In this document: positions 1 to 64,000 of the stretch, piece after piece | Numbering within the stretch: position 1 is the first letter of the stretch | Layout of the letters: each line of letters starts with the position of its first letter | Assembly: GCF_010093815.1 (NCBI RefSeq) | Contig: NW_022985555.1 | Coordinates: 1,489,727 to 1,553,726 of the forward strand | Source of the DNA: Pseudovirgaria hyperparasitica | Lineage: Eukaryota > Ascomycota > Dothideomycetes > Acrospermales > Acrospermaceae | Reading direction: 5' to 3' | DNA: 64,000 nucleotides | Made by a program: the position numbers and the translations under genes | The notes under the pieces: generated by a model | What the model saw: only the letters and a program-made list of their open reading frames with translations | What the model was told of the DNA's origin: nothing | The model's database searches: none

Positions 1-551
1 CAATTCTCCAACTCGACCTTTGCGCTTCTTTCTCACCTCCATCAATCCTCCTCCCTTGACCCTCGCTGTCGTGCCACCTTCGCTCTCGTCACACCAACCT
101 TCTCTCTTCTACATCTGCTAACCTCTCTCTCTCTCTACACTTCAGACCGCGACGCTTGTTCTGCTGTCTCAATCGCACTTTCCTAAGACCCATTCGTTAC
201 TTGGATTACGCGCTCCAACTGCAGTTTGAGATACCCCCCAAGTCTGAAAGCGGTTCTCCTCTTCAGCTAGGCCTGTCAACACTTTTCAAGCCGACGGTCC
301 TTCTCCATCCCATAAAGCGTGTAATCGCGGGCATCTTGGACAGCTTTCTTCGGCAAACTACGCTTCTTGGTCTACTCAGCCGTACCAATCAAGTCCTGTC
401 TACGCGGTATGTCCTCACCTCCTGTCTATTTTTTTTTGGTGTTGCACACTCCCGCTAATCGTCTTTTCTGCAGATCTCCAGAGCTTCGCGTAATACCAAT
501 CCACATCCTTAGCAACGAGTCCACGCACATTTCTACATACAATATATAAAC
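1..551 (+). promoter_or_regulatory. Promoter and 5' leader of the three-RRM protein gene
   Basis: This stretch is C/T-rich (long CT runs around 1-150) and has no coding ORF of its own. It leads directly into the ATG at 552, whose upstream sequence is AT-rich (ATATATAAAC). A 5'UTR intron lies at 407-473. No convincing TATA box was seen. The transcription start cannot be placed, and the true promoter may begin left of the window. Confidence 0.6.
407..473 (+). other. Predicted 5'UTR intron
   Basis: A GTATGT donor at 407, a CGCTAATC branch-like site near 453 and a pyrimidine-rich tract ending TTTTCTGCAG at 473 form a textbook 67-nt fungal intron. It lies 78 nt upstream of the start codon at 552. 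It would affect only the leader. RNA reads would settle it. Confidence 0.7.
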
Positions 552-2041
552 ATGAGTGCCTTTCCAAACTACGAGGGCTTCCAGGGCCAGCAGCCTCCCC
601 AGGACGGTGGTGCGCCTGGTGCTACTGGCGGTCAACAACAAGACCAACAGATGGGTCAACCCATTGAGAATGCTGCCGGCCAGTTCCAAGGCGGCAACAT
701 GGGTCCTCCTAATGCCGGTCCTAGCGCTGAGCAGGGCGACGGCTCCAAGACCACTCTCTGGTAGGTCAATCATGACAATGACCTCATAACTCGGACTTGC
801 ATACAACTGGAAGAAGATGAAGAAGAAGAAATCAGCACTAACTGGTGTACATCAGGATGGGAGAGCTTGAGCCTTGGATTGACGAAGGCTTTATCCGCAG
901 TGTCTGGTATAACATGGGTGAAACAGTCAACGTCAAGATGATTCGCGACAAGTTCTCTGGGTGAGTCGCGTCCCGCTTTTCTTCAGGATATAACCAGCTT
1001 ACACTGACAGTGACAGCAACAACGCTGGCTACTGCTTCATCGACTTCGCCTCCTCCCAAGCTGCAGCAAAGGCTCTCGGTCTGAATGGCCAGCTCATGCC
1101 CAACACCAACCGTCCTTTCAAGCTCAACTGGGCCTCTGGTGGTGGCTTGACGGACCGCAAGTATGTCGTCTTCCTACAAAAAGCACTTGACCCAACCAAT
1201 CAAAAATGCTGACCTATAAACTTCCAGTCGCGATGATCGTGGCCCTGAGTATTCCATCTTTGTTGGTGATCTCGGCCCCGAAGTCAACGAGTACGTTCTG
1301 GTCTCGCTCTTCCAAGGCAAATATACCACTGTCAAGTCTGCCAAGATCATGTCCGATCCCATCAGCGGTCTCTCGCGTGGCTACGGCTTCGTCCGCTTCG
1401 GTGACGAAACCGATCAGCAGCGCGCCCTCACCGAGATGCAAGGCGTCTACTGTGGTAACCGCCCAATGAGAATCTCCACGGCCACGCCCAAGAACAAGAA
1501 CGGCGGTCCCGGCGGTCCTGGCATGGGTATGCCCCAAGGTGGCCCAGGTCCTATGGGCATGTACGGCATGCAACAAGGTCCCCCGATGAGTGCTGGCTTC
1601 TACGGTCAGCCTCAGCAGCCCATGAACCAGTTCACTGATCCAAACAACACCACCGTCTTTGTTGGCGGCCTCTCCGGATACGTCACTGAAGATGAACTGC
1701 GCTCCTTCTTCCAGGGCTTCGGAGAGATCACCTATGTCAAGATCCCCCCCGGCAAGGGCTGTGGTTTCGTTCAGTTCGTCCAGCGCCACGCTGCCGAGAT
1801 GGCCATCAACCAGATGCAAGGCTATCCCATTGGTAACTCGCGCGTCCGTCTGAGCTGGGGTCGCAGCCAGAACAACTCTGGCCCAGCCGGTACTCCATAC
1901 CGTCCCGCGCCCCCACCGCCAGTCTTCCCCAACATGGGCATGCCTCCCTCGCACCCATACGGCAACTTTGCGCCAATGAAGGTAAGCCCGCACGACCACA
2001 ACTTCAACGGCCATCAGCACCAACTAAACGACTACCAGTAA
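552..2041 (+). CDS. csx1: Three-RRM RNA-binding protein, TIA-1/Nam8/Csx1 family
   Basis: A cytoplasmic/nuclear mRNA-binding regulator by family; fission yeast Csx1 stabilises stress mRNAs and budding yeast Nam8 acts in splicing. Predicted exons are 552-760, 856-960, 1017-1160 and 1228-2041, giving 423 residues. The N-terminus (1-65) is Gln/Gly-rich. RRM1 (about 67-150) opens with TTLWMGELEPWIDE and has the RNP1-like NAGYCFIDF. RRM2 (about 161-240) has YSIFVGDL and GYGFVRF. A Gly/Met/Gln-rich linker follows, then RRM3 (about 294-366) with TTVFVGGL and GCGFVQF. Introns 1-3 are supported because they join the RRM strands without gaps. Two acceptors 6 nt apart (1010 and 1016) are both in frame for intron 2. 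A further 57-nt intron-like segment (1982-2038) sits directly before the stop, so the protein may instead be 404 residues. The csx1 symbol is by family and is not proven orthology. Confidence 0.92.
1982..2038 (+). other. Candidate 57-nt terminal intron, in frame, abutting the stop codon
   Basis: GTAAGC at 1982, a CTAAAC branch-like site near 2025 and ACCAG at 2038 make a good intron. It is 19 codons long and begins and ends on codon boundaries. Spliced or retained, translation ends at the same TAA (2039-2041). Retention adds a His/Asn/Gln-rich 19-residue tail. Confidence 0.55.
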
Positions 2042-3010
2042 TCTCCCTTTTGTTCCATCATGTTGACGGAGTTGCGACCTTGAGCGATCATTTCGAGGGT
2101 TTTCCCATAATCTTACGGCTTCATCGGAGTTCGAACTTGACCTTGCATGGCAACGTAATGACTATTCCCTGAAGTGACGGCTCGACACGACACGATACAT
2201 TTGCGGTGGTTCTTCAAAAAAGTTGATCTCCTTCTTTTCCTCCCCCTTTTCTTCGCAAACCAGTCTTTCCCTGCACCACGATTTCCCCCTCTCTTTTTCT
2301 TTCCTTTTTACACAACACTTAGCGTGGGCGGCCTAGAGAAAACCTTCCACCTTCACACACAACCCTTGTACAACACTGGCTCAGCTGGAAATCGCTACTG
2401 GTTCCTTTTGTTTTTGTTGTAAAGCGCGTTCTGCTAGAGGCTACCGAGTTCCCCCTTCGGTACGTGCCTAGGTGGCTGGTCTTTGTCTGAGTGCATTGGG
2501 CCGACCAAGATGTGGTGGATGAGGGAAACTTTCGAACTGCAGACAGTTTCCAAAACACCACCAGCGTGAGGACTTCTGCTATGGACGTATTTCTGGTTCG
2601 GGCCCTCTACCTCTCCCGTCGCGACGCGAGTATACTAGCAACAATTTGGGCGATCCGACGCATCTATGACCTTGACCCATCCGCCTCGACTCATGGAGAG
2701 TTTGAATGTCTGTGTGGGTTTATGGGAGGTGAATCGGACGTCAATCTTGGGGACTTGGGGGACGGTTTGGCTAAACCATACAGGACCTCTTGAGCCAGCC
2801 TTGATGGCTCTTATTCTATTAGGTATCTTGCCCTCGGCAGGTTGGCTATGACCCGGACCAGTTTGTTCTCAATGCGAAGCGATCAATTTGCATGTTTTAG
2901 CGCTGCGTGCATGTCTGCGTGCGTATACCTGCCTGCGAGTCTGCGTGCCTGCCTGCGTTGGCTACCTGCTCTTCTTGCTGTCCTGCCTGCCCTGTCCCGC
3001 CTGTCCTGCC

Positions 3011-3085
3011 TTGCCTTGTCGTATCTTGCCTTGTCGTATCAAGTCTTGTCGTATCTTGCCTTGTCGTATCAAGTCTTGTCGTATC
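3011..3085. repeat. 15-bp minisatellite, five copies
   Basis: Five head-to-tail 15-bp units, (TTGCC/AAGTC)TTGTCGTATC, start at 3011, 3026, 3041, 3056 and 3071. The variable first five bases alternate in the later copies, which suggests a higher-order 30-bp unit. Decayed copies follow to about 3105. Confidence 0.9.
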
Positions 3086-3566
3086 AAGCTTGCCGTACCG
3101 TATCTTTCCATATCTTGTCCTGCCCTACCCTGCTCTGCCTTGTCCTGCCTCGTATTCTCGTACTCTCCTGCTCCTTTCGCCGCCCTTTTTCTCTCTCATA
3201 AGTCCTTCTCTCTCATAAGTCCTGCATCCTTCCAACTCGTCTCGTCTCGCCTCGTAGTCCAATTCTCTCTCTCCTCACGCCCCCGCACTTACACACACCA
3301 ACACGTTTCTTTAGGTCTTTTTTTTTTGGTGGTTGGGGAAAGAAAGGCATTTGTTTCCCTTGCCGGTCTTATCTTGCCTTACCTTACCTTTTTTTTTTAA
3401 AAAAAACCTATTTCGGCATTTTTGTGACAATTTCTGTCTTTTATGTTTGTCTTTGTCATTGTCGTCTATTTTTAATGTGTGTTATGTGTTTTATTATATT
3501 ATATATATATTTTTTTATATATCTGTTTTGTTTTATTATCATTAATTATTATTCGTGCGTTTTCGC

Positions 3567-3685
3567 ACTTTTTCTTCTTCTTCTTCTTCTTCTCTCTTAT
3601 ATTATTATTATTGAATTTTATTTTTTATTTTTTTGTGGGGTGGTATCGTTTGGTTTTCTTTCTTCTTCTTCTTCTTCTTCTTCTT
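3567..3685. repeat. TTC microsatellites in an AT-rich block
   Basis: Two (TTC)n runs, near 3570-3592 and 3659-3685, flank a T/A-rich segment with ATT repeats. This is simple-sequence DNA with no coding signal. Confidence 0.85.
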
Positions 3686-4122
3686 TTGTGTGTTATCGTT
3701 GATTGACTATATATATATACTTGGAATCGTTCATTGGCTATACTTGAATCGATATCCCTCTGTCTCTCTCTCTCTCTCCTTCTCCTCTTTTACACGAATC
3801 CAAGTCTTTTTTAAAAGTATATATAAAATTTCAGTCAAATCAAAAAGTTCCCATCCAGTTTCTCCATCTCAGGGAAGCAATGAATAATAGTTCAGTCAAG
3901 TCAAGTCAAGCCCAAGTCCCATCCACCCCATTCCAGTCCAAGTCCCCATCCAGCCCAACCCAAGTCCAGTCCAGTCCAGTCTAGTCTCAATTTTTTGTGT
4001 CGAAGCAAAATCAAAGTTCAAAAAATCATTCAATCCAAGTCTTCTAGTCCACATCAAAGTCTCGTCCCATCCATTCCCAAGTCTCGCCCACTCACAGTTA
4101 CATTCAGTCACTCCATACCAAA

Positions 4123-4154
4123 ATCAAAACATCAAAACATCAAAAGATCAAAAC
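4123..4154. repeat. 8-bp tandem repeat ATCAAAAC, four copies
   Basis: Units start at 4123, 4131, 4139 and 4147; the third ends in G rather than C. It lies in the shared 3' region of two convergent genes. Confidence 0.85.
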
Positions 4155-4499
4155 ATAAGCCAAAAGTCCAGAATCAAAAGTCAAGCTAAAAGAGCTAGAA
4201 TACCACTCCACCATACCACTGCCAAAACCCGCTTGGCATGTGGTATCATGTGGCGTAGTATACATATACCTAATATTAGATCAATAAACTAATAAATGTA
4301 GTCGCTCGCAATACACAAGTCATAAAAACCGAAACTACTTTTTCCTCACCCTCCCTTTCTTCCCAAGACATGCATGCTCCCATCTATTCTCGCATGGATA
4401 TACATGCCCCTCCTTCGCAGAAATGCACGACATAAAACTAGAAGCCTTCTCTTTTCCCTCCTCCCTCAGGCCCGCCCTTAGGCCCGCCCCTAGGCCGCC

Positions 4500-7313
4500 C
4501 TACATACCCGCGAGCGCCCTCCAAACACCAACCCCAACGCCAATGCCAACCGCACCCACAAGACAGACAACCACAAAGATAATCCAGCCCCTGCCCACAC
4601 ACTCACCCGCCCTGACAATCCACTCCTTCTGCCCTCTGCCCCTTTCCCTGCCATCAACCCTCAACTGCGCCTCTACACTGAACCGCCTCCATCCAACCTT
4701 GTCCTCTTTCCGAGTCGCACTCGCCACCCATTCGCGAAACGGGCTCTGCACACTCCTCTTCCCCGGCTTCGCGACTGGCGCCGGAGCCGTCAATTCAACC
4801 TCATCGAACTCCTCGCCGGCGCCAAATGCCTGTTTCTCGGGATCGTGGGTGCGGTGGAGGGACGGGGGCGGTTGGATGCGGAGCGAGCTTTTTGAGAGGG
4901 GCTTGAGAAGCGCGGCGCTTACGTTTAGGAGATCTCTGGTGTCGCCGTAGCTTGCAGACGGGGAGGAGATGTCTGTGGGACCGGGCAGAGTGAGAGGAGT
5001 GGTGAGCGTGCGTTCGATACGAAATCGGGCGGGGATGGGTGGGAGCGGCACCGAGGGGCCGGCGTAGCGATCGAGGATGGATGACGTGTCATGGAAGGCG
5101 TCGGCGTTGGTGCTTGTGGTGTCGCTGGGGAGAGGGAATGGCGAGGACGGGAATTTGAAGTCCTTGAGCGCGTTGCGCTCAGCAGTCGTGGCACGGTCAA
5201 GAGGGGCCTTTGAAGCTGCAGCCGTCGAGGCCTGACGTGATGGCGACTTTGGAGGTATTGGAGGTTTGACACTGCCAGTCTCGTCTATAACTGGTTGTCC
5301 TTTGGCCTGCGCCCGTTTTTGCTTACCAAGGTCGTCTTCGGCAATCTCGTCATCGGATTCGTCTTTGAAAACCGAAACATCTAAGCTATTATGTGGGTTC
5401 AGAAGATCGAATGACACGCCATCGTAGTGAACCTGAACTATCGAAGGCCTGCTCGAGGAGATGGAAGATGTAGTGCGAGCATCGTCTGGTCGAGGCAGAC
5501 GTTTGCGCGAGTGAAAAGATGCAGATGTTTGTCTACTTGACCTCGCATAGAGCCCGTAGAAGCTGTCAAAGTCCCCTTGGATGGTTGTTGACTGGTGGCT
5601 ATCAAAGCGCCCGTGCGACGTCCACCCTGATTTGGGCGATGTCGATTTAGTTGATGAAGATGCAAGGTAAGATGATAAGGAGTATGCCGGTGGATCAGGC
5701 CACCGGAAGTCTTCATCTCCTGACGCGCTGGATGTTCGAAAATCCGAAAATCGGCTCTGTAACGGTCCGTCGTAAGGCTTCAAGGCTTGCGCACTTCTAG
5801 TCCGCGGGATTGGAGACACTGAAAGAAAAGACGAATCTTGCGTCAAGTTGGGTTGACTACGCGAGAATTCAGGTTTGCTTGCATCGATTCTCGTGGTCGC
5901 AGCGGGTGACTTGGGCCCTCTAGGCATCGCTTCGACTGGAGGCAAGATGGGAGCAAGCCTCGACTTTGGTGATTGTGGTTTGATGTCTACTATCTTAGGT
6001 TTTATAGGCTGTAGTATGGGGTAGCGATCGCTCAAATCTCTCCTGTGTCTCAGCACATGTTCCAGGGAGCCCGAAGGCTTACGAGCGTGGGTCTGTTTTT
6101 GTGGCGTGGGTGAGTGCTGGTCCCTCTCAGTAGGCGGAAAGACAAAGGATGAATTGTCACCAGTGTCTGGCACCTTTAGTTGGTAAGACGTTCTGGGATT
6201 TGATTTGTCTCCGTCCACCCCATTATATGAGAAGGGACTATGGCGAGGATGGCCATTTTGATAGTTCAATCTCCGTGGAAGTTGAAGAAATTCCCTTCGT
6301 TCGTCCAGGCTGGGTTGCTGGTTCAATGGCCTCTCACGGTCTGCGAATGCGAAAGCTGGCTGGAGGGCATTTGCTCCAACAGACTGTGCGAGGCCAGATA
6401 AGGTACATGGTGCAAACGATGGACTGGCAAAAAGATCCACATCGCTGTACGGAACGTACCGTTCACGATTTTCTGCTTGTGGATCCCCACGAGATATTGG
6501 ATTGGCGAAAGAGCGTGTATTTCCAGGCGCTGATTGACTGGGTAGTGGGGGAAAATGTTCATGAATGTGAAATGAAGATGATGGAACCGATCGAGTATGA
6601 TCGGCGAAAGTAGTATAGAGGTTTGACTCCATAGTCGGTACATTCTCCTTGTCGAAATCTGCGGTGCTAGAAAATGGATCTTGGCTTGATGCGATATTTT
6701 GAGTAGATAGGTTGGCATAAGGCTCCGCAGTCCGGAATGACAACGATGAGATCGATGGAGATAGGTCTGGCATGGGTATGGTGTTGAATCGCGAATCACC
6801 AATATCTCGTAGAGGCCGCTCCGATGGTAAATGTGAAATGTTCGGTGTATGATAGCGTGACGGGGCTAGATGCTCGAATTCAGGAATGATAGGGGCATGC
6901 GGCAATCTCTCTCCAAGACGGCTTGGAGCCTTCTTTAGCTGTCCCTGACCTGCTTTCTTTCGTAATTTCTGCTCCCGCTCGTATGGCACGGCATTCTGCT
7001 TTGCGTGATGCTGAATCACGGTGACAAACATCGGCCGAGGATTTGATGGTGGTCTATCCGGATTGAGTTGAGGCGTACCAGGCTTGCGTTTCAAGCTTGG
7101 TCCATTGGTGTATTGCAAAATGTCTGGAGAACGCTGCTGCTTGCGGTATTCATGTAAAGATAGCGTATTAATTGGTATACTCGTCGGAGTAGTGGCCTGT
7201 GAATGATGAGGCGTCAAAGCCGAAGTGCCTGCCGGTGGATCGAAGACCGAGATATTGATAGGTGGTGTGGAAGCCATAGTGGACGACTTGTCCCCTCCGC
7301 GAATCTTCAACAT
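4500..7313 (-). CDS. Large disordered protein with C-terminal membrane anchor (unrecognised)
   Basis: A single uninterrupted frame of 937 residues. A second ATG, 12 codons in (MASTPP, at 7277), is an equally good start. No enzymatic domain was recognised. The N-terminal 110 residues look most ordered and conserved-like (NTLSLHEYRKQQ, PMFVTVIQHHAKQN). The rest is Ser/Pro/basic-rich low-complexity sequence with many SP/TP sites, as in phosphorylated scaffold proteins. The last about 25 residues form one hydrophobic helix (IIFVVVCLVGAVGIGVGVGV) followed by only a few residues. This predicts a tail-anchored or type II-like membrane protein with a long cytosolic part. It converges with the RRM gene to the left. 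The function is unknown; a fungal-specific scaffold or polarity factor is only a guess. Confidence 0.8.
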   Translation of the reverse strand: MLKIRGGDKSSTMASTPPINISVFDPPAGTSALTPHHSQATTPTSIPINTLSLHEYRKQQRSPDILQYTNGPSLKRKPGTPQLNPDRPPSNPRPMFVTVIQHHAKQNAVPYEREQKLRKKAGQGQLKKAPSRLGERLPHAPIIPEFEHLAPSRYHTPNISHLPSERPLRDIGDSRFNTIPMPDLSPSISSLSFRTAEPYANLSTQNIASSQDPFSSTADFDKENVPTMESNLYTTFADHTRSVPSSSFHIHEHFPPLPSQSAPGNTRSFANPISRGDPQAENRERYVPYSDVDLFASPSFAPCTLSGLAQSVGANALQPAFAFADRERPLNQQPSLDERREFLQLPRRLNYQNGHPRHSPFSYNGVDGDKSNPRTSYQLKVPDTGDNSSFVFPPTERDQHSPTPQKQTHARKPSGSLEHVLRHRRDLSDRYPILQPIKPKIVDIKPQSPKSRLAPILPPVEAMPRGPKSPAATTRIDASKPEFSRSQPNLTQDSSFLSVSPIPRTRSAQALKPYDGPLQSRFSDFRTSSASGDEDFRWPDPPAYSLSSYLASSSTKSTSPKSGWTSHGRFDSHQSTTIQGDFDSFYGLYARSSRQTSASFHSRKRLPRPDDARTTSSISSSRPSIVQVHYDGVSFDLLNPHNSLDVSVFKDESDDEIAEDDLGKQKRAQAKGQPVIDETGSVKPPIPPKSPSRQASTAAASKAPLDRATTAERNALKDFKFPSSPFPLPSDTTSTNADAFHDTSSILDRYAGPSVPLPPIPARFRIERTLTTPLTLPGPTDISSPSASYGDTRDLLNVSAALLKPLSKSSLRIQPPPSLHRTHDPEKQAFGAGEEFDEVELTAPAPVAKPGKRSVQSPFREWVASATRKEDKVGWRRFSVEAQLRVDGRERGRGQKEWIVRAGECVGRGWIIFVVVCLVGAVGIGVGVGVWRALAGM

Positions 7314-9447
7314 GAGGGCTAAAATAGCCCGTGCTTTGAACTATCCAAGTATTCAAGCTCTACCAAAACAGATGCAACAGCGTCAGAGGGAATCTCCTCG
7401 ACTGGTGTGTAGTGCACACAGGTCACCAGTACGCATAACTACCGGCCTATCCCAAAAAGCTGATGTTGATCTGAATGAGAGTAAGTCGTAGCAAGTGTGT
7501 TGGCGATGCTGATACCGAGAGAATCACGCTTTTCAAGCTTCGAAAACGTAGATCTTGGCCCACTTACAAATAAGGCAAGGGCGTATCAATGACAAGTTGC
7601 GGGTACAAGGAGCGTGTTTGTAAAGTTCCTTAGAAGCCGATTATAACAGAAGAATCAGAAGAGTGGATTAAGAGTGCGGCAGCTTCAATGACTTGGACAG
7701 TAGGACAGTGAGCGACTGGCTGTTGTCGGTGAACTCGAACAAGACATGTGTGGCTGAGACGTTCAAAAGACGCCGAAGAAGGCAATCCACCAAACACGTC
7801 CCAGGCTGTAAAGAATCGAAAGACGAACCAACCGCTATCCAACGGTCGCTAGCAAAGAAGAAGAAGAAGAAGAAGAAGAAGAGAAAGTTTCGGTTTCTTT
7901 GAAGCGAGTGAGGAAGTTGAAGAAGTCAAGGCTCATCCGGGAGCCACAGGTCCATCCACAAGGCAAGCATGATACGGTGTGATGGAGCTTCTCATAACGA
8001 CCAGCAAGACAGCCGGAAAGAGATATGCAGCCACATGGCAGTGACGAGAGCAGATGAAGGATCAGCACTAGAAACTGCAGAGCCATGGTACACATCAAAC
8101 AGAGATGGTGAGGGCGGGGCCAGCACAGGCAAGGCGTCGCATGCATCGCAGTCATCGGGGCAGTGTATGGAGTGAGAGTGAGATGCGAAGTGTGAGCAAC
8201 TTGTCGTTGAAGCTGCTTCTCGTCCACCCGTTGGCTGTAGTCCCCGGTCTAGGGCCCGAGCTTTTGGCAATCCCGCCCACCAATCCCGCGCCGTAACAGC
8301 CTCGTTGCTTGACTGTCTAAAATCACGGCCTCCTCTTCTCGTCCACTTGACTACCAGATGCGTGTCGAGCTGCTGATGTGCCATCGCTAGACGCAGCTGC
8401 ATGGCATCTGGCTGGCTCTGCTCTCGCCACCACCAATACACACTGCGGTCCTCGTGCTGGAGTGGGCTGTCCTAGTTGTGTCGAGAGGGTGGGATTGCTG
8501 CGTAGCAGATTGCTGTTTGTCGCTGATGACACTCTCCACTCAGATGCTGCAAGTCCGGTCAAGATAATACAGAGCGTCTTTCCGGTCTGCCCGAATGGGC
8601 CTTGAACTCGCTGTGATGGCCATTCAACGCATATCCTGTGTGATGGTGTGATGTTCTACTCTGTCTCATCTCGTGGCCACTGCCTAGCACCTATGATTGT
8701 TAATATACGACCAGGCTGAGGAGTCTTCACTTGATTCTAACGGAACTGCCTACTATCAATCAACGAGGCCTGGTCTATCCCATGCCATAGCTGTTGCACA
8801 CCCACCCGGTATACAGATCCGATTCGACGCCATTTACAAGGAAGAACCTCCCGGCCATGGCGCGACCCATGGTTCGCATCGGGAACGTCAATCTGACATG
8901 TGAGCAATCAGAAGCCCTCGTTGGAATCTTCCATGCTTTCCAGGTGATCGGTCAAGATGCGGCTGAAGGGAAGCCGCCTAGGAGAACATGTCCACCACTA
9001 TGACTAAAACGGACCATATAGCGTTGTAAGAGATCGACCTCTCACGTTGCGTGGGGATGAAAGAAAATAACAGAAGGGTCGCGTGCGCCATGAATATGTG
9101 GAGGCTATGAGCACGCCAAATCAGCCCAAACACGTGCGTGATGAAGACGACGGTGGTGACGTGGAAGTGGAGCTTGGTTATAGTCGGGAGGTGCCGGGGG
9201 ATATAGTGAGGTATCATCACATCTGTATAATGTCAAGATGAACATAGTCATGTTTAAACATCGTTACGATGGATTCATTTCGAATGTCCTTGTTGCTTAG
9301 ATATTTCCTTATGTGTGCTTTATATCGTGTTTCTCGTCGTACATGTAAGTGAACTCCGTGTCAGATTGTCAACGTCTCTCTAGATCTGGCAGCTCCACCA
9401 AGTTCGAAACCACAATTTGCTAAACTTGTGTTCTTGATAATCAGAGC
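7314..9447. other. Gene-free interval, 2.1 kb
   Basis: This is upstream of the tail-anchored protein gene (-) and downstream of the dsRBD gene (-). The only distinct element is an (AAG)n run near 7854-7882. Short frames on both strands show no conserved domains, no splice-linked continuity and no tRNA-like boxes. Confidence 0.6.
7854..7882. repeat. (AAG)n microsatellite
   Basis: About nine AAG units in a row end at GAGAAAG. It is noncoding as far as can be seen. Confidence 0.9.
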
Positions 9448-10712
9448 CTACGCCTGCTGCGCCTCTTGAGCGCGCGCTTTCTCTGCCATCGCTGCAAGGA
9501 ATGCGTTCTTCTTCTGCATCCGTTCTGCCTCAATCTCCTTCAAGTACTCCCAGACCCACCTCGCACATTCTTCCTTGGCTGTCTTCTTGCCAAGCACATT
9601 GTGCACTTCGCCAATGCTTCCTGGAAACTTGGGGTCCCCGGGAAAGGATGCTGAGCAGTTCCAGAAGCCTTGTATCTGTGGATCGGATGGAACGTTCACG
9701 TAAAGGGGCTCGCGGATGCCAAGGCGACGCGCAAGAACCGAGACTTGCGAGACGAAGGTTTCATTACCAGGTGTGTTGTTGGGGGATGCAATTGGCAAGG
9801 CATCTTCTGGGCTCTTCAGCTCTCCATAGTCGGTCTCTGAACGATTTACGCTCGAACTAAGTGCGTTCTGCTTTTTTCTGGGCGTACGGGCCTCGTCCAA
9901 TTGGCCGGTCTCTCGTAGCCACTTGATAGCTTCCATTGCAGCCTTCGATTTCGCCGATTTTTTGCTCGGTGAAGAGACGGTTCGGGAGCCAAATTTCCGG
10001 TCTTGGCCTGACGAGAGGGTGATACTCACTTCACAAGAGAATAATTGTTCACCACAAGTGAACATTTGGAAAGATGGGAGCGGCTTCGCAATGGCTTGGG
10101 CGAACTCTACAACCAGTCAGCAAAAGTTTATCGTCATTCTAGGCGACACCAAGTAGAGGTCCTACCTCCGAGAAGGCCAATCCAGTTCTCCGGCTCCGGC
10201 TCGACAGTTTGGACAGATCTCCTTAGTACAACAATCTCCTTCAGCTTTTGAAGTGCCTTTTCTGCTGCTCTCTCCTTGGCCTCCTTTTTGTTGCCATATG
10301 GTCCTTTATCTTCGACTTCCTGCCCGTCAAATGTAACTCTCGCCCCAAACCCAGGGCTACCATCTGGTGAGCCCTTGGGCACCTGTAACAACCCACTTGG
10401 TGTGAAGAATGTGAAAGTAGGAACGATTCTATTTGCCTGGCAAAGGTGCATAAATGCAGGGACATACTCGGACGCACGCGCTGCACGGGGCAAGGGCGAG
10501 CCCAGTGGTGATGGCTCTTTCGGGATGTCATGCGATATCATCCGCGCCTGAACCCGAGCGTTTAAGGCGGCAAGTTCCTCCGCTATGAAGTCGTTGATCC
10601 CTATGGGTTCCGACGAGGTAGGGCCGGGTTGCAAGGGTCTGGAAGTATCCATGTGTACACTAGTCATGATACAATGAGGCGCTGAAAGGTTTCCTGCTGT
10701 TCTACTTTCCAC
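9448..10712 (-). CDS. Protein with three double-stranded-RNA-binding domains
   Basis: Two exons (10166-10712 and 9448-10106) are joined by a 59-nt intron (donor GTAGGA, branch GCTGAC, acceptor TTGTAG), giving 401 residues. The join restores a second domain cleanly (NWIGLLGEFAQAIAKPLPSF). dsRBD1 is at about 83-160 (YVPAFMHLCQANRIVPTF, then GPYGNKKEAKERAAEKAL, the basic helix-2 signature). dsRBD2 is at about 176-252 (SSPSKKSAKSKAAMEAIKWL). A more divergent dsRBD3-like unit is at about 302-382 (GKKTAKEECARWVWEYL). There is no RNase III, helicase or deaminase domain. By family the protein binds dsRNA. Three dsRBDs alone are reminiscent of the Dicer partners TARBP2, PACT and Loquacious, but a link to RNA silencing is inference. 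An internal ATG (residue 16) is an alternative start. Confidence 0.85.
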
Positions 10713-11287
10713 ACTCTTTCTGAGACACCAAGCTGTCTGTGTATTTGCGGATTGGGGGTTGCGGCGGGGAAAAATGAGCGACTTTATATGTGGACGATAC
10801 TTTCGAGTGCTCAGGCTGTAGATCTAAAACCCTCCAATGCCATGTTCATTGAGCCTTGCGCAGAGTCTTGCACAGAGCCTTGCGCAAAGCCTTGCTGATT
10901 GCAGCTTCACAGACACTGCGGAGCCATACTTGAAGCGGTACAACGCGCTAAACACATTCGACGCATGTGTGTGGTGTAGCACTCCCAGGATACCAAGGAA
11001 ACGGGTAAGGTTTTCCGACCAAATGTATCAAATAAAGGGTATTGGTATGAATGGCGGTGCGTCTGATGCACGACAATTGGGCGATGCTCAAAAGTTTGCT
11101 CTTGTTTGCTGTTGTGCGACGGAAACGACTGGTGCTTAAGGCACCACGTGAGCGCGTGACAGAGCGCGTTTACTTCACGTGCGTGCCCTGAACCGTTCAT
11201 TGAATTTGTACGTGAGAACGAGAAGTATCAAGAACTCAATAGTTTGCTTTCATTATATCATTGTACTTCACGCATAGACTAGAACTA
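10713..11287. promoter_or_regulatory. Promoter region of the dsRBD gene, 3' region of the Maf gene
   Basis: No gene lies here. Upstream of the dsRBD gene (-) is a 12-bp tandem repeat at 10851-10898. CACGTG occurs near 11142 and a CACGTG-like motif near 11177. The right part is the 3' side of the Maf gene. Confidence 0.5.
10851..10898. repeat. 12-bp tandem repeat, four copies
   Basis: Units of GAGCCTTGCGCA start at 10851, 10863, 10875 and 10887, the last being degenerate. It lies about 140-190 nt upstream of the dsRBD start codon. Confidence 0.85.
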
Positions 11288-12249
11288 TTATTCCCCGTCC
11301 TCCAAAAGACCATCGTCCATCATGTCATCCTCAGATCGCATAACACTCTCGATGTATTTCAGCGTTCTTCGCACCGGTAGTCCCACCACGTTGTCAAATG
11401 ATCCTTCGATGCTCTCGACAAGCACAGTCCCGATTCCCTGTATGCCATATCCTCCGGCTTTGTCAGCTCCCTCGCGGGTTCGCACATACGCGAGTATTAA
11501 ATCGTCAGTTACTAATCCCGATCAGTATTGCCAAAGTTTGAGAGCACACAAACATGACAGATTCACGGACCTTCGTCATCGAACTTGACCGTTGTCTCCT
11601 CAACAAATGTTTGCTGCCGGTATCCTGGGTCCCGCAAACTCTCCAGCGGTCTCATGACGACCACTGCTGTCAGGACCTTGTGTGTGCCTTTGTCAATTCC
11701 ATGTGTGCCAGAGTCGCGCAACGATTTTAGCATATTGATATGATCCTGCTCCGAGCGAGGCTTCTCCATAATGCGCCCGGTCATCGACACTACGACTGTG
11801 TCAGCCGCTATGACGAGCGCGGGCTCACCTAGCTCTGTGTTGTCCATCTCTTTGGCATACACCGAATTACATTTCTCTATAGCAGTCTGTAGTACGTATT
11901 CGAAAGGGGACATCGAGCTTTTTGGAAGGTTCTCGGCGAAATCTGAGGGTATGCATTCGATATCTTTGAGCCCGATCTGGTCACAAGATTAGTGATGAAC
12001 GAGCCATGACATCGCTGCCCATACCTGTGCTAACAACTGTTTCCTTCTTGGCGATTTCGAGGCCAAAATCACTCTCTTCCCGCGAAGTGCTTTCAGAGCT
12101 GGCAGATCCAGGGGCAATGGACCTCGTGGCCGACCAGGCCCTCCCGCGCCCGCTTGTAGAGCTGGATGCGCAGCGGACTCATAAGACGGTGGCGGATCAC
12201 TTGGTACTGAATTAGAGTCCAAGGGCGTACTTTTGGTATCATTAGACAT
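11288..12249 (-). CDS. Maf-type nucleoside triphosphate pyrophosphatase
   Basis: Exons 12025-12249, 11571-11976 and 11288-11511 give 284 residues. Intron 1 is 48 nt (GTATGG...CACTAAT...ACCAG) and intron 2 is 59 nt (GTCCGT...ACTGAT...ATTAG). The family hydrolyses non-canonical or excess nucleotides (dTTP, UTP, m5UTP and similar) to the monophosphate plus pyrophosphate, a house-cleaning role in the cytosol. The signatures are intact: ILASKSPRRKQLL at 61-73, IAADTVVV at 131-138, MEKP in the middle, and YVRTREGADKAGGYGIQG near the C-terminus, all joined in frame by splicing. An N-terminal extension of about 55 residues is Pro/Ser/Gly-rich and carries DPPPSY, a PPxY motif. It shares a 703-bp divergent promoter with the dehydrogenase at 12953. 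Confidence 0.93.
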
Positions 12250-12952
12250 TTTGAAAGGCTGTTGAGACCAGCCGAGCTGCCTGGGAGATTATTAAGGGAG
12301 AAGTCGATAGGGAAAGCTACGGACTCGGATCGGAAACCATCCATAGCAAACTATTATTATTGAACCAAGCTTATCGATAAAGCTCAATTTGCCCCTCTAT
12401 AAAGTTTTCTTCCCCGCTAATGCTACTGGAAAGCAGAAAATGTTGCAGTCTTCTTTACAAAATTATGCGCCATTATGATATCGCATCCGGGAGAACTGCT
12501 ATTTGGCGTGGCGAAGGTAGTCTCCGTTCGAATGAAGCAGCCCGTACCAGTCCTGCATGGGCGTTCATGATAGGCCGATAGCCCGGGTTCCATCAAAACT
12601 TTTTAAGTTGATACACCGTGACGCGGGCGTAGATTTCAAAGCAGCCGAGGCTAGTCTAGTCTCTTCGTTCGAAGCCGTATTCCTAACCATCTTTCGAACC
12701 TGCGCCGAACATGGACTCGGCCTCGTTTCGTCCGAACCAATGACGTACACCCTCAGACATGAAGTTTCCTAATCTTGCATCATCCCCTTGTGGTACCGTG
12801 AAGGCGCAATTGAACCGCGCTTGACCTTGTTAACGGTCCTGTATCTCTTCGTGGCATATCTCCCGTACCGAAACGAATACTTATAAAGTGTCGTGATCTT
12901 CCATTCATCCCAACTCTCTCATCGTGTAGCTCTCCATATCAAAAGAAACATC
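12250..12952. promoter_or_regulatory. Divergent promoter between Maf gene and MDR dehydrogenase
   Basis: A 703-bp gene-free interval between start codons that face away from each other. It holds a CCAAT element in ACCAATGACG near 12736 and a TATA box for the right-hand gene at 12882. A near-palindrome, AGCTTATCGATAAAGCT, lies near 12368-12384. Confidence 0.6.
12882..12888 (+). promoter_or_regulatory. TATA box of the MDR dehydrogenase gene
   Basis: TATAAAG lies 65-71 nt upstream of the ATG at 12953, a plausible spacing for a start of transcription near 12915. Confidence 0.55.
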
Positions 12953-14134
12953 ATGGCGAATATCGTCCCAAACAAAGGCCTCATCTTCAAATCTGCCCCC
13001 AGCGGCTGGCCTATTCCAGGCAAGGACCTCGCCATCGAGGCGCGTGACTTCGACCTCAACCAAGCCCCTCCCACCGGCGGCGTCACCACCAAAAACCACT
13101 ACTTCAGCTTCGACCCTTACCAGCGCGGCCGTATGCGCGCGCCTGAGGTCAAATCCTACTCCCCGCCCTATACGCTCGGCCAGCCCATCACAAATCGCGG
13201 CATCCTGCGCGTGCTCAAGTCCGACAATGATAGATTCAAGCCAGGCGACTTGATCACTAGCCAGGATGCCACACCAATTGAGGAATACAGTGCACTGAGC
13301 GCGGATATACTGAGACGCGCGAGAGTACTGACGAATCCATATGGTCTGGATCCGAAGATATATTTGGGTGCGCTGGGTATGCCTGGATTGACTGCGTGGA
13401 GCAGTTTCTATGAGATTGGAGAGCCAAATCGGAGGAAGTTGGCAGGAGAGCAGAAGAAAAAGGCCGGAAAAGACGTCACGGATGATGACCTGAGGCCAGA
13501 TACCATTTTCGTCTCGGCCGCGAGTGGGGCAGTGGGCCAGTTAGTGGGACAGTTGGCGAAGCACAACGGAATGCGAGTTGTTGGGAGTGTGGGCGATGAC
13601 AAGAAGTTGGATTTCATCCTGAAGGATCTGAAATTTGATGCTGGGTTCAACTACAAGAAGCTGAGTGGGAAGAGCGTGACAGAGACGCTGAAGGAGCTAG
13701 CGCCCGAAGGTATCGATATCTACTACGAGAATGTCGGTGGTGAGCAATTGGAGGCAGCAATATCGAATATGAACGAGTTCGGCCGTATCAGTGAGCACGC
13801 CCAAACATACATCTTTGACTACTCACTAACAAACACAGTTGCGTGTGGCATGGTATCGCAATACAACCTCACACCCGATCAGCTATACGGCGTGAAGAAT
13901 CTGATGAACATCGTCGGCAAGCGGATCAAGTTCCAGGGCTTCATCGTCGGAGACTTGACCGAGAAGTGGTCTCAGAACCATCAAGAGACACTTTCAGAGT
14001 GGCTCAGCAAAGGTGAGATGAAGGCGCAGATGAGCTTGACCCACGGCATCGACAATGCTGTAGAAGGATTCCTGGGCATGCTGAAGGGAGAGAACTTTGG
14101 CAAGGCAGTGCTCGTTGTCAATGATGAAGTTTAG
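12953..14134 (+). CDS. NADP-dependent alkenal/prostaglandin-reductase-type oxidoreductase (zinc-free MDR)
   Basis: Medium-chain dehydrogenase/reductase of the leukotriene B4 12-hydroxydehydrogenase/double-bond reductase branch. These enzymes reduce the C=C bond of alpha,beta-unsaturated carbonyls with NADPH in the cytosol. Exons 12953-13790 and 13839-14134 give 377 residues. The 48-nt intron (GTGAGC, CACTAAC, ACACAG) is in frame and stop-free, but removing it restores the conserved GRIIACGMVSQYN. Motifs seen: NHYFSFDPYQRGRM, LGALGMPGLTAW, FVSAASGAVGQLVGQLAK (Rossmann entry), DIYYENVGGE, and KRIKFQGFIVGD. The start at 12953 (ATCATGGCG) is preferred to the longer in-frame ATG at 12893, which lies only a few nt downstream of the TATA box. 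An unusual lysine-rich insert (about 20 residues, EQKKKAGKDVTDDD) precedes the Rossmann motif. The substrate is unknown. Confidence 0.92.
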   Translation: MANIVPNKGLIFKSAPSGWPIPGKDLAIEARDFDLNQAPPTGGVTTKNHYFSFDPYQRGRMRAPEVKSYSPPYTLGQPITNRGILRVLKSDNDRFKPGDLITSQDATPIEEYSALSADILRRARVLTNPYGLDPKIYLGALGMPGLTAWSSFYEIGEPNRRKLAGEQKKKAGKDVTDDDLRPDTIFVSAASGAVGQLVGQLAKHNGMRVVGSVGDDKKLDFILKDLKFDAGFNYKKLSGKSVTETLKELAPEGIDIYYENVGGEQLEAAISNMNEFGRISEHAQTYIFDYSLTNTVACGMVSQYNLTPDQLYGVKNLMNIVGKRIKFQGFIVGDLTEKWSQNHQETLSEWLSKGEMKAQMSLTHGIDNAVEGFLGMLKGENFGKAVLVVNDEV

Positions 14135-16756
14135 ATGGCTGTTATATGGAGAAGAGATGAGCATTCATACGTGTGTCTTGATAGGAGTAATGATCCCGTG
14201 TAGCATTATAGTATTTGAATGGATCTGAATTGTTGTATAGGAATGCATAGTTCGGAGATTGGCTGGGTCACAGACCATATATATGTCGATACAGGATTCC
14301 CTTCATACGATGTCAAATTCATGTCAGACATATACCAGTATACACGGAAGTCAAGCACATTCGGCCATACCAACCAGAAAGCAAGCGGTCCCGTTCGCTC
14401 CCGCCTATTTAAGCTGGTTAGGGGTGGATTAGTAGTTAGGTGGGTGACCACTAGCGAATACCCACTGCTGAATGTTTTGCTTTTTGACCGCTTGAGTCGT
14501 ATTCATAACGTATATGCCCAGGAGTTATAACAGGTCTCCTTTTAAAGAAGCGATTTTATCTAATCAAGAGGGCCATGCATTGTTGATGAAGTATATCAAC
14601 ACTAATGATCCATTCACAGATGTACAAATAGCATCTATATCTGTGCTAGGAACGTACAGTCACGATCATGATTTCACTCATCCCAATCAACAGATGATTG
14701 TCTTCACCAGCAGTGGATGCTACATCAGCTCAGTCATATAAATCTTTCAAACTCACACACAACAAAGCATAATATGCGCTCTTTCCCACATGCGAAGAGA
14801 CACTGACTCAACAAATCGTCTATGGGGACAACGAGCATCAGATGCCAGGACAAGCAAGCGACGAAGTATACCTTACAAATATTGTAATCAAGTGGGAAAC
14901 GAATAAAGCTCGGTCTACGAAAAGAGTGACTTGTTCAGCTCGCTTGCTATAGAAGACGGGCGGCCAGGACGATCGATTTGTGTGTATGTGTGTGCGGGTC
15001 GGCATAGGGTTTAAGTATGGCTCAGGTATATACGGGCGTATATTAGAAAGGAGGATATGAGGTGTTGGACTTGCACCGTACGTATACTGCTATACTTGTC
15101 CTACTCGTCATGCCTTGTAAATTCGGCATGCGACGTATGAAGCTATTTCATATACGCAGGTGAGCATATAGTTATCTTTCTGGCACAAGCCTATGGACGC
15201 GACATATGGGATCGCTGTCGTCGTGTTAGAACCATATTTCGCGGAATCTGGAAGTTGGTAGTACCGCTATGACGAGGCTGTGTTAACAGGGGATCGGTTA
15301 TGCTTATACTAATCAGAGAGGCGGCACGGTGACCGGGCAAAAGATGCCAGGGAGGCACTTAGCGAACGGATATTGCCTATTGTGCAAGCATTGGGGAGGT
15401 TTGTTTCATGATCACTGGTCATCATCATCATCACCATCGGCTAATGACGGAGGTTAACGGTGTCAACCGTGATCAATGGTCGTCATAATCATCGGCAATC
15501 GGCCAGAGACTACATAACGTGATTCGCGATCGGTTTGCGTCCAATCTCGTCCGACACGTACTGGACATCTCTAGTCGCATTGCCCGACTGGCAATAGAAG
15601 GAGGAATAAGACGTGGGTTGAGGGAGGATGGGAGATACATACAACATACGCGTAAGAGTCTGAGTCAATTCATACCCGGCACGACCGAGAAAAATAAACA
15701 GTAAGGAGGATACCAACGAATGGTAAGCTCCAGTGCGACCTATAATGGCACATTGCACATATATTAATTTCAAAGCCAATACGGAACGCACTTTCCCTAA
15801 GGGCGCAAAGATCATCATGCTTATAGTTTGCATCTACATCACCATGCACCGATGAATATCATCACCATCACCACATCATCTCGGCTACATAGGCCTGAGT
15901 GACCGATCAAGAGCAGACAAGCACATGGGAAGCATCCATCTCATATGTTAGGGCACATAGCAGGACCTATCGAAACACATTAGTAGTGTGTGGATCTTGA
16001 GACAGCGGGAAATTTGAGAGGGCAAGCACCCTTTATATGTGCGGTGTACAATCGGTTGATGAGTGCCAGGTAGGATGGTTGGGGCCTGTGAAGGTATGGT
16101 ATGCGAATGGGCAGGCAAATTAGGGGTATTGTAGGTCATATTGTGAATGGAACAAGCATTGGCACGCTGCTCAACTATGCCAGCAGAGAACGTAGTAGAT
16201 AATCCTTGATCTGACAATCGTCGATTACTGCGGCTAACCATGGATGAACGCGGCTATATTGCTACAGAGATGCCAGCTCTGTGTCATTAGATAAACGAGA
16301 TACACGTCTGATGCATTGGTATAAGTGAAACGCAGAGATATCGTGCGATCCACCCTGCAGTCGGGAGTGAAGTAGAGATCTCCTACGAGGCATTGTCAGG
16401 GGCACTACGCCTTTCAAACCGCAGTCAGGGAGGGAAGTACTACTTCCATCAAGAAGAGCCGAGAGAAGCGGCTCACACGTGTGTACGTGACGTGAAAGTA
16501 ATACAAAACACAACCAGACGCAAACAGCTCATCACAACAGTCAAACATGACACCCCTAAGCACCGCAATGCACCACAAACCGCATAAAATCATCATTACC
16601 CTATGTGCGACTCTACATCACGTGCACCCGAGAAGAAGAACCCCGCTCAACCCAGAGCGTGAAAAAAACTGTATTCCTCACCACGGCTCCAATTCCCTCC
16701 CCGCTTTGCCCCTTACTCTATCTATCTTGGAAGCCCCTTCTTCTGATGGGAATGTT
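14135..16756. other. Gene-free interval, 2.6 kb
   Basis: No recognisable gene. It contains the 3' end of the dehydrogenase gene and CAT/ATC-rich simple sequence, with an imperfect direct repeat around 15407-15500 and more CATCAC-type sequence near 15836-15880. Small frames show no family. Confidence 0.55.
15407..15500. repeat. Imperfect direct repeat with CATCAT-rich core
   Basis: A segment starting CATGATCACTGGTCATCATC (15407) recurs in altered form from 15469 (CGTGATCAATGGTCGTCATA), each ending in ATCGGC-like sequence. No target-site or terminal features of a transposon are visible. Confidence 0.5.
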
Positions 16757-17554
16757 CTACCACGCCTTCCTCGCCCACCACCCCTTTCCACGCCCGTAGT
16801 AAGATCCGGTCGGAGATGCCCAGCCAGTGGTATGTCCGTATCCGCCCTCGTTCGACGTGGGAGTGTGAATCTCGCCGGGTCCGCCAGGACCACCGTAGCC
16901 CCACGAGCTCGGCGACGGTGCAGGTTCGGGTGTTGCTTGACCGCCATATCCATCGGTAGGATTACCGTTACCGTCGTAAGGATGCTCAGTCGGAACACCA
17001 CCACCCACAGGACAGATGGTAGTTGTCTCCGTCTTCGTCGTAGTCTCTGTCGTTGTTACGGTGACACTGATGGTCACTGGCTGCGGCACATATTCCGGGA
17101 TCTTGGTGACTGTGACGATGCTTTGCGGGGGACATGTCTCGATGGGCTCAAATGTCCAGGGAGCATCTGGCGTGTGGACGTTTGCGATGATGCTGGTGGT
17201 GAGCCAGGTTGAGTATACGTCGGAACCTCCGTTGTGGCCGACGGAGGTAGATGTTGGGACGAATGTGGTGAGATAGTCGGTGACCATGGTGGGATTGTGT
17301 GTTGGTGGATTTAGCGGTGGTGGTGAATACATGATTGATTGAGGCGGTGATGGACTTGGAGTCGCTGGGGGCGAATGTGGTGGAGGTGGTGGACTGCCGC
17401 CTGTTGGGTGTGGGTTCCAGCCTGTGGGATTTGGTGTGTGACCACCTGTTGGAAACGGATTCCAGGGTATATGGCCGTCATTCAAGGGACGGTGAGGAAA
17501 TGCTGCGAAGGCTGAGCCAGCAAGAGCAGGCAGACTTAGGACTGAAGAGCGCAT
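16757..17554 (-). CDS. Secreted Pro/Thr/Gly-rich protein, probably cell-wall associated
   Basis: A 265-residue single-exon frame. It starts with a signal peptide (MRSSVLSLPALAGSAFA, cleavage near A17/A18). A Pro-rich segment (about 20-85) has repeated NP(F/H)PTGG units. A middle region (about 90-170) has YLTTFVPTS and two cysteines, and a Thr-rich stretch (VTVTTTETTTKTETTT) is well suited to O-mannosylation. The Gly/Tyr-rich C-terminus ends in GKGWWARKAW. No GPI-attachment tail or enzymatic domain was recognised. The composition is that of fungal cell-wall or surface proteins, so that role is inferred only from the signal peptide and Ser/Thr content. It stands alone between two long gene-free intervals. 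Confidence 0.75.
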   Translation of the reverse strand: MRSSVLSLPALAGSAFAAFPHRPLNDGHIPWNPFPTGGHTPNPTGWNPHPTGGSPPPPPHSPPATPSPSPPQSIMYSPPPLNPPTHNPTMVTDYLTTFVPTSTSVGHNGGSDVYSTWLTTSIIANVHTPDAPWTFEPIETCPPQSIVTVTKIPEYVPQPVTISVTVTTTETTTKTETTTICPVGGGVPTEHPYDGNGNPTDGYGGQATPEPAPSPSSWGYGGPGGPGEIHTPTSNEGGYGHTTGWASPTGSYYGRGKGWWARKAW

Positions 17555-20500
17555 GGCGAGAAATCAAGGTTAATATGAGGACAATGAGGAGATGTTGAGA
17601 GTCTGAAACGACTGATAGATCACTGATCAGGGCCAACTTGAAACGAGGGTTGTCCTGTCTAGCAATAATACACGTCAAGCTCAATCCTGAGAGGTCGCAA
17701 TAACGAGGGACGACGAGCCAAGAAATATGATAGATTTACAAGTGAGCTGTAGAATGAGCGAGGTTCTTCCTTAGATATACTCAGGCGTGTGCGCCACGAC
17801 CCACAAGGCTGTTCAGGTGGGAAATTACTCAGATAACGACGTACCTCAAGGTATGTTGCTGTCATCATCAGTCCGATCATGCCGGGAACCCACCTGGTGC
17901 GCCCGAAGGAACAGTCGCATCGTCTGTGACGATACGGCCCATAGCTGAGCAAGACAAAACGAACAGGGATGCACATTGGATGCACAGCCAGGACCCTTTG
18001 TCAGATTACGAGGACGGATGGTAATGCCGGCGAGGTATACCAGTGGATGGCCTCAGCTAGCCATGATCGCATAAGCCCCCATCGTGTTCCCTCCTCTTGA
18101 GCATCATAATCATCTCTTTAGCTTCAACACAGATACGAGAGTAGTTCCAGCGTGGCGTGCTCTCGAACAACATCTGGTTAAAAGTACGTAGTCTCAATGA
18201 AATGCGTGGCTGGAGAAAACGACAGGAAAGAGAAATCCCAAGACATTGGTTGATGGAACTGTACCAGTTCGCTTATAGCCGTGCTAGTCCAATTCTGGAA
18301 ATAGCAGCTAACTAGAGCCGAGACAGGAATAAAACGTACATATTTTTATCATTGCTGATGTCCGTAAGCAGTAAGCGTCCCCAGCCCCTGCCCACATCCA
18401 CCTAGCCACCATCATGACGAGTCCACTGAGACCTCAACATCTACCACGGTGGCTTGATCCAGCGGGATTCCATTATATTGCCCCTCCGCCGCTCTTCGAT
18501 TCCGTGGCTCTCACTTGTGACTGTGCTCACTCATTCTCCACTGTCAGACCGTTGTGCACGGAATCGAGCGTTACGTGCGGGCTGGATACGATATGCTGGC
18601 GCTTCTTGCTGCTGTTTGTGGAAGAGAAACATCACAACAGGCCTGAATGGGCTATGTAGGTACATTATCGACGATTTTTATGGCTACACGTGGAGTAATT
18701 GCTGGTACTGGTATGTCGTAGTCGAGCGTTGCAGCAGCATCATACGACTACGAACTCTGGTGAGACTGTGAGGAATCGAAGGCCAGTCTCCTGGTCATGC
18801 TGGCCGGTGAGCTTCATGCGCATAGATCGGATTCCAGCCTCTTTCCATTGTCTCTCAGCCTCAAACCAAATTTGAACAACGCTCGTATCACCAGCTACTG
18901 AGTGCTCCCTCTTAGCAGTCCTGACTCTCCGTGATCAAACTCGCTGGAACATCCACAAGTAACAGTCTTCGAGCGAGGCGGAATCGGAGTACTCGATCCT
19001 CGTAACCCGGTCTGCAATGTAACGTGCCGGCACTTGCGGAACCTCACTCTTCCTCCGGGACGAATAATCACCTTACCAAGAATCTCGCCAGAACGTCCAC
19101 AACGCATGACAGCGGTAATCCGGCAAGCTCGAACGTGTCATGTTCGATAGTCTGATCTGCGGGACCCTAATTGGCCTGTCTAGTCATTCTCAGGTAAAGC
19201 TTATGCAGACCTCACATCGACTAGTGCATCCTATCCATCCATCCTTGGCTTACACAATCTCTCAACCATCAACGGTCGCTGAGCAGGCCATTGAGTCCTT
19301 TGTCCACAAATACTTGCATGTAAAGAGCACCGGGTAGGATACGATGGAGATTTGAAACGCAACAACAGAAAAAGACACATGTTGGTTGATATTATTGTTG
19401 GAAGACAAACAGTGGGGGCCGAAGGCGAAACAACACAGCCACTGGGGCGACCCCAAATTAACAATAAGACGTGCTTAGAAACACTTTTGGTATGCCATCC
19501 TGTCAGATTTGCGTCGTAATCAAAGCAGCTATTTCGTGAGATGCTTGCGGTAAAAGCTCTTCGATGTCATCGGTCAATTGTCGACGTTTTATTCACTTGC
19601 GATGCTGGTGGAGGGTCATGCAACTAGACCTCATTAGGACTAGTGTTAGGAGGAGAGATGAATATCTCGCGTGTATCACACCTGCAGTATCATAAGTTTG
19701 TCTTGTCTCGCTCAGCACTCAAGCGTTCAAAGTAGATACTTAGAGGACTTTTTGCAGTGGGAGAATGATGTGGAAAGTCGATGATACCGCGCGTGCTTAG
19801 CGTCGCAGAAGTAGTGCGTAAGAGAGGGGGTATATATGAGGAAGGAAAGAAGGACTGGGGCATTTCGGTACCTGGATGGACGAAGGTTCAGATGACTGAG
19901 AACAACGCTTCTCTTAATTAATTGAGTAATGTGATGAGATGCTGTAGGTATAGGCATGGCATGGGCGTAGGATGATGAAAGGCTTTTTTGTATACATGCA
20001 CAAGTGGTTTTGCGCTTCTCGTTGGTTTTCGTAAATGTACTAGTAGGCTGTTTAATATCTGATTACTCAACGCTGAAGAGTATGCATGGACCGGATAGCT
20101 GTCCTCAGGTTCTCTAGCTGCTGACTATTGAACGACGAGCATTCCGCCTAGAAGGTTTTAGATATGCAGAAGAGACTGGATGCATTGACGCGGGCCTGTT
20201 AGTGAGGTTTGATATGAGGTCAATCGAAGTCGAATGCTATGTGTCGTAGTATGCTGCTGGGCTTAGCATATTGATTGGGCTAACGCGAAATCACGTTTCC
20301 CCTATTCACACCTACTCTCTTGTGCCCAAATGGCACTCGACTGCTAACGCAATTTCCGTGTGGTCACGACGTATTCGTCGATGACCGTTAAATGATACGT
20401 GTGGTCGTTACACCAAGAATCTAGGACGATGAGTACAAACCTACTTTACTCATCTTGTGCCTGTTTACCTGTGCCGTGCGTATAACGATTGTTCCTATGG

Positions 20501-21784
20501 GCTGTGACGTAAGTTCGAGACTTCGCGGCAATTGCTATGTGTCTCCTACATCCACCAGTACATATGATCCACCTTATTGTCCATCAGTTTCCCTTTAACA
20601 AGTGTGAGCTCTCAGCCGTTGCTTGGGTAAGTAACACAGCGAAGTGTTCGTCGTTGCAGTCCAAGGGTGAAACAATGGATGAGTCCTCCATCGACAGAGT
20701 CGTGAGCCATCGCTGAAAGTTCGTGCGCGGAGTGTAGCACCTGCTGGCGGGTGCTGCAAGTATGCCGATCACTGCCATTCTGAGAGTGACAGCTCGCACA
20801 GCGATATCAACAGCGCTGATCCTTCCCAGACCCAGTAAAACAACTACACCGGGCGAGTGCATGACAACAGTTGGGTACTTGCCAAAGTGAATCCCTAGAG
20901 CGGAAGTAATTATTTGTGATGCAGACAAATAGACGACTCCCAGTGTCTGCATCCTGCTATTTGTGCGTGGTCTGTTGATACGTGGCGCCACGAACATTCT
21001 CATCGCGGAAGTGAGGCAGCTGATGATCATGCAACTTTGCGAGCTTGAAGTTATCACTTCTCTCCAACAGATCGATCTCTACGTCCAAATATTCGCACAT
21101 CTAGATCGAGATCATCCGTTGATGCCCTAGGCAAATGCCGAGAGTGCCTCCAAGGAAGGGCCGATCTGTCAGATGACACGAGGATGTTTTTCGTATTAGC
21201 AGTAAATTTTGAGGACCCGATAATGTTGCACACTGGAGGATGTGCTGAAATAAGTAGATATAGGCATTGATGCATAAGCTACTCGGCCGACAGATCCCTC
21301 TGAGCGTGTGTGCTTGGATCCTGTATGGCAGTCTACTCTCGCGGGTCTTTCGACCAATACTGATACATGATTGATGACCAAGCCCCGTGAGGTCAGCAGT
21401 CAAGATGTGAGACACCCGTACTGGGCTATGGAAGGTCTTGCGACACATGCCGATGTATTTGGTGGACGGGTGTGACCACGAGGCTCGAATGCTTGGACTG
21501 CAGCCTCGCGCAACTGACATGAGTTCTGTATCACGGAAGCCTCCGGAGCTGTTGCCATTTCCGAGACTTGTGAATTATGCTTGCAGCAGGCCTGATCAGG
21601 CCACTCCCAGCGATGCCAGCACAACTGAGCAACCCTGTGTCGCACTGTCCCATGTTGTACACCATACAATGCAGTGAACCGCCAGGGCTGCAGACTGCAG
21701 CAAGTAGGTGACAAGTCCTAGGGCACGGTTACCAACACCCGCGCGATGATAATAAGAAGAGCCACCGTGTCGGGGGCCGCCGCG
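17555..21784. other. Gene-free interval, 4.2 kb
   Basis: No recognisable gene on either strand. The longest frame (20584-21057, -, 157 residues) has no family features or splice partners. No tRNA-like boxes or long repeats were seen. The left end is the promoter side of the secreted-protein gene and the right end is the 3' side of mdm12. Confidence 0.55.
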
Positions 21785-23062
21785 TTACACCAGAAAAGTC
21801 CAGAAGCTGGGATAGACGAACTCTTCCTCAAAGATTCGCCTTACTTGCTCGAGAATGAATTTTTCCACCTTCCCAACATTCTTCAGGACCTGCTTTCCAC
21901 CTTCCTTTTGTCCGATCTCGCTCTCAACGCGGATTTGTTCGAGCAAACCCCCAGCTACCTGCCGTCGGGTGGCCGCATGCTCCAGACTAGTGCCAAGTGG
22001 AGCCTCATTACTGATTATGGACTCCGCATCCTCTGGTGCGAGGAAGCAGAAGTGTGCCTTCTTCCGGATGTAAGCTAGAATTGATACACCGTCAAACGTG
22101 ATGCCTGTGATATTGAGTTTAATGGGAATTTCTACAAAGCTAGGCATGGGGTAGTCCAACAGGATCGAAGCTGTAATTCCTAACTTGATGTCGCCGGAGT
22201 ACTTGACGTGTGACACCACTTGGATATCATTGGCATCTGGTTCCGAAAGCGGTGGCTCCTCTCCCTGAAGTTGCTCAAACGTACCAGTTTCATAAGTATC
22301 GACCTCGGACCCTGCAGGCGAATGAGGCCTGCTACTATTCTGCAGATGTTGAGAGGGTGGTCTGGAGCCAGGATCAGCTATAGAAGGCGGAGAGCTGGAA
22401 GTGATAGAACCAGCCGGGGCACGTGACGATGGCTGGAACTCTCGCATGCTAGCATGCTGTTGATGGGCGTCCGGCCAACCATGGTGGAATTGGGCACCTG
22501 CCACAGCAGCAAGTGGAGTCGTAGTACCAGGTAGACCAGCGCTGAAAGGCATATGAAAGTAGCTCAGATTTGACGAGCCGCCCAGCAGACCTGGTGTGGG
22601 TGCTCGTGAGAGGAATGGCGCACCAGGGAGTTGCTGCTCGCTGGATGAGTAGCTAGCGCGTGGACCACTGGACCTTGTATAGTAGTCGAATGAGTTATTG
22701 TCCACTCTTTGGCCGTTTTCGCCTCGAATTTTGGCATGCGGATCGGTAAGGGTCGGTGGATGGTCACTTGGCTTGCTGCCTAACAGTGCAGACTGGGCGC
22801 CGCTATCGGTTCCTCCGTCTCCATTCTCGGTCCCATCGTCTTCATCATCCTCGTAAAAGTCGGGGAGTGGATCACAGATGTCTTTGATCTCTATCTGAGG
22901 AGCAACATGGCCAAAGTCAAAGTTGTGTACTTGAACGGAGCGTATGAATCGCGGGAGCGGAACCTGCTGGAATTTGTCATGGATGAATGCACGAATGCTC
23001 TCAGCAAGATCAGCTCCGTCGGAGCCACCAGTGAGCTTCTGCCAGTTAACGTCAACAGACAT
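21785..23062 (-). CDS. mdm12: Mdm12, ERMES complex subunit (mitochondrial distribution and morphology)
   Basis: Mdm12 is the soluble SMP-domain lipid-transfer subunit of the ER-mitochondria encounter structure, bridging Mmm1 in the ER and Mdm34 on the mitochondrial outer membrane. The N-terminus is diagnostic: MSVDVNWQKL, SIRAFIHDKFQQVPLPRFIR, then EIKDICDPLPDFYEDDEDD. The second half of the SMP fold lies near the C-terminus (VVSHVKYSGDIKLGITASIL, PIKLNITGITFDG, ILAYIRKKAHFCFL), ending VYPSFWTFLV. A long Ser/Pro/Gly-rich insert separates the two halves, as is common in filamentous fungi. The protein has 425 residues and no intron. The frame is open upstream to an ATG at 23140, but the family start is clearly MSVDVN at 23062. 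A TGAGCC-rich repeat lies upstream at 23217-23265. Confidence 0.96.
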   Translation of the reverse strand: MSVDVNWQKLTGGSDGADLAESIRAFIHDKFQQVPLPRFIRSVQVHNFDFGHVAPQIEIKDICDPLPDFYEDDEDDGTENGDGGTDSGAQSALLGSKPSDHPPTLTDPHAKIRGENGQRVDNNSFDYYTRSSGPRASYSSSEQQLPGAPFLSRAPTPGLLGGSSNLSYFHMPFSAGLPGTTTPLAAVAGAQFHHGWPDAHQQHASMREFQPSSRAPAGSITSSSPPSIADPGSRPPSQHLQNSSRPHSPAGSEVDTYETGTFEQLQGEEPPLSEPDANDIQVVSHVKYSGDIKLGITASILLDYPMPSFVEIPIKLNITGITFDGVSILAYIRKKAHFCFLAPEDAESIISNEAPLGTSLEHAATRRQVAGGLLEQIRVESEIGQKEGGKQVLKNVGKVEKFILEQVRRIFEEEFVYPSFWTFLV

Positions 23063-23216
23063 CAGGCCTGATTGATGTGATTTGAGGTGGTGGGTGGATG
23101 AAAAGGGTTGGAAATGGAAAGGCGCGCCGAGCTCATGCAAATCCGTGCGCCCACCTGAAGCGGGCAGGGCCAGGCTAACCAGTATTAGCGGCTACCTACC
23201 TGTGTTTGCCTGAGCG

Positions 23217-23265
23217 GCTGAGCCTGACATGAGCCTGAGCCAGGTAAGCCTGAGCCTGAGCCAAG
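23217..23265. repeat. TGAGCC hexamer cluster upstream of mdm12
   Basis: At least five TGAGCC/TGAGCGG-type hexamers within about 50 bp, spaced by short variable bases, lie 155-200 nt upstream of the mdm12 ATG and beside a short GT run (23289-23300). Confidence 0.7.
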
Positions 23266-26200
23266 TAGTAAGCGCGCACTCGCAGCGCGTGTGTGTGTGT
23301 GGAGGAGTGCAGCTGGAATACAGTCGTTCGCAATAAACCTTATGAACCTTGACAGCAGCCCGAGATGAATGCAACTTCGCCTGGCTGACCCTTCCTTCAA
23401 ATATTGACTCATCATCCCTTCAAGTTGGCAATCGTCCTCTTACCGAGTGCCGTGTCCGCATCAACTTTCGGTCTCTTGACCACCTGTTCATCGAATTATA
23501 TTATCGCATTGAGTGATCGTCGCTTGGCCGTCGTCTAGTAGAGGTTGCCAGCTTGCATTAGCAGCGCTTGTATCCAGGCGAAGCGGTCTGATACAGCGTC
23601 TGCGTCTAGATCGCACGCCTCCTGCAATACTAGCTTTGTCGCTATCAGATAAGTGTGCGGGGTGCGGTACAGGAGACGTCTTACCCAACACTTCCCTTAT
23701 CTATTGGCTGAATGAGTGAAGAAGTGGTATTTGTTGCGTGATGTGCTTGTTGTGTGTGTCTTATATCATCGTGCCACTCTGGACCTTGGAATGCTCTAGT
23801 GCATAAACTGTTACGCCGTGGAGATGAATCAGGCCAGAGCATTACCGCTTTCTGTTGCAGCTTCTGCGACAATTGCCAAGCACAGCCTGTATGGACATCT
23901 GTCAATATCAGACGTGCGTCGACCTAGTGAACAGCGCGTTTAGTCCTGAACTCCGAATATGCATAGCTTTTGATATTGAATTGCCCAAATAGGGCTTGTT
24001 GAGTAGGGAAGTCCAGACAGAAACTGTAACGGTTCTCCTCATAAGGCAACTTGGGGCACGTCGATCAGAGATCTGATGCAGAGAAGGCTGCACAACCGAT
24101 CCGTCCGTTGGCCAGCCTGTTTCTCGAACCCAGTCGGTCTTCGATGGCTGCGGAGACTTGCGCGCGGAACAGGGATGGCTTAATGAACTTTGATAGTCAA
24201 AAGGTAGTCGTCATCTACCATGATCCATGATCCATGCTGCATGTCTGCAGCAAGAGACAAGGAAGAGCTTTTTCTGAGTCAGGCTCAAGCATTTGATGAC
24301 CGCCAGTCGTCCTGACACTAAAATCTCTCCATCAGCGTTCCGTTCCCTTGCGTCCATCCGAAGACAGCTTACAGTTGTACAGAACGGTTCTCTGTGGCTA
24401 ATAACGGCCCGTCCCTCGGATCGATCGGGACAGGAAGCGCCAGCATATGTACCGTGTCCGCGACAAGAACGTAGGCTGTCTGACAGGCGGTCGTGTCACG
24501 TTCCCAGACGAAGTCCGCAATGTGAGGATGGGGAAATGACATATGGCAGCTCTCTGGATAAGGACGGAACAGGAGGAAGGGTTGTAGCCTTTCGTGATCC
24601 GAAGCCCCGAAGCCCCACCTGATGATCCATGTTGGTCTGCTGCGCTGCAGTGTGCTATGGATGCGTGCTCTCGTTTAGAGGGTCAGGATCATATGGAGCA
24701 TCCCCACCCCGCTGCCAGAGGGCATTATTGATGAGACGTGGTCGATGCAGGAAGGTGGAAAGACTCTGGGCTCTGGACGCGGCACATACCATGATCATGA
24801 TGCTGCTGTTGGTCAAGGGACTGTTTGCATTGCGTTCAAAGGTGATTTTTATCCCTGCCCTTTGATAGCCCTCCCTGGCTTAGGCTTTTCTGCAGGCATG
24901 CCGATTATAGGCCCTTTGAGCGGTCTCGCCCTTGTCCCGCGTTGCCAATGCGTTTGATAGGCGACATGGTGCCTGTTGTCAGCCCGCCTCTGCGTGCATG
25001 GTTGGATGGCTAAGCGCGCAAGGCTTGCTGTCTAACATCTCCCGCAAAACTTGTAGACAAGCTGTCACCTCGGTTCGTAACATTTACAACGATGCTAGCA
25101 GACTGTTGCCATGTTTTCAAGGGTGCCAAGAATGGTTTAGATCATAGTCGGCTTGGTTCAATTATATCCTGGCATGTTGCCCCAACCAGTCCGCTCATGC
25201 ATGACTCTGTGTCAATCTAGAGAATATGTCCCATCGCCGGTGCCGGCATCCAAACAGCCTCCGCATGAGCCTGGTGTGATCACCGAGAAAGATCGCCCCA
25301 ATAATACAGTCGAGAAGTACCCTGAAATGTGCAATCCTGCCGAACGCTGGTCGTGTGCTTCGTGACCTTCGTCCACGTGGCCGCTGATTGTCCTAACGCC
25401 ATAACTTTTTGGGCCGCCAGAACAACTCGATATGCTCGCCCTGTTTAAGGGACATGCGCTAAAGGAACCAATGCGACACCAACCAAGGAAACTCGTGTGA
25501 TAGCATGAGTTGACAGAATTCTTTCGCCTTTCGCGTTCGAATCTATGCTCCAGTGCTACCTTTCATCGTGAAACGTGGAGGAGGGGCGAGGGATAGGTCT
25601 ACGGAGCTCCTGCACCTGGTTAGCCAATTGGTCATTTCCAGAAAGTGCCCAGCACGCGAAGCTCATGTATGAAACATACCTATGGATTACAGCTGTCACA
25701 TTTCTCCGTTCGATGATCCAAGTCTCTTGTGCTCACGTTCGGGCATGGCGAGCTTGTAGTCTTGGACGTTGCGCATGGAGCGATATCCACTACAACATGA
25801 CCACAGCCATAGGTTCGAACAATTTTGGTACACATCTTGATAACCTCCTTCACGCTCAACGTTCTGATTTGTGGAGCCGTAATCTGCGCGGATAATCGGG
25901 ATGTAGGTGGATCGATCTAGGAGGATAAAGACGAGAGCAAATTGAACCGGCGAGATCAAGACTTGAGAGGAAGACGCAGGGCTATTCGTGTGGCGAGCTA
26001 TCAAATGACCTGCAGGAAGACTGTGGTAGTATCAAGTCGCTGCAATGACGAGGCGTGGTTGGAGTACGTCTCCCGTAGAGGCGGGGAGGAGAGGGTCTGA
26101 TGAGTGAGTTAGGTACTTGTGAAGTAAAATCAACCGGACAGAACAAACCTCACAGCGCAAGGCGAGAAGACGCTTTATACCGAACGCATAGAGCTTCCGG

Positions 26201-29200
26201 AGAACTGGTTCCTTTTGAAATTGTGCAAAGTGGTTTGCGTTCCTTGAGTGCGACGTATCCAAGTCTAAGGCGTTGGCCCATACGCGGGTAGGCAAGGACA
26301 TTTTCTACGACGGCGCGTTGGAGACATGAGCGAACAGGGATACGAACGGCGGGCAGGCTAGAAAGATGCCTGTGATTGTTCCAGCATGGGGAGACCATTT
26401 GACCAATTGATAGCCTGCCGGGGGGTGGTGGCTTCAGATGGGGTTGCTTGGGTGTGCTTGGACTTGGTGCCTGGGGAGGGTCGAGGGTGGTGGTAGGCAG
26501 GTAGCAAATAGCAGCAGGTAATTAGCTGGTAGCTGGTAGCAGCAAGTAGCAGGTAGCCACCACCACTACTACTGACTACTGGGAACCCTCGAGAAAAGCC
26601 TCAAGAAGAGCGGCGCAGGGTCTGGCTTCGTTTCCGCCCGTTGATATCACCACTAATAATTACCTCCTGCTTCTCTTCCTCCTCCACCTCCGCAAATATA
26701 ACAAGGATCACCGACTTTATTCTTTTCAAACTCAGTTGCAAACTTTTTTCCTTTTCTGTTTCTCTCAGCTGTCAACAGCATCCTTTTGCTCTATCGGCTA
26801 ATTTTACCCCTATAGAGGCCGAGTGAGAGCCGCACGCACGCACGCACATACAGCTCATTTGTGAACAGGTTACAGGTTACCGTCACCGATACGGACTACG
26901 GACGCAGCTTACCGTACGTCCTTTCCGCGCAATGACCTCCGGTTCGTCTCTGTGATGGATGATCCTCGTCCGTGTCACGCGGACGAGCGCTGAGAAATGT
27001 CATTTCAGCATATTCCCCACGTTCGGAATAGTATGCTTGTGCCCTATACAAAGGTTCTAGCTGCAACTTGCAACAAGAGTTGCAAAAAAGTTCTTGGTAC
27101 TGCCCAGCCGCTATGTCAGATGGACCATATTCTCATACCGGCTCGATTACGACTGTGCCGCTGCAGATCTTCAGACTTCTTTACGCACTTCTACTACGTG
27201 TCGTTCCTGTTCAGAGCGGGTTTTCCCCGCCACTTTCGAGTAAAGACCATGGTTTGGCGTGGCCATGTTGTCAAGAACCCCAGTCGCTGTAGTGATCAGC
27301 CACGTCGTCAACAGACACTCCAGATTCCCTCAATGACTGTAGAGAACAGCGGTTGCGCAATAGTTCAGCCTTGTGGGGACTGTCCTTAACGCTGTGACCA
27401 TCCAAGAGTATTCTTGGTCTTGGCCAAGGTAATTAGTCTACAACGCCGTTTGTCTCGTTCTCGATAGAATATGAGCCCCACTTGCTGTGTTTCAATGTGA
27501 GCGGTGACGAGCGGACCGCTGCCCCCCGGCGTGACAGCCCTCGAAACCATATTTCCACCAAGACAGGAAGAGCATGGGTTTCGGATGTGTCGTGAGGTCC
27601 CCGCCATCAAGACCGGGACGTTTGTATGCTAAGTTGCTTTTGCGTTTGAACGGCAGCTCCGCATGGCACCCTGGAAGTAGGACTGGCCACAAGATTGCAC
27701 AGATCGCAAGTCTGTCGGTGTCCTCACAATAGGGCGCAAGGACAGGCGTCAGTTCCATCAATGCACCCTCCCTCCCCGGTCTGAGAGTTTGACAACAGAC
27801 AATCAGTTTTACAGCGTAACAAAAGCAGACTGACTTATACTTCAAACGATGGGCTGCTAATGTGGACCGGACCTCGACAAGCAGCGGGTAATCATCGGCC
27901 CGGCCCACTAAGATGTGAGCGGCCGCATCTTGCAGATCTTTTGGGTGGACTGGGCATTATTAGAAGTCAGTGCCAGTTCGAATAGCTTGAGAAACGCTAC
28001 AATGTCGATGCTTGAACACAGTTGTCCCTTTTCATCGTGACAGTCGGCTCGTCACTGCATTCAGTCCGCAATGAGTGATCAGGAGCTCGGCCTCGGCGGT
28101 ATCCAGGCAAGCTTGGATCGCGACGTTGACAATTGAGCATTAACATGCAGACGGAGCCTGTTTGAGTTTGCTTTGGCGGCCGGACCGACACCGAAGCAGC
28201 CGTGAATTTCTGTTTCTATGGTCTCTTGCTGCACTCCATTCGCCGCCGCCTCAGGTCCTCGGGGATCATTTCGTTCGCTCGCTCGCCCTTCCTTCCCGTG
28301 TTTGCAGGGCGGACGACTCGGTGATGGGTATTGGTGACTTCTGACAGTCCCATAATTAGTGCTGTCTCTCATTAATCACCCCTGCAAGTAACACGTGTTA
28401 ATCAGCAAGGTGAGATTTCTTCCCAGCAGAAAGTGGACAAGGAGTAGTATTTGTAGCAAGTGATTGCGAATCCCTATACCCCACTTATCACTTGGTGACA
28501 AGGGGCCAAGAATGAGGGGGACACGGTATTTATCGTCACAGTTTACGTGACATGACGATAAGGACCGACATCTCTCCATCACGTGGCTCTTTTGACCCTG
28601 AGGCAGTAAGGCAGTGATAGGGCAACAACAAGGCAACGAGCAGGAAAATGTCGCAGATTGCGTTATTTTATCCTCTTGGGCTGTCAGTCAGTCTCAGTCT
28701 TGACGGCCTCATCACGCTCCTCTTTTTACTTGAGTCTACCAGGTAATTGCCAGACTGCATGCTCTTCCCACGAACATCCTTCACCCTTAAAAGACCTGCC
28801 TGTCGCCCGAGTGCCATCGTGATACTTCCGCCGTCGTCTCTGGCAGCGTAGTAGCTATCATGCGTTCATGCAAATGGACACCTCAACCCTCATTGCCTTG
28901 GGTACATGTCCCACAAACCTTTCCCGCTGACTGACTATTCTCAACAGCCACAATTTGTGAGCCGCGGTCGCCTCTACGCGTTTGTGTACACGAATGTCAG
29001 CGATACCGATTGACGCACAATAGGGTCTCTTGTGGCGACTGTTATCGATGAAACGCGCCAAGCGAGAGTCAATAAGAACATGCGCATGCACGAAGGAGCA
29101 AAGACAGCGTCCTTGCGCAGCGTGGAATCAGAGAAGCCTCAGATGCACTACCCAAGGTTCAGAAGACCTGATGGAGATGCGCGGCAACAGCAACTGTGAG

Positions 29201-30016
29201 ACGACTAATTAACTTTTGCTTCACAGCAGGCTGGAAAGAAAAGGAGTTTCGCGCGTTCAACAAGTCGCGTCTGGGCGCAGGTCATCCGACTTGTCCTAGT
29301 CATCTTCGTTCATGCTATGAAACGGTAAGCACTCTCATGCCATCCGGACGGCCATTTTACCAAGCATCCACCTCGTTCCCCTCCAGCTCTCGTCCCATCC
29401 CACTGAGCTTGGAACGTTGAACCCCGGACTGAAGGCGAGCCAGCCAGCTGCGTAGACTTGCCCTGTTGGCTGCGCTGTGGTCTTTGTTGTAGAGACGCAT
29501 AAGGCATTCTGCCTTTCGTCGGCACAGTGTGTGCTGCTGCACTTATGCTGGCTTTCTTTAGCGGTCGCACCGCCAATTCCACGTCATATTATGCCGCTCC
29601 GGAAGGCTTCTGGGCATTGCCTCTCGTGGTCATTTCTCAGGCGGCCTCTTGGGCAGACCTAATTAAGTGTTACGCTTTTCTTCTGTCGACTCTTGAGTCA
29701 TTCACCTTTTTTTAAATCTATTTCTTTGTTCGAGAGTACCAGAGGTGGGGGATCCACCTTGATCCATGGAAGGTAGAGAGACGGAGGGCGTCGAATAGAC
29801 CATCAGAACATCCCACGTGCGGGAGCCAAGCTAAGCCCGCAACACCACCACTTCGCATCTGCATGCCCACACCAGGGCTACAGATTCCCACTAGGTTCCG
29901 AGTGCATCTTTCCCCAAGCTGGAACCACTGATACCCGACCCGTTAATGACCACCGCCGAGATATTGTGTCAGACAACCGCTAACTGACTGGGTGCCTCTT
30001 CCCCTGGCCATCTCGT

Positions 30017-30028
30017 CCTATAAGTAGG
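30017..30028 (+). promoter_or_regulatory. TATA box of the small gene at 30167
   Basis: CCTATAAGTAGG is followed by a pyrimidine-rich initiator-like stretch (CCCCTCTTTCCCTCTCC) and a long A/C-rich leader to the ATG. This is the layout of strong fungal promoters. Confidence 0.6.
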
Positions 30029-30166
30029 CCCCTCTTTCCCTCTCCTGTCTGACCATTTCACTCCGCCAGCAACAACTGTAGAAATTCTCAGCCCAGTCTT
30101 TCTCTCAAAACAAGAACTTCTACCACCACGTCATTCTCCTCAACAATAAAAACAACAACAATCACA

Positions 30167-30451
30167 ATGGACGGCGAACTCTCAAACTCTCACTACATCC
30201 GCCGCCCCTCCACTTTCCTTTCGCTCGTACCCGTCGCGCACAAGGACTATGAAGTCAAGTCACAGGCGACGTCTCCCGTCGAGTCCAAGTCTCCAGTCAA
30301 TGCAAAGATGTCTGTAGAATCCCCTGTCATCAAGGCCACGGAGGTCGAGGAGCACCCAATCAAGACTGTCCGGTCCGACAGCACCAGCAGCCAGGCCTCA
30401 TTCGCATTCCTCTCGCTCATCCCCACACAGCACCAGAAGACCACATTCTGA
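30167..30451 (+). CDS. Small 94-residue protein with two FLSL(V/I)P motifs
   Basis: Not recognised as a named family. The start has an excellent context (CACAATGG), preceded by a leader rich in ACAACAACA and a TATA box 150 nt upstream, so it is probably real and well expressed. Near the N-terminus it has RRPSTFLSLVP and near the C-terminus SFAFLSLIP. Between these is a Ser/Pro/Val/Lys-rich hydrophilic linker with repeated SPVxxK-like units (SPVESKSPVNAK). There is no signal peptide or membrane segment. It stands alone, with 7.1 kb of gene-free DNA upstream and 3.8 kb downstream. Its function is unknown. The paired hydrophobic motifs could be short docking sites, but that is speculation. Confidence 0.75.
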   Translation: MDGELSNSHYIRRPSTFLSLVPVAHKDYEVKSQATSPVESKSPVNAKMSVESPVIKATEVEEHPIKTVRSDSTSSQASFAFLSLIPTQHQKTTF

Positions 30452-33400
30452 GCACTGAACGGTGCTTTAGTTCGTGTACAACTGGATGCATTATTACTTT
30501 TTCTTTCGGAGTACAACTGGCATTGGGTATCAAGGGATCACCGCGGCAGAAAATTGCAGCCTGCCTGAGCGACACGCATAACAATGTGTGATTTTTTCCC
30601 TTATCTTTCTCTTTATCTGGCACAAATGTACGATGGAATGGGACTTGCGAATGGTTGGGCTACCCTTGACACCGGGGACCGCGGAGGGGGGGAAAGAGGG
30701 CGAGAAATTGGCACCGCGAAGGGCTTGGCTCGCGCTCGCGCTCGGGGAGATTAGATTAGATGCTGCGTTTCCATGGTCGAGCATTCTCAAACTCTGTATT
30801 CTGCACAAACAGTAACGAATCAATGACATTACTCACACCAACGCACACACATACACACACAATCTACAAACTGGTTCAAGCATATGACCTTTGCATCCCG
30901 CTCTAAATGTCTAGTGGGTGCTGCACACCGCCCCTCCTCCCCTCCGCTTGTGGAGATCCAGTCCTCAGCGCACGCACGCACATCTGTCTATCAATCAATC
31001 TATCTATCCCACCCCTCTCCACCGCGCAGCGCCGCCAATCTCAACCACCCCCTATTCCGCCAGCCAGCCCTCCATCCATCCAGCCAGCCAGCGGAGCCGG
31101 TGTCACCGCGCCAAGAGCCTCTAGCATGCAAATCCCGACTTGGCAATTGGCTTGGCTGTGTCATTGCCTAGTCTTGGCCCGGGCTTGTGTTGTGTCATTA
31201 TTTGTCTTTGTGTCTGTGTGTGTGTGTGTGCTTCGGGGAATAGAGGGCTCCGAGGAGAGGATGCGGTCATTTGGTGTTTATTGCTTGGGGGATATGTGTG
31301 GAGATGTAGAACAGACGTGAACAACAGTAGAAACAGGGGATCAGAGGGTTGTAGTGTGAAGGAATGTGAAGTATCTAGGTAGGCTGCCCTGAGGGGCATG
31401 ATCAGTAAGGCACAGACACTGAGACTTAGGTCTCACACAAAAACAGCACAGAGACTTTGGGACTGGAACTCAGAAGGCAGCGGCCCGGAGCGGACGAGAA
31501 AAGCCAAATTTCTGTGGAGAAGCAGCTACTGTAATTAGTGATTTGTCGGTGCGAAAACGGCTATGATGTGCGTTTTTACGGCGTTTGCGGGGATGGGGCT
31601 AGCTGGGGAGGGTGTGGACTGGAGGTGTTAATGAAGCAAGGTATGTGGGTGGATGATCGACGGCTAGTGCGTGCTTGTGTAACGCTGGCTATTGGGGTAG
31701 GGTTTAATTAGGATTTTTCTTGGAGGGGCGCATCGGATTTCTGGTTTGGGATGCGTTGAGAGCTTGGAGGCTTGGATGGAGGCTTGGGCGTGTGTGCTGT
31801 GGATGGAGAGGATTTGTTTCGGTCCTGTTGTTGTGGGAGTGTGTGTGTGTGTTTGTGTGGTGGTGAGTGAGGTAAGGGATGAGTATACGATGTTTGTGGC
31901 AGATTGATGTGCGCCCAGGCGATAAACGCTTGCAGCCTGACGGGTGATTGGCCGCTTCGGATTGCCTATGTAAGCGTGCTGCAGTGCCGGTGCAGGAGGG
32001 GATGGAGATGGAGATGGAGTTTTGTACCTGACACTCTGCTGTTAATAATATAAATGCGACATACTGTAGCCTGCTCAGCTTCGGGTGTGGTCTCGGATGT
32101 GAACGGATGTGGTCTCGGATGTCGTGCATGAATGGGATTAAGGATAAGTGCGCAGGTATACTACATATAGTATATGGAAGCATAAAAGTATATTGGGAGG
32201 CTCGCCAAGAATACGGAATCATGTCCGATGCAATTTGTGGATGTGTCTCCAGGGGATGGATGTGGACGACCTGACATATTTCTTTGTTGAAAGACACCTC
32301 ATCGACAGCAGACGAAATCAATCAACAGATGAGCACACGAGAATCTAGACCTGCTTATCTTACCAATCTTCACTATTGGTCAACATCCCCAGTCCTCTGT
32401 TCCCTTGGAAATTTTCCCCCCTCAGTATCAAGGATGTCTTTCCATCGATCCTCCCTACTACCCCAGATACACAAGGATCCGGCCACGACGACGCAGGTGA
32501 GGTGAGGTGCTCAACCTTGGAACTCAACCACCCCGCACTAGTCTCCCCACCGCAGCCTTAGATACAGTACCTTTGCTGTCTCCTCGCATCTCCCGTTTCC
32601 CGGACGCCGAACCATCTGCCAAGGACTGCACTGCACTGCACTGCAATGCGATGCGATGCGGCCTTGCATTGCCTTGCATCCTGTCGTCGCCTGCCGTTGA
32701 TCTTTCCTCGCGGACGACACGGACCGGACTGACGCACACGGACGTGGGGGTGGGTCTTTGCAACAGACCGGTCCAGACCTTGAGATGGCCATCGCCATAT
32801 ATTACCTAGTCAGGCCGCGTAAGGGTTGGGGGTAAATTAGGTTTATGATTTGGACTGTGCTGCACGGTGCTTTTTTTTCTTCAATACATATATACAGGCG
32901 TTGGCAATCCCGTTGACATGCTGACACGTCGTGTTATGATGGACGTGCGTAGACGATGACGACATGTATGTATATTGCCTTTTTCTGGGACGGCAATTTG
33001 CTTTGCGGTGATTGTATCGATGGTGATAGGATCCAGTTGAGTGCTGTACTTGTAGCTCTGTATGCTTCTTGCCTCTATACTCTATATGATACCGATGATG
33101 CTGTATGCTCTGCGACTGTTGTTTAGTTGCGGAGATGTGCATTAGCAGAAGAGAGGAAAGTATATTTGTCTCGATGGCGCCACTACGTTAACGTCATTCT
33201 TCCCGGTGTGTTCCGCTGCCTCACCGAATTTTGGCTGTGTTAGCATAAAGTCCATGAATGTGTTGTTCCTGTTTTCAAGCAGATCTCAACACCCTCAGCC
33301 TGTCATTCCATGTAGACGTGGGACGCCGATCACGGAGGGCGGGCTATCGTACAGGGTCTGCCACGGTATTCACAGACGTAATATTGTTGATGTGATTTTA

Positions 33401-34294
33401 GTGGGGCAATAAAGGCACGATCTATCCCTGCTCACCGTAAGCTGACATGTTGTTAGCATGTTAATAAGTTGTGATTGGACTGTCCTTACTGTTAGCTGAC
33501 GTGGCATACACAAAACACAGTTTTGACATCTTTGTGACAAGTCATACGGTAGCTCGCTCGACGTCGACATGATTCGTGTTGATGATTAGATGGTTATGAT
33601 TAATAACATAGTCATCCCTGCGACTGGGTACGAGTGTACGAGTCCACATAGACGTTTTCGAGCATTCTCAGGTCTGTAACAGTCGAAGAGTTCCCTAAGT
33701 CTGAGGACTCAGTAATGGTACGCTCAGACTGTCCGACCATCAAGTTTCATATTAGCGAGGCAGAAAGTTTATTGCGACTTGGGGTAAGACTAGCGTCCAA
33801 GTACATGCAGCGATGAAAACCAATGAAAGTTGTTGAAGCTATCAACTGGAAAGACTTCATGGTCGTAATGGATAACTTTGTTAAACACGTACCAAAAGAG
33901 GCTAGACCAGATTTCAAGAGGTGCCTCATTTCGCAGTGCACTTTTCTTCGTGTGGCAGCAAGTCTATGACTTCTACCTCCTCCTCTAGGCTATTCTAATC
34001 TTAAGCAGAAGAAAGCTCAATTCGTCTATCATTTGTACTCTGCGACCTGATTCACTCGCATATCAGGCGCTAGTCACCCGCGTGTTCATTGAGCCATAAT
34101 GATTCATCTAAGCGCTATGCAGAAATTGGGCATTGAGAGGACATCTGCTCAAATAGACATATCAATACACTGAGGCTAAGTAGTTTTTAAGAGCTCTTGT
34201 CATCTCTAAGCTTGCAAGGCCATACCTCTACCCAATTTAAGGATTTTTGCAACAAACTCGGGTCCGTGGCTTCGAACAACAGATCATCTGTATT
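30452..34294. other. Gene-free interval, 3.8 kb
   Basis: No convincing gene. The longest frame (31704-32321, -) is low-complexity His/Thr/Ser-rich and reads through GT-rich simple DNA. GTACAACTGG is present twice in the 3' region of the small gene (30476 and 30511). Simple repeats include (GT)n near 31213-31230 and CTGCA/ATGCG units near 32624-32661. Confidence 0.55.
32624..32661. repeat. CTGCA and ATGCG pentamer tandem repeat
   Basis: About four ACTGC units grade into three ATGCG units in a row. It is noncoding. Confidence 0.75.
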
Positions 34295-35407
34295 ATGGAT
34301 GTATATACTACGGATCCATCAACGATGCTCACGGCTGCTGCAGCCCTGAAGCTGGTGACGGCATTCTTCGAGAAGGAGTGGCCTCAGACGATCGAAGAGG
34401 AAATTGATTTGCGGAGGGTGACTGGAGGATTTTGCCATCGTTTACATCTTATAACTCGCAACAATGAAGCCCGACAAGAGCCGAAGTCGATACTGATTCG
34501 TCACTTTGGCTTGGAAGGCAATGAGAATGAACCTCTTGAGAGCTCTACCACCTTGTCGGCTGCGGAACAAACCGTCATTTATCACGAGATGGGCCGCAGA
34601 GGTTGGGGACCAAAGGTGTACGGCGTCTTTCGCGGTGGAAGACTAGAGGAGTACATCGACGCACACGTTCTTACCGCCGCAGAATCGATGCAACTTGACA
34701 TCAGGCATGACATAGCTCGCAGTTTCGCCCGGCTGCATTCTTTGGAACTTCCATTTCGTAAAGACTCCTTCACACGAGTTATCTGCGAGTTCAAAGGTGT
34801 AGCGAATAAGAAGGCAGAGGCAGTGCAGAAGCTTCTTGGACTGAGATCATCAAAAGCCACTCAACTTGCTACATTCATCCGTAACATGGACTGGAGCAGA
34901 GAGCTTGACTGGCTATCAGAGCTCTTCGAAAGATACAAGTGCAAGCGGTCCATCGCAATCATAGACGTAAACTTCTCGAACGTGTTGGTGAAGAATTACA
35001 AGAGCGAGAACCAGATTCTTCTAATTGACTACGAAACAGCAGCGTACAGCTATAGAGGAATCGATATTGGCGGCCATTTCTCTGAACGAATGTACTGCTG
35101 GAGCCACCCCGACAACGTTTTATCTGGACATCCTGCGCCAAATCTAGAGGAACAGACCGCCTTTTGCGAGTCTTATATGCAAGAGATGCAGGTCTTGGGC
35201 CAGGAAACAACAAACGATACAGTTTCTCATCTGATTCTAGAATCAGAAATTGGTCGTATGTACCAAATGGTGTTCTCATTTCTGATGTGTATAAGGTTCG
35301 AAGGGTTTGAGAGCAGCTCCCCACTCGTAGTTGGGCTTGTCAACATGGCTGAGATCTACTGTCAGCTGAAACATGACTTTGCATCGCGCCATGAAACACC
35401 TTGTTGA
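34295..35407 (+). CDS. Divergent choline/ethanolamine-kinase-like protein
   Basis: A 370-residue single exon, starting at MDVYTT. The open frame extends to an ATG at 34247, which is possible but less likely. The fold follows choline/ethanolamine kinases, which phosphorylate choline or ethanolamine with ATP in the first step of the CDP pathway. Evidence is LRRVTGGFCHRLHLI (G-loop region), SILIRHFG (strand 3), VYGVFRGGRLEEYID, FARLHSLELPF, and LLIDYETAAYSYRGIDIGGHFSE, which carries the metal-binding Asp (about D245). The catalytic loop is odd: the usual HND with downstream Asn reads IID (222-224) with VNFSN, so the Brenner-motif His and Asn are replaced while Asp224 and Asn229 remain. It may be a paralogue with altered substrate or reduced activity. 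It is convergent with the RBR gene. Confidence 0.82.
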   Translation: MDVYTTDPSTMLTAAAALKLVTAFFEKEWPQTIEEEIDLRRVTGGFCHRLHLITRNNEARQEPKSILIRHFGLEGNENEPLESSTTLSAAEQTVIYHEMGRRGWGPKVYGVFRGGRLEEYIDAHVLTAAESMQLDIRHDIARSFARLHSLELPFRKDSFTRVICEFKGVANKKAEAVQKLLGLRSSKATQLATFIRNMDWSRELDWLSELFERYKCKRSIAIIDVNFSNVLVKNYKSENQILLIDYETAAYSYRGIDIGGHFSERMYCWSHPDNVLSGHPAPNLEEQTAFCESYMQEMQVLGQETTNDTVSHLILESEIGRMYQMVFSFLMCIRFEGFESSSPLVVGLVNMAEIYCQLKHDFASRHETPC

Positions 35408-36187
35408 AGGCGAGGCGAGAACGGATATTGACGTCGTTATGTCCTTTGTCACACCGGCGAGTCAGACGGATCCAAGACTGGTTAAGGCTCTCGAAAGTAG
35501 GAAAGGCTTAGTCGAAAGCATACCACATCCCTTGATCCACTGATCACTTTAGATTAGGAAGCTCCTAGTCTGCTATAGACTATGATGTCGCTCCTTGGTT
35601 CGCTTTTTGAAACTGCGACACGTCCGAAAGCCTGAACGAGCCCCAGGATCAAGCATCGGAAGATGAATTATAACACAGCAATATGAGCCTCATCATTTCC
35701 GCAAGGGAGATGCCAGTGTTGCCTCCTGGCTGCCACGTTTTCTGCAGAATTGATATCCTAGATCATGTTCCGATTCACCGCTAATTCCGCCAATTCCGCC
35801 AGTGACGCTCGCAAGCATCAAGCATCAATCAACCTCGCCGCCGCCCCCTGCGGTCCGCTTCCTCACCTGTTTCATTGTGAAACATGAAGTAAATGATCCT
35901 CATATTGCAGAATCATCCTAGATTACAACCGATAGTTCCCTGAAACACATGTCGGAACGACTAGGCTGGATTGTACCCCGGTCAACTGACCGCCCTACCG
36001 ACTCATCAATATGCTACTCAGTGACTGAATATGTAATGTCAATCGAGTGTCACGAATTCAAGTAGATCACTTGTGATTAAAATCATTTATTTTGAACTTT
36101 GACGGTTTCCTAGGGAAGAGGCATACTTTTGTTATTGATTGAAAACGGTCATTGTCTTGGCAATGAACAGGGCGTAACACAACAGCC
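35408..36187. other. Intergene between convergent genes
   Basis: About 780 bp between the 3' ends of the kinase-like gene and the RBR ligase gene. I see no gene or clear element in it. Confidence 0.6.
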
Positions 36188-37612
36188 CTAAGTTCTGTAT
36201 CTTCGACAGTCCTCACAAACTCTCACCGAGCAATGTCTGCATTCCAAGATATAGTTCCAGTGTCTGGTCTCGCAGAATTCACAGCGGAAAGATCGGCGCC
36301 CCCCGTTTCCGAAGATACGTTGGAACTTCCCTGGATGGACGCATTCATGATTCTCGAGCAGCCGTTCATGGACTTCTCTTACGCGTTGCTGCCGATGATG
36401 CACAGGAACATCGGGGTCGCGATCGACAACCTCCTCCGCACGCTCAAGCATGCGATTGACGTCTGCATTGGTACAATGGCATTTCTTCCACTCCGTCCCG
36501 CAAACATAGCAGAACTCCGCTTTGCAACGACATCTGAAATAATATCAGTATACAACGCTGTGATATAGACTCGATTTAAAGTCCTTGACTCACGTCATGT
36601 GAAAACATCCCGTACGGAGATCTACGAGACGACCACACTTATAACAAGTCTGCCATCCCATTGCGCGTGCCAGACTCTGCGTCTCCAACAGCTCCGTATC
36701 CTCTGGACACATTCCTTTCGCGTGTGTTTCATTTTTGCATATCACACAAGTCGATTGGCTACAACGCGCACAAATAGCTGTCTTCGTTGCCGCATCTACC
36801 GTATCAGGTCGGAGAAATACGGAACACTGTCGATTGCTACAGTAGACTCTGTTCATGGTCTCGAATTCGACACTTGCTGTTTCAAATGCATTTCTCTCCT
36901 CTGGGCTCATGCGCGCAAGGACATCGTCTCGGGGGATATCCTTTTTGCAGCACCGGGGCGGGAAACGAGTCTCATCCTTTGTAGCCATTAGGAAAAGTGT
37001 CTTCGCGCATGACACACAATACCGGTGGCCGCAGCCAGATCCGATGATTGATGTAGCATGTACCCTGCGGCTACACACTCCACAGACGTAGGTTTTCTTG
37101 AGCCGCTCGAGGGCATCTGCCTGTTTCTCGCGGAACGATATGGAGGGTCCCGCATTGACTGCATCGTCGTCACTGTCCTCGTAGATTACAGAGGCGGCAG
37201 CTACTGACTCGGCAACCGTTGAAATATACTCCTCTAGGCCAGGTGAGGCAACTTCGGTCTCAGTCGCTTTTTCCAGCTGCGGGTCACGTTCGCAGAGGTT
37301 CAACGCGGCGCGTCGGTCCTCAAGCAACTGGATATCTCGCGAGGTGAGAGTAGAGATCATGGTCCCATCAGTGTGGACGGCGGCACCGATGCTATGCGCC
37401 ATCTTCTGATCTTCGAGAAATACTTTGTAGTCCACCAGGTCGGTCTGAAAGCTTTGAAATGCTACTTCAAGATCAGGTGGGCTGCCAATAGGATGTTTGC
37501 CCTTGCTCTGCTGAACGAACAAGCCAAGCTCTTCCATCTGCATTGACAAGGCGATCATTTCATGATCGATGTCGACTGGGTGGTTAGCTCGATGGACGGC
37601 GGTGTCGGCCAT
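36188..37612 (-). CDS. RBR (RING-IBR-RING) E3 ubiquitin ligase
   Basis: Exons 36594-37612 and 36188-36533 give 454 residues. The 60-nt intron (GTGAGT...TTTCAG) splits the RING2 cysteine pattern and its removal completes it. RBR ligases accept ubiquitin from an E2 onto a RING2 cysteine and pass it to a substrate. RING1 spans about C177-C222 (CGVC, then GSGCGHRYCVSC). IBR spans about C258-C302 (YCSNRQCSVF, CARC, CVICKNETHAKGMC). RING2 starts at C323 (TCYKCGRLV), with the expected catalytic Cys335 in GCFHMTCRCKAEFCYVCG. The N-terminal 170 residues have short helices and an acidic stretch (EDSDDD) but no named domain. A further Cys/His cluster at the C-terminus (CEFCETRHWNYILECRHC) may be another zinc site. 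It is divergent from het-C. The substrate is unknown. Confidence 0.93.
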
Positions 37613-38532
37613 GACGAGGATAATTTGTAGGAATATCGGCTCTCGCTATTCGTACGACGGAGAAAAGAAAGAGGAGTAGCAATTGTCGCGAGGATGTGAC
37701 GTGCAATTCAGTACGTTGAAGTCACGGCTAAGAACGACACGACGGAGCTCCAAAGGAGACGGGCAGAGGGCCGTATAAGTATGAGGTCTTCATCCAGCAG
37801 GTATTTAGGCTTATTACATTGGATGTAACACGCAAACATGCATCTATACGGAAAGAGGTGGAAATAGTAACAGGGTTTGCTGCCGTGATGATAATGCTGA
37901 CGTCGTATCTACCTGAGGATCGAGGTGCGAAAGAGATATGGGCACTGACTGTACCTCAGGACACAATAGACAAGGGCCCTTTCATGGTTTTCCCAAGCCT
38001 ATGTCGTCATTGTGATCTATGGACTTGACGGTATAAAGTAGATATGCGGTGTCACGCTGTATTTACATCCTTGACGCTCGGGATGCTGGGACATGTTGTG
38101 TGCTCCCTGTTCTGCGGCTTGCCATCCGTTGTTTGGCAATCTACAATGGGCACTCGTATGACGTACTCAACCCGCGCAGGACAATGTAGTCTTACTCCAT
38201 GTCTAAGGATACGCTGAGCAAAAAGTTGGCGAGGGCCAGACCACATCAATTCATTTTGGGCAGCGCAATTGGAAGACATCAACCACAGTAGTTCGCGCAC
38301 AGACCATATCGCGGTGCTGGCCAGGCCCCTGAATCTGATCGGAAGCCCCGCGCTTAGGTTTGGAATGCCCCGCCAAACTTCAGGAGCTGAAAACAGTTTC
38401 CATTTCTCAAGCTTCACTCCTCTCTCTCCCTGAACCCTTCTCATATTACCTATATTTCTTTCTACACCTAAGACTATATCTTGTTCTTGACGTTCTACAA
38501 TAGAATCTTGCGCCCAAGCGCATACTACTGCC
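37613..38532. promoter_or_regulatory. Divergent promoter between RBR ligase gene and het-C
   Basis: A 920-bp interval between outward-facing start codons. The right-hand end, before the het-C ATG, is pyrimidine-rich (CTCCTCTCTCTCCC near 38424). No TATA box is obvious and no gene was seen. Confidence 0.55.
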
Positions 38533-41500
38533 ATGCCTACACTACGCGTTGAGCCCTCGCTGCTCTTAGCTGCGCTGGTGCTGCTCGTGTTCTGGGCGCG
38601 GCCCGCCCATGCCTTTGGTGCTGGGAATATCGCCTCTATGGCCAAGATTGAGGGACAGAACTGGCGTCATGGAGATATCGAAGACACTCTCCTGACCCTA
38701 CTCATGAGTCGCGCCACGAACAAGAAGTTCAGCAAGATGGACGTCAAAAGAGTCTACTTCGGGAACTGGCTAAGAGATTACTCACAGGCTGTCGATGTAC
38801 GACCATTGTATCACATGCCCAGTGGGACCGATTGCTGATTGGACACAGGTTGGCACGCTCAAGATGGTCAGCGGCGAAGCTATTCGTATCCTGCTCTGGA
38901 TTCTGGGCTTCATGAGCTTCGGCTATGGAACGAAGGAGTTCGAAGTCACCACGGAAAGACTTGGCTGCTACAGGTGTGATTCTAATGAGACCTCTCTATA
39001 CCCAAACTGACATAATTTCAAAAGACCAGAGGAACACATCGATAACCCCAAAGACTACGCCGACAACATTGATGCCCGACAATATGATCGAAGACTTCGT
39101 GGACCTGTCGATGAGAGACGTGAGCTCAGCATTGACGAGCGCACTGGTCTGAAAAATTACATTGCGTCTGAGGATATTGGCATTACAACTTCTGCTGGTA
39201 TGGTCCGTGACCTTTTCAGACGGTGTGTCGACCTTGGCCGCCGGTACAACCGTAGCAAGAATAAGGCCGAATTCTACGAGGCTCTACGCTTGTTGGGAAC
39301 TGGGCTCCATTGTTTGGAGGGTGAGCATAGCGAGCTTGAATTTCATGGGGTCAGTAATTGACCAACTATCAGATTACTCGGCCCATTCAAATTACACCGA
39401 ATTGGCTCTAATTGAGCTGGGTGAGCGCGACATCTTCCCTCACGTCGGTCGCCGGACACAGGTGCAGATTCGTGGCGCACGCAATCAGGTCTATCCAATT
39501 GTGACCGGGACATTCGGTGGCGTTGACTTCCTTCACTCCGTCATGGGTGAGCTTTCGGACAAGGCCACTCAGTCGGAGATTCAGGAGCTTGAGGGGACCA
39601 TTGCGCAATCACAGAATCAGCAAGCCAACAACAGTCTCTTGAAAGATCTGCTTGACAAGCTCCCGGGAGGCATCTTTGGTGGAAGCGACGAGAAGGGCAA
39701 GGCCGATGAACTCCAGGCCAATGCCCAGGCAGCCCAGATGCAAAACATGAACATCTCTCCTCGTCAGCCAGAAGCGTGGGCGAACCAAATGCAAGAGATG
39801 CAACGCCAAATATACCCAATCATTGAATATCACGACGAGGTTATGCAGGGCATCAGTGAGACCATTGACAAGATTCCTGTTCTCCCGGAACTGGTTGAAC
39901 AGATCCAGGAGCAAGTCAATGTCTTTGTCTTTTCACTCCTTGCCCCATTCGTGCTTCCAGTCATCCGCCAAGTCAAGAATGAGCTCGCCACTGGGTCATC
40001 GGAGATCATCCAGAGCTCCCGGGAAAAGCAGCTGATCGTCTTCCGTGATGACAATTGCACCGATCCAACGCATTCCATGCTATCAAAAGACCACTTTAGT
40101 AATGTCTTGAACGAACCTGCTGGCAAGATTGCGTCACAAGTCCTTAAATGGGCAGTTCCTCAGCTCGTGGAATGCTGGGACGATGAGGGAATCGATGCTG
40201 ACCGCACCATCCACCGCATCATTAACGGTGTATTCCACCATCCTGCTATGCGTGACTACGGCGACGACGGTGCCAGGGATGGTCGCCAGCTCATGTTTGG
40301 CGTTGTCCAGAAATGGTGGGGTGAGATGAGCCGACGCGAACAGGACGATCTCCGCGATAAACTTAGCCGTAGTGGTGTCGAGAATGGCCGCAACCACAAA
40401 GAAGGTGTCCATGACAAGGGTCACGGATGCGGAAAGCCTCTTGGTATGCCTAACGTCGGGACTGCCAACAGCTCTGGAGCTATTGGAGGCGTTCTTGGTG
40501 CTCTTGCAGGCGCTGGTGGTTCCTCATCGTCGGGTGGTAAAGGCGGAGACAAATATACCAAACAAGTTGGCAACCTTGCATCCGAGGCTGTCGGCGGTGG
40601 TGCGCTTGGCGGACTCGTTGGGGGTCTTGTCAGTGGTGTAGGAGCCGACCTTCTTGGTGGCGCGTTCGGAGAGCAGGAGAAGAAGAAGTCCAAAAAAGAG
40701 AAATACAACGATGATGGATCTTACACGGAGACATATCAAGAAAAAGGACATAAGAAATCTGGATCCCGCGGCCGTGAAGAAGAGCGATTTGGTCAAGCCC
40801 AGTACAGCCAAACGACCTATCCTGGTGGCGGACGTCGCGAAGAGTTCTCTCGCTTCGAACAGGATGGTCGAGGTGGCGAGCCGTACGGAGTACAGCAACG
40901 CGTCGAGACCACCGGTCATGGACGGGCCGGCTATGAACAGACTGAACAGACACGTTATGATCGACCGGGAGGCCAATGGGAGTCGCGCGAGTCACGTGAA
41001 GGCTATGACAGCCGTGGCGACTATTACCAGACTGAGACCAAGTAAGTGCACCCCAGATCGGTGTGTTACCTATTGCTAACAGCAGAAGATCCTCCGGCAA
41101 GAAGTCGAAGAAGCAGGACTCTGAGGATGAAGATTCCGAAGACAACGGTGAGGACGACTGGAAGAAGCGTGAGAAGAAAGAGCGTAAGAAGCGTGAAAAA
41201 GAAGAGAAGAAGCGCCGCGAGCAAGGATATGGCGGTGGCCGCGACAATGATTCCGATGAGGAGAAGAAGTACAAGAAGAAGAGCAGTGGCGAGCACAAAC
41301 GCCGCTCTGGCGAAGGTGGCCACCAGCAGTCTTACGGCCAAGAGCGGAGCTATGGCCAAGAACAGTCATACGGTCGTCAAGAACAGTCTTATGGCCGTCA
41401 AGAGCAGTCATCATACGGTGGTGGTCGTGAGCAGGAATCTTCCTATGGAGGAGGTGGTGGCTATGGTCGCCAGGAGCAGTCTTACGGCGGCGGAGACTCA

Positions 41501-41773
41501 GGCGGATACTCGCGACCTGCTGAAGGATACGGCGGAGACTCAGGGGGATACGACGGCCGTCAGCAAGGCTATGGAGGAGATTCAGGTGGTCGCCAGCAAG
41601 GCTACGGGGGAGATTCAGGTGGCCGCCAGGAGAGCTACGGTGGTGACTCGGGCTACGAACGCCGTGAAGAAGGCGGTTACGGTGGTGACAGTGGCGGCTA
41701 TGGCGGTGACTCAGGGGGATATGGCGAGCGTCGTGGCGGATATGGATCTCGTGGATATGGCGGGTCGGACTAA
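38533..41773 (+). CDS. het-C: HET-C family protein with FUS-like Gly/Tyr/Gln/Ser tail
   Basis: Exons 38533-38796, 38849-38973, 39025-39320, 39373-41041 and 41086-41773 give about 1013 residues; introns 1-4 are 52, 51, 52 and 44 nt. A signal peptide ([19 protein letters not shown]) is followed by the HET-C domain: [63 protein letters not shown], and [21 protein letters not shown]. After it come a Gly-rich segment ([20 protein letters not shown]), charged repeats ([19 protein letters not shown]) and a low-complexity tail of SYGQ/RQEQSYG and YGGDSGG units. In Neurospora and Podospora, het-c genes act in non-self recognition and glycolipid-related functions. Most fungi keep the gene without a proven incompatibility role. 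The last intron has three in-frame acceptors. Confidence 0.92.
41042..41085 (+). other. het-C last intron with triple tandem acceptor
   Basis: The GTAAGT donor at 41042 is followed by CTAAC at 41076 and then CAGCAGAAG. AG ends at 41082, 41085 and 41088 are all in frame and alter only one or two residues (N-R, K-R or K). The middle site is shown. Confidence 0.6.
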
Positions 41774-42321
41774 ACCAATACCCCTGGAGGGTTAGTGCTT
41801 GGTAGCAATTCAGTTGAGATCACGGTGGGCGAGCGCAGTATTAGAAGATGAAAATACCCATGTAGTTGTATAAGCGCAAGCTGAATGCGAAAGGTCCGAT
41901 AGTCTGAGTTTGGCCGTTATCTAAAACGTATTATTATATATGAAGCCCTTTTTGTTCGCCTAAGCAACAGGCAACCGTTAGCATTGTCTCATGTCTTAAA
42001 TGCTTTCTCGCACATATTACAGCTCTTAACAACTATCACCACTTCTCCCTCATGTGCACCTGTAGTGATAGTACCGCTGATAAAGGATTGCATTGCTAAG
42101 GTTCCTTGGTGTTTTGAACGTCGCGTCATTGAGATTGACCGCGATTTCTTGGCGGTGTCATGAGAAGTCGTTGATTGGTCTGTCGGATGCGCTTGTCCTT
42201 ACAGCACCAAAAAAATCGGCAGCTCAACAACGACTTCTGCGCTTCATCACCACGTTATAAAGCACCGCCTTCACAATGAACAATCACAAGGACAACCACA
42301 TACATCTACCTGCCCCCCAGC
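41774..42321 (+). promoter_or_regulatory. het-C 3' region and acr3 promoter
   Basis: About 550 bp between two genes on the same strand. CGTTATAAAG, a possible TATA box for acr3, lies near 42253, about 70 nt before the ATG. Nothing else was recognised. Confidence 0.55.
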
Positions 42322-43567
42322 ATGGACACAGTCGAACGAGCGGCCATCCGGCAAGATGAGCAGAAACACATACCCGCAGACTCGAACGATGATCTCGACG
42401 TCGAGAAAGCTACCAAACTACGTATGCTTCAATATCATCATCCTCACCACCCTTCAAGCACCATACTAATCCTTCTCTCCAGCACATAACCCACCATGCG
42501 CAAACACCCCCTCCGCAGCCGACCTCCCCCCTCTCCGCGGCCTCTCCTTCCTCGACCGCTTCCTCGTCCTCTGGATCATCCTCGCCCTCGCAATCGGCAT
42601 CATCCTCGGCAACCTCGTCCCCAGCACCGGACCCGCCCTCCAACGCGGCCAGTTCGTCGGCGTCAGCATCCCCATCGCCATCGGCCTCCTCGTCATGATG
42701 TACCCAATCCTCTGCAAAGTCCGCTTCGAATCCCTCCACCTCCTGCTCCGCACCCGCACCCTCTGGCTCCATCTCGCCCTCTCATTCCTCCTAAACTGGA
42801 TCATCGCCCCCTTGTTCATGGTCGCTCTGGCATGGGCCTTCCTGCCCGACCGCCAGGACCTGCGCGAGGGCCTCATCTACGTCGGCATCGCGCGCTGCAT
42901 CGCCATGGTGCTCATCTGGACCGACCTCGCCGGCGGCGACGCAGACTACTGCGCCGTCCTCGTCGCCGCAAACAGCATCCTCCAGATCGTCCTCTTCGCC
43001 CCCTTTGCCGTCTTCTACATCCGCGTCGTCTCCCACTCGCGCTCCGCCGTCACAGTCAGCTACGACCGCGTCGCTACCAGCGTCGCCGTCTTCCTCGGCA
43101 TCCCCCTTGCCGCCGCCGTCCTCACCCGTTTCGTCCTCCTCCGTATTCTCGGCAGCGAGGCCGCGTACCAGCGCCGCTTCATCCGCTATATTGCGCCCTT
43201 TAGCTTGCTCGGCTTGCTATACACCATTGCCGTGCTCTTCGCGTCGCAGGGCGCGCATGTCGTCGGGCAAATCACGTCCGTGCTGCGCGTCTGTGCGCCC
43301 TTGGTCGTCTATTTCCTCGTTATTTTCGGTGTGACGGTGGGGCTGTGCTGGAAGCTCGGGTTTGGGTATCGCGTGAGTTGTACGCAGAGCTTTACGGCGG
43401 CGAGTAATAATTTTGAACTTGCCATTGCCGTTGTGGTTGCGGTATATGGGGCGGGGAGTGGGCAGGCGTTGGCTGCGACGGTGGGGCCGTTGATCGAGGT
43501 TCCGGTGCTGGTTGCGCTGGTTTATGTGGTGAGGTGGGTGAGGGGGAGGGTCGGGTGGAAGGATTAG
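42322..43567 (+). CDS. acr3: Acr3-type arsenite efflux permease
   Basis: Exons 42322-42421 and 42483-43567 (61-nt intron, GTATGC...ACTAAT...TCCAG) give 394 residues. Acr3 permeases export arsenite (and in some species antimonite) across the plasma membrane in exchange for protons. The protein is a hydrophobic ten-helix carrier of normal length for the family. The signature helix-4 stretch GIARCIAMVLIWTDLAGGD carries the essential cysteine (Cys172). The helix-9 motif TAASNNFELAIA carries the conserved Glu345. The cytosolic N-terminus is acidic. The upstream ATG context (AGCATGG) is good and removing the intron gives the only continuous N-terminus. No arsenate reductase gene is adjacent. It converges on the MFS gene, with about 480 bp between stop codons. 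Confidence 0.95.
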
Positions 43568-44047
43568 GATGGCGTGGTTTGGGCTTTTGGGATTGTAGCT
43601 TTGTTGTCGTTGTGGTTTCAATGGAATGCATGCTAGAATCGTCTATCATGGTCTAGGACTTCTGTCAGGCTGATGTTCGCAGGGGATTTGTGTATTCACT
43701 ACTATCAGCCCCTGCCTGAAACGAAAAGCAGCGCGTGACTCTCGACTAGGACACATAGATGGATAGATAAGTTTGCGTATATTGAACTAGATGTTTTCTG
43801 TCGATCAAGGCCGTTATCAGATTCATTTCCAGCGCTGTACCGCTCAATCCCTCTCTTGACACATTAGAAACACTGTCTCGCAGTGGGAATACAAAGGTTA
43901 TTACAGGTAAGGAAAGTACGGTGCGGCACGCTCGCTATACGGTGCAAATCATTCATACATCCTCTCCATCCAGCCGTCCAGCCATCCATCGCCGACAGGT
44001 GCATCCACCCCCTTTCTCTACGGTGCCCTCTCCGCCTTCGATCACAT
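43568..44047. other. Intergene between convergent acr3 and MFS genes
   Basis: 480 bp holding the two 3' regions. I see no gene or clear element in it. Confidence 0.6.
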
Positions 44048-45518
44048 TTACAACCAGCCGAAGTACTTCCACAACAGGTTCATCCCACTCAACAAGCCCG
44101 TCACGCTCGTAAACGCAATCATGGGCCCGAAGACGCCCGCATACCCGATCCCACTGTGTCCATGCGCCGCTGCGCCATGCACAAGCCAATCACTCAACGG
44201 GCCCGAAACCATATTCCCAATGCCCCGACCTAGTACCAGGAGCGAATACACTGCGAGGGGATCCGTATAGCCGTGTCCGGCGCGCTCGGCCCGGCGCGCA
44301 ACCTCGCTCATAACTTCGGGCCAGATAGACGGCCAACCGCCGGCAAAGAGTCCATACGCAACACAGAAGGTGTATAGCGCAGGGAGCGAGCTGGAAAAGC
44401 CCCAGAGCAGGGCTGTGGAGAGGGTGGCACCGAGCGCGGAGACAGCACCGCAGGTGGTCGGGTGCCAGTGGTCGGCGAGTGCACCCATGGCGACGCAACC
44501 GATGGTGGTGGCGCAGTTGAGCACGATGAGGGCGAGGACAGATTGGGTGTCCGAGGCATTGAGGGCGACGCGGGCGTAGAGGGGCAGGTAGATGGCCGGG
44601 AGGAAGTAGCCGGCGGCCTGTATGAGGTTTGCGAGCTGGTACAGGGCGAAGACGCGGGAGCCTAGACAGCGCATGCTGAGCAAGCCGGTATGTTCGTCTG
44701 AAGTGTCGATCTGGCGCGGCTTGATGTAGTATGCTAGGGGTACTGTTGCGATGCATGTTACGCCGGCCCAGATTTGCATTGTGCTTGCGAAGCCGAGCTC
44801 GCGGAGCATGCGTTCGAGGAGGGGTGGGAAGACGACGCCACCGAAGCCGCCGGCGCTGAACATGATGCCCATGGCTAGGGATTTGCGCTTGATGAACCAT
44901 TGGTCGATGTAGATGATGCAGGGGCAGAAGGCGAAGCAGCCTGCCAGGCCGAACGGCACACCGAGCACGGCGATGAGCTGGGGGACTGTGACACACATCG
45001 AGCTTGCGGCGAGGGAGAGGGAGGCGACTAGAAGGCCGGCTAAAGTGAACCATCGAGCAGCGTGGGGAAGGCGGCGGCATAAAGCAATGACGAGGGGTGT
45101 TCCCATGTACAGGATGCCCTGAGAAGCGTGAGTCAACAACAGTCAGGCTTGTCAGTTGGATGTACTCACTGTAGTTGTCGTCCCTATAGCAGCGATGTTA
45201 TTGGCGCCAGCAAACGGTGGGTGACTGCTGTAGTAGTCCTGGAAGACCCCAAACGACAGCCCGAAGCCTGGAAGATGTGTACTCAGTGGGTGTACCAAGG
45301 AATATTGCACGATTGTACTCACCGAAGACGAACGCCTCAACTACCCAGCATGCTGCCAGGAACAGCCAGGCCTCTCTGCTACTATCGGCCTTTGCAGGCG
45401 AGGCACCAGGCGTATAGACTTGCTGCCCGGCATCTGGAGCAGCCTCCTCTTGTGGCGTGGTGACGTCCTTGGGTAGAAGCGGGTCACGCTCTCCGGGCTG
45501 CCGTGACGCTGGAGACAT
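44048..45518 (-). CDS. MFS transporter, monocarboxylate-transporter-like
   Basis: Exons 45323-45518, 45170-45267 and 44048-45118 give 454 residues; introns are 55 nt (GTGAGT...TTCCAG) and 51 nt (GTGAGT...CTCAG). The N-terminal 55 residues are hydrophilic with the dileucine-like RDPLLPKD. Twelve membrane segments follow, the first rebuilt by splicing (AWLFLAACWVVEAFVFGFG, then LSFGVFQDYY, typical of fungal MCT-like proteins). Other features are GILYMGTPLVIALCRRLP, IIYIDQWFIKRKSLAMGIMF (loop 4-5 motif) and GALADHWHP (loop 8-9 motif). The substrate of fungal members is rarely known. The MCT name reflects fold similarity and is not a claim of lactate transport. The start MSPASRQ at 45518 is preferred over an in-frame ATG at 45602 because that extension is low-complexity. 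A role in arsenic handling beside acr3 is not supported. Confidence 0.88.
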
Positions 45519-47434
45519 ATTGAGAGACGGCGAAGGAGTTGGCGAGGAGAGGATGAGAGGCGTGAGATGAGGAGTGAGGAGGGGGGAGGGCAGAGAGATC
45601 AACTTGAGGGACGAGAAGAGGAGAAGAGTGAAAAGAACTTCAATTCGTGGTTGTCATACTACGTAGTCCGTGCTCCAAGGTCCGATCCGGGAAGAGCCCA
45701 CACTATCTGTACTACCATTACAGCCACTCCCATTGCGCCGACACGACATAACAAAAGAAAAATGATTAGTCAATACACACCCATCTAGCCAGCCATCAGC
45801 AAGACATTGTGACGTAGTCCGTGCTATACATCTCCTATTCCCGATCCAGTAATCCCTGCACAAACAATATGCATGGTCAGATCAAAATCCGATCTCTAAT
45901 CCCAGCAACGAATCAGAATTTGCTCTCTCCCCTGCCCTCCCAGCACTGTGGGTCCATCTCCCAGCCTGACGGGCTCCAAATCCTGGTCCTGGTCGCGGAT
46001 CCATCCATTCATCCGAATCGATGTATAATATATATATATAAAATGTTTGATATTCAATGTCAATCATCCACTAAATAAACGTCTTATCTCTTTCTGCTCT
46101 TCAGCACCACTAGCAAACCAGGTTTTTCCCTGCGATAAGTAACATACCAGCGAGTCCAGCTAACGACGACTTTGGCTAGCTAGCATAACACACATAGCAT
46201 AGCATAATATAATATGACAAACATAGCCTTATTCCTATGATCAAAACACAACATCTTTCGCATCTATAGTTTCGCAGGAGCTTACCACTTACGTACTCTC
46301 TGTCTACTTTCCAGTCTCTTCCCAGTATCGCTCCTCTCTATATCGCGTCTCATATACCTGAAACCTTCATCTCACAGAGGCAACCTCACGATCGTGTTTT
46401 GCACTGTCCCATCATGTCCAGACAATCCCCCCGTTAAAAGACTAATCTCTTTCTACCACTTTCTGCAACCGCCCTGCACAAATTCTCGGCTTACTTCGAG
46501 TGAGTCCAAGCTGGATGTAAGACGCGGACTCCGGAGAGCAAGACTGACTCAATCAATCGATAAAACACAGGCCGCCAGCACATTAAAATATAAGCCATAC
46601 AAAACCCTACACTTTACACACAGCACAGCACAACACATAACACAGCACATCACACACAACACACATCAAACGCATTCCGCAATATAAAAGGATCACACTG
46701 TTCTATTCTTCTTCTCAAACAAGACTTTCACTACTCCTTCTATTCCATTCCGCCCCAACACGCAATTTTTTTTTAATCGCTTTACCCTACTATCCTTCCT
46801 TTTCCACCTCAGGACTCTTGAGTTGTCGGGTATTTAATGCCAACAAGAAAGAATCGCAAAGCAAAGCAACACCCCCATAACAAAAAGCAGAATGATAGAA
46901 AACCCCAGGTGCATGCTTCCCGGCCCCCCAAAAATAACCGCGCGGAAAATGCTGCATGAACGAGAGATGGCGCAATGCAGAATAGCAAGATGTGAATATG
47001 ATACTGTGATATGTGGTATGCATGATATGCACGAAGCTGCCGCTGCGTGTGCGACCTGTATAAAATGTGGACAAAAGGCAAAAAAAACATTAAACTTTGG
47101 AGGGAACAAAACGCCGTCGCTAAATGCCTGCTACCTTTCTTTCTTTTTCGGTTCTCTGTCTTGCGCCACGGCTTTTGGGGATGTGTGTGTGAATGTGTAT
47201 ATATGTGTGCGTTGATGATGGACAAGAGACATGCCCGGAAGCGAGTGACTGGAGAATATACATGAGAGGAGCGCGGATATGACTCGTGGTGGTAGTGGTA
47301 CCCGGTATAATGAGGGAGGTATGACGTGGGTATTACTAGTGACTTTTGTTTGATAAAGGATGAGAGGGCTCGTGATGCGTCCGTGCGCGTATCATGTGTA
47401 TGTATGTAGGTGCGTAAATGAGTGGATGTACCGT
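45519..47434. other. Intergene, 1.9 kb
   Basis: The MFS promoter (left) and the gtb3-like 3' region (right). Simple sequences are present: AGCATA/ATAATA near 46190-46215, a (TA)n near 46027-46040 and CACA-rich DNA at 46616-46670. No gene is seen. Confidence 0.6.
46616..46670. repeat. ACACAGCACA-type simple repeat
   Basis: An A/C-rich run of ACACAGC, ACAACAC and CATCACAC units about 55 bp long. It is noncoding. Confidence 0.75.
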
Positions 47435-50400
47435 TTATACATCGCGCACATGCGTCGCCGTGTGCAGCTTGCTCGGCACGTATTGGCTACTGCGCGTGCT
47501 CATCGCGCTTTGGCGTCCGTTCTGGATATTCAGCCGGGCGCCCAACGGCGTGACACGACCCGGGGAGTGCGAGTCGTCGAAGGACATGCTGCGCGACGAC
47601 GGCGCGCCAGACGGACCGCGTGAGTGGCCGCCGCGGGCATCAGGCGACGACTGGCGAGTGCGTTTGAGCATCGGGCGTGCGACAGCGATGCTCTCGTTGT
47701 CGCTATCCCAAGTCTCCGGGGTGAGGTGACCGAAGTTCTGGCGCGAGGAGGAGGGACCTTCGTCGTAGTAGACGGAGGAGAAGGAGGTGGCGCGGGAGCC
47801 GTGCTTCATCCAGGCGGGCTTGGGGTGTTCCATCTTGGCCATCTGCTTGTCGAGCGTAGCGCTGGAGCGGTTGCGCTTCGAGTGCATCTTCTCGGCCAGG
47901 TCTGCGCCGTCGGTAACGTCGGGTACCATACGCTCTGGCATGCCCAGCATCTCGTAGTTGGACTTGCCGATCCAGAGCATCTGCTCGTGCTCGCGCAGGT
48001 AGCGGTCGCCGGAGAAGGACTTCTGCACAATCTGCCTCGCCATCATGCCGAGCTTGCGGCGATGGTCGCTCTTCTCGTACATGCGGCGGGTGATGATCTC
48101 TACGTCCTGAGGTGTTGGCTTGATTGGCAGGATTGGAGCTGGATGGGCTGGGTCATCATCAGCGTAGGCTGCCCATTGGTCGATCATGGCGAGCAGATTG
48201 ATTTGGGCTCGGGCGAGAGCGTAGGCGTCGTTGGGTGCTACAACCTCGCTGTAACGCTCATTGTCGTCTGGATCAGTCAAGACGCGAAGGGAAGCACCCA
48301 CATCGGTACAGACCACAGGCGCACCAGTCAGGGCAGCTTCACCTAGCGCGAGAGGCAGACCTTCAGACACGGAAGAGTTCAGGAACAGCCATGTGCTTTC
48401 CAGCACCATACCGGGATCAGCAGTACCGCGAAGTGTCACCTGAGTGCCGAGAGCTTTGCAAGCGATAATCTCTTGACACTCCGAAGAGTAGACTGGAGCT
48501 TTGTTGAGAGCACCGTAAATGTCCAGCACATAGTCCTTGAACCCCCATTCATTGGTAATGATGTCTGCGGCGAGAAGAGCAGTCTTGATATCCTTGGCAA
48601 ACCAGACGTGCGACAACATAGTGACTGTTGGCCTCTTCGTCTTGATCTCCGAGACTGGCGCGAACTTCTGCATATCGGTAATACCATTGACGATGGGGTC
48701 AACCTTGCGCTTGAAGACATTGCGATGAGCGATGGTGCCATTCGACGTTCCAATCTCGACTTCCCACCCTGGATTAAAGAAATCTGCGCATGGAAGAATC
48801 TGATCGGCGTGATGAAGAGTGAGAGTAGACGTAAGCTTCATCAGACCTAGTAGCGAGTTGCGGATGAAAGGTGGCATGGTACAGAGCGCCGAGGACAAAT
48901 AGAGGTTTGTCTCACGCCATGAGATAGCATGATCCCAAATCTGCAATGTACAGTTGCGCTTGATCTTGCATACGATGCCGTAGGACGCAGACACACTGTG
49001 GTGAGAGGCCTGGAAGACGGCAGGTATCTGCTCAGGAATTGGGATCGAGAAGATGAACAAATAACGGAACCACAGGTCCAAGGCAGTCTCAAGATGACCT
49101 AGAGTTGGCAGCTCAGTATCGAACCACTCATTTGGAGGTTTGGCGTTTGGCATGTCGTCCGCGAGCCACAGGTTGCGCCAGGCTTCCTTGACAATGTCGC
49201 TTGTCCAGACCTGAGTCCAGTGGCGCGAGTCCTGGAAATAGGTATTGAGATTCACAAGAGCACGGGTCGCTTGCTTGAGGTCGGCCTGGGTCATGTTGAT
49301 TGCTCTAGCACCCCTTACAAGAGCTGTCAGAGTGGGTATGAAGTTTTGCTTGATATCATCTGCGGTAGCGCTCTTGAAAAGATGATCGACCTCGCTGTCT
49401 AGTTTGTTGGAGAACATGCCATGCTGGGGATGCAGAAAGTCCAGACCCCAGAGAGGAATGATCTTGAGAGACTCTACGTTTTCTTCGGTCTGATGCTTCG
49501 GTAGACCAAAGTCGTTCGCAGACTCGACAACCATGTGCCAGCGGATGGTCTTCAGATTGTTGATCAAATCTCTGCGGCAAGCAGAGACACCGCCACCCTC
49601 GTTGGGCCAAGTACCGGTATCGACAGCGATGACGTGCAGGGTATCGTCATTGTCTGGCTGCAGATGCTTTGTTCGCGTATAGATCACAGCATCACCACCT
49701 TGTCCGAAGCTGAAGAGGTCACTCAAGCGGATAGCAAGGGGTGTCCAGGCACTGATATCGGTCGTGAGTTCTGCGCTAGCCATGACTGCATCAGCATGGA
49801 GTGCAAGATAGTCCTCAGCGCGGGCAAGGTTGCACATGTTTCGTGCCTTCCAGTAAGGTCGCAGAAGGGAATCGCCACGAAGTAGTTGTTCATCCATCCA
49901 GCGAACGACTACTCCATCGATATCTCGCCGCTTCTTCCAAGCCTTCCACAATTGCGAGCGTGCTCTAGACGTAGATACCGGAATACGACGCTCATTGAGT
50001 CTGAGCACCCGGCTGATAACACCATAGTTGAGTGAGCTGAAGTCAAACAGAGGATTGTCGTCAATGAAGGTTGAGTTCGAGGGCTTCTTCAACACCCCGA
50101 GCCAATCGTGTTTGATCATCGGAGGGGTATCGATGAAGTGTCCGTTCAATTTGGTAGTGACCGTGGGGTGGAATTTGTGGTCGTAAAGCCAGCTACATTC
50201 AAACACGTCGGCACCCTGCACGAAAGTTGCTTCGTGAACCCTTGTATGAGGTATCCAACGCTCAAGCTTCTCGGGATGACGAACCGGCGCAGCGCACCAG
50301 CTGACACTACAAGACATGTGCGGAAGAACAAAGTCGGCTCGCAGCAACTCATCATCGTACTTGGCGTTTTTCCGGTAATGGTATTTGAATCTGACAAGAT

Positions 50401-53400
50401 TGCCGTCGAGCATGTATGTACCGGACTCGATGTGACCTTTGTAATTGTACTGGACTACAGCACCTTCCTGCTTACCTCGGATGCAAGTTCTGGACATTGG
50501 TATCTTGGTATTGGCCAGAGCGCCGAATTTGGTAAGACGACGTGCTTTGCGGTCTGAGGGATAGTCGTAGATGTACTCATTTTCCATCTCGCCTTTGACA
50601 AACTCTGTTCGAGAATAGAGACGCATGTCTTTCGAAAAGGTACTGATCCGTGTCGAGCCAGTCTCGGGCTCCGTCTTCAATGTGCCATTGTAAAAATGCA
50701 GCTTAAAGCCCTCATTCGCCGCACGATGAATAAACGCCGTGCTAGTGGTGTCAAGATATTGTATATTTAACCGATTCTTCATAACGGAAATCTTGGTGCC
50801 CTTGATATTATTCGAGAGAAGCTTGAGATCTCTGCGGCGGTGGAACACAAACCACGCGATCGAAATCGATTGAACGAAATGCGAGTATCGCCACATCAAT
50901 GTCAAGAGAAATGTGACGACAGTGCGGACTGGTTTTGGCTTTCCGGTCAGGATGCAGTTTAGTTCTCGATGGTATTCCGGATCGGCAATGGTTGCAAGGA
51001 CAAAAAACTTGATCCATATACCGATACTATGGTACAAGTGGGCGAACGGTCTCTTGATGGCTGATCCAATTGCCAACAGGAGGGACTTTACAGATCGCGA
51101 CGGTTTCTTGTCCTGGTAGTAGTGGATATCAGCAGTCTGTTGCTGGTACGCCTTCTCATTCATCGCCATAGGGCCTTGAGTGCGGAAGTAGTTGTAGCGT
51201 TGGACTGAGAATAGCGCACCCAGGTCGTATCGAGCAATACGAGTCGAGAGCGAACATCCTTCTTCTGCAGAGACGTTATGCTCGATCCAGTACATGTGAT
51301 CAGCTGTAATCACCGTCGCTTCACCTAAGCAACGAGACAGGAATGCAAGCCTCATGGTGAGAGGTAGCTCATCCCAAGCGGTTTCACAGTCTACACCCAA
51401 AGACAGATGCCTGAGGAGATCCTTGCGTGAAGCCAACGCGAACGCTTCCATCTTCGACTCCGAGAATTCAAACGGCATGGCGCGCTTGACTGCTTCAGAG
51501 ACTTGGTAGTTGCCGCTGTCGTGAGTACTGCACGTAAGAATTGATTCGGCGATCAAGGCTTGATCGTGCGTCAACCCAAATACAGATTCGGCACATGCAT
51601 GCATCAATGTCTCTGCAATAGCGCGACAGTTGCTGCTCACGTTTAGCGGATTGTTGATATCATCCGAGTCGGACGCAATTAGTAGCTCGAGGGTGCCCTC
51701 AGAGAAACAACTAATAGCCCGGATGTCTGCCTCTGCCTTGACCACTGAACGCATAGAGACAAGTTCGATGGATATTGTACCAGCTTCCCACGCCGACACG
51801 ATGCGGTGTGCGAGATACGGCGCAGTGGGGAAAGCATCCAAAGCAATACGAGACAGCGCATTCTGGTCACATGACAGCAAAATAGACTTGATCTCAGTCC
51901 CAGGATAGCCACTCGAGTGAATGCTGAAAGTCTCTGCTGTTTCACTGTTCTTGATGGCATCGTAGAAAGCCTCGAGCTCACTCTGACTCCATTCGTGGTT
52001 GACACCGACACCACCATAGTGGTGGAACTTCCGTTGCTTTTGGGAAAGTTTTGGCTTTAGAGATCTTGGTAGTCCGATCTTTGCAGTGTGAATAGACAGG
52101 ATGGCGGCTGTCCAAGTACAAATGCCAAGAGCAATAACGTCGTTCCACACATCACCGGCGTTGAAACGCTTGAGAAGTAGTCCTAGGGGGAGACCAATGC
52201 CCACAGCGAAAAGAAGGGGATGAATGACATGTGGGCCGGAGAAGATCTTGTTGTACTGGTAAAGCAACAGGCCAGTGTAAGCAGCCACGTACGACAAGAA
52301 CATCTTGAGTGCGAGCTCTGTGCCGTTGAAGATCCAGATGAGAGCAGCGGTGACGCCCAAAGACCAGACGTGCACACCGAGGAATCGGAACAGGGTGGTC
52401 CAGTACATTCTTTGTTTGAACTTCGCATCGTTGACAATAGCTTCGTGTATGTACTTTGTGGAGCGGATCGAGATGGGACTGCTCTGAGCGGCGGCCTGGT
52501 GGAGATGCTGCGCTTTGTAGTCCAAGAGGACAGCTCCAACAAGATAGTATGCTAGACCGAATCCTACAGCGACGCGATAGGAAGTGTTAAAGCTCGCACC
52601 GAGAATGCCATTGATTGGCTGGCCACTGAGAAGAGTGACCCATCGATCCAACAAGGCCACGAGGAAATATAGCAAGCCACAACCAACTTCATCACCAGCG
52701 TTTCTCCAATGAATGAAGGAGTTGTGCAGTCTGATTCCCTTCTGGTTTTGTTGCAAACTGTCGTAGGCGACTTGTGTTTCCAAGTTCCAGGTCGAGCTGT
52801 AAGGGATCGGGCGCTTCACATCAGACAAACGACAATACCAGTTCAAGAGGAAGATTGTTGAATCCCAGCATTCGGCAAGTTCGCGCACAAGCTTGTCAGC
52901 TTCGCTCTTCTGCCAAAACTTTCGGTTCTTCTCCTTCATCACAGCGTTGTAGAGATGGGCACGACATAGTGCAAGGATGGCTGGTTGGCTGAGACCGTCG
53001 AGCGTGTCTTCCTTGCCATTCTGCTTCTCGCGGATGTACCAAGCTTTGACGGCAGCATCGTCCACACATTTGATGTGATTGCACCAATCGACCCAGCGTG
53101 AACCAACCCATCTGGTCCCGAGAAGGAGGAAAAACACAAATATAAACATGACCACCAGGTAAATGATCACATCATGATCGGGAATCCACATGGTAATGAT
53201 GGGAGCAATAAGCAAGGTCGGAATCAGGTAGATAATAACATAGCGCCCATTGAGGAATGACGATCCGGGAAATTGGTATGTCGAAAGCACGGCCAGGATT
53301 GATAGATATGCTGTGAATCCCACAAGATAGAAGAAGAAAACGGCACCAATCTGTGGAGACTTGACACCACTAAGAATGACGAATCCGAGGATACCACCAG

Positions 53401-56326
53401 CAAAAGTAAAGGCGAGACCACCCACAAGACGAGTGATCACGAACATGTTTGCAGCTGAGAAGGCCATGGAGATGAGATAGTAGGTTCCACCAATAGAAAT
53501 CCAGGTACCAATTACACCGGAAAGAAGTAGAGATATCATGAGAGCGAGTGTAGCATATTGCGATTCTTCGTGAGTCATAAAGGCACTCAAGTACAGTCCT
53601 CTTCCAACGCAGGTGAGCAGAATGATGTCGACCAGTGCGGGAATGGCGAAAACACTAAGAAACGTGAATCTGCGGTACGCTGGCATCAGTGCATCCTTTT
53701 GATCCGGATCAATATCAGTTTGTGCTGCAGCATAAGCAGAAGCGAATGCTGGAGCGTTGTCGATCCACATTGGCGGCTGGTTCTCGGCTTTGTTGTAGTG
53801 AAGTCGATGGCGATCCGACAAGAGTCGACCAAACATACTTGGGGCCACATCGAAGTAGGTCTCACAGCGCGAACCAAGTGCGAAGAGCTCGGCGAAAGCT
53901 GCGCTCTGGTCCGAGAACTCGTTGAAGAGAGGGTTGCGGTCTGAGACTTCGAGATAGACTTCATCAAAGGCGGCCTTCCTCGCGGCGCAGAAGACACAGA
54001 AGAGGACAAAGTCGGAGCAATAGTCCAGGATATCGTCTGCGGTAAGACTCACCAGGCTCTTGGTAACAACCTCCAGCTTGTCGTGGTCACAAGTGTGAAG
54101 GATGCGTTGCCACTCGGCCTCTACATCGCGGAACACCTGTAGAGCGTATCCATTGTCAAAGACACCACGGTGATGCTGACGATACCAATCCATACGGACT
54201 TCGACAAGCTCTTCATCGGAGATGGTGCCGTTGATGTACTCAAAATTGGAGACATGCTTGAGTTGCTTGTACGACGGAATGTCGATGAGGACTTCTCGAC
54301 AAGATCGCTGCAACGAGCTCAACAGCGGACAAGAGTGGTCCCATTCCGAGAAGCGTAAATGCTGCATGAAAAGAAGGACATCGGTGGGAGAGAGGAGTGC
54401 GATATCTTGCTCGATGCGCGGCGGGAGTTTGTCAAGCAAATGAAGCCCGGAATCAAACTGGCTGCGCGCATACTCAGCGAGAAAGCACTGATAGCGTTGG
54501 AACGAGCGATGACTCAGATATGTATGTAGAACGGTGCCTGTGAGGTCTGTAGCATTTTTGGAGACATAGATGATGAGAGCACCACTGCGCTGGTCGATTT
54601 CAAAGACAGACCAGAACTGAGCGCCAGAGGGCGTTCTGAAGCCAGAATCCAGTCCCAGATAGACCTGAATCGGGTCCTCAAAGTCCTGCTCGCCCTGACA
54701 TTTCCCGCCGAGAGAGCTGAAGTCGTTGATGGCTTGCCGGAGAAATTGCGGCATCTGCGGACCTCTGTTGTTGGTGTTGTTGGCAAGTGGCCGCAGCCCC
54801 GACCCCATCTCTCTCAGCCGCTCCGACGGAACACGATTCAACAGTCCGAGAGTCCGCAAACGCTGCTGCGATCCGAGAATCTGTATGAAGTCGTCGCGAG
54901 TAACGTCCATTCCGACGGGAAAACACCCCGCTCCGTCGTGTGCTGCACCTGTCGGAGAATATGACAGCGGGTTATTAGGGCTTCGCTGCATATGCTCTGT
55001 CCACTCGTGCCCGGTGCGACCGTCGGCATAGGGGAAAAGGGCCCAGCTCGCGTCTCCATCACCTCCTTGCACTGTCAATGTTGACGCACTGGAGCTGTTT
55101 AGAGGGCTCTGAATAGAGGACTCGCGCGCCACTCTGAGCAGGTCGGCCACGCTGGGGAAGATGGTGCTAAGGCTCTCGTACTCTGGCGCAAGCTGAAAGT
55201 CCACAGCATCCAGGTTGCGAGTCGACCGCAGTGTCTCGTGGATTTTCATCACTCGGTTCTCCTTTAGCCACTGGAAAGATGCGATTGGATCCGTTTTGGG
55301 CACATTTTCAACAGCGTTTGTCAAAGCCGATTCCGAACCGATCCAGACCAATGCACCATGGTAGCCGCACCACATGAAGGATCGCTTCACAACAGCATGC
55401 GACAGCGCAATATCGTTTCGGACTGTTTCCCACATCATGACTGTGAATGGCCGTAGGCAAGCTTGGGCAACAAATGCCTTTGTCGTTGTCTTCATCTTGT
55501 CCATGTCGAAGAAATCTCGACGCTCGCCATCCTCCAAGATCGTGGCGTTTCTGACGACGACTCCGGAAAAGTGCTCGAGCTTCGGGGCTCGCTGGCCTTC
55601 AAGAAAGTTCGGTGGTGCAATTTCCAGATACGTCTTCAGGCCAAGTCCTTCCAGAAGTTCACCCAGCGCGTTCAAGAATGGAGTAGGAACAATGCCCTCC
55701 CAGCCTGCCACAAGAATCCCTTGGAAGTTGTTACCCTTCCGGCCGAACATGGACTCGATCTTCCTGACTATGTCATCAATTGTTTTAATCATCACGGCTG
55801 ATTGCAAGAGGTCAGTGTTGTTTATGACCATCCGCACGTCCAAGCGGCCAACCAGCTGGACATGGTCGGATTTTTGCTCTAGCCGGATCGCGTCCAGCAC
55901 CCCTTGCTGTGTTGGGTCCAAGATGACTATATCCCATTGTGAGAATATCCGACTTTGAGCTGCGGTTGGCGGCGAGGAAAAGGCTCCAAGGTAAACGCCA
56001 AAGGAGGACGGCTTCGACGACAGAACAACGCTACCTAGGGGATGGGTCTCTTGGGCGACTTGTCGAAGATGTTTCAAGACATCAGTTGGCAGTACGGTCA
56101 GGGTGGTGTCTCTCTATGGCAGTGTCAGGTAGCTTCTTCACAACAACGACAGCTGACAAACCTTGAGGTATCTTGCCAACCATCGAATGAAGGTCAGTAA
56201 TATGTTTACAGAACCAATTAGAACACAGGCTCCAATAATTGCTACGAGGACTATCTGCCACCAGTGCTTGAGCAATCCATCGCTAGCGAAAGCACTGATT
56301 GTCAAAATCTCTGGGCTTTGCACCAT
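47435..56326 (-). CDS. gtb3: Gtb3-like membrane glycosyltransferase (GT4/PelF-type), galactosaminogalactan synthesis
   Basis: Exons 56162-56326 and 47435-56113 (48-nt intron) give 2947 residues. Order: an N-terminal membrane helix (WWQIVLVAIIGACVLIGSVN), then a luminal/extracytosolic-looking hydrolase-like region (about 75-330; FGVYLGAFSSPP, DIVILDPTQQGVLDAIR, ILVAGWEGIVPTPFLNAL). Next come a helical region and three membrane clusters at about 860-1060, 1190-1410 and 1755-1815. The C-terminal GT4 domain (about 2190-2800) has the PelF-like entry TWPNEGGGVSACRRDL and an intact EX7E motif, SEGLPLALGEA (E2639, E2647). The tail (about 2800-2947) is Ser/Arg-rich. In Aspergillus, Gtb3 is the proposed polymerase/exporter of the Gal/GalNAc polymer GAG. 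It faces an agd3-like gene across 4.2 kb. Orthology is inferred from this architecture and the neighbouring agd3. UDP-GalNAc/UDP-Gal use is inferred. Confidence 0.87.
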
Positions 56327-59300
56327 ATTGACTGTGAAAGGGCGTGAGCGTGGCTCTACGAGCCTTGCTGAGAGAGGGCCAGGACGTTGGGTAAAGCCCA
56401 GTCGTAGCTGGGGTTTTCTAACGATTATAGAAGGTCGGTATGGCGGGTATCAGGAATAGACAAAGCTCTCGGGTATGCGGAGGGGTAATGGACAGCACGG
56501 GAGCAAGGATTAATGGTGAATGAGGGAGTGAATAGTAATGAGGGTAAAGAAGAGGAGGCCGAGGTGGTGGTGAGGGAAGAAAATGATATGAAAGATGTAC
56601 AAGGCGGTATGTTCCAATTCCAAAAGTGATCAACCTCTACGGAATGGAGAGGATAAACACAAAACTCAGTGATTGTGACATGTAGACATGTCGGAACGTG
56701 GCACGCGTCTGGGAGCAAGGTGAGCAGTAGTGAAGAATGGCCAAGGAAGCAAATGATGGATATGATAGCTACTAAGGCAGAGGCGAAGTGGGAAAGCTAA
56801 TTAGTTAGATCTTGGGCAACACATTGTGTCATAGCACGGGCCCTGAAGCAGTGGATGTTGAACTGAACCCAGAGCACAAGCCCAGAGTCAAAGAAAGGGA
56901 AAAGGGTATGGAAGGGGGAAGGGGAAGGGTGGAAGAGTGGAAGGGTGTAGAGAGAGGCTAACGATTGCGGGCACGGCACAGAGCAAGCAGAGCAAAAGGC
57001 AGAGGGGCCCGTAGCGAGTCGGGCCCACCAAAGCATGTCGCCATGGCATGCCCAGACATCGAAGCGCCAGGGGACTGTTACCGCCTGAAAGTGGATGCTC
57101 AGTAAGTTACAGTGCATTAATAATGATGATAGAAAAGAAAATGCACGGAAGACGGGCATGACGGCCGAAGAACAATATGTGCCTGTTCTTGTGACAGATC
57201 TGTGCTGTGCCCCCCGGTACGAACACGGACGCCTGATAATAAGATGTAGTCTATCGATACGCCACGACTGGGGGATTCATGTGGTAGGACTATGGACGAT
57301 GGAGTATGGACTATGGAGTGAAGCACTGTCTGACACGCAGTTGGGTCCCCTCTCTCGTGTTTTCATGTCAGCGCCCCAAGAGACCGGCCTAAACGGTGCT
57401 GACAGGGACTAAAGTTAGTATAGAGTAGCATATTCGTGAAGAGCCTTATGCCGGCCCTTCCGCCTCCCCCTGTCCTAGTCCCTTGCCCTTGTTCATTCTT
57501 TGGTGTCTGGGCGTCAGTCTGAGGTTTCCTCGAGCGCGGCTAAACCTCAATCAATAGCGCAGCATGTGGGGATCGTAGACCCTATCGCATGAGGGCAAGG
57601 CTCATCCAATCTGGCTTAAGTCTCGAGCCGACGTCTACTATATGTTATGTGCAATGAACGGTTACAGTCTTCCTACACCCTCAGACTGACGGGCTGGCTG
57701 GCTGACTAGCTGGCTGCAGCTGCACCTGAAACTCGAATGATTGACCCGACAGCCCCCAAAACGTTTGTCGCCTCGTCCCGATGCCGGCGGTGGTTCGCGA
57801 TCGGCGCTGAAAGAAGGGAGCATTTAAGAATGGGAAAACAATAGCGACAGTGACGGTAGTGGTATAGTGATGAGTAAAGAAATGTAGAAGAATCTCCTTG
57901 TTAACAGAAAGAGGGAGAGTGTGTACATACTCGCAAGCGGGTCACTCGTATTCGTCATTCATCAGTCGTCATTCGTTCTTTGTCCATGGCGGAACCGAAC
58001 TCGTGTATTTTTGTTTTCAAAACAGGCATCTTTCTACTGGCTCGGATGTTTCAGCCATGCAGCAGCATACCCCTCCCCCTCCCCTGCCCCATACACTACA
58101 CTTGACCTCTGCTTACTCTTCTCTTTGTGGTCTAGCCGCGGGCTCGTCCACAGCCACTGCTCATTGCCCACTTCTCGAACGAACCCTTCGCTTCTTTAGT
58201 GCTGACAGCTGGCACACTTTGAAAGGGGGGAGGGGAGGGGGCTGAAGAGAAAGCTCCCGTTCTATCCGTATCATCCGTTACATACTCTTCACCGCCCATT
58301 CCTTTCATACAATACTCAGCTGCTGCTTTCCGTACCGTACAAGGTTACAGCGCATCCCATACCCACAAAACCATAATATGTACGCATCCCAACCCTTCAT
58401 ACAACCAAAACAATACATCATTACCTCCACCAATGTCTTTCTCTGCCTTTGTCTGCATGCAACACACGCAGGCTGGTTTCTCCGCTGGCTTACCGTACAT
58501 GCAGTTCCACATGAACGCTCACAGTCTACGGAGTGGCCACTTAGGCAGTCGGACAGGTCCTGGTATCAGCATCGTCATCGAGATCATCACCAGGACCAAC
58601 GACCGGGGCAGCACATCTACCGCCTCCGTCGTGAACGGTGAACGCCTCGATATCATGAGACCACGATTTCTGACAGCGCGAGAGGCGCCGTTTGAGTCAC
58701 AGCTTTTGATGTTTCTTCGCTTGATACTCCCTGTATGTGTGCCTTTGACGTGCGCACTCACTGATATTGATCAAATGACACCTTTCAGCCATGCCACGAT
58801 GGTTGTCCTCGTGCCTGCTCATGGAGTCGTGTGGTGTCAGCCGTTCCATTTTGCATGATACAAGCATTGCTTATTCCTGGCCATTCTGCTTTCTCGGGTC
58901 GAACGCCAGCGGTCTGGTCGGTGATACGAGCCATGCGTAGCACTTGGCTCAATAATGGTACTATGTATACGGCAAGTAGACGACAGCACACAATGCAGAT
59001 GCACGTCGTGAACATTGGATGCATCGCTCTCAAGCTTTTCCGCCCTATGCATTTCAACAGGCATATATCCCGTCCCGTCTACATAATGCTAATACCCAAT
59101 ACCGAGACACGTCGTCCGTTACTTGTTACTATGCTTTTGATGATATGTCAGATACGCCCAGACGGCGATTCATGTGCTGAGAAATACGCCACCTGCTGTG
59201 TACTATACACTCCCGTTCATCATATCAACCAACTATTCAAGCCACGACCACAACTTGTCTCGTGTGTGCAATCTCACCCCAAAAAGTCAATATATCATAT

Positions 59301-60530
59301 ATTTTGACTCGTAATCGTTAGCTGGAAAGTCTCAGCCCTCTGCCAACCATCTTGGCTAATGAGCTGGACTATGTTCTAAAAATTATCATTACCATTATTC
59401 TGTCGGCCGCCACACACACTTCAGCTTGCTGAGTTTCTCGTACAAAGGCTAACTTATGGATCTGTTACGATGGTGGAGCGAGTGGACCTCATTGACCCCG
59501 TAGTTCCTGAGTGGAACCAAATGCCAATTGCTGCTTCGCGAACTGTACCTTGGAACGTCCTCTAGCTTTTGAAAGATCCGGTAACACCAGCCGCCAGCGC
59601 GAAGTGGGTGTGGGTATTGCGGACACCAGCGTATACCTCGCGTGCTCGACCCCGAAATTCTAAGCCACAGCCACAGATTATGAACTCATTCTTGACAAAA
59701 ACTCCCGACGATGAGCGTCTAGGCCATGAACGACGGCCCAATATTTACGGCATGGCCGCCGCTGGCTCGCTCGGCATCTTGAGTGTGTTGAGTGGAGTTC
59801 GCTAGAAGTAAGGGCAACCATACCACGTTACGTTAGGGGTAAATAGAATTGACTATAGGGCTGGCACGCCGGACTGGATACAAGGGATACACTTAGGGCT
59901 GCTCGACAATGAATGTTAGTGGACGGACTGCTGCTGGGGACCCCCCTGGGCTTCAAAGCCTCGTGTTGGCAGTTGTTGCAGAGGCAGTTGCACATCCATC
60001 ATGATCCCCAGGGATAGACACATCATCACTCACTTTGCATAGTCTTATTCGTTCACGTCAGGAAAATGGGCGACTCACAACAGCTGCTGCTGGACATCAG
60101 AAGTCCAGACGGTCATGCAACGAAACGCCTCTCATCACCACCTGAGTCCAGCCTCCAGTGCCTATGCAACTCTGATCATGTCCCCACCGTATGGCTTGCG
60201 CTTACTTACCTCTTCGGACCTTGCCAATGCCTCCCAATCGGGAAATGACAGGATCCGATAACGAAGCCATGCCCGTTTCTTCGCTTGGCTGCCTGAGAGA
60301 AACTGATTCTTGACTTTGAGCCTAGACACTATACGGGCGATGGTCCGTCTGCTAAGGTTCTTATACACGCCCGCATCGCCCTGTTATCGATATATTCTTC
60401 ATCTGTGGTTTTCGTCTTCATCTCCATCTTCACCTTCATCTGCCCCTTTTGTACCCTACCCTTCATCACGCTCGTTGTCTTTCTTCGCTTTTTAGTTAGG
60501 TGTGGTTGTATTCCACACCACTCGTCGCTC
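56327..60530. promoter_or_regulatory. Gene-free 4.2-kb interval between gtb3-like and agd3-like genes
   Basis: The two start codons face outward, so this is their shared upstream region. Near the gtb3 side is a G-rich run (56897-56929) and near 58221-58241 another. The agd3 leader (60395-60490) is strongly pyrimidine-rich. Frames inside, including 58433-58858 (+) and 59683-59805 (+), show no recognised family; the latter (MNSFLTKTPDDERLGHERRP start, 40 residues) has acceptable codons but no support. No tRNA was seen. Confidence 0.6.
56897..56929 (+). repeat. G-quadruplex-compatible G-rich run
   Basis: Five runs of three or more G (starting at 56897, 56904, 56914, 56921 and 56927) are separated by loops of 4, 7, 2 and 2 nt, which meets the usual G3+N1-7 pattern. 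It lies about 570 nt upstream of the gtb3 ATG on the opposite strand. Confidence 0.7.
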
Positions 60531-62744
60531 ATGGCACGCTTCACCTTTGCAAGCCTGTGTCGCCGGGCTGTTGCACTCGCTTTCACTCTCCCAGCCCTCA
60601 CAGCCGCTGCTACCGTAGACAGCACCATTCTCATCTTCGCCCGCGATGCAGCCTCAGCTTCCTCGGGCTATTCTGGTCTACAGGGCTACGGTATTCCCTA
60701 CCAAACAGTCATTGTGCCATCAGCCGGTATCACACTACCAACCCTGAACTCTTCAACCACAGCCGGCAATTACGGTGCCATCGTGGTGATTGGAGAAGTC
60801 AGCTACGACTATAGTGGCAGCTTCCGCAGCGCTCTCACCGACGCCCAGTGGGCTCAGCTATACGCCTATCAGTCTTCCTTTGGAGTCCGCATGGTCCGAC
60901 TCGACGTCTATCCTGGTCCCAACTTTGGTGCGACTGCCACTTCCGCGACCGCGGATGACCAGCCCATTAGCATTAGCAACATGTCGGCTTTTGCAACTGC
61001 AAATCTCAAAGCGTACGCATCCGGTCCTTTCCTTGATTTGATCTATTGATTGATGTGCGGCTGGGATCTGATCCCTTGCACCCTTGGCTGCATGATCTGA
61101 GCGCCCGCATATAATCTATTCCTCGTGGTTGCGTCGAACGTGCACTGACATCAGAACAGGGGTGCCCAGATGAGTACGGCCGGTCTTTACCATTATCCAG
61201 CCTCGATCACGAATACCTCCCTGGCCACCGAGGTCGCCCAATTTGCGACCAGTTCTGGCCCGGCGACTGCAGCTGTGATCAACAACTTTGGTAGCAACCG
61301 ACAGCAGATGGTATGGTTTCTGCCATTCGCAACCGAGTGGTCTGCTACGTCGAACTTCTTGCAGCACGCATGGATCCACTGGGCCACCCGAGGGTTGTAC
61401 AGCGGGTTCCGCCGCATCTATTTCAGCACCCAGGTCGACGACATGTTCCTGGCCACCGAGTTGTACGAGCCGGCCGGGACTGAATTCCGCATACGCACCA
61501 GCGATCTGAACGGCATCAGGGACTGGATTCCCACAATAAATGCGAAGATGCCTGGAGGTTCGAGCTACATTCCCGAGATTGGTCACAATGGCAACGGAGA
61601 TATCGAAGCTGCCGTGACTCTGGACTACAACAACAGTCCCGCCAAGTGTTCCCCTCAAGAAGCCATCGAGTACGATGAACAAGTCGACACCCCCCTCGAA
61701 TTCAAGAAGAACCTTGGCAGCGGGACTGACATCTGGCCCGCTACCCCTACTGCCTACGCCTGGTCGCTGAACTGTGCCAAGCTCGATGCGCTCGAGCAGT
61801 GGTGGACAGTCGTCGCAAACCGAGACGCCTTTGCTCACGTTTCACACACCTTCTCGCACTCCAGCTTGAACAACGCGACATTTGCCGACGCTAACAAGGA
61901 AATCACTTTCAACACGGCCTGGTTCCGGCAGATTGGTTTGTACTCGGCCAAGTACTTCTCCACCAAAGGTCTGATCCCGCCCGCCATCACGGGTCTGCAC
62001 AACGGCGATGCCATCCGTGCCTGGATCCAGAACGGCATTACAAACGTCGTCGGAGACAACACCCGGCCCGTCCTCCGCAACACCCAGAGCTCCTTCTGGC
62101 CCCTGACCTCGACCGTCAACGACAATGGCTACGCAGGGCTGAACATCATCCCGCGCTGGGCCACGACAATCTACTACAATTGCGACACACCCGACTGCAC
62201 GCTGCACGAATGGATCAACACCTCCGGCGGCAGCGGCGACTTCCAGAACCTCCTTAAGGATGCTCGCACCACAAACTCCCGCAACCTGCTTGGCCTGCAC
62301 TGGGACCCCTTTATGTTCCACCAGGCCAACCTGCGCTACACTGACATGCCCTCCACCGTCGTCAACGGCGTCTCCCAGAAGCTCTCCCTAATCCAGATCT
62401 GGGTCGAGGTCGTCGTCAACGAGATGGCCCGTCTGACCAACTGGCCCATGATTACGCTCAAGCACGACGATCTCGGCGCCGCCTTCATTGCGCGCCAGAC
62501 CCGCGATCAGTGCAGTCCAAAGATCAAATGGACCACCAGCACAGATGGCAAGACCATCACCGGCGCCACCGTCACGACTACGAACAACCAGTGCGGCACA
62601 AAAGTTCCCGTCACCTTCCCCGGTAAAGTCACGAATACAAATGGCGCGACCACGGAGCAGGTTGGCGGCGATCCGCTCACGCTCTGGGTCACTATGTCTG
62701 GCGCTGCAAAATCCTTCACGCTGCAGACTCCCATTCCTGTCTAA
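60531..62744 (+). CDS. agd3: Agd3-like secreted polysaccharide deacetylase (galactosaminogalactan)
   Basis: Exons 60531-61012 and 61160-62744 give 688 residues. The intron is long for this window (147 nt, GTACGC...GAACAG). In Aspergillus, Agd3 (carbohydrate esterase family 18) removes acetyl groups from GalNAc residues of secreted GAG, giving the polymer positive charge needed for adhesion and biofilm. A signal peptide is present (RRAVALAFTLPALTAAA). An N-terminal alpha/beta region (about 25-160) leads into a NodB-like deacetylase domain. Motif 1 is STQVDDMF (D254, D255) and motif 2 is HVSHTFSH (H390, H394), giving the metal-binding Asp and two His. Later come SSFWPLTSTV, LGLHWDPFMFHQAN and a beta-rich C-terminus. 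No GPI tail is seen. The start MARFTF is chosen because the longer frame upstream begins in the pyrimidine-rich leader. It is divergent from gtb3. Confidence 0.88.
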
Positions 62745-64000
62745 GCGAGGAATCGCAATCGCGGATCCTGTCGTCGTTCTTTGCGTTTCACTTTTTCCGG
62801 GGGTTTTATTTTTACTACACATGCCATGTACATATTGGTCTCTCTTTTCGTATGACATCAGCCAGCCTAAATGACTCTGCATCCTCACAACAACAATCCA
62901 TTTCCATATCCCAACTTCTATTACTTCCCTCATTTATTCGGTCTTTCAGTCATTCACTCATCTTTATTTAATCTTAATTTGCGAGGAATGAAACATACCG
63001 GTTACATTCCAAGCAAACAAAAAAGCGAAGCATTCCAGTGGCGCACGTGTGTGTGTGCGTGCGGTGTAGTGTGGTGTGTTGTATCTATCTAGTCGGAGTA
63101 GGGGTAGTACACGGAACAGGAGTAGTAGCGAATCTTCATGACCGTAATGATGATATTGGGTATTGAATGCTATTCCGTGTGTTTCAATGTTGTGGCGACT
63201 TGATTGAGTGAATGTCTTGAGTTTATTGTTTTGTTTTGTCTTGTTTTAGGAGCAAGGTATAATAAGACATACACGGACGAGGAACGTATATGGTGGAGAA
63301 TGTGGTTGCTGGTGGGTGTTGGGGTAGGTGTGATGTGATCTGTTCTGCGGCTTTTGTGATTGAATCTGCGTACTTTGGTCTGTGTAGTACTGCCTACGGT
63401 CTGTGATGTGCGGTGCGAGATGTGATTTGCTCTGCGGTCTGCGTTCCCAATTCTACGTCCTTATTACCGCCATGCAGACATACCCACGTTCTGACTGTCC
63501 CCTCTTAGTCCCACAATATACAAACAAACGCAGACGGGCACGCACAAAGTCCCCACAGACAAACACAATTGCACACACCGCTACCTCAACTTACCACTCC
63601 CACGACCACTCCCACGACCACAATTACCACCACCAACTACCGCAATAAAATTCCGAGAGGACAGGAGAAATTCGATAACGCGCGGCTACATACATGCAGG
63701 CAGCATACGCACTGACGCATGCATCTTGATGGAAGGATCGATAAAGTACCTCGGAAAGTTCCGACCGAGGGTGGGCGGCTCGGTGTCGGTGTCGGAGTTA
63801 GGAGATTGTGGGATTGGGGAATGAGGAGGTGGATAGTGGACGGTGGATGTTTGTGGATTAAGTTGTGAATATTGTGAATCTTGAGTGTGGGCTTGTGGAT
63901 GCGCATGCGCATATGTAAAGTCTGTCAGATTATGTATGATACTATAAATCATATATACCACTCAACAGCTCAGGAATTCTATTGTGGCCACTGTGAGGTG
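62745..64000. other. 3' region of agd3-like gene and following low-complexity DNA
   Basis: No gene was found to the window edge. Present are GTGTGTG/GCGTGCGGTG sequence (63047-63082), TTTTGTC/TTG repeats near 63220-63250, C/A-rich repeats (CCCACGACCACT type, 63598-63645) and a 14-bp palindrome at 63899. Minus-strand frames at the far end are low-complexity. Confidence 0.6.
63899..63912. repeat. 14-bp perfect palindrome
   Basis: ATGCGCATGCGCAT reads the same on both strands. It lies within GTGGAT-rich DNA near the right edge and could be a dimeric transcription-factor site or chance. Confidence 0.6.

Follow-up and report, generated by a model that had tools for sequence, protein, structure and literature searches.

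A probable gtb3-agd3 gene pair of a galactosaminogalactan locus in Pseudovirgaria hyperparasitica

The analysed stretch of 64,000 nucleotides (hereafter, the window) carries near its right end two divergent genes that we identify with high confidence as gtb3 and agd3 of the galactosaminogalactan (GAG) locus of filamentous ascomycetes, the genes ega3, sph3 and uge3 most likely following beyond its right end. The pair is very probably in the Aspergillus order, and it is this published order that favours the position of the three other genes. Most likely, the window holds the left edge of a five-gene cluster interrupted by the window end. This locus type is already known from many Pezizomycotina, with the GAG cluster reported in 2016 for 28 species among more than 250 fungal genomes (PMC4817252).

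The synthase gene

The gtb3-like gene occupies positions 47435..56326 of the minus strand and, as modelled from the open reading frame and predicted splicing, encodes a GAG synthase-like protein of 2,947 aa. Exon 1 (56326-56162; 55 residues with one hydrophobic segment) is followed by the only intron (56161-56114; 48 bases, GT-AG) and by exon 2 (56113-47435) with 2,892 codons uninterrupted by a stop. The sequence-only reading had listed an open frame of a very large membrane protein at 47435-56113 (minus strand) and a deacetylase frame at 61149-62744 (plus strand); both are present, and our gene models slightly exceed them, each gene gaining a predicted first exon.

A simple hydropathy scan yields 12-13 hydrophobic segments in total, including a block of six (53114..53662, minus strand; residues 873-1055) and a block of five or six (52082..52687, minus strand; residues 1198-1399), both delimited with Kyte-Doolittle windows. 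Thus, both length and segment number agree with the approximately 2,900 residues and approximately 11 membrane helices expected of such a synthase; that of Verticillium dahliae, VdGtb, is of similar size (2,856 aa, 11 TM; PMC13245733). The PDB sequence search with the large protein produced nothing better than E 0.25. A GH114-like barrel in the N-terminal part (residues 60-420) was considered but found no support, as HMM, hhalign and PDB searches all stayed at chance level; the single-sequence AlphaFold model of these residues had mean pLDDT 35.

Near the C-terminus (residues 2208-2704; 48167..49657, minus strand), the protein contains a PelF-type GT4 domain, delimited with an HMM built from 54 bacterial PelF rows of agd3 loci, three of them fragments. 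The match had E 6e-38 and covered HMM positions 6-447 of 496, the reversed protein giving E 0.06 as a control, and hhalign returned a probability of 99.6%. PF13692/PF00534 scored above the Pfam cut-off on this domain. Alignment with the bacterial rows places E2639 and E2647 (48338..48364, minus strand), identical in 54/54 rows each, in the pair that we take to be the EX7E of GT4. Hence, although PF11997 (DUF3492) stayed below its curated cut-off and the NCBIfam PelF model gave 67 bits on the large protein at a cut-off of 100, the earlier suggestion of a PelF-like GT4 domain is upheld by the HMM, by hhalign and by the retained EX7E. H2557 corresponds to an arginine in 53/54 bacterial rows.

A structure model for which 28 relatives from bacteria were supplied (mean pLDDT 67, pTM 0.65) resembles GT-B/GT4-type enzymes of the PDB, the best match being 7qsg (E 7e-10). 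A tree of 55 PelF rows leaves the fungal row on an end branch of 10 and in a position that is not usable. Judging from the PelF-type GT4, the size, the number of membrane segments and the place beside agd3, the large protein is very probably Gtb3.

The deacetylase gene

The predicted splice model of agd3 (60531..62744, plus strand) comprises exon 1 (60531-61012), one GT-AG intron (61013-61159) and exon 2 (61160-62744), and encodes 688 aa. The intron is the sole frame-keeping pair among the donors at 60985-61045 and the acceptors at 61080-61171. The VDD...HTFSH pattern that had drawn attention to this frame is found with VDD at 61434-61442 and HTFSH at 61845-61859. A hydrophobic stretch near the N-terminus covers residues 18-36 (score 1.51 in hydropathy windows).

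The domain order CBM87 - CE18 - C-terminal domain is kept, all three Pfam models scoring above cut-off on the plus strand: the intron-split CBM87 domain at 60615..61382 (PF25116, E 2.7e-55 and 4.3e-30), the CE18 deacetylase domain at 61422..62525 (PF25115, E 3.4e-180) and the Agd3 C-terminal domain at 62544..62735 (PF25117, E 9.5e-25). The sole PDB match at E <= 0.01 was A. fumigatus Agd3 (6nwz, E 9e-203), to which the protein is 56% identical over 528 aa. The active-site residues D377, D378, H510, H514, R613, M666 and H668 of the A. fumigatus enzyme (PMC7229062) align with D254, D255, H390, H394, R493, M546 and H548, respectively; all seven checked sites, that is, the catalytic base, the metal triad, the arginine, the CM4 Met and the His acid, are kept. 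Given the PDB match, the three domains and these residues, the deacetylase, earlier called agd3-like, is Agd3 (CE18/CBM87), as firmly as sequence can make it.

The deacetylase has 688 aa here, whereas residues up to number 806 are given for A. fumigatus Agd3 (PMC4817252), and since CBM87 starts at residue 29 of the 688-aa protein, the serine-rich stretch of A. fumigatus Agd3 (residues 38-129) would be missing or very short. The Agd3 tree was computed from 86 rows; its two fungal members are paired above a stem of 2.9 changes per column, and it carries long-branch warnings.

Divergent arrangement and neighbouring genes

The 5' ends of the two genes face each other across 56327..60530, a region of 4.2 kb between the start codons, in the head-to-head arrangement described previously. 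The six larger open frames in this region have codon scores below 0, compared to 0.24 for synthase exon 2 and 0.36 for agd3 exon 2, the score being crude and trained on these same two genes. For WCGCGWNM, presumably the StuA-type site pattern, we observed 45 sites in the 64-kb window versus 58 expected, that is, no enrichment.

A large membrane GT4 protein likewise stands beside an Agd3-type deacetylase in the five-gene GAG cluster of A. fumigatus (gtb3, agd3, ega3, sph3, uge3), where the adjacency of gtb3 and agd3 is implied by the gene tags together with the adjacency of agd3 and ega3. In contrast to that cluster, ega3, sph3 and uge3 are not visible in the window. Profiles for GH114, Spherulin4 and epimerase-like proteins, built from bacterial agd3 loci and used without a fungal positive control, gave nothing credible in six frames of the window (best E 0.42), in line with the previous remark that the epimerase and both hydrolases are not seen; the PelF and Agd3 profiles recovered the gtb3-like and agd3 genes in the same search. 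The Pfam scan covered a selection of 19 ORFs out of 53 listed non-overlapping ones. A glycosyltransferase and a deacetylase lie at one locus here, as in a GAG cluster; under the rule by which GAG clusters were selected in PMC4817252, an epimerase together with either a hydrolase or a spherulin-like gene must share the locus.

If the locus were reduced or dispersed, gtb3 and agd3 alone would have stayed together, and the epimerase and hydrolases would be elsewhere in the genome or lost. The profile search, with neither a hydrolase nor an epimerase among the 64 kb, fits this variant, as does the approximately 1.26 kb right of agd3, where there is no coding signal (best crude codon score 0.064). 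Gene order is also known to vary: the Metarhizium cluster shows "gene order and orientation differences" (PMC8224951), M. robertsii departing from A. fumigatus, and N. crassa is different too, its 30-kb cluster being listed with the synthase as the first gene and the deacetylase as the last (PMC11356417). However, 1,256 bases of the window follow agd3, and in A. fumigatus the missing genes lie on that side of agd3, just where the window breaks off; synteny is reported for the majority of cluster-bearing species (PMC4817252). We therefore consider a reduced or dispersed locus unlikely.

The pair could also be paralogous to that of the GAG cluster, with a polymer that is different or differently used. 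Agd3 paralogues exist, since in M. robertsii a further Agd3 shares 64% identity with the one in the cluster, but the passage on it mentions no second synthase (PMC8224951), whereas the deacetylase of the window adjoins a synthase, just like its GAG-cluster counterpart, and shares 56% of its residues with A. fumigatus Agd3 over the 528 aligned aa; this makes a paralogous pair quite improbable. Still less probable is a non-functional remnant of a GAG locus. The unseen cluster partners and H2557 in place of the otherwise conserved GT4 arginine would be in agreement with decay, but one would not expect a decaying locus to keep a frame open for 2,892 codons, a likewise uninterrupted agd3 frame and the active-site residues.

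Comparison with bacterial loci

In Streptomyces, Deinococcus and other bacteria, a PelF-type GT4 is likewise encoded close to a homologue of Agd3, in many cases together with GH114, Spherulin4 and epimerase-like genes; such agd3-pelF operons have been described (PMC7229062). Counting only PelF ORFs of at least 400 aa, we observed agd3 and pelF in the same stretch in 51/85 loci, on one strand in 49 of the 51, and all five genes (agd3, pelF, GH114, Spherulin4, epimerase-like) in 29/85; the 54-row PelF set behind the HMM and the residue counts includes the short ORFs L040, L043 and L044. In the bacterial operons, pelF and a membrane gene that is uncharacterised are distinct genes, whereas here there is a single protein of 2,947 aa, and in alignment with six bacterial rows the window Agd3 is only 21-26% identical to its bacterial counterparts.

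Of the 2,947 synthase residues, only about 500 show a match in the 85 agd3 loci examined from bacteria. Profiles for the membrane protein, GH114, Spherulin4, TM1410 and Agd3 scored at chance level on the large protein (HMM, hhalign). Fusion of a bacterial synthesis complex into the large protein thus finds no support at the sequence level, as the profiles give neither a membrane-partner nor a hydrolase counterpart, although a fold in common without sequence resemblance is conceivable; the bacterial membrane gene beside pelF was likewise rejected as a part of it, with one weak tblastn match (E 0.025) and nothing from profiles. In six frames of the window the profile of this membrane gene scored best at the unrelated positions 13171-13407 (E 0.036). 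One stretch of the viral contigs fitted a synthase pattern, unconfirmed; no Agd3 relatives were found in these contigs.

Other Pel proteins are also covered by Pfam models. Apart from GT4 and DUF3492, the latter below threshold, nothing Pel-related in Pfam matches the large protein at E 0.1. The PelF-type polymerase is common to both systems, and the Pel product of Pseudomonas is a partly deacetylated GalNAc-rich polymer (PMC7229062).

Discussion

The gene models, domain identities, active-site residues and neighbourhood are shown from the window DNA. By analogy with A. fumigatus, N. crassa, M. robertsii and V. dahliae, the last three of which also have an Agd-type deacetylase in a cluster whose function was shown by gene deletions, the enzyme activities, polymer, export and adhesion may be envisaged as follows. 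The PelF-type GT4 of Gtb3 would link Gal and GalNAc from UDP-sugars on the cytosolic side into an alpha-1,4 chain, for which the membrane part of Gtb3 could serve as the exit. Secreted Agd3 would then strip acetyl groups, and the resulting cationic chain would adhere to the hypha and surfaces.

Tentatively, and at somewhat less than even probability, the fungal GAG synthase might be a mosaic, with a bacterial PelF-type polymerase grafted onto a scaffold of approximately 2,450 membrane and soluble residues that has no counterpart in bacterial agd3 operons and an export path of its own. If this is true, a single protein of the fungi took the place of a bacterial synthesis-and-export machine built from several genes.

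Moulds use GAG as an adhesin and biofilm polymer, and a further genome in which synthase and deacetylase genes occur together adds to the record of how widely it is distributed. Of greater use is a side result, a first map that separates the synthase portion detectably common with bacteria, the PelF part, from the rest, and the question of how the chain leaves the cell is now tied to a defined protein stretch.

Identity of the deacetylase and the synthase

The deacetylase gene lies on the plus strand, with exon 1 at 60531-61012, an intron at 61013-61159 and exon 2 at 61160-62744 in the splice model (688 aa). With the exon 2 frame as the query, Agd3 of A. fumigatus (6nwz) was the sole distinct PDB sequence at E ≤ 0.01 (E = 9e-203), and over 528 aa the spliced product shares 56% identity with the aligned part of 6nwz. 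Along the protein, Pfam places CBM87 first, the Agd3 deacetylase domain next and the Agd3 C-terminal domain last. All seven residues given in the accessible part of PMC7229062 (the catalytic base, the metal triad, an arginine, the CM4 methionine and the catalytic acid) are found in it; of these, the two aspartates, the three histidines and the arginine are invariant when exon 2 is aligned to six bacterial relatives. Judged from its sequence, the deacetylase is Agd3; the PDB match, the three domains and the seven residues bear out the sequence-only reading of the gene as agd3-like.

The minus-strand synthase gene (47435-56326) encodes 2,947 aa, combining a 2,892-codon frame with a short first exon. 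A hydrophobic segment close to the N-terminus is followed by a group of six (residues 873-1055) and a further group of five or six (1198-1399). According to the accessible text of PMC13245733, VdGtb of V. dahliae, which is required for galactosaminogalactan (GAG), has 2,856 aa, compared with 2,947 aa here, and 11 predicted transmembrane segments.

Only GT4 domains, near the C-terminus, exceed the Pfam cut-offs; DUF3492, directly ahead of them, stays under its own, and the NCBIfam PelF model does not reach its cut-off (67 bits; cut-off, 100). Residues 2208-2704 match a profile of 54 PelF rows from bacterial agd3 loci (E = 6e-38; reversed synthase, E = 0.06), and hhalign of the PelF rows against the synthase gives 99.6%. 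Both glutamates of the EX7E pair (E2639 and E2647) are the same in 54/54 rows, and K2562 is likewise lysine in 53 of the 54. Residue H2557 (48608-48610, minus strand) is a histidine where 53 of 54 rows have arginine, with the nearby K2562 and both EX7E glutamates retained. At columns conserved in at least 90% of the rows, the synthase agrees in 38 of 90. An AlphaFold model of the domain, for which 28 bacterial relatives were supplied, has a mean pLDDT of 67 and a pTM of 0.65; its PDB matches are to GT4-type enzymes (best E = 7e-10), with TM-scores by query length of 0.24-0.48 among the 50 matches listed.

Given the PelF-type GT4 evidence together with a size and a number of hydrophobic segments that resemble those of VdGtb, the synthase is very probably Gtb3. 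This supports the proposed reading of a gtb3-like gene, whose PelF-like GT4 domain is backed by the profile match, hhalign and the retained EX7E pair. In the accessible open-licence literature on galactosaminogalactan, Gtb3 and PelF we found no description of a PelF domain in Gtb3, and novelty is not claimed. The legend to the SMART domain figure of VdGtb gives eleven transmembrane regions; figure content aside, the words GT4 and Pel are absent from the accessible text of PMC13245733.

Bacterial loci with agd3 and pelF

Two Deinococcus plasmid records carry homologues of both Agd3 and PelF (tblastn), and a third, reached via Agd3, has an annotated pelF close by. Scanning the Agd3 alignment against genome_contigs (84,980 species, each represented by a single genome) yielded 226 confirmed stretches, and the best 80 of these plus five plasmid loci were analysed (n = 85). 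In this set, which was picked by Agd3, is Streptomyces-rich, includes near-copies and is bounded by contig ends, we observe agd3 in 84 loci, pelF (at least 400 aa) in 52, an uncharacterised membrane gene in 46, epimerase-like genes in 45, GH114 in 43 and Spherulin4 in 41; all five functions occur together in 29. Only Deinococcus and Streptomyces sequences served as BLAST queries for the partners, hence distant ones were possibly overlooked. Bacterial agd3 operons have already been described (PMC7229062).

In 30 of the 85 loci the available stretch contains agd3 but no member of the five partner families sought; these are many of L014-L047 (Nitrosospira, Burkholderia and relatives) together with L003, L049 and L090. 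These homologues are perhaps stand-alone enzymes, with some contigs being short and distant partners possibly missed.

The multi-spanning membrane gene (L001, L002, L004, L005 and 42 other loci) is always within 300 bases of pelF (46/46). The four plasmid copies are 464-516 aa long, and neither of the two that were scanned matches a Pfam or NCBIfam family. In these operons the gene product is a candidate partner for PelF in export.

When five synthase segments were compared with 5,165 ORFs from the 85 loci (phmmer), only the GT segment had matches, with a best E of 6e-17 among 63 rows at E = 10 or below, whereas the other four gave E = 0.13 or worse; the membrane gene has no profile similarity to the synthase. 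Absent similarity does not prove separate origin, the comparison being of one fungal sequence with one kind of bacterial locus. Transfer from bacteria to fungi has already been proposed (accessible parts of PMC4817252 and PMC7229062); our Agd3 and PelF trees did not resolve the donor.

Layout of the locus

The genes are head-to-head neighbours, as had been proposed, with start codons 4.2 kb apart and outward transcription. To the left of the synthase is an MFS transporter gene (44051-45142, Pfam), to which 45201-45653, having no Pfam match of its own, probably belongs, and further left are SBF and Het-C genes (Pfam), the latter encoding a Het-C heterokaryon incompatibility protein (39153-41042, plus strand; PF07217, E = 4e-135). 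The visible locus therefore begins, on its left side, with the synthase. Genes with introns, and neighbours of the Het-C kind, give the window a fungal character.

Elsewhere in the window, a lone 5S rRNA gene lies amid protein genes (14357-14476, plus strand; 87 bits, gathering 38), and ARAGORN in its bacterial setting found no tRNA in the 64 kb. Two adjacent ORFs at 9451-10823 (minus strand), possibly a single spliced gene, each have double-stranded RNA binding matches, one with a Dicer dimerisation domain in addition.

Bacterial GH114, Spherulin4 and epimerase-like profiles, used without a fungal positive control, gave no credible hit across the window (best E = 0.42), in agreement with the earlier remark that the epimerase and the two hydrolases are not seen; the PelF and Agd3 profiles recovered the synthase and agd3 in the same search. 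The 1,256 bases between agd3 and the right end have no coding signal by a crude score.

The A. fumigatus tags are 3G07860 for gtb3, 07890 for ega3, 07900 for sph3 and 07910 for uge3 (accessible part of PMC4817252), and agd3 is next to ega3 (PMC7229062). Given this order and adjacency, the window is the view expected from a standard GAG locus truncated at its right end. In the 30-kb cluster of N. crassa, by contrast, the first tag is the synthase and the last the deacetylase (accessible part of PMC11356417), whereas here the two are adjacent; hence the gene order is Aspergillus-like. The original observation is real and correctly read, an ordinary case of a known locus type, visible in part.
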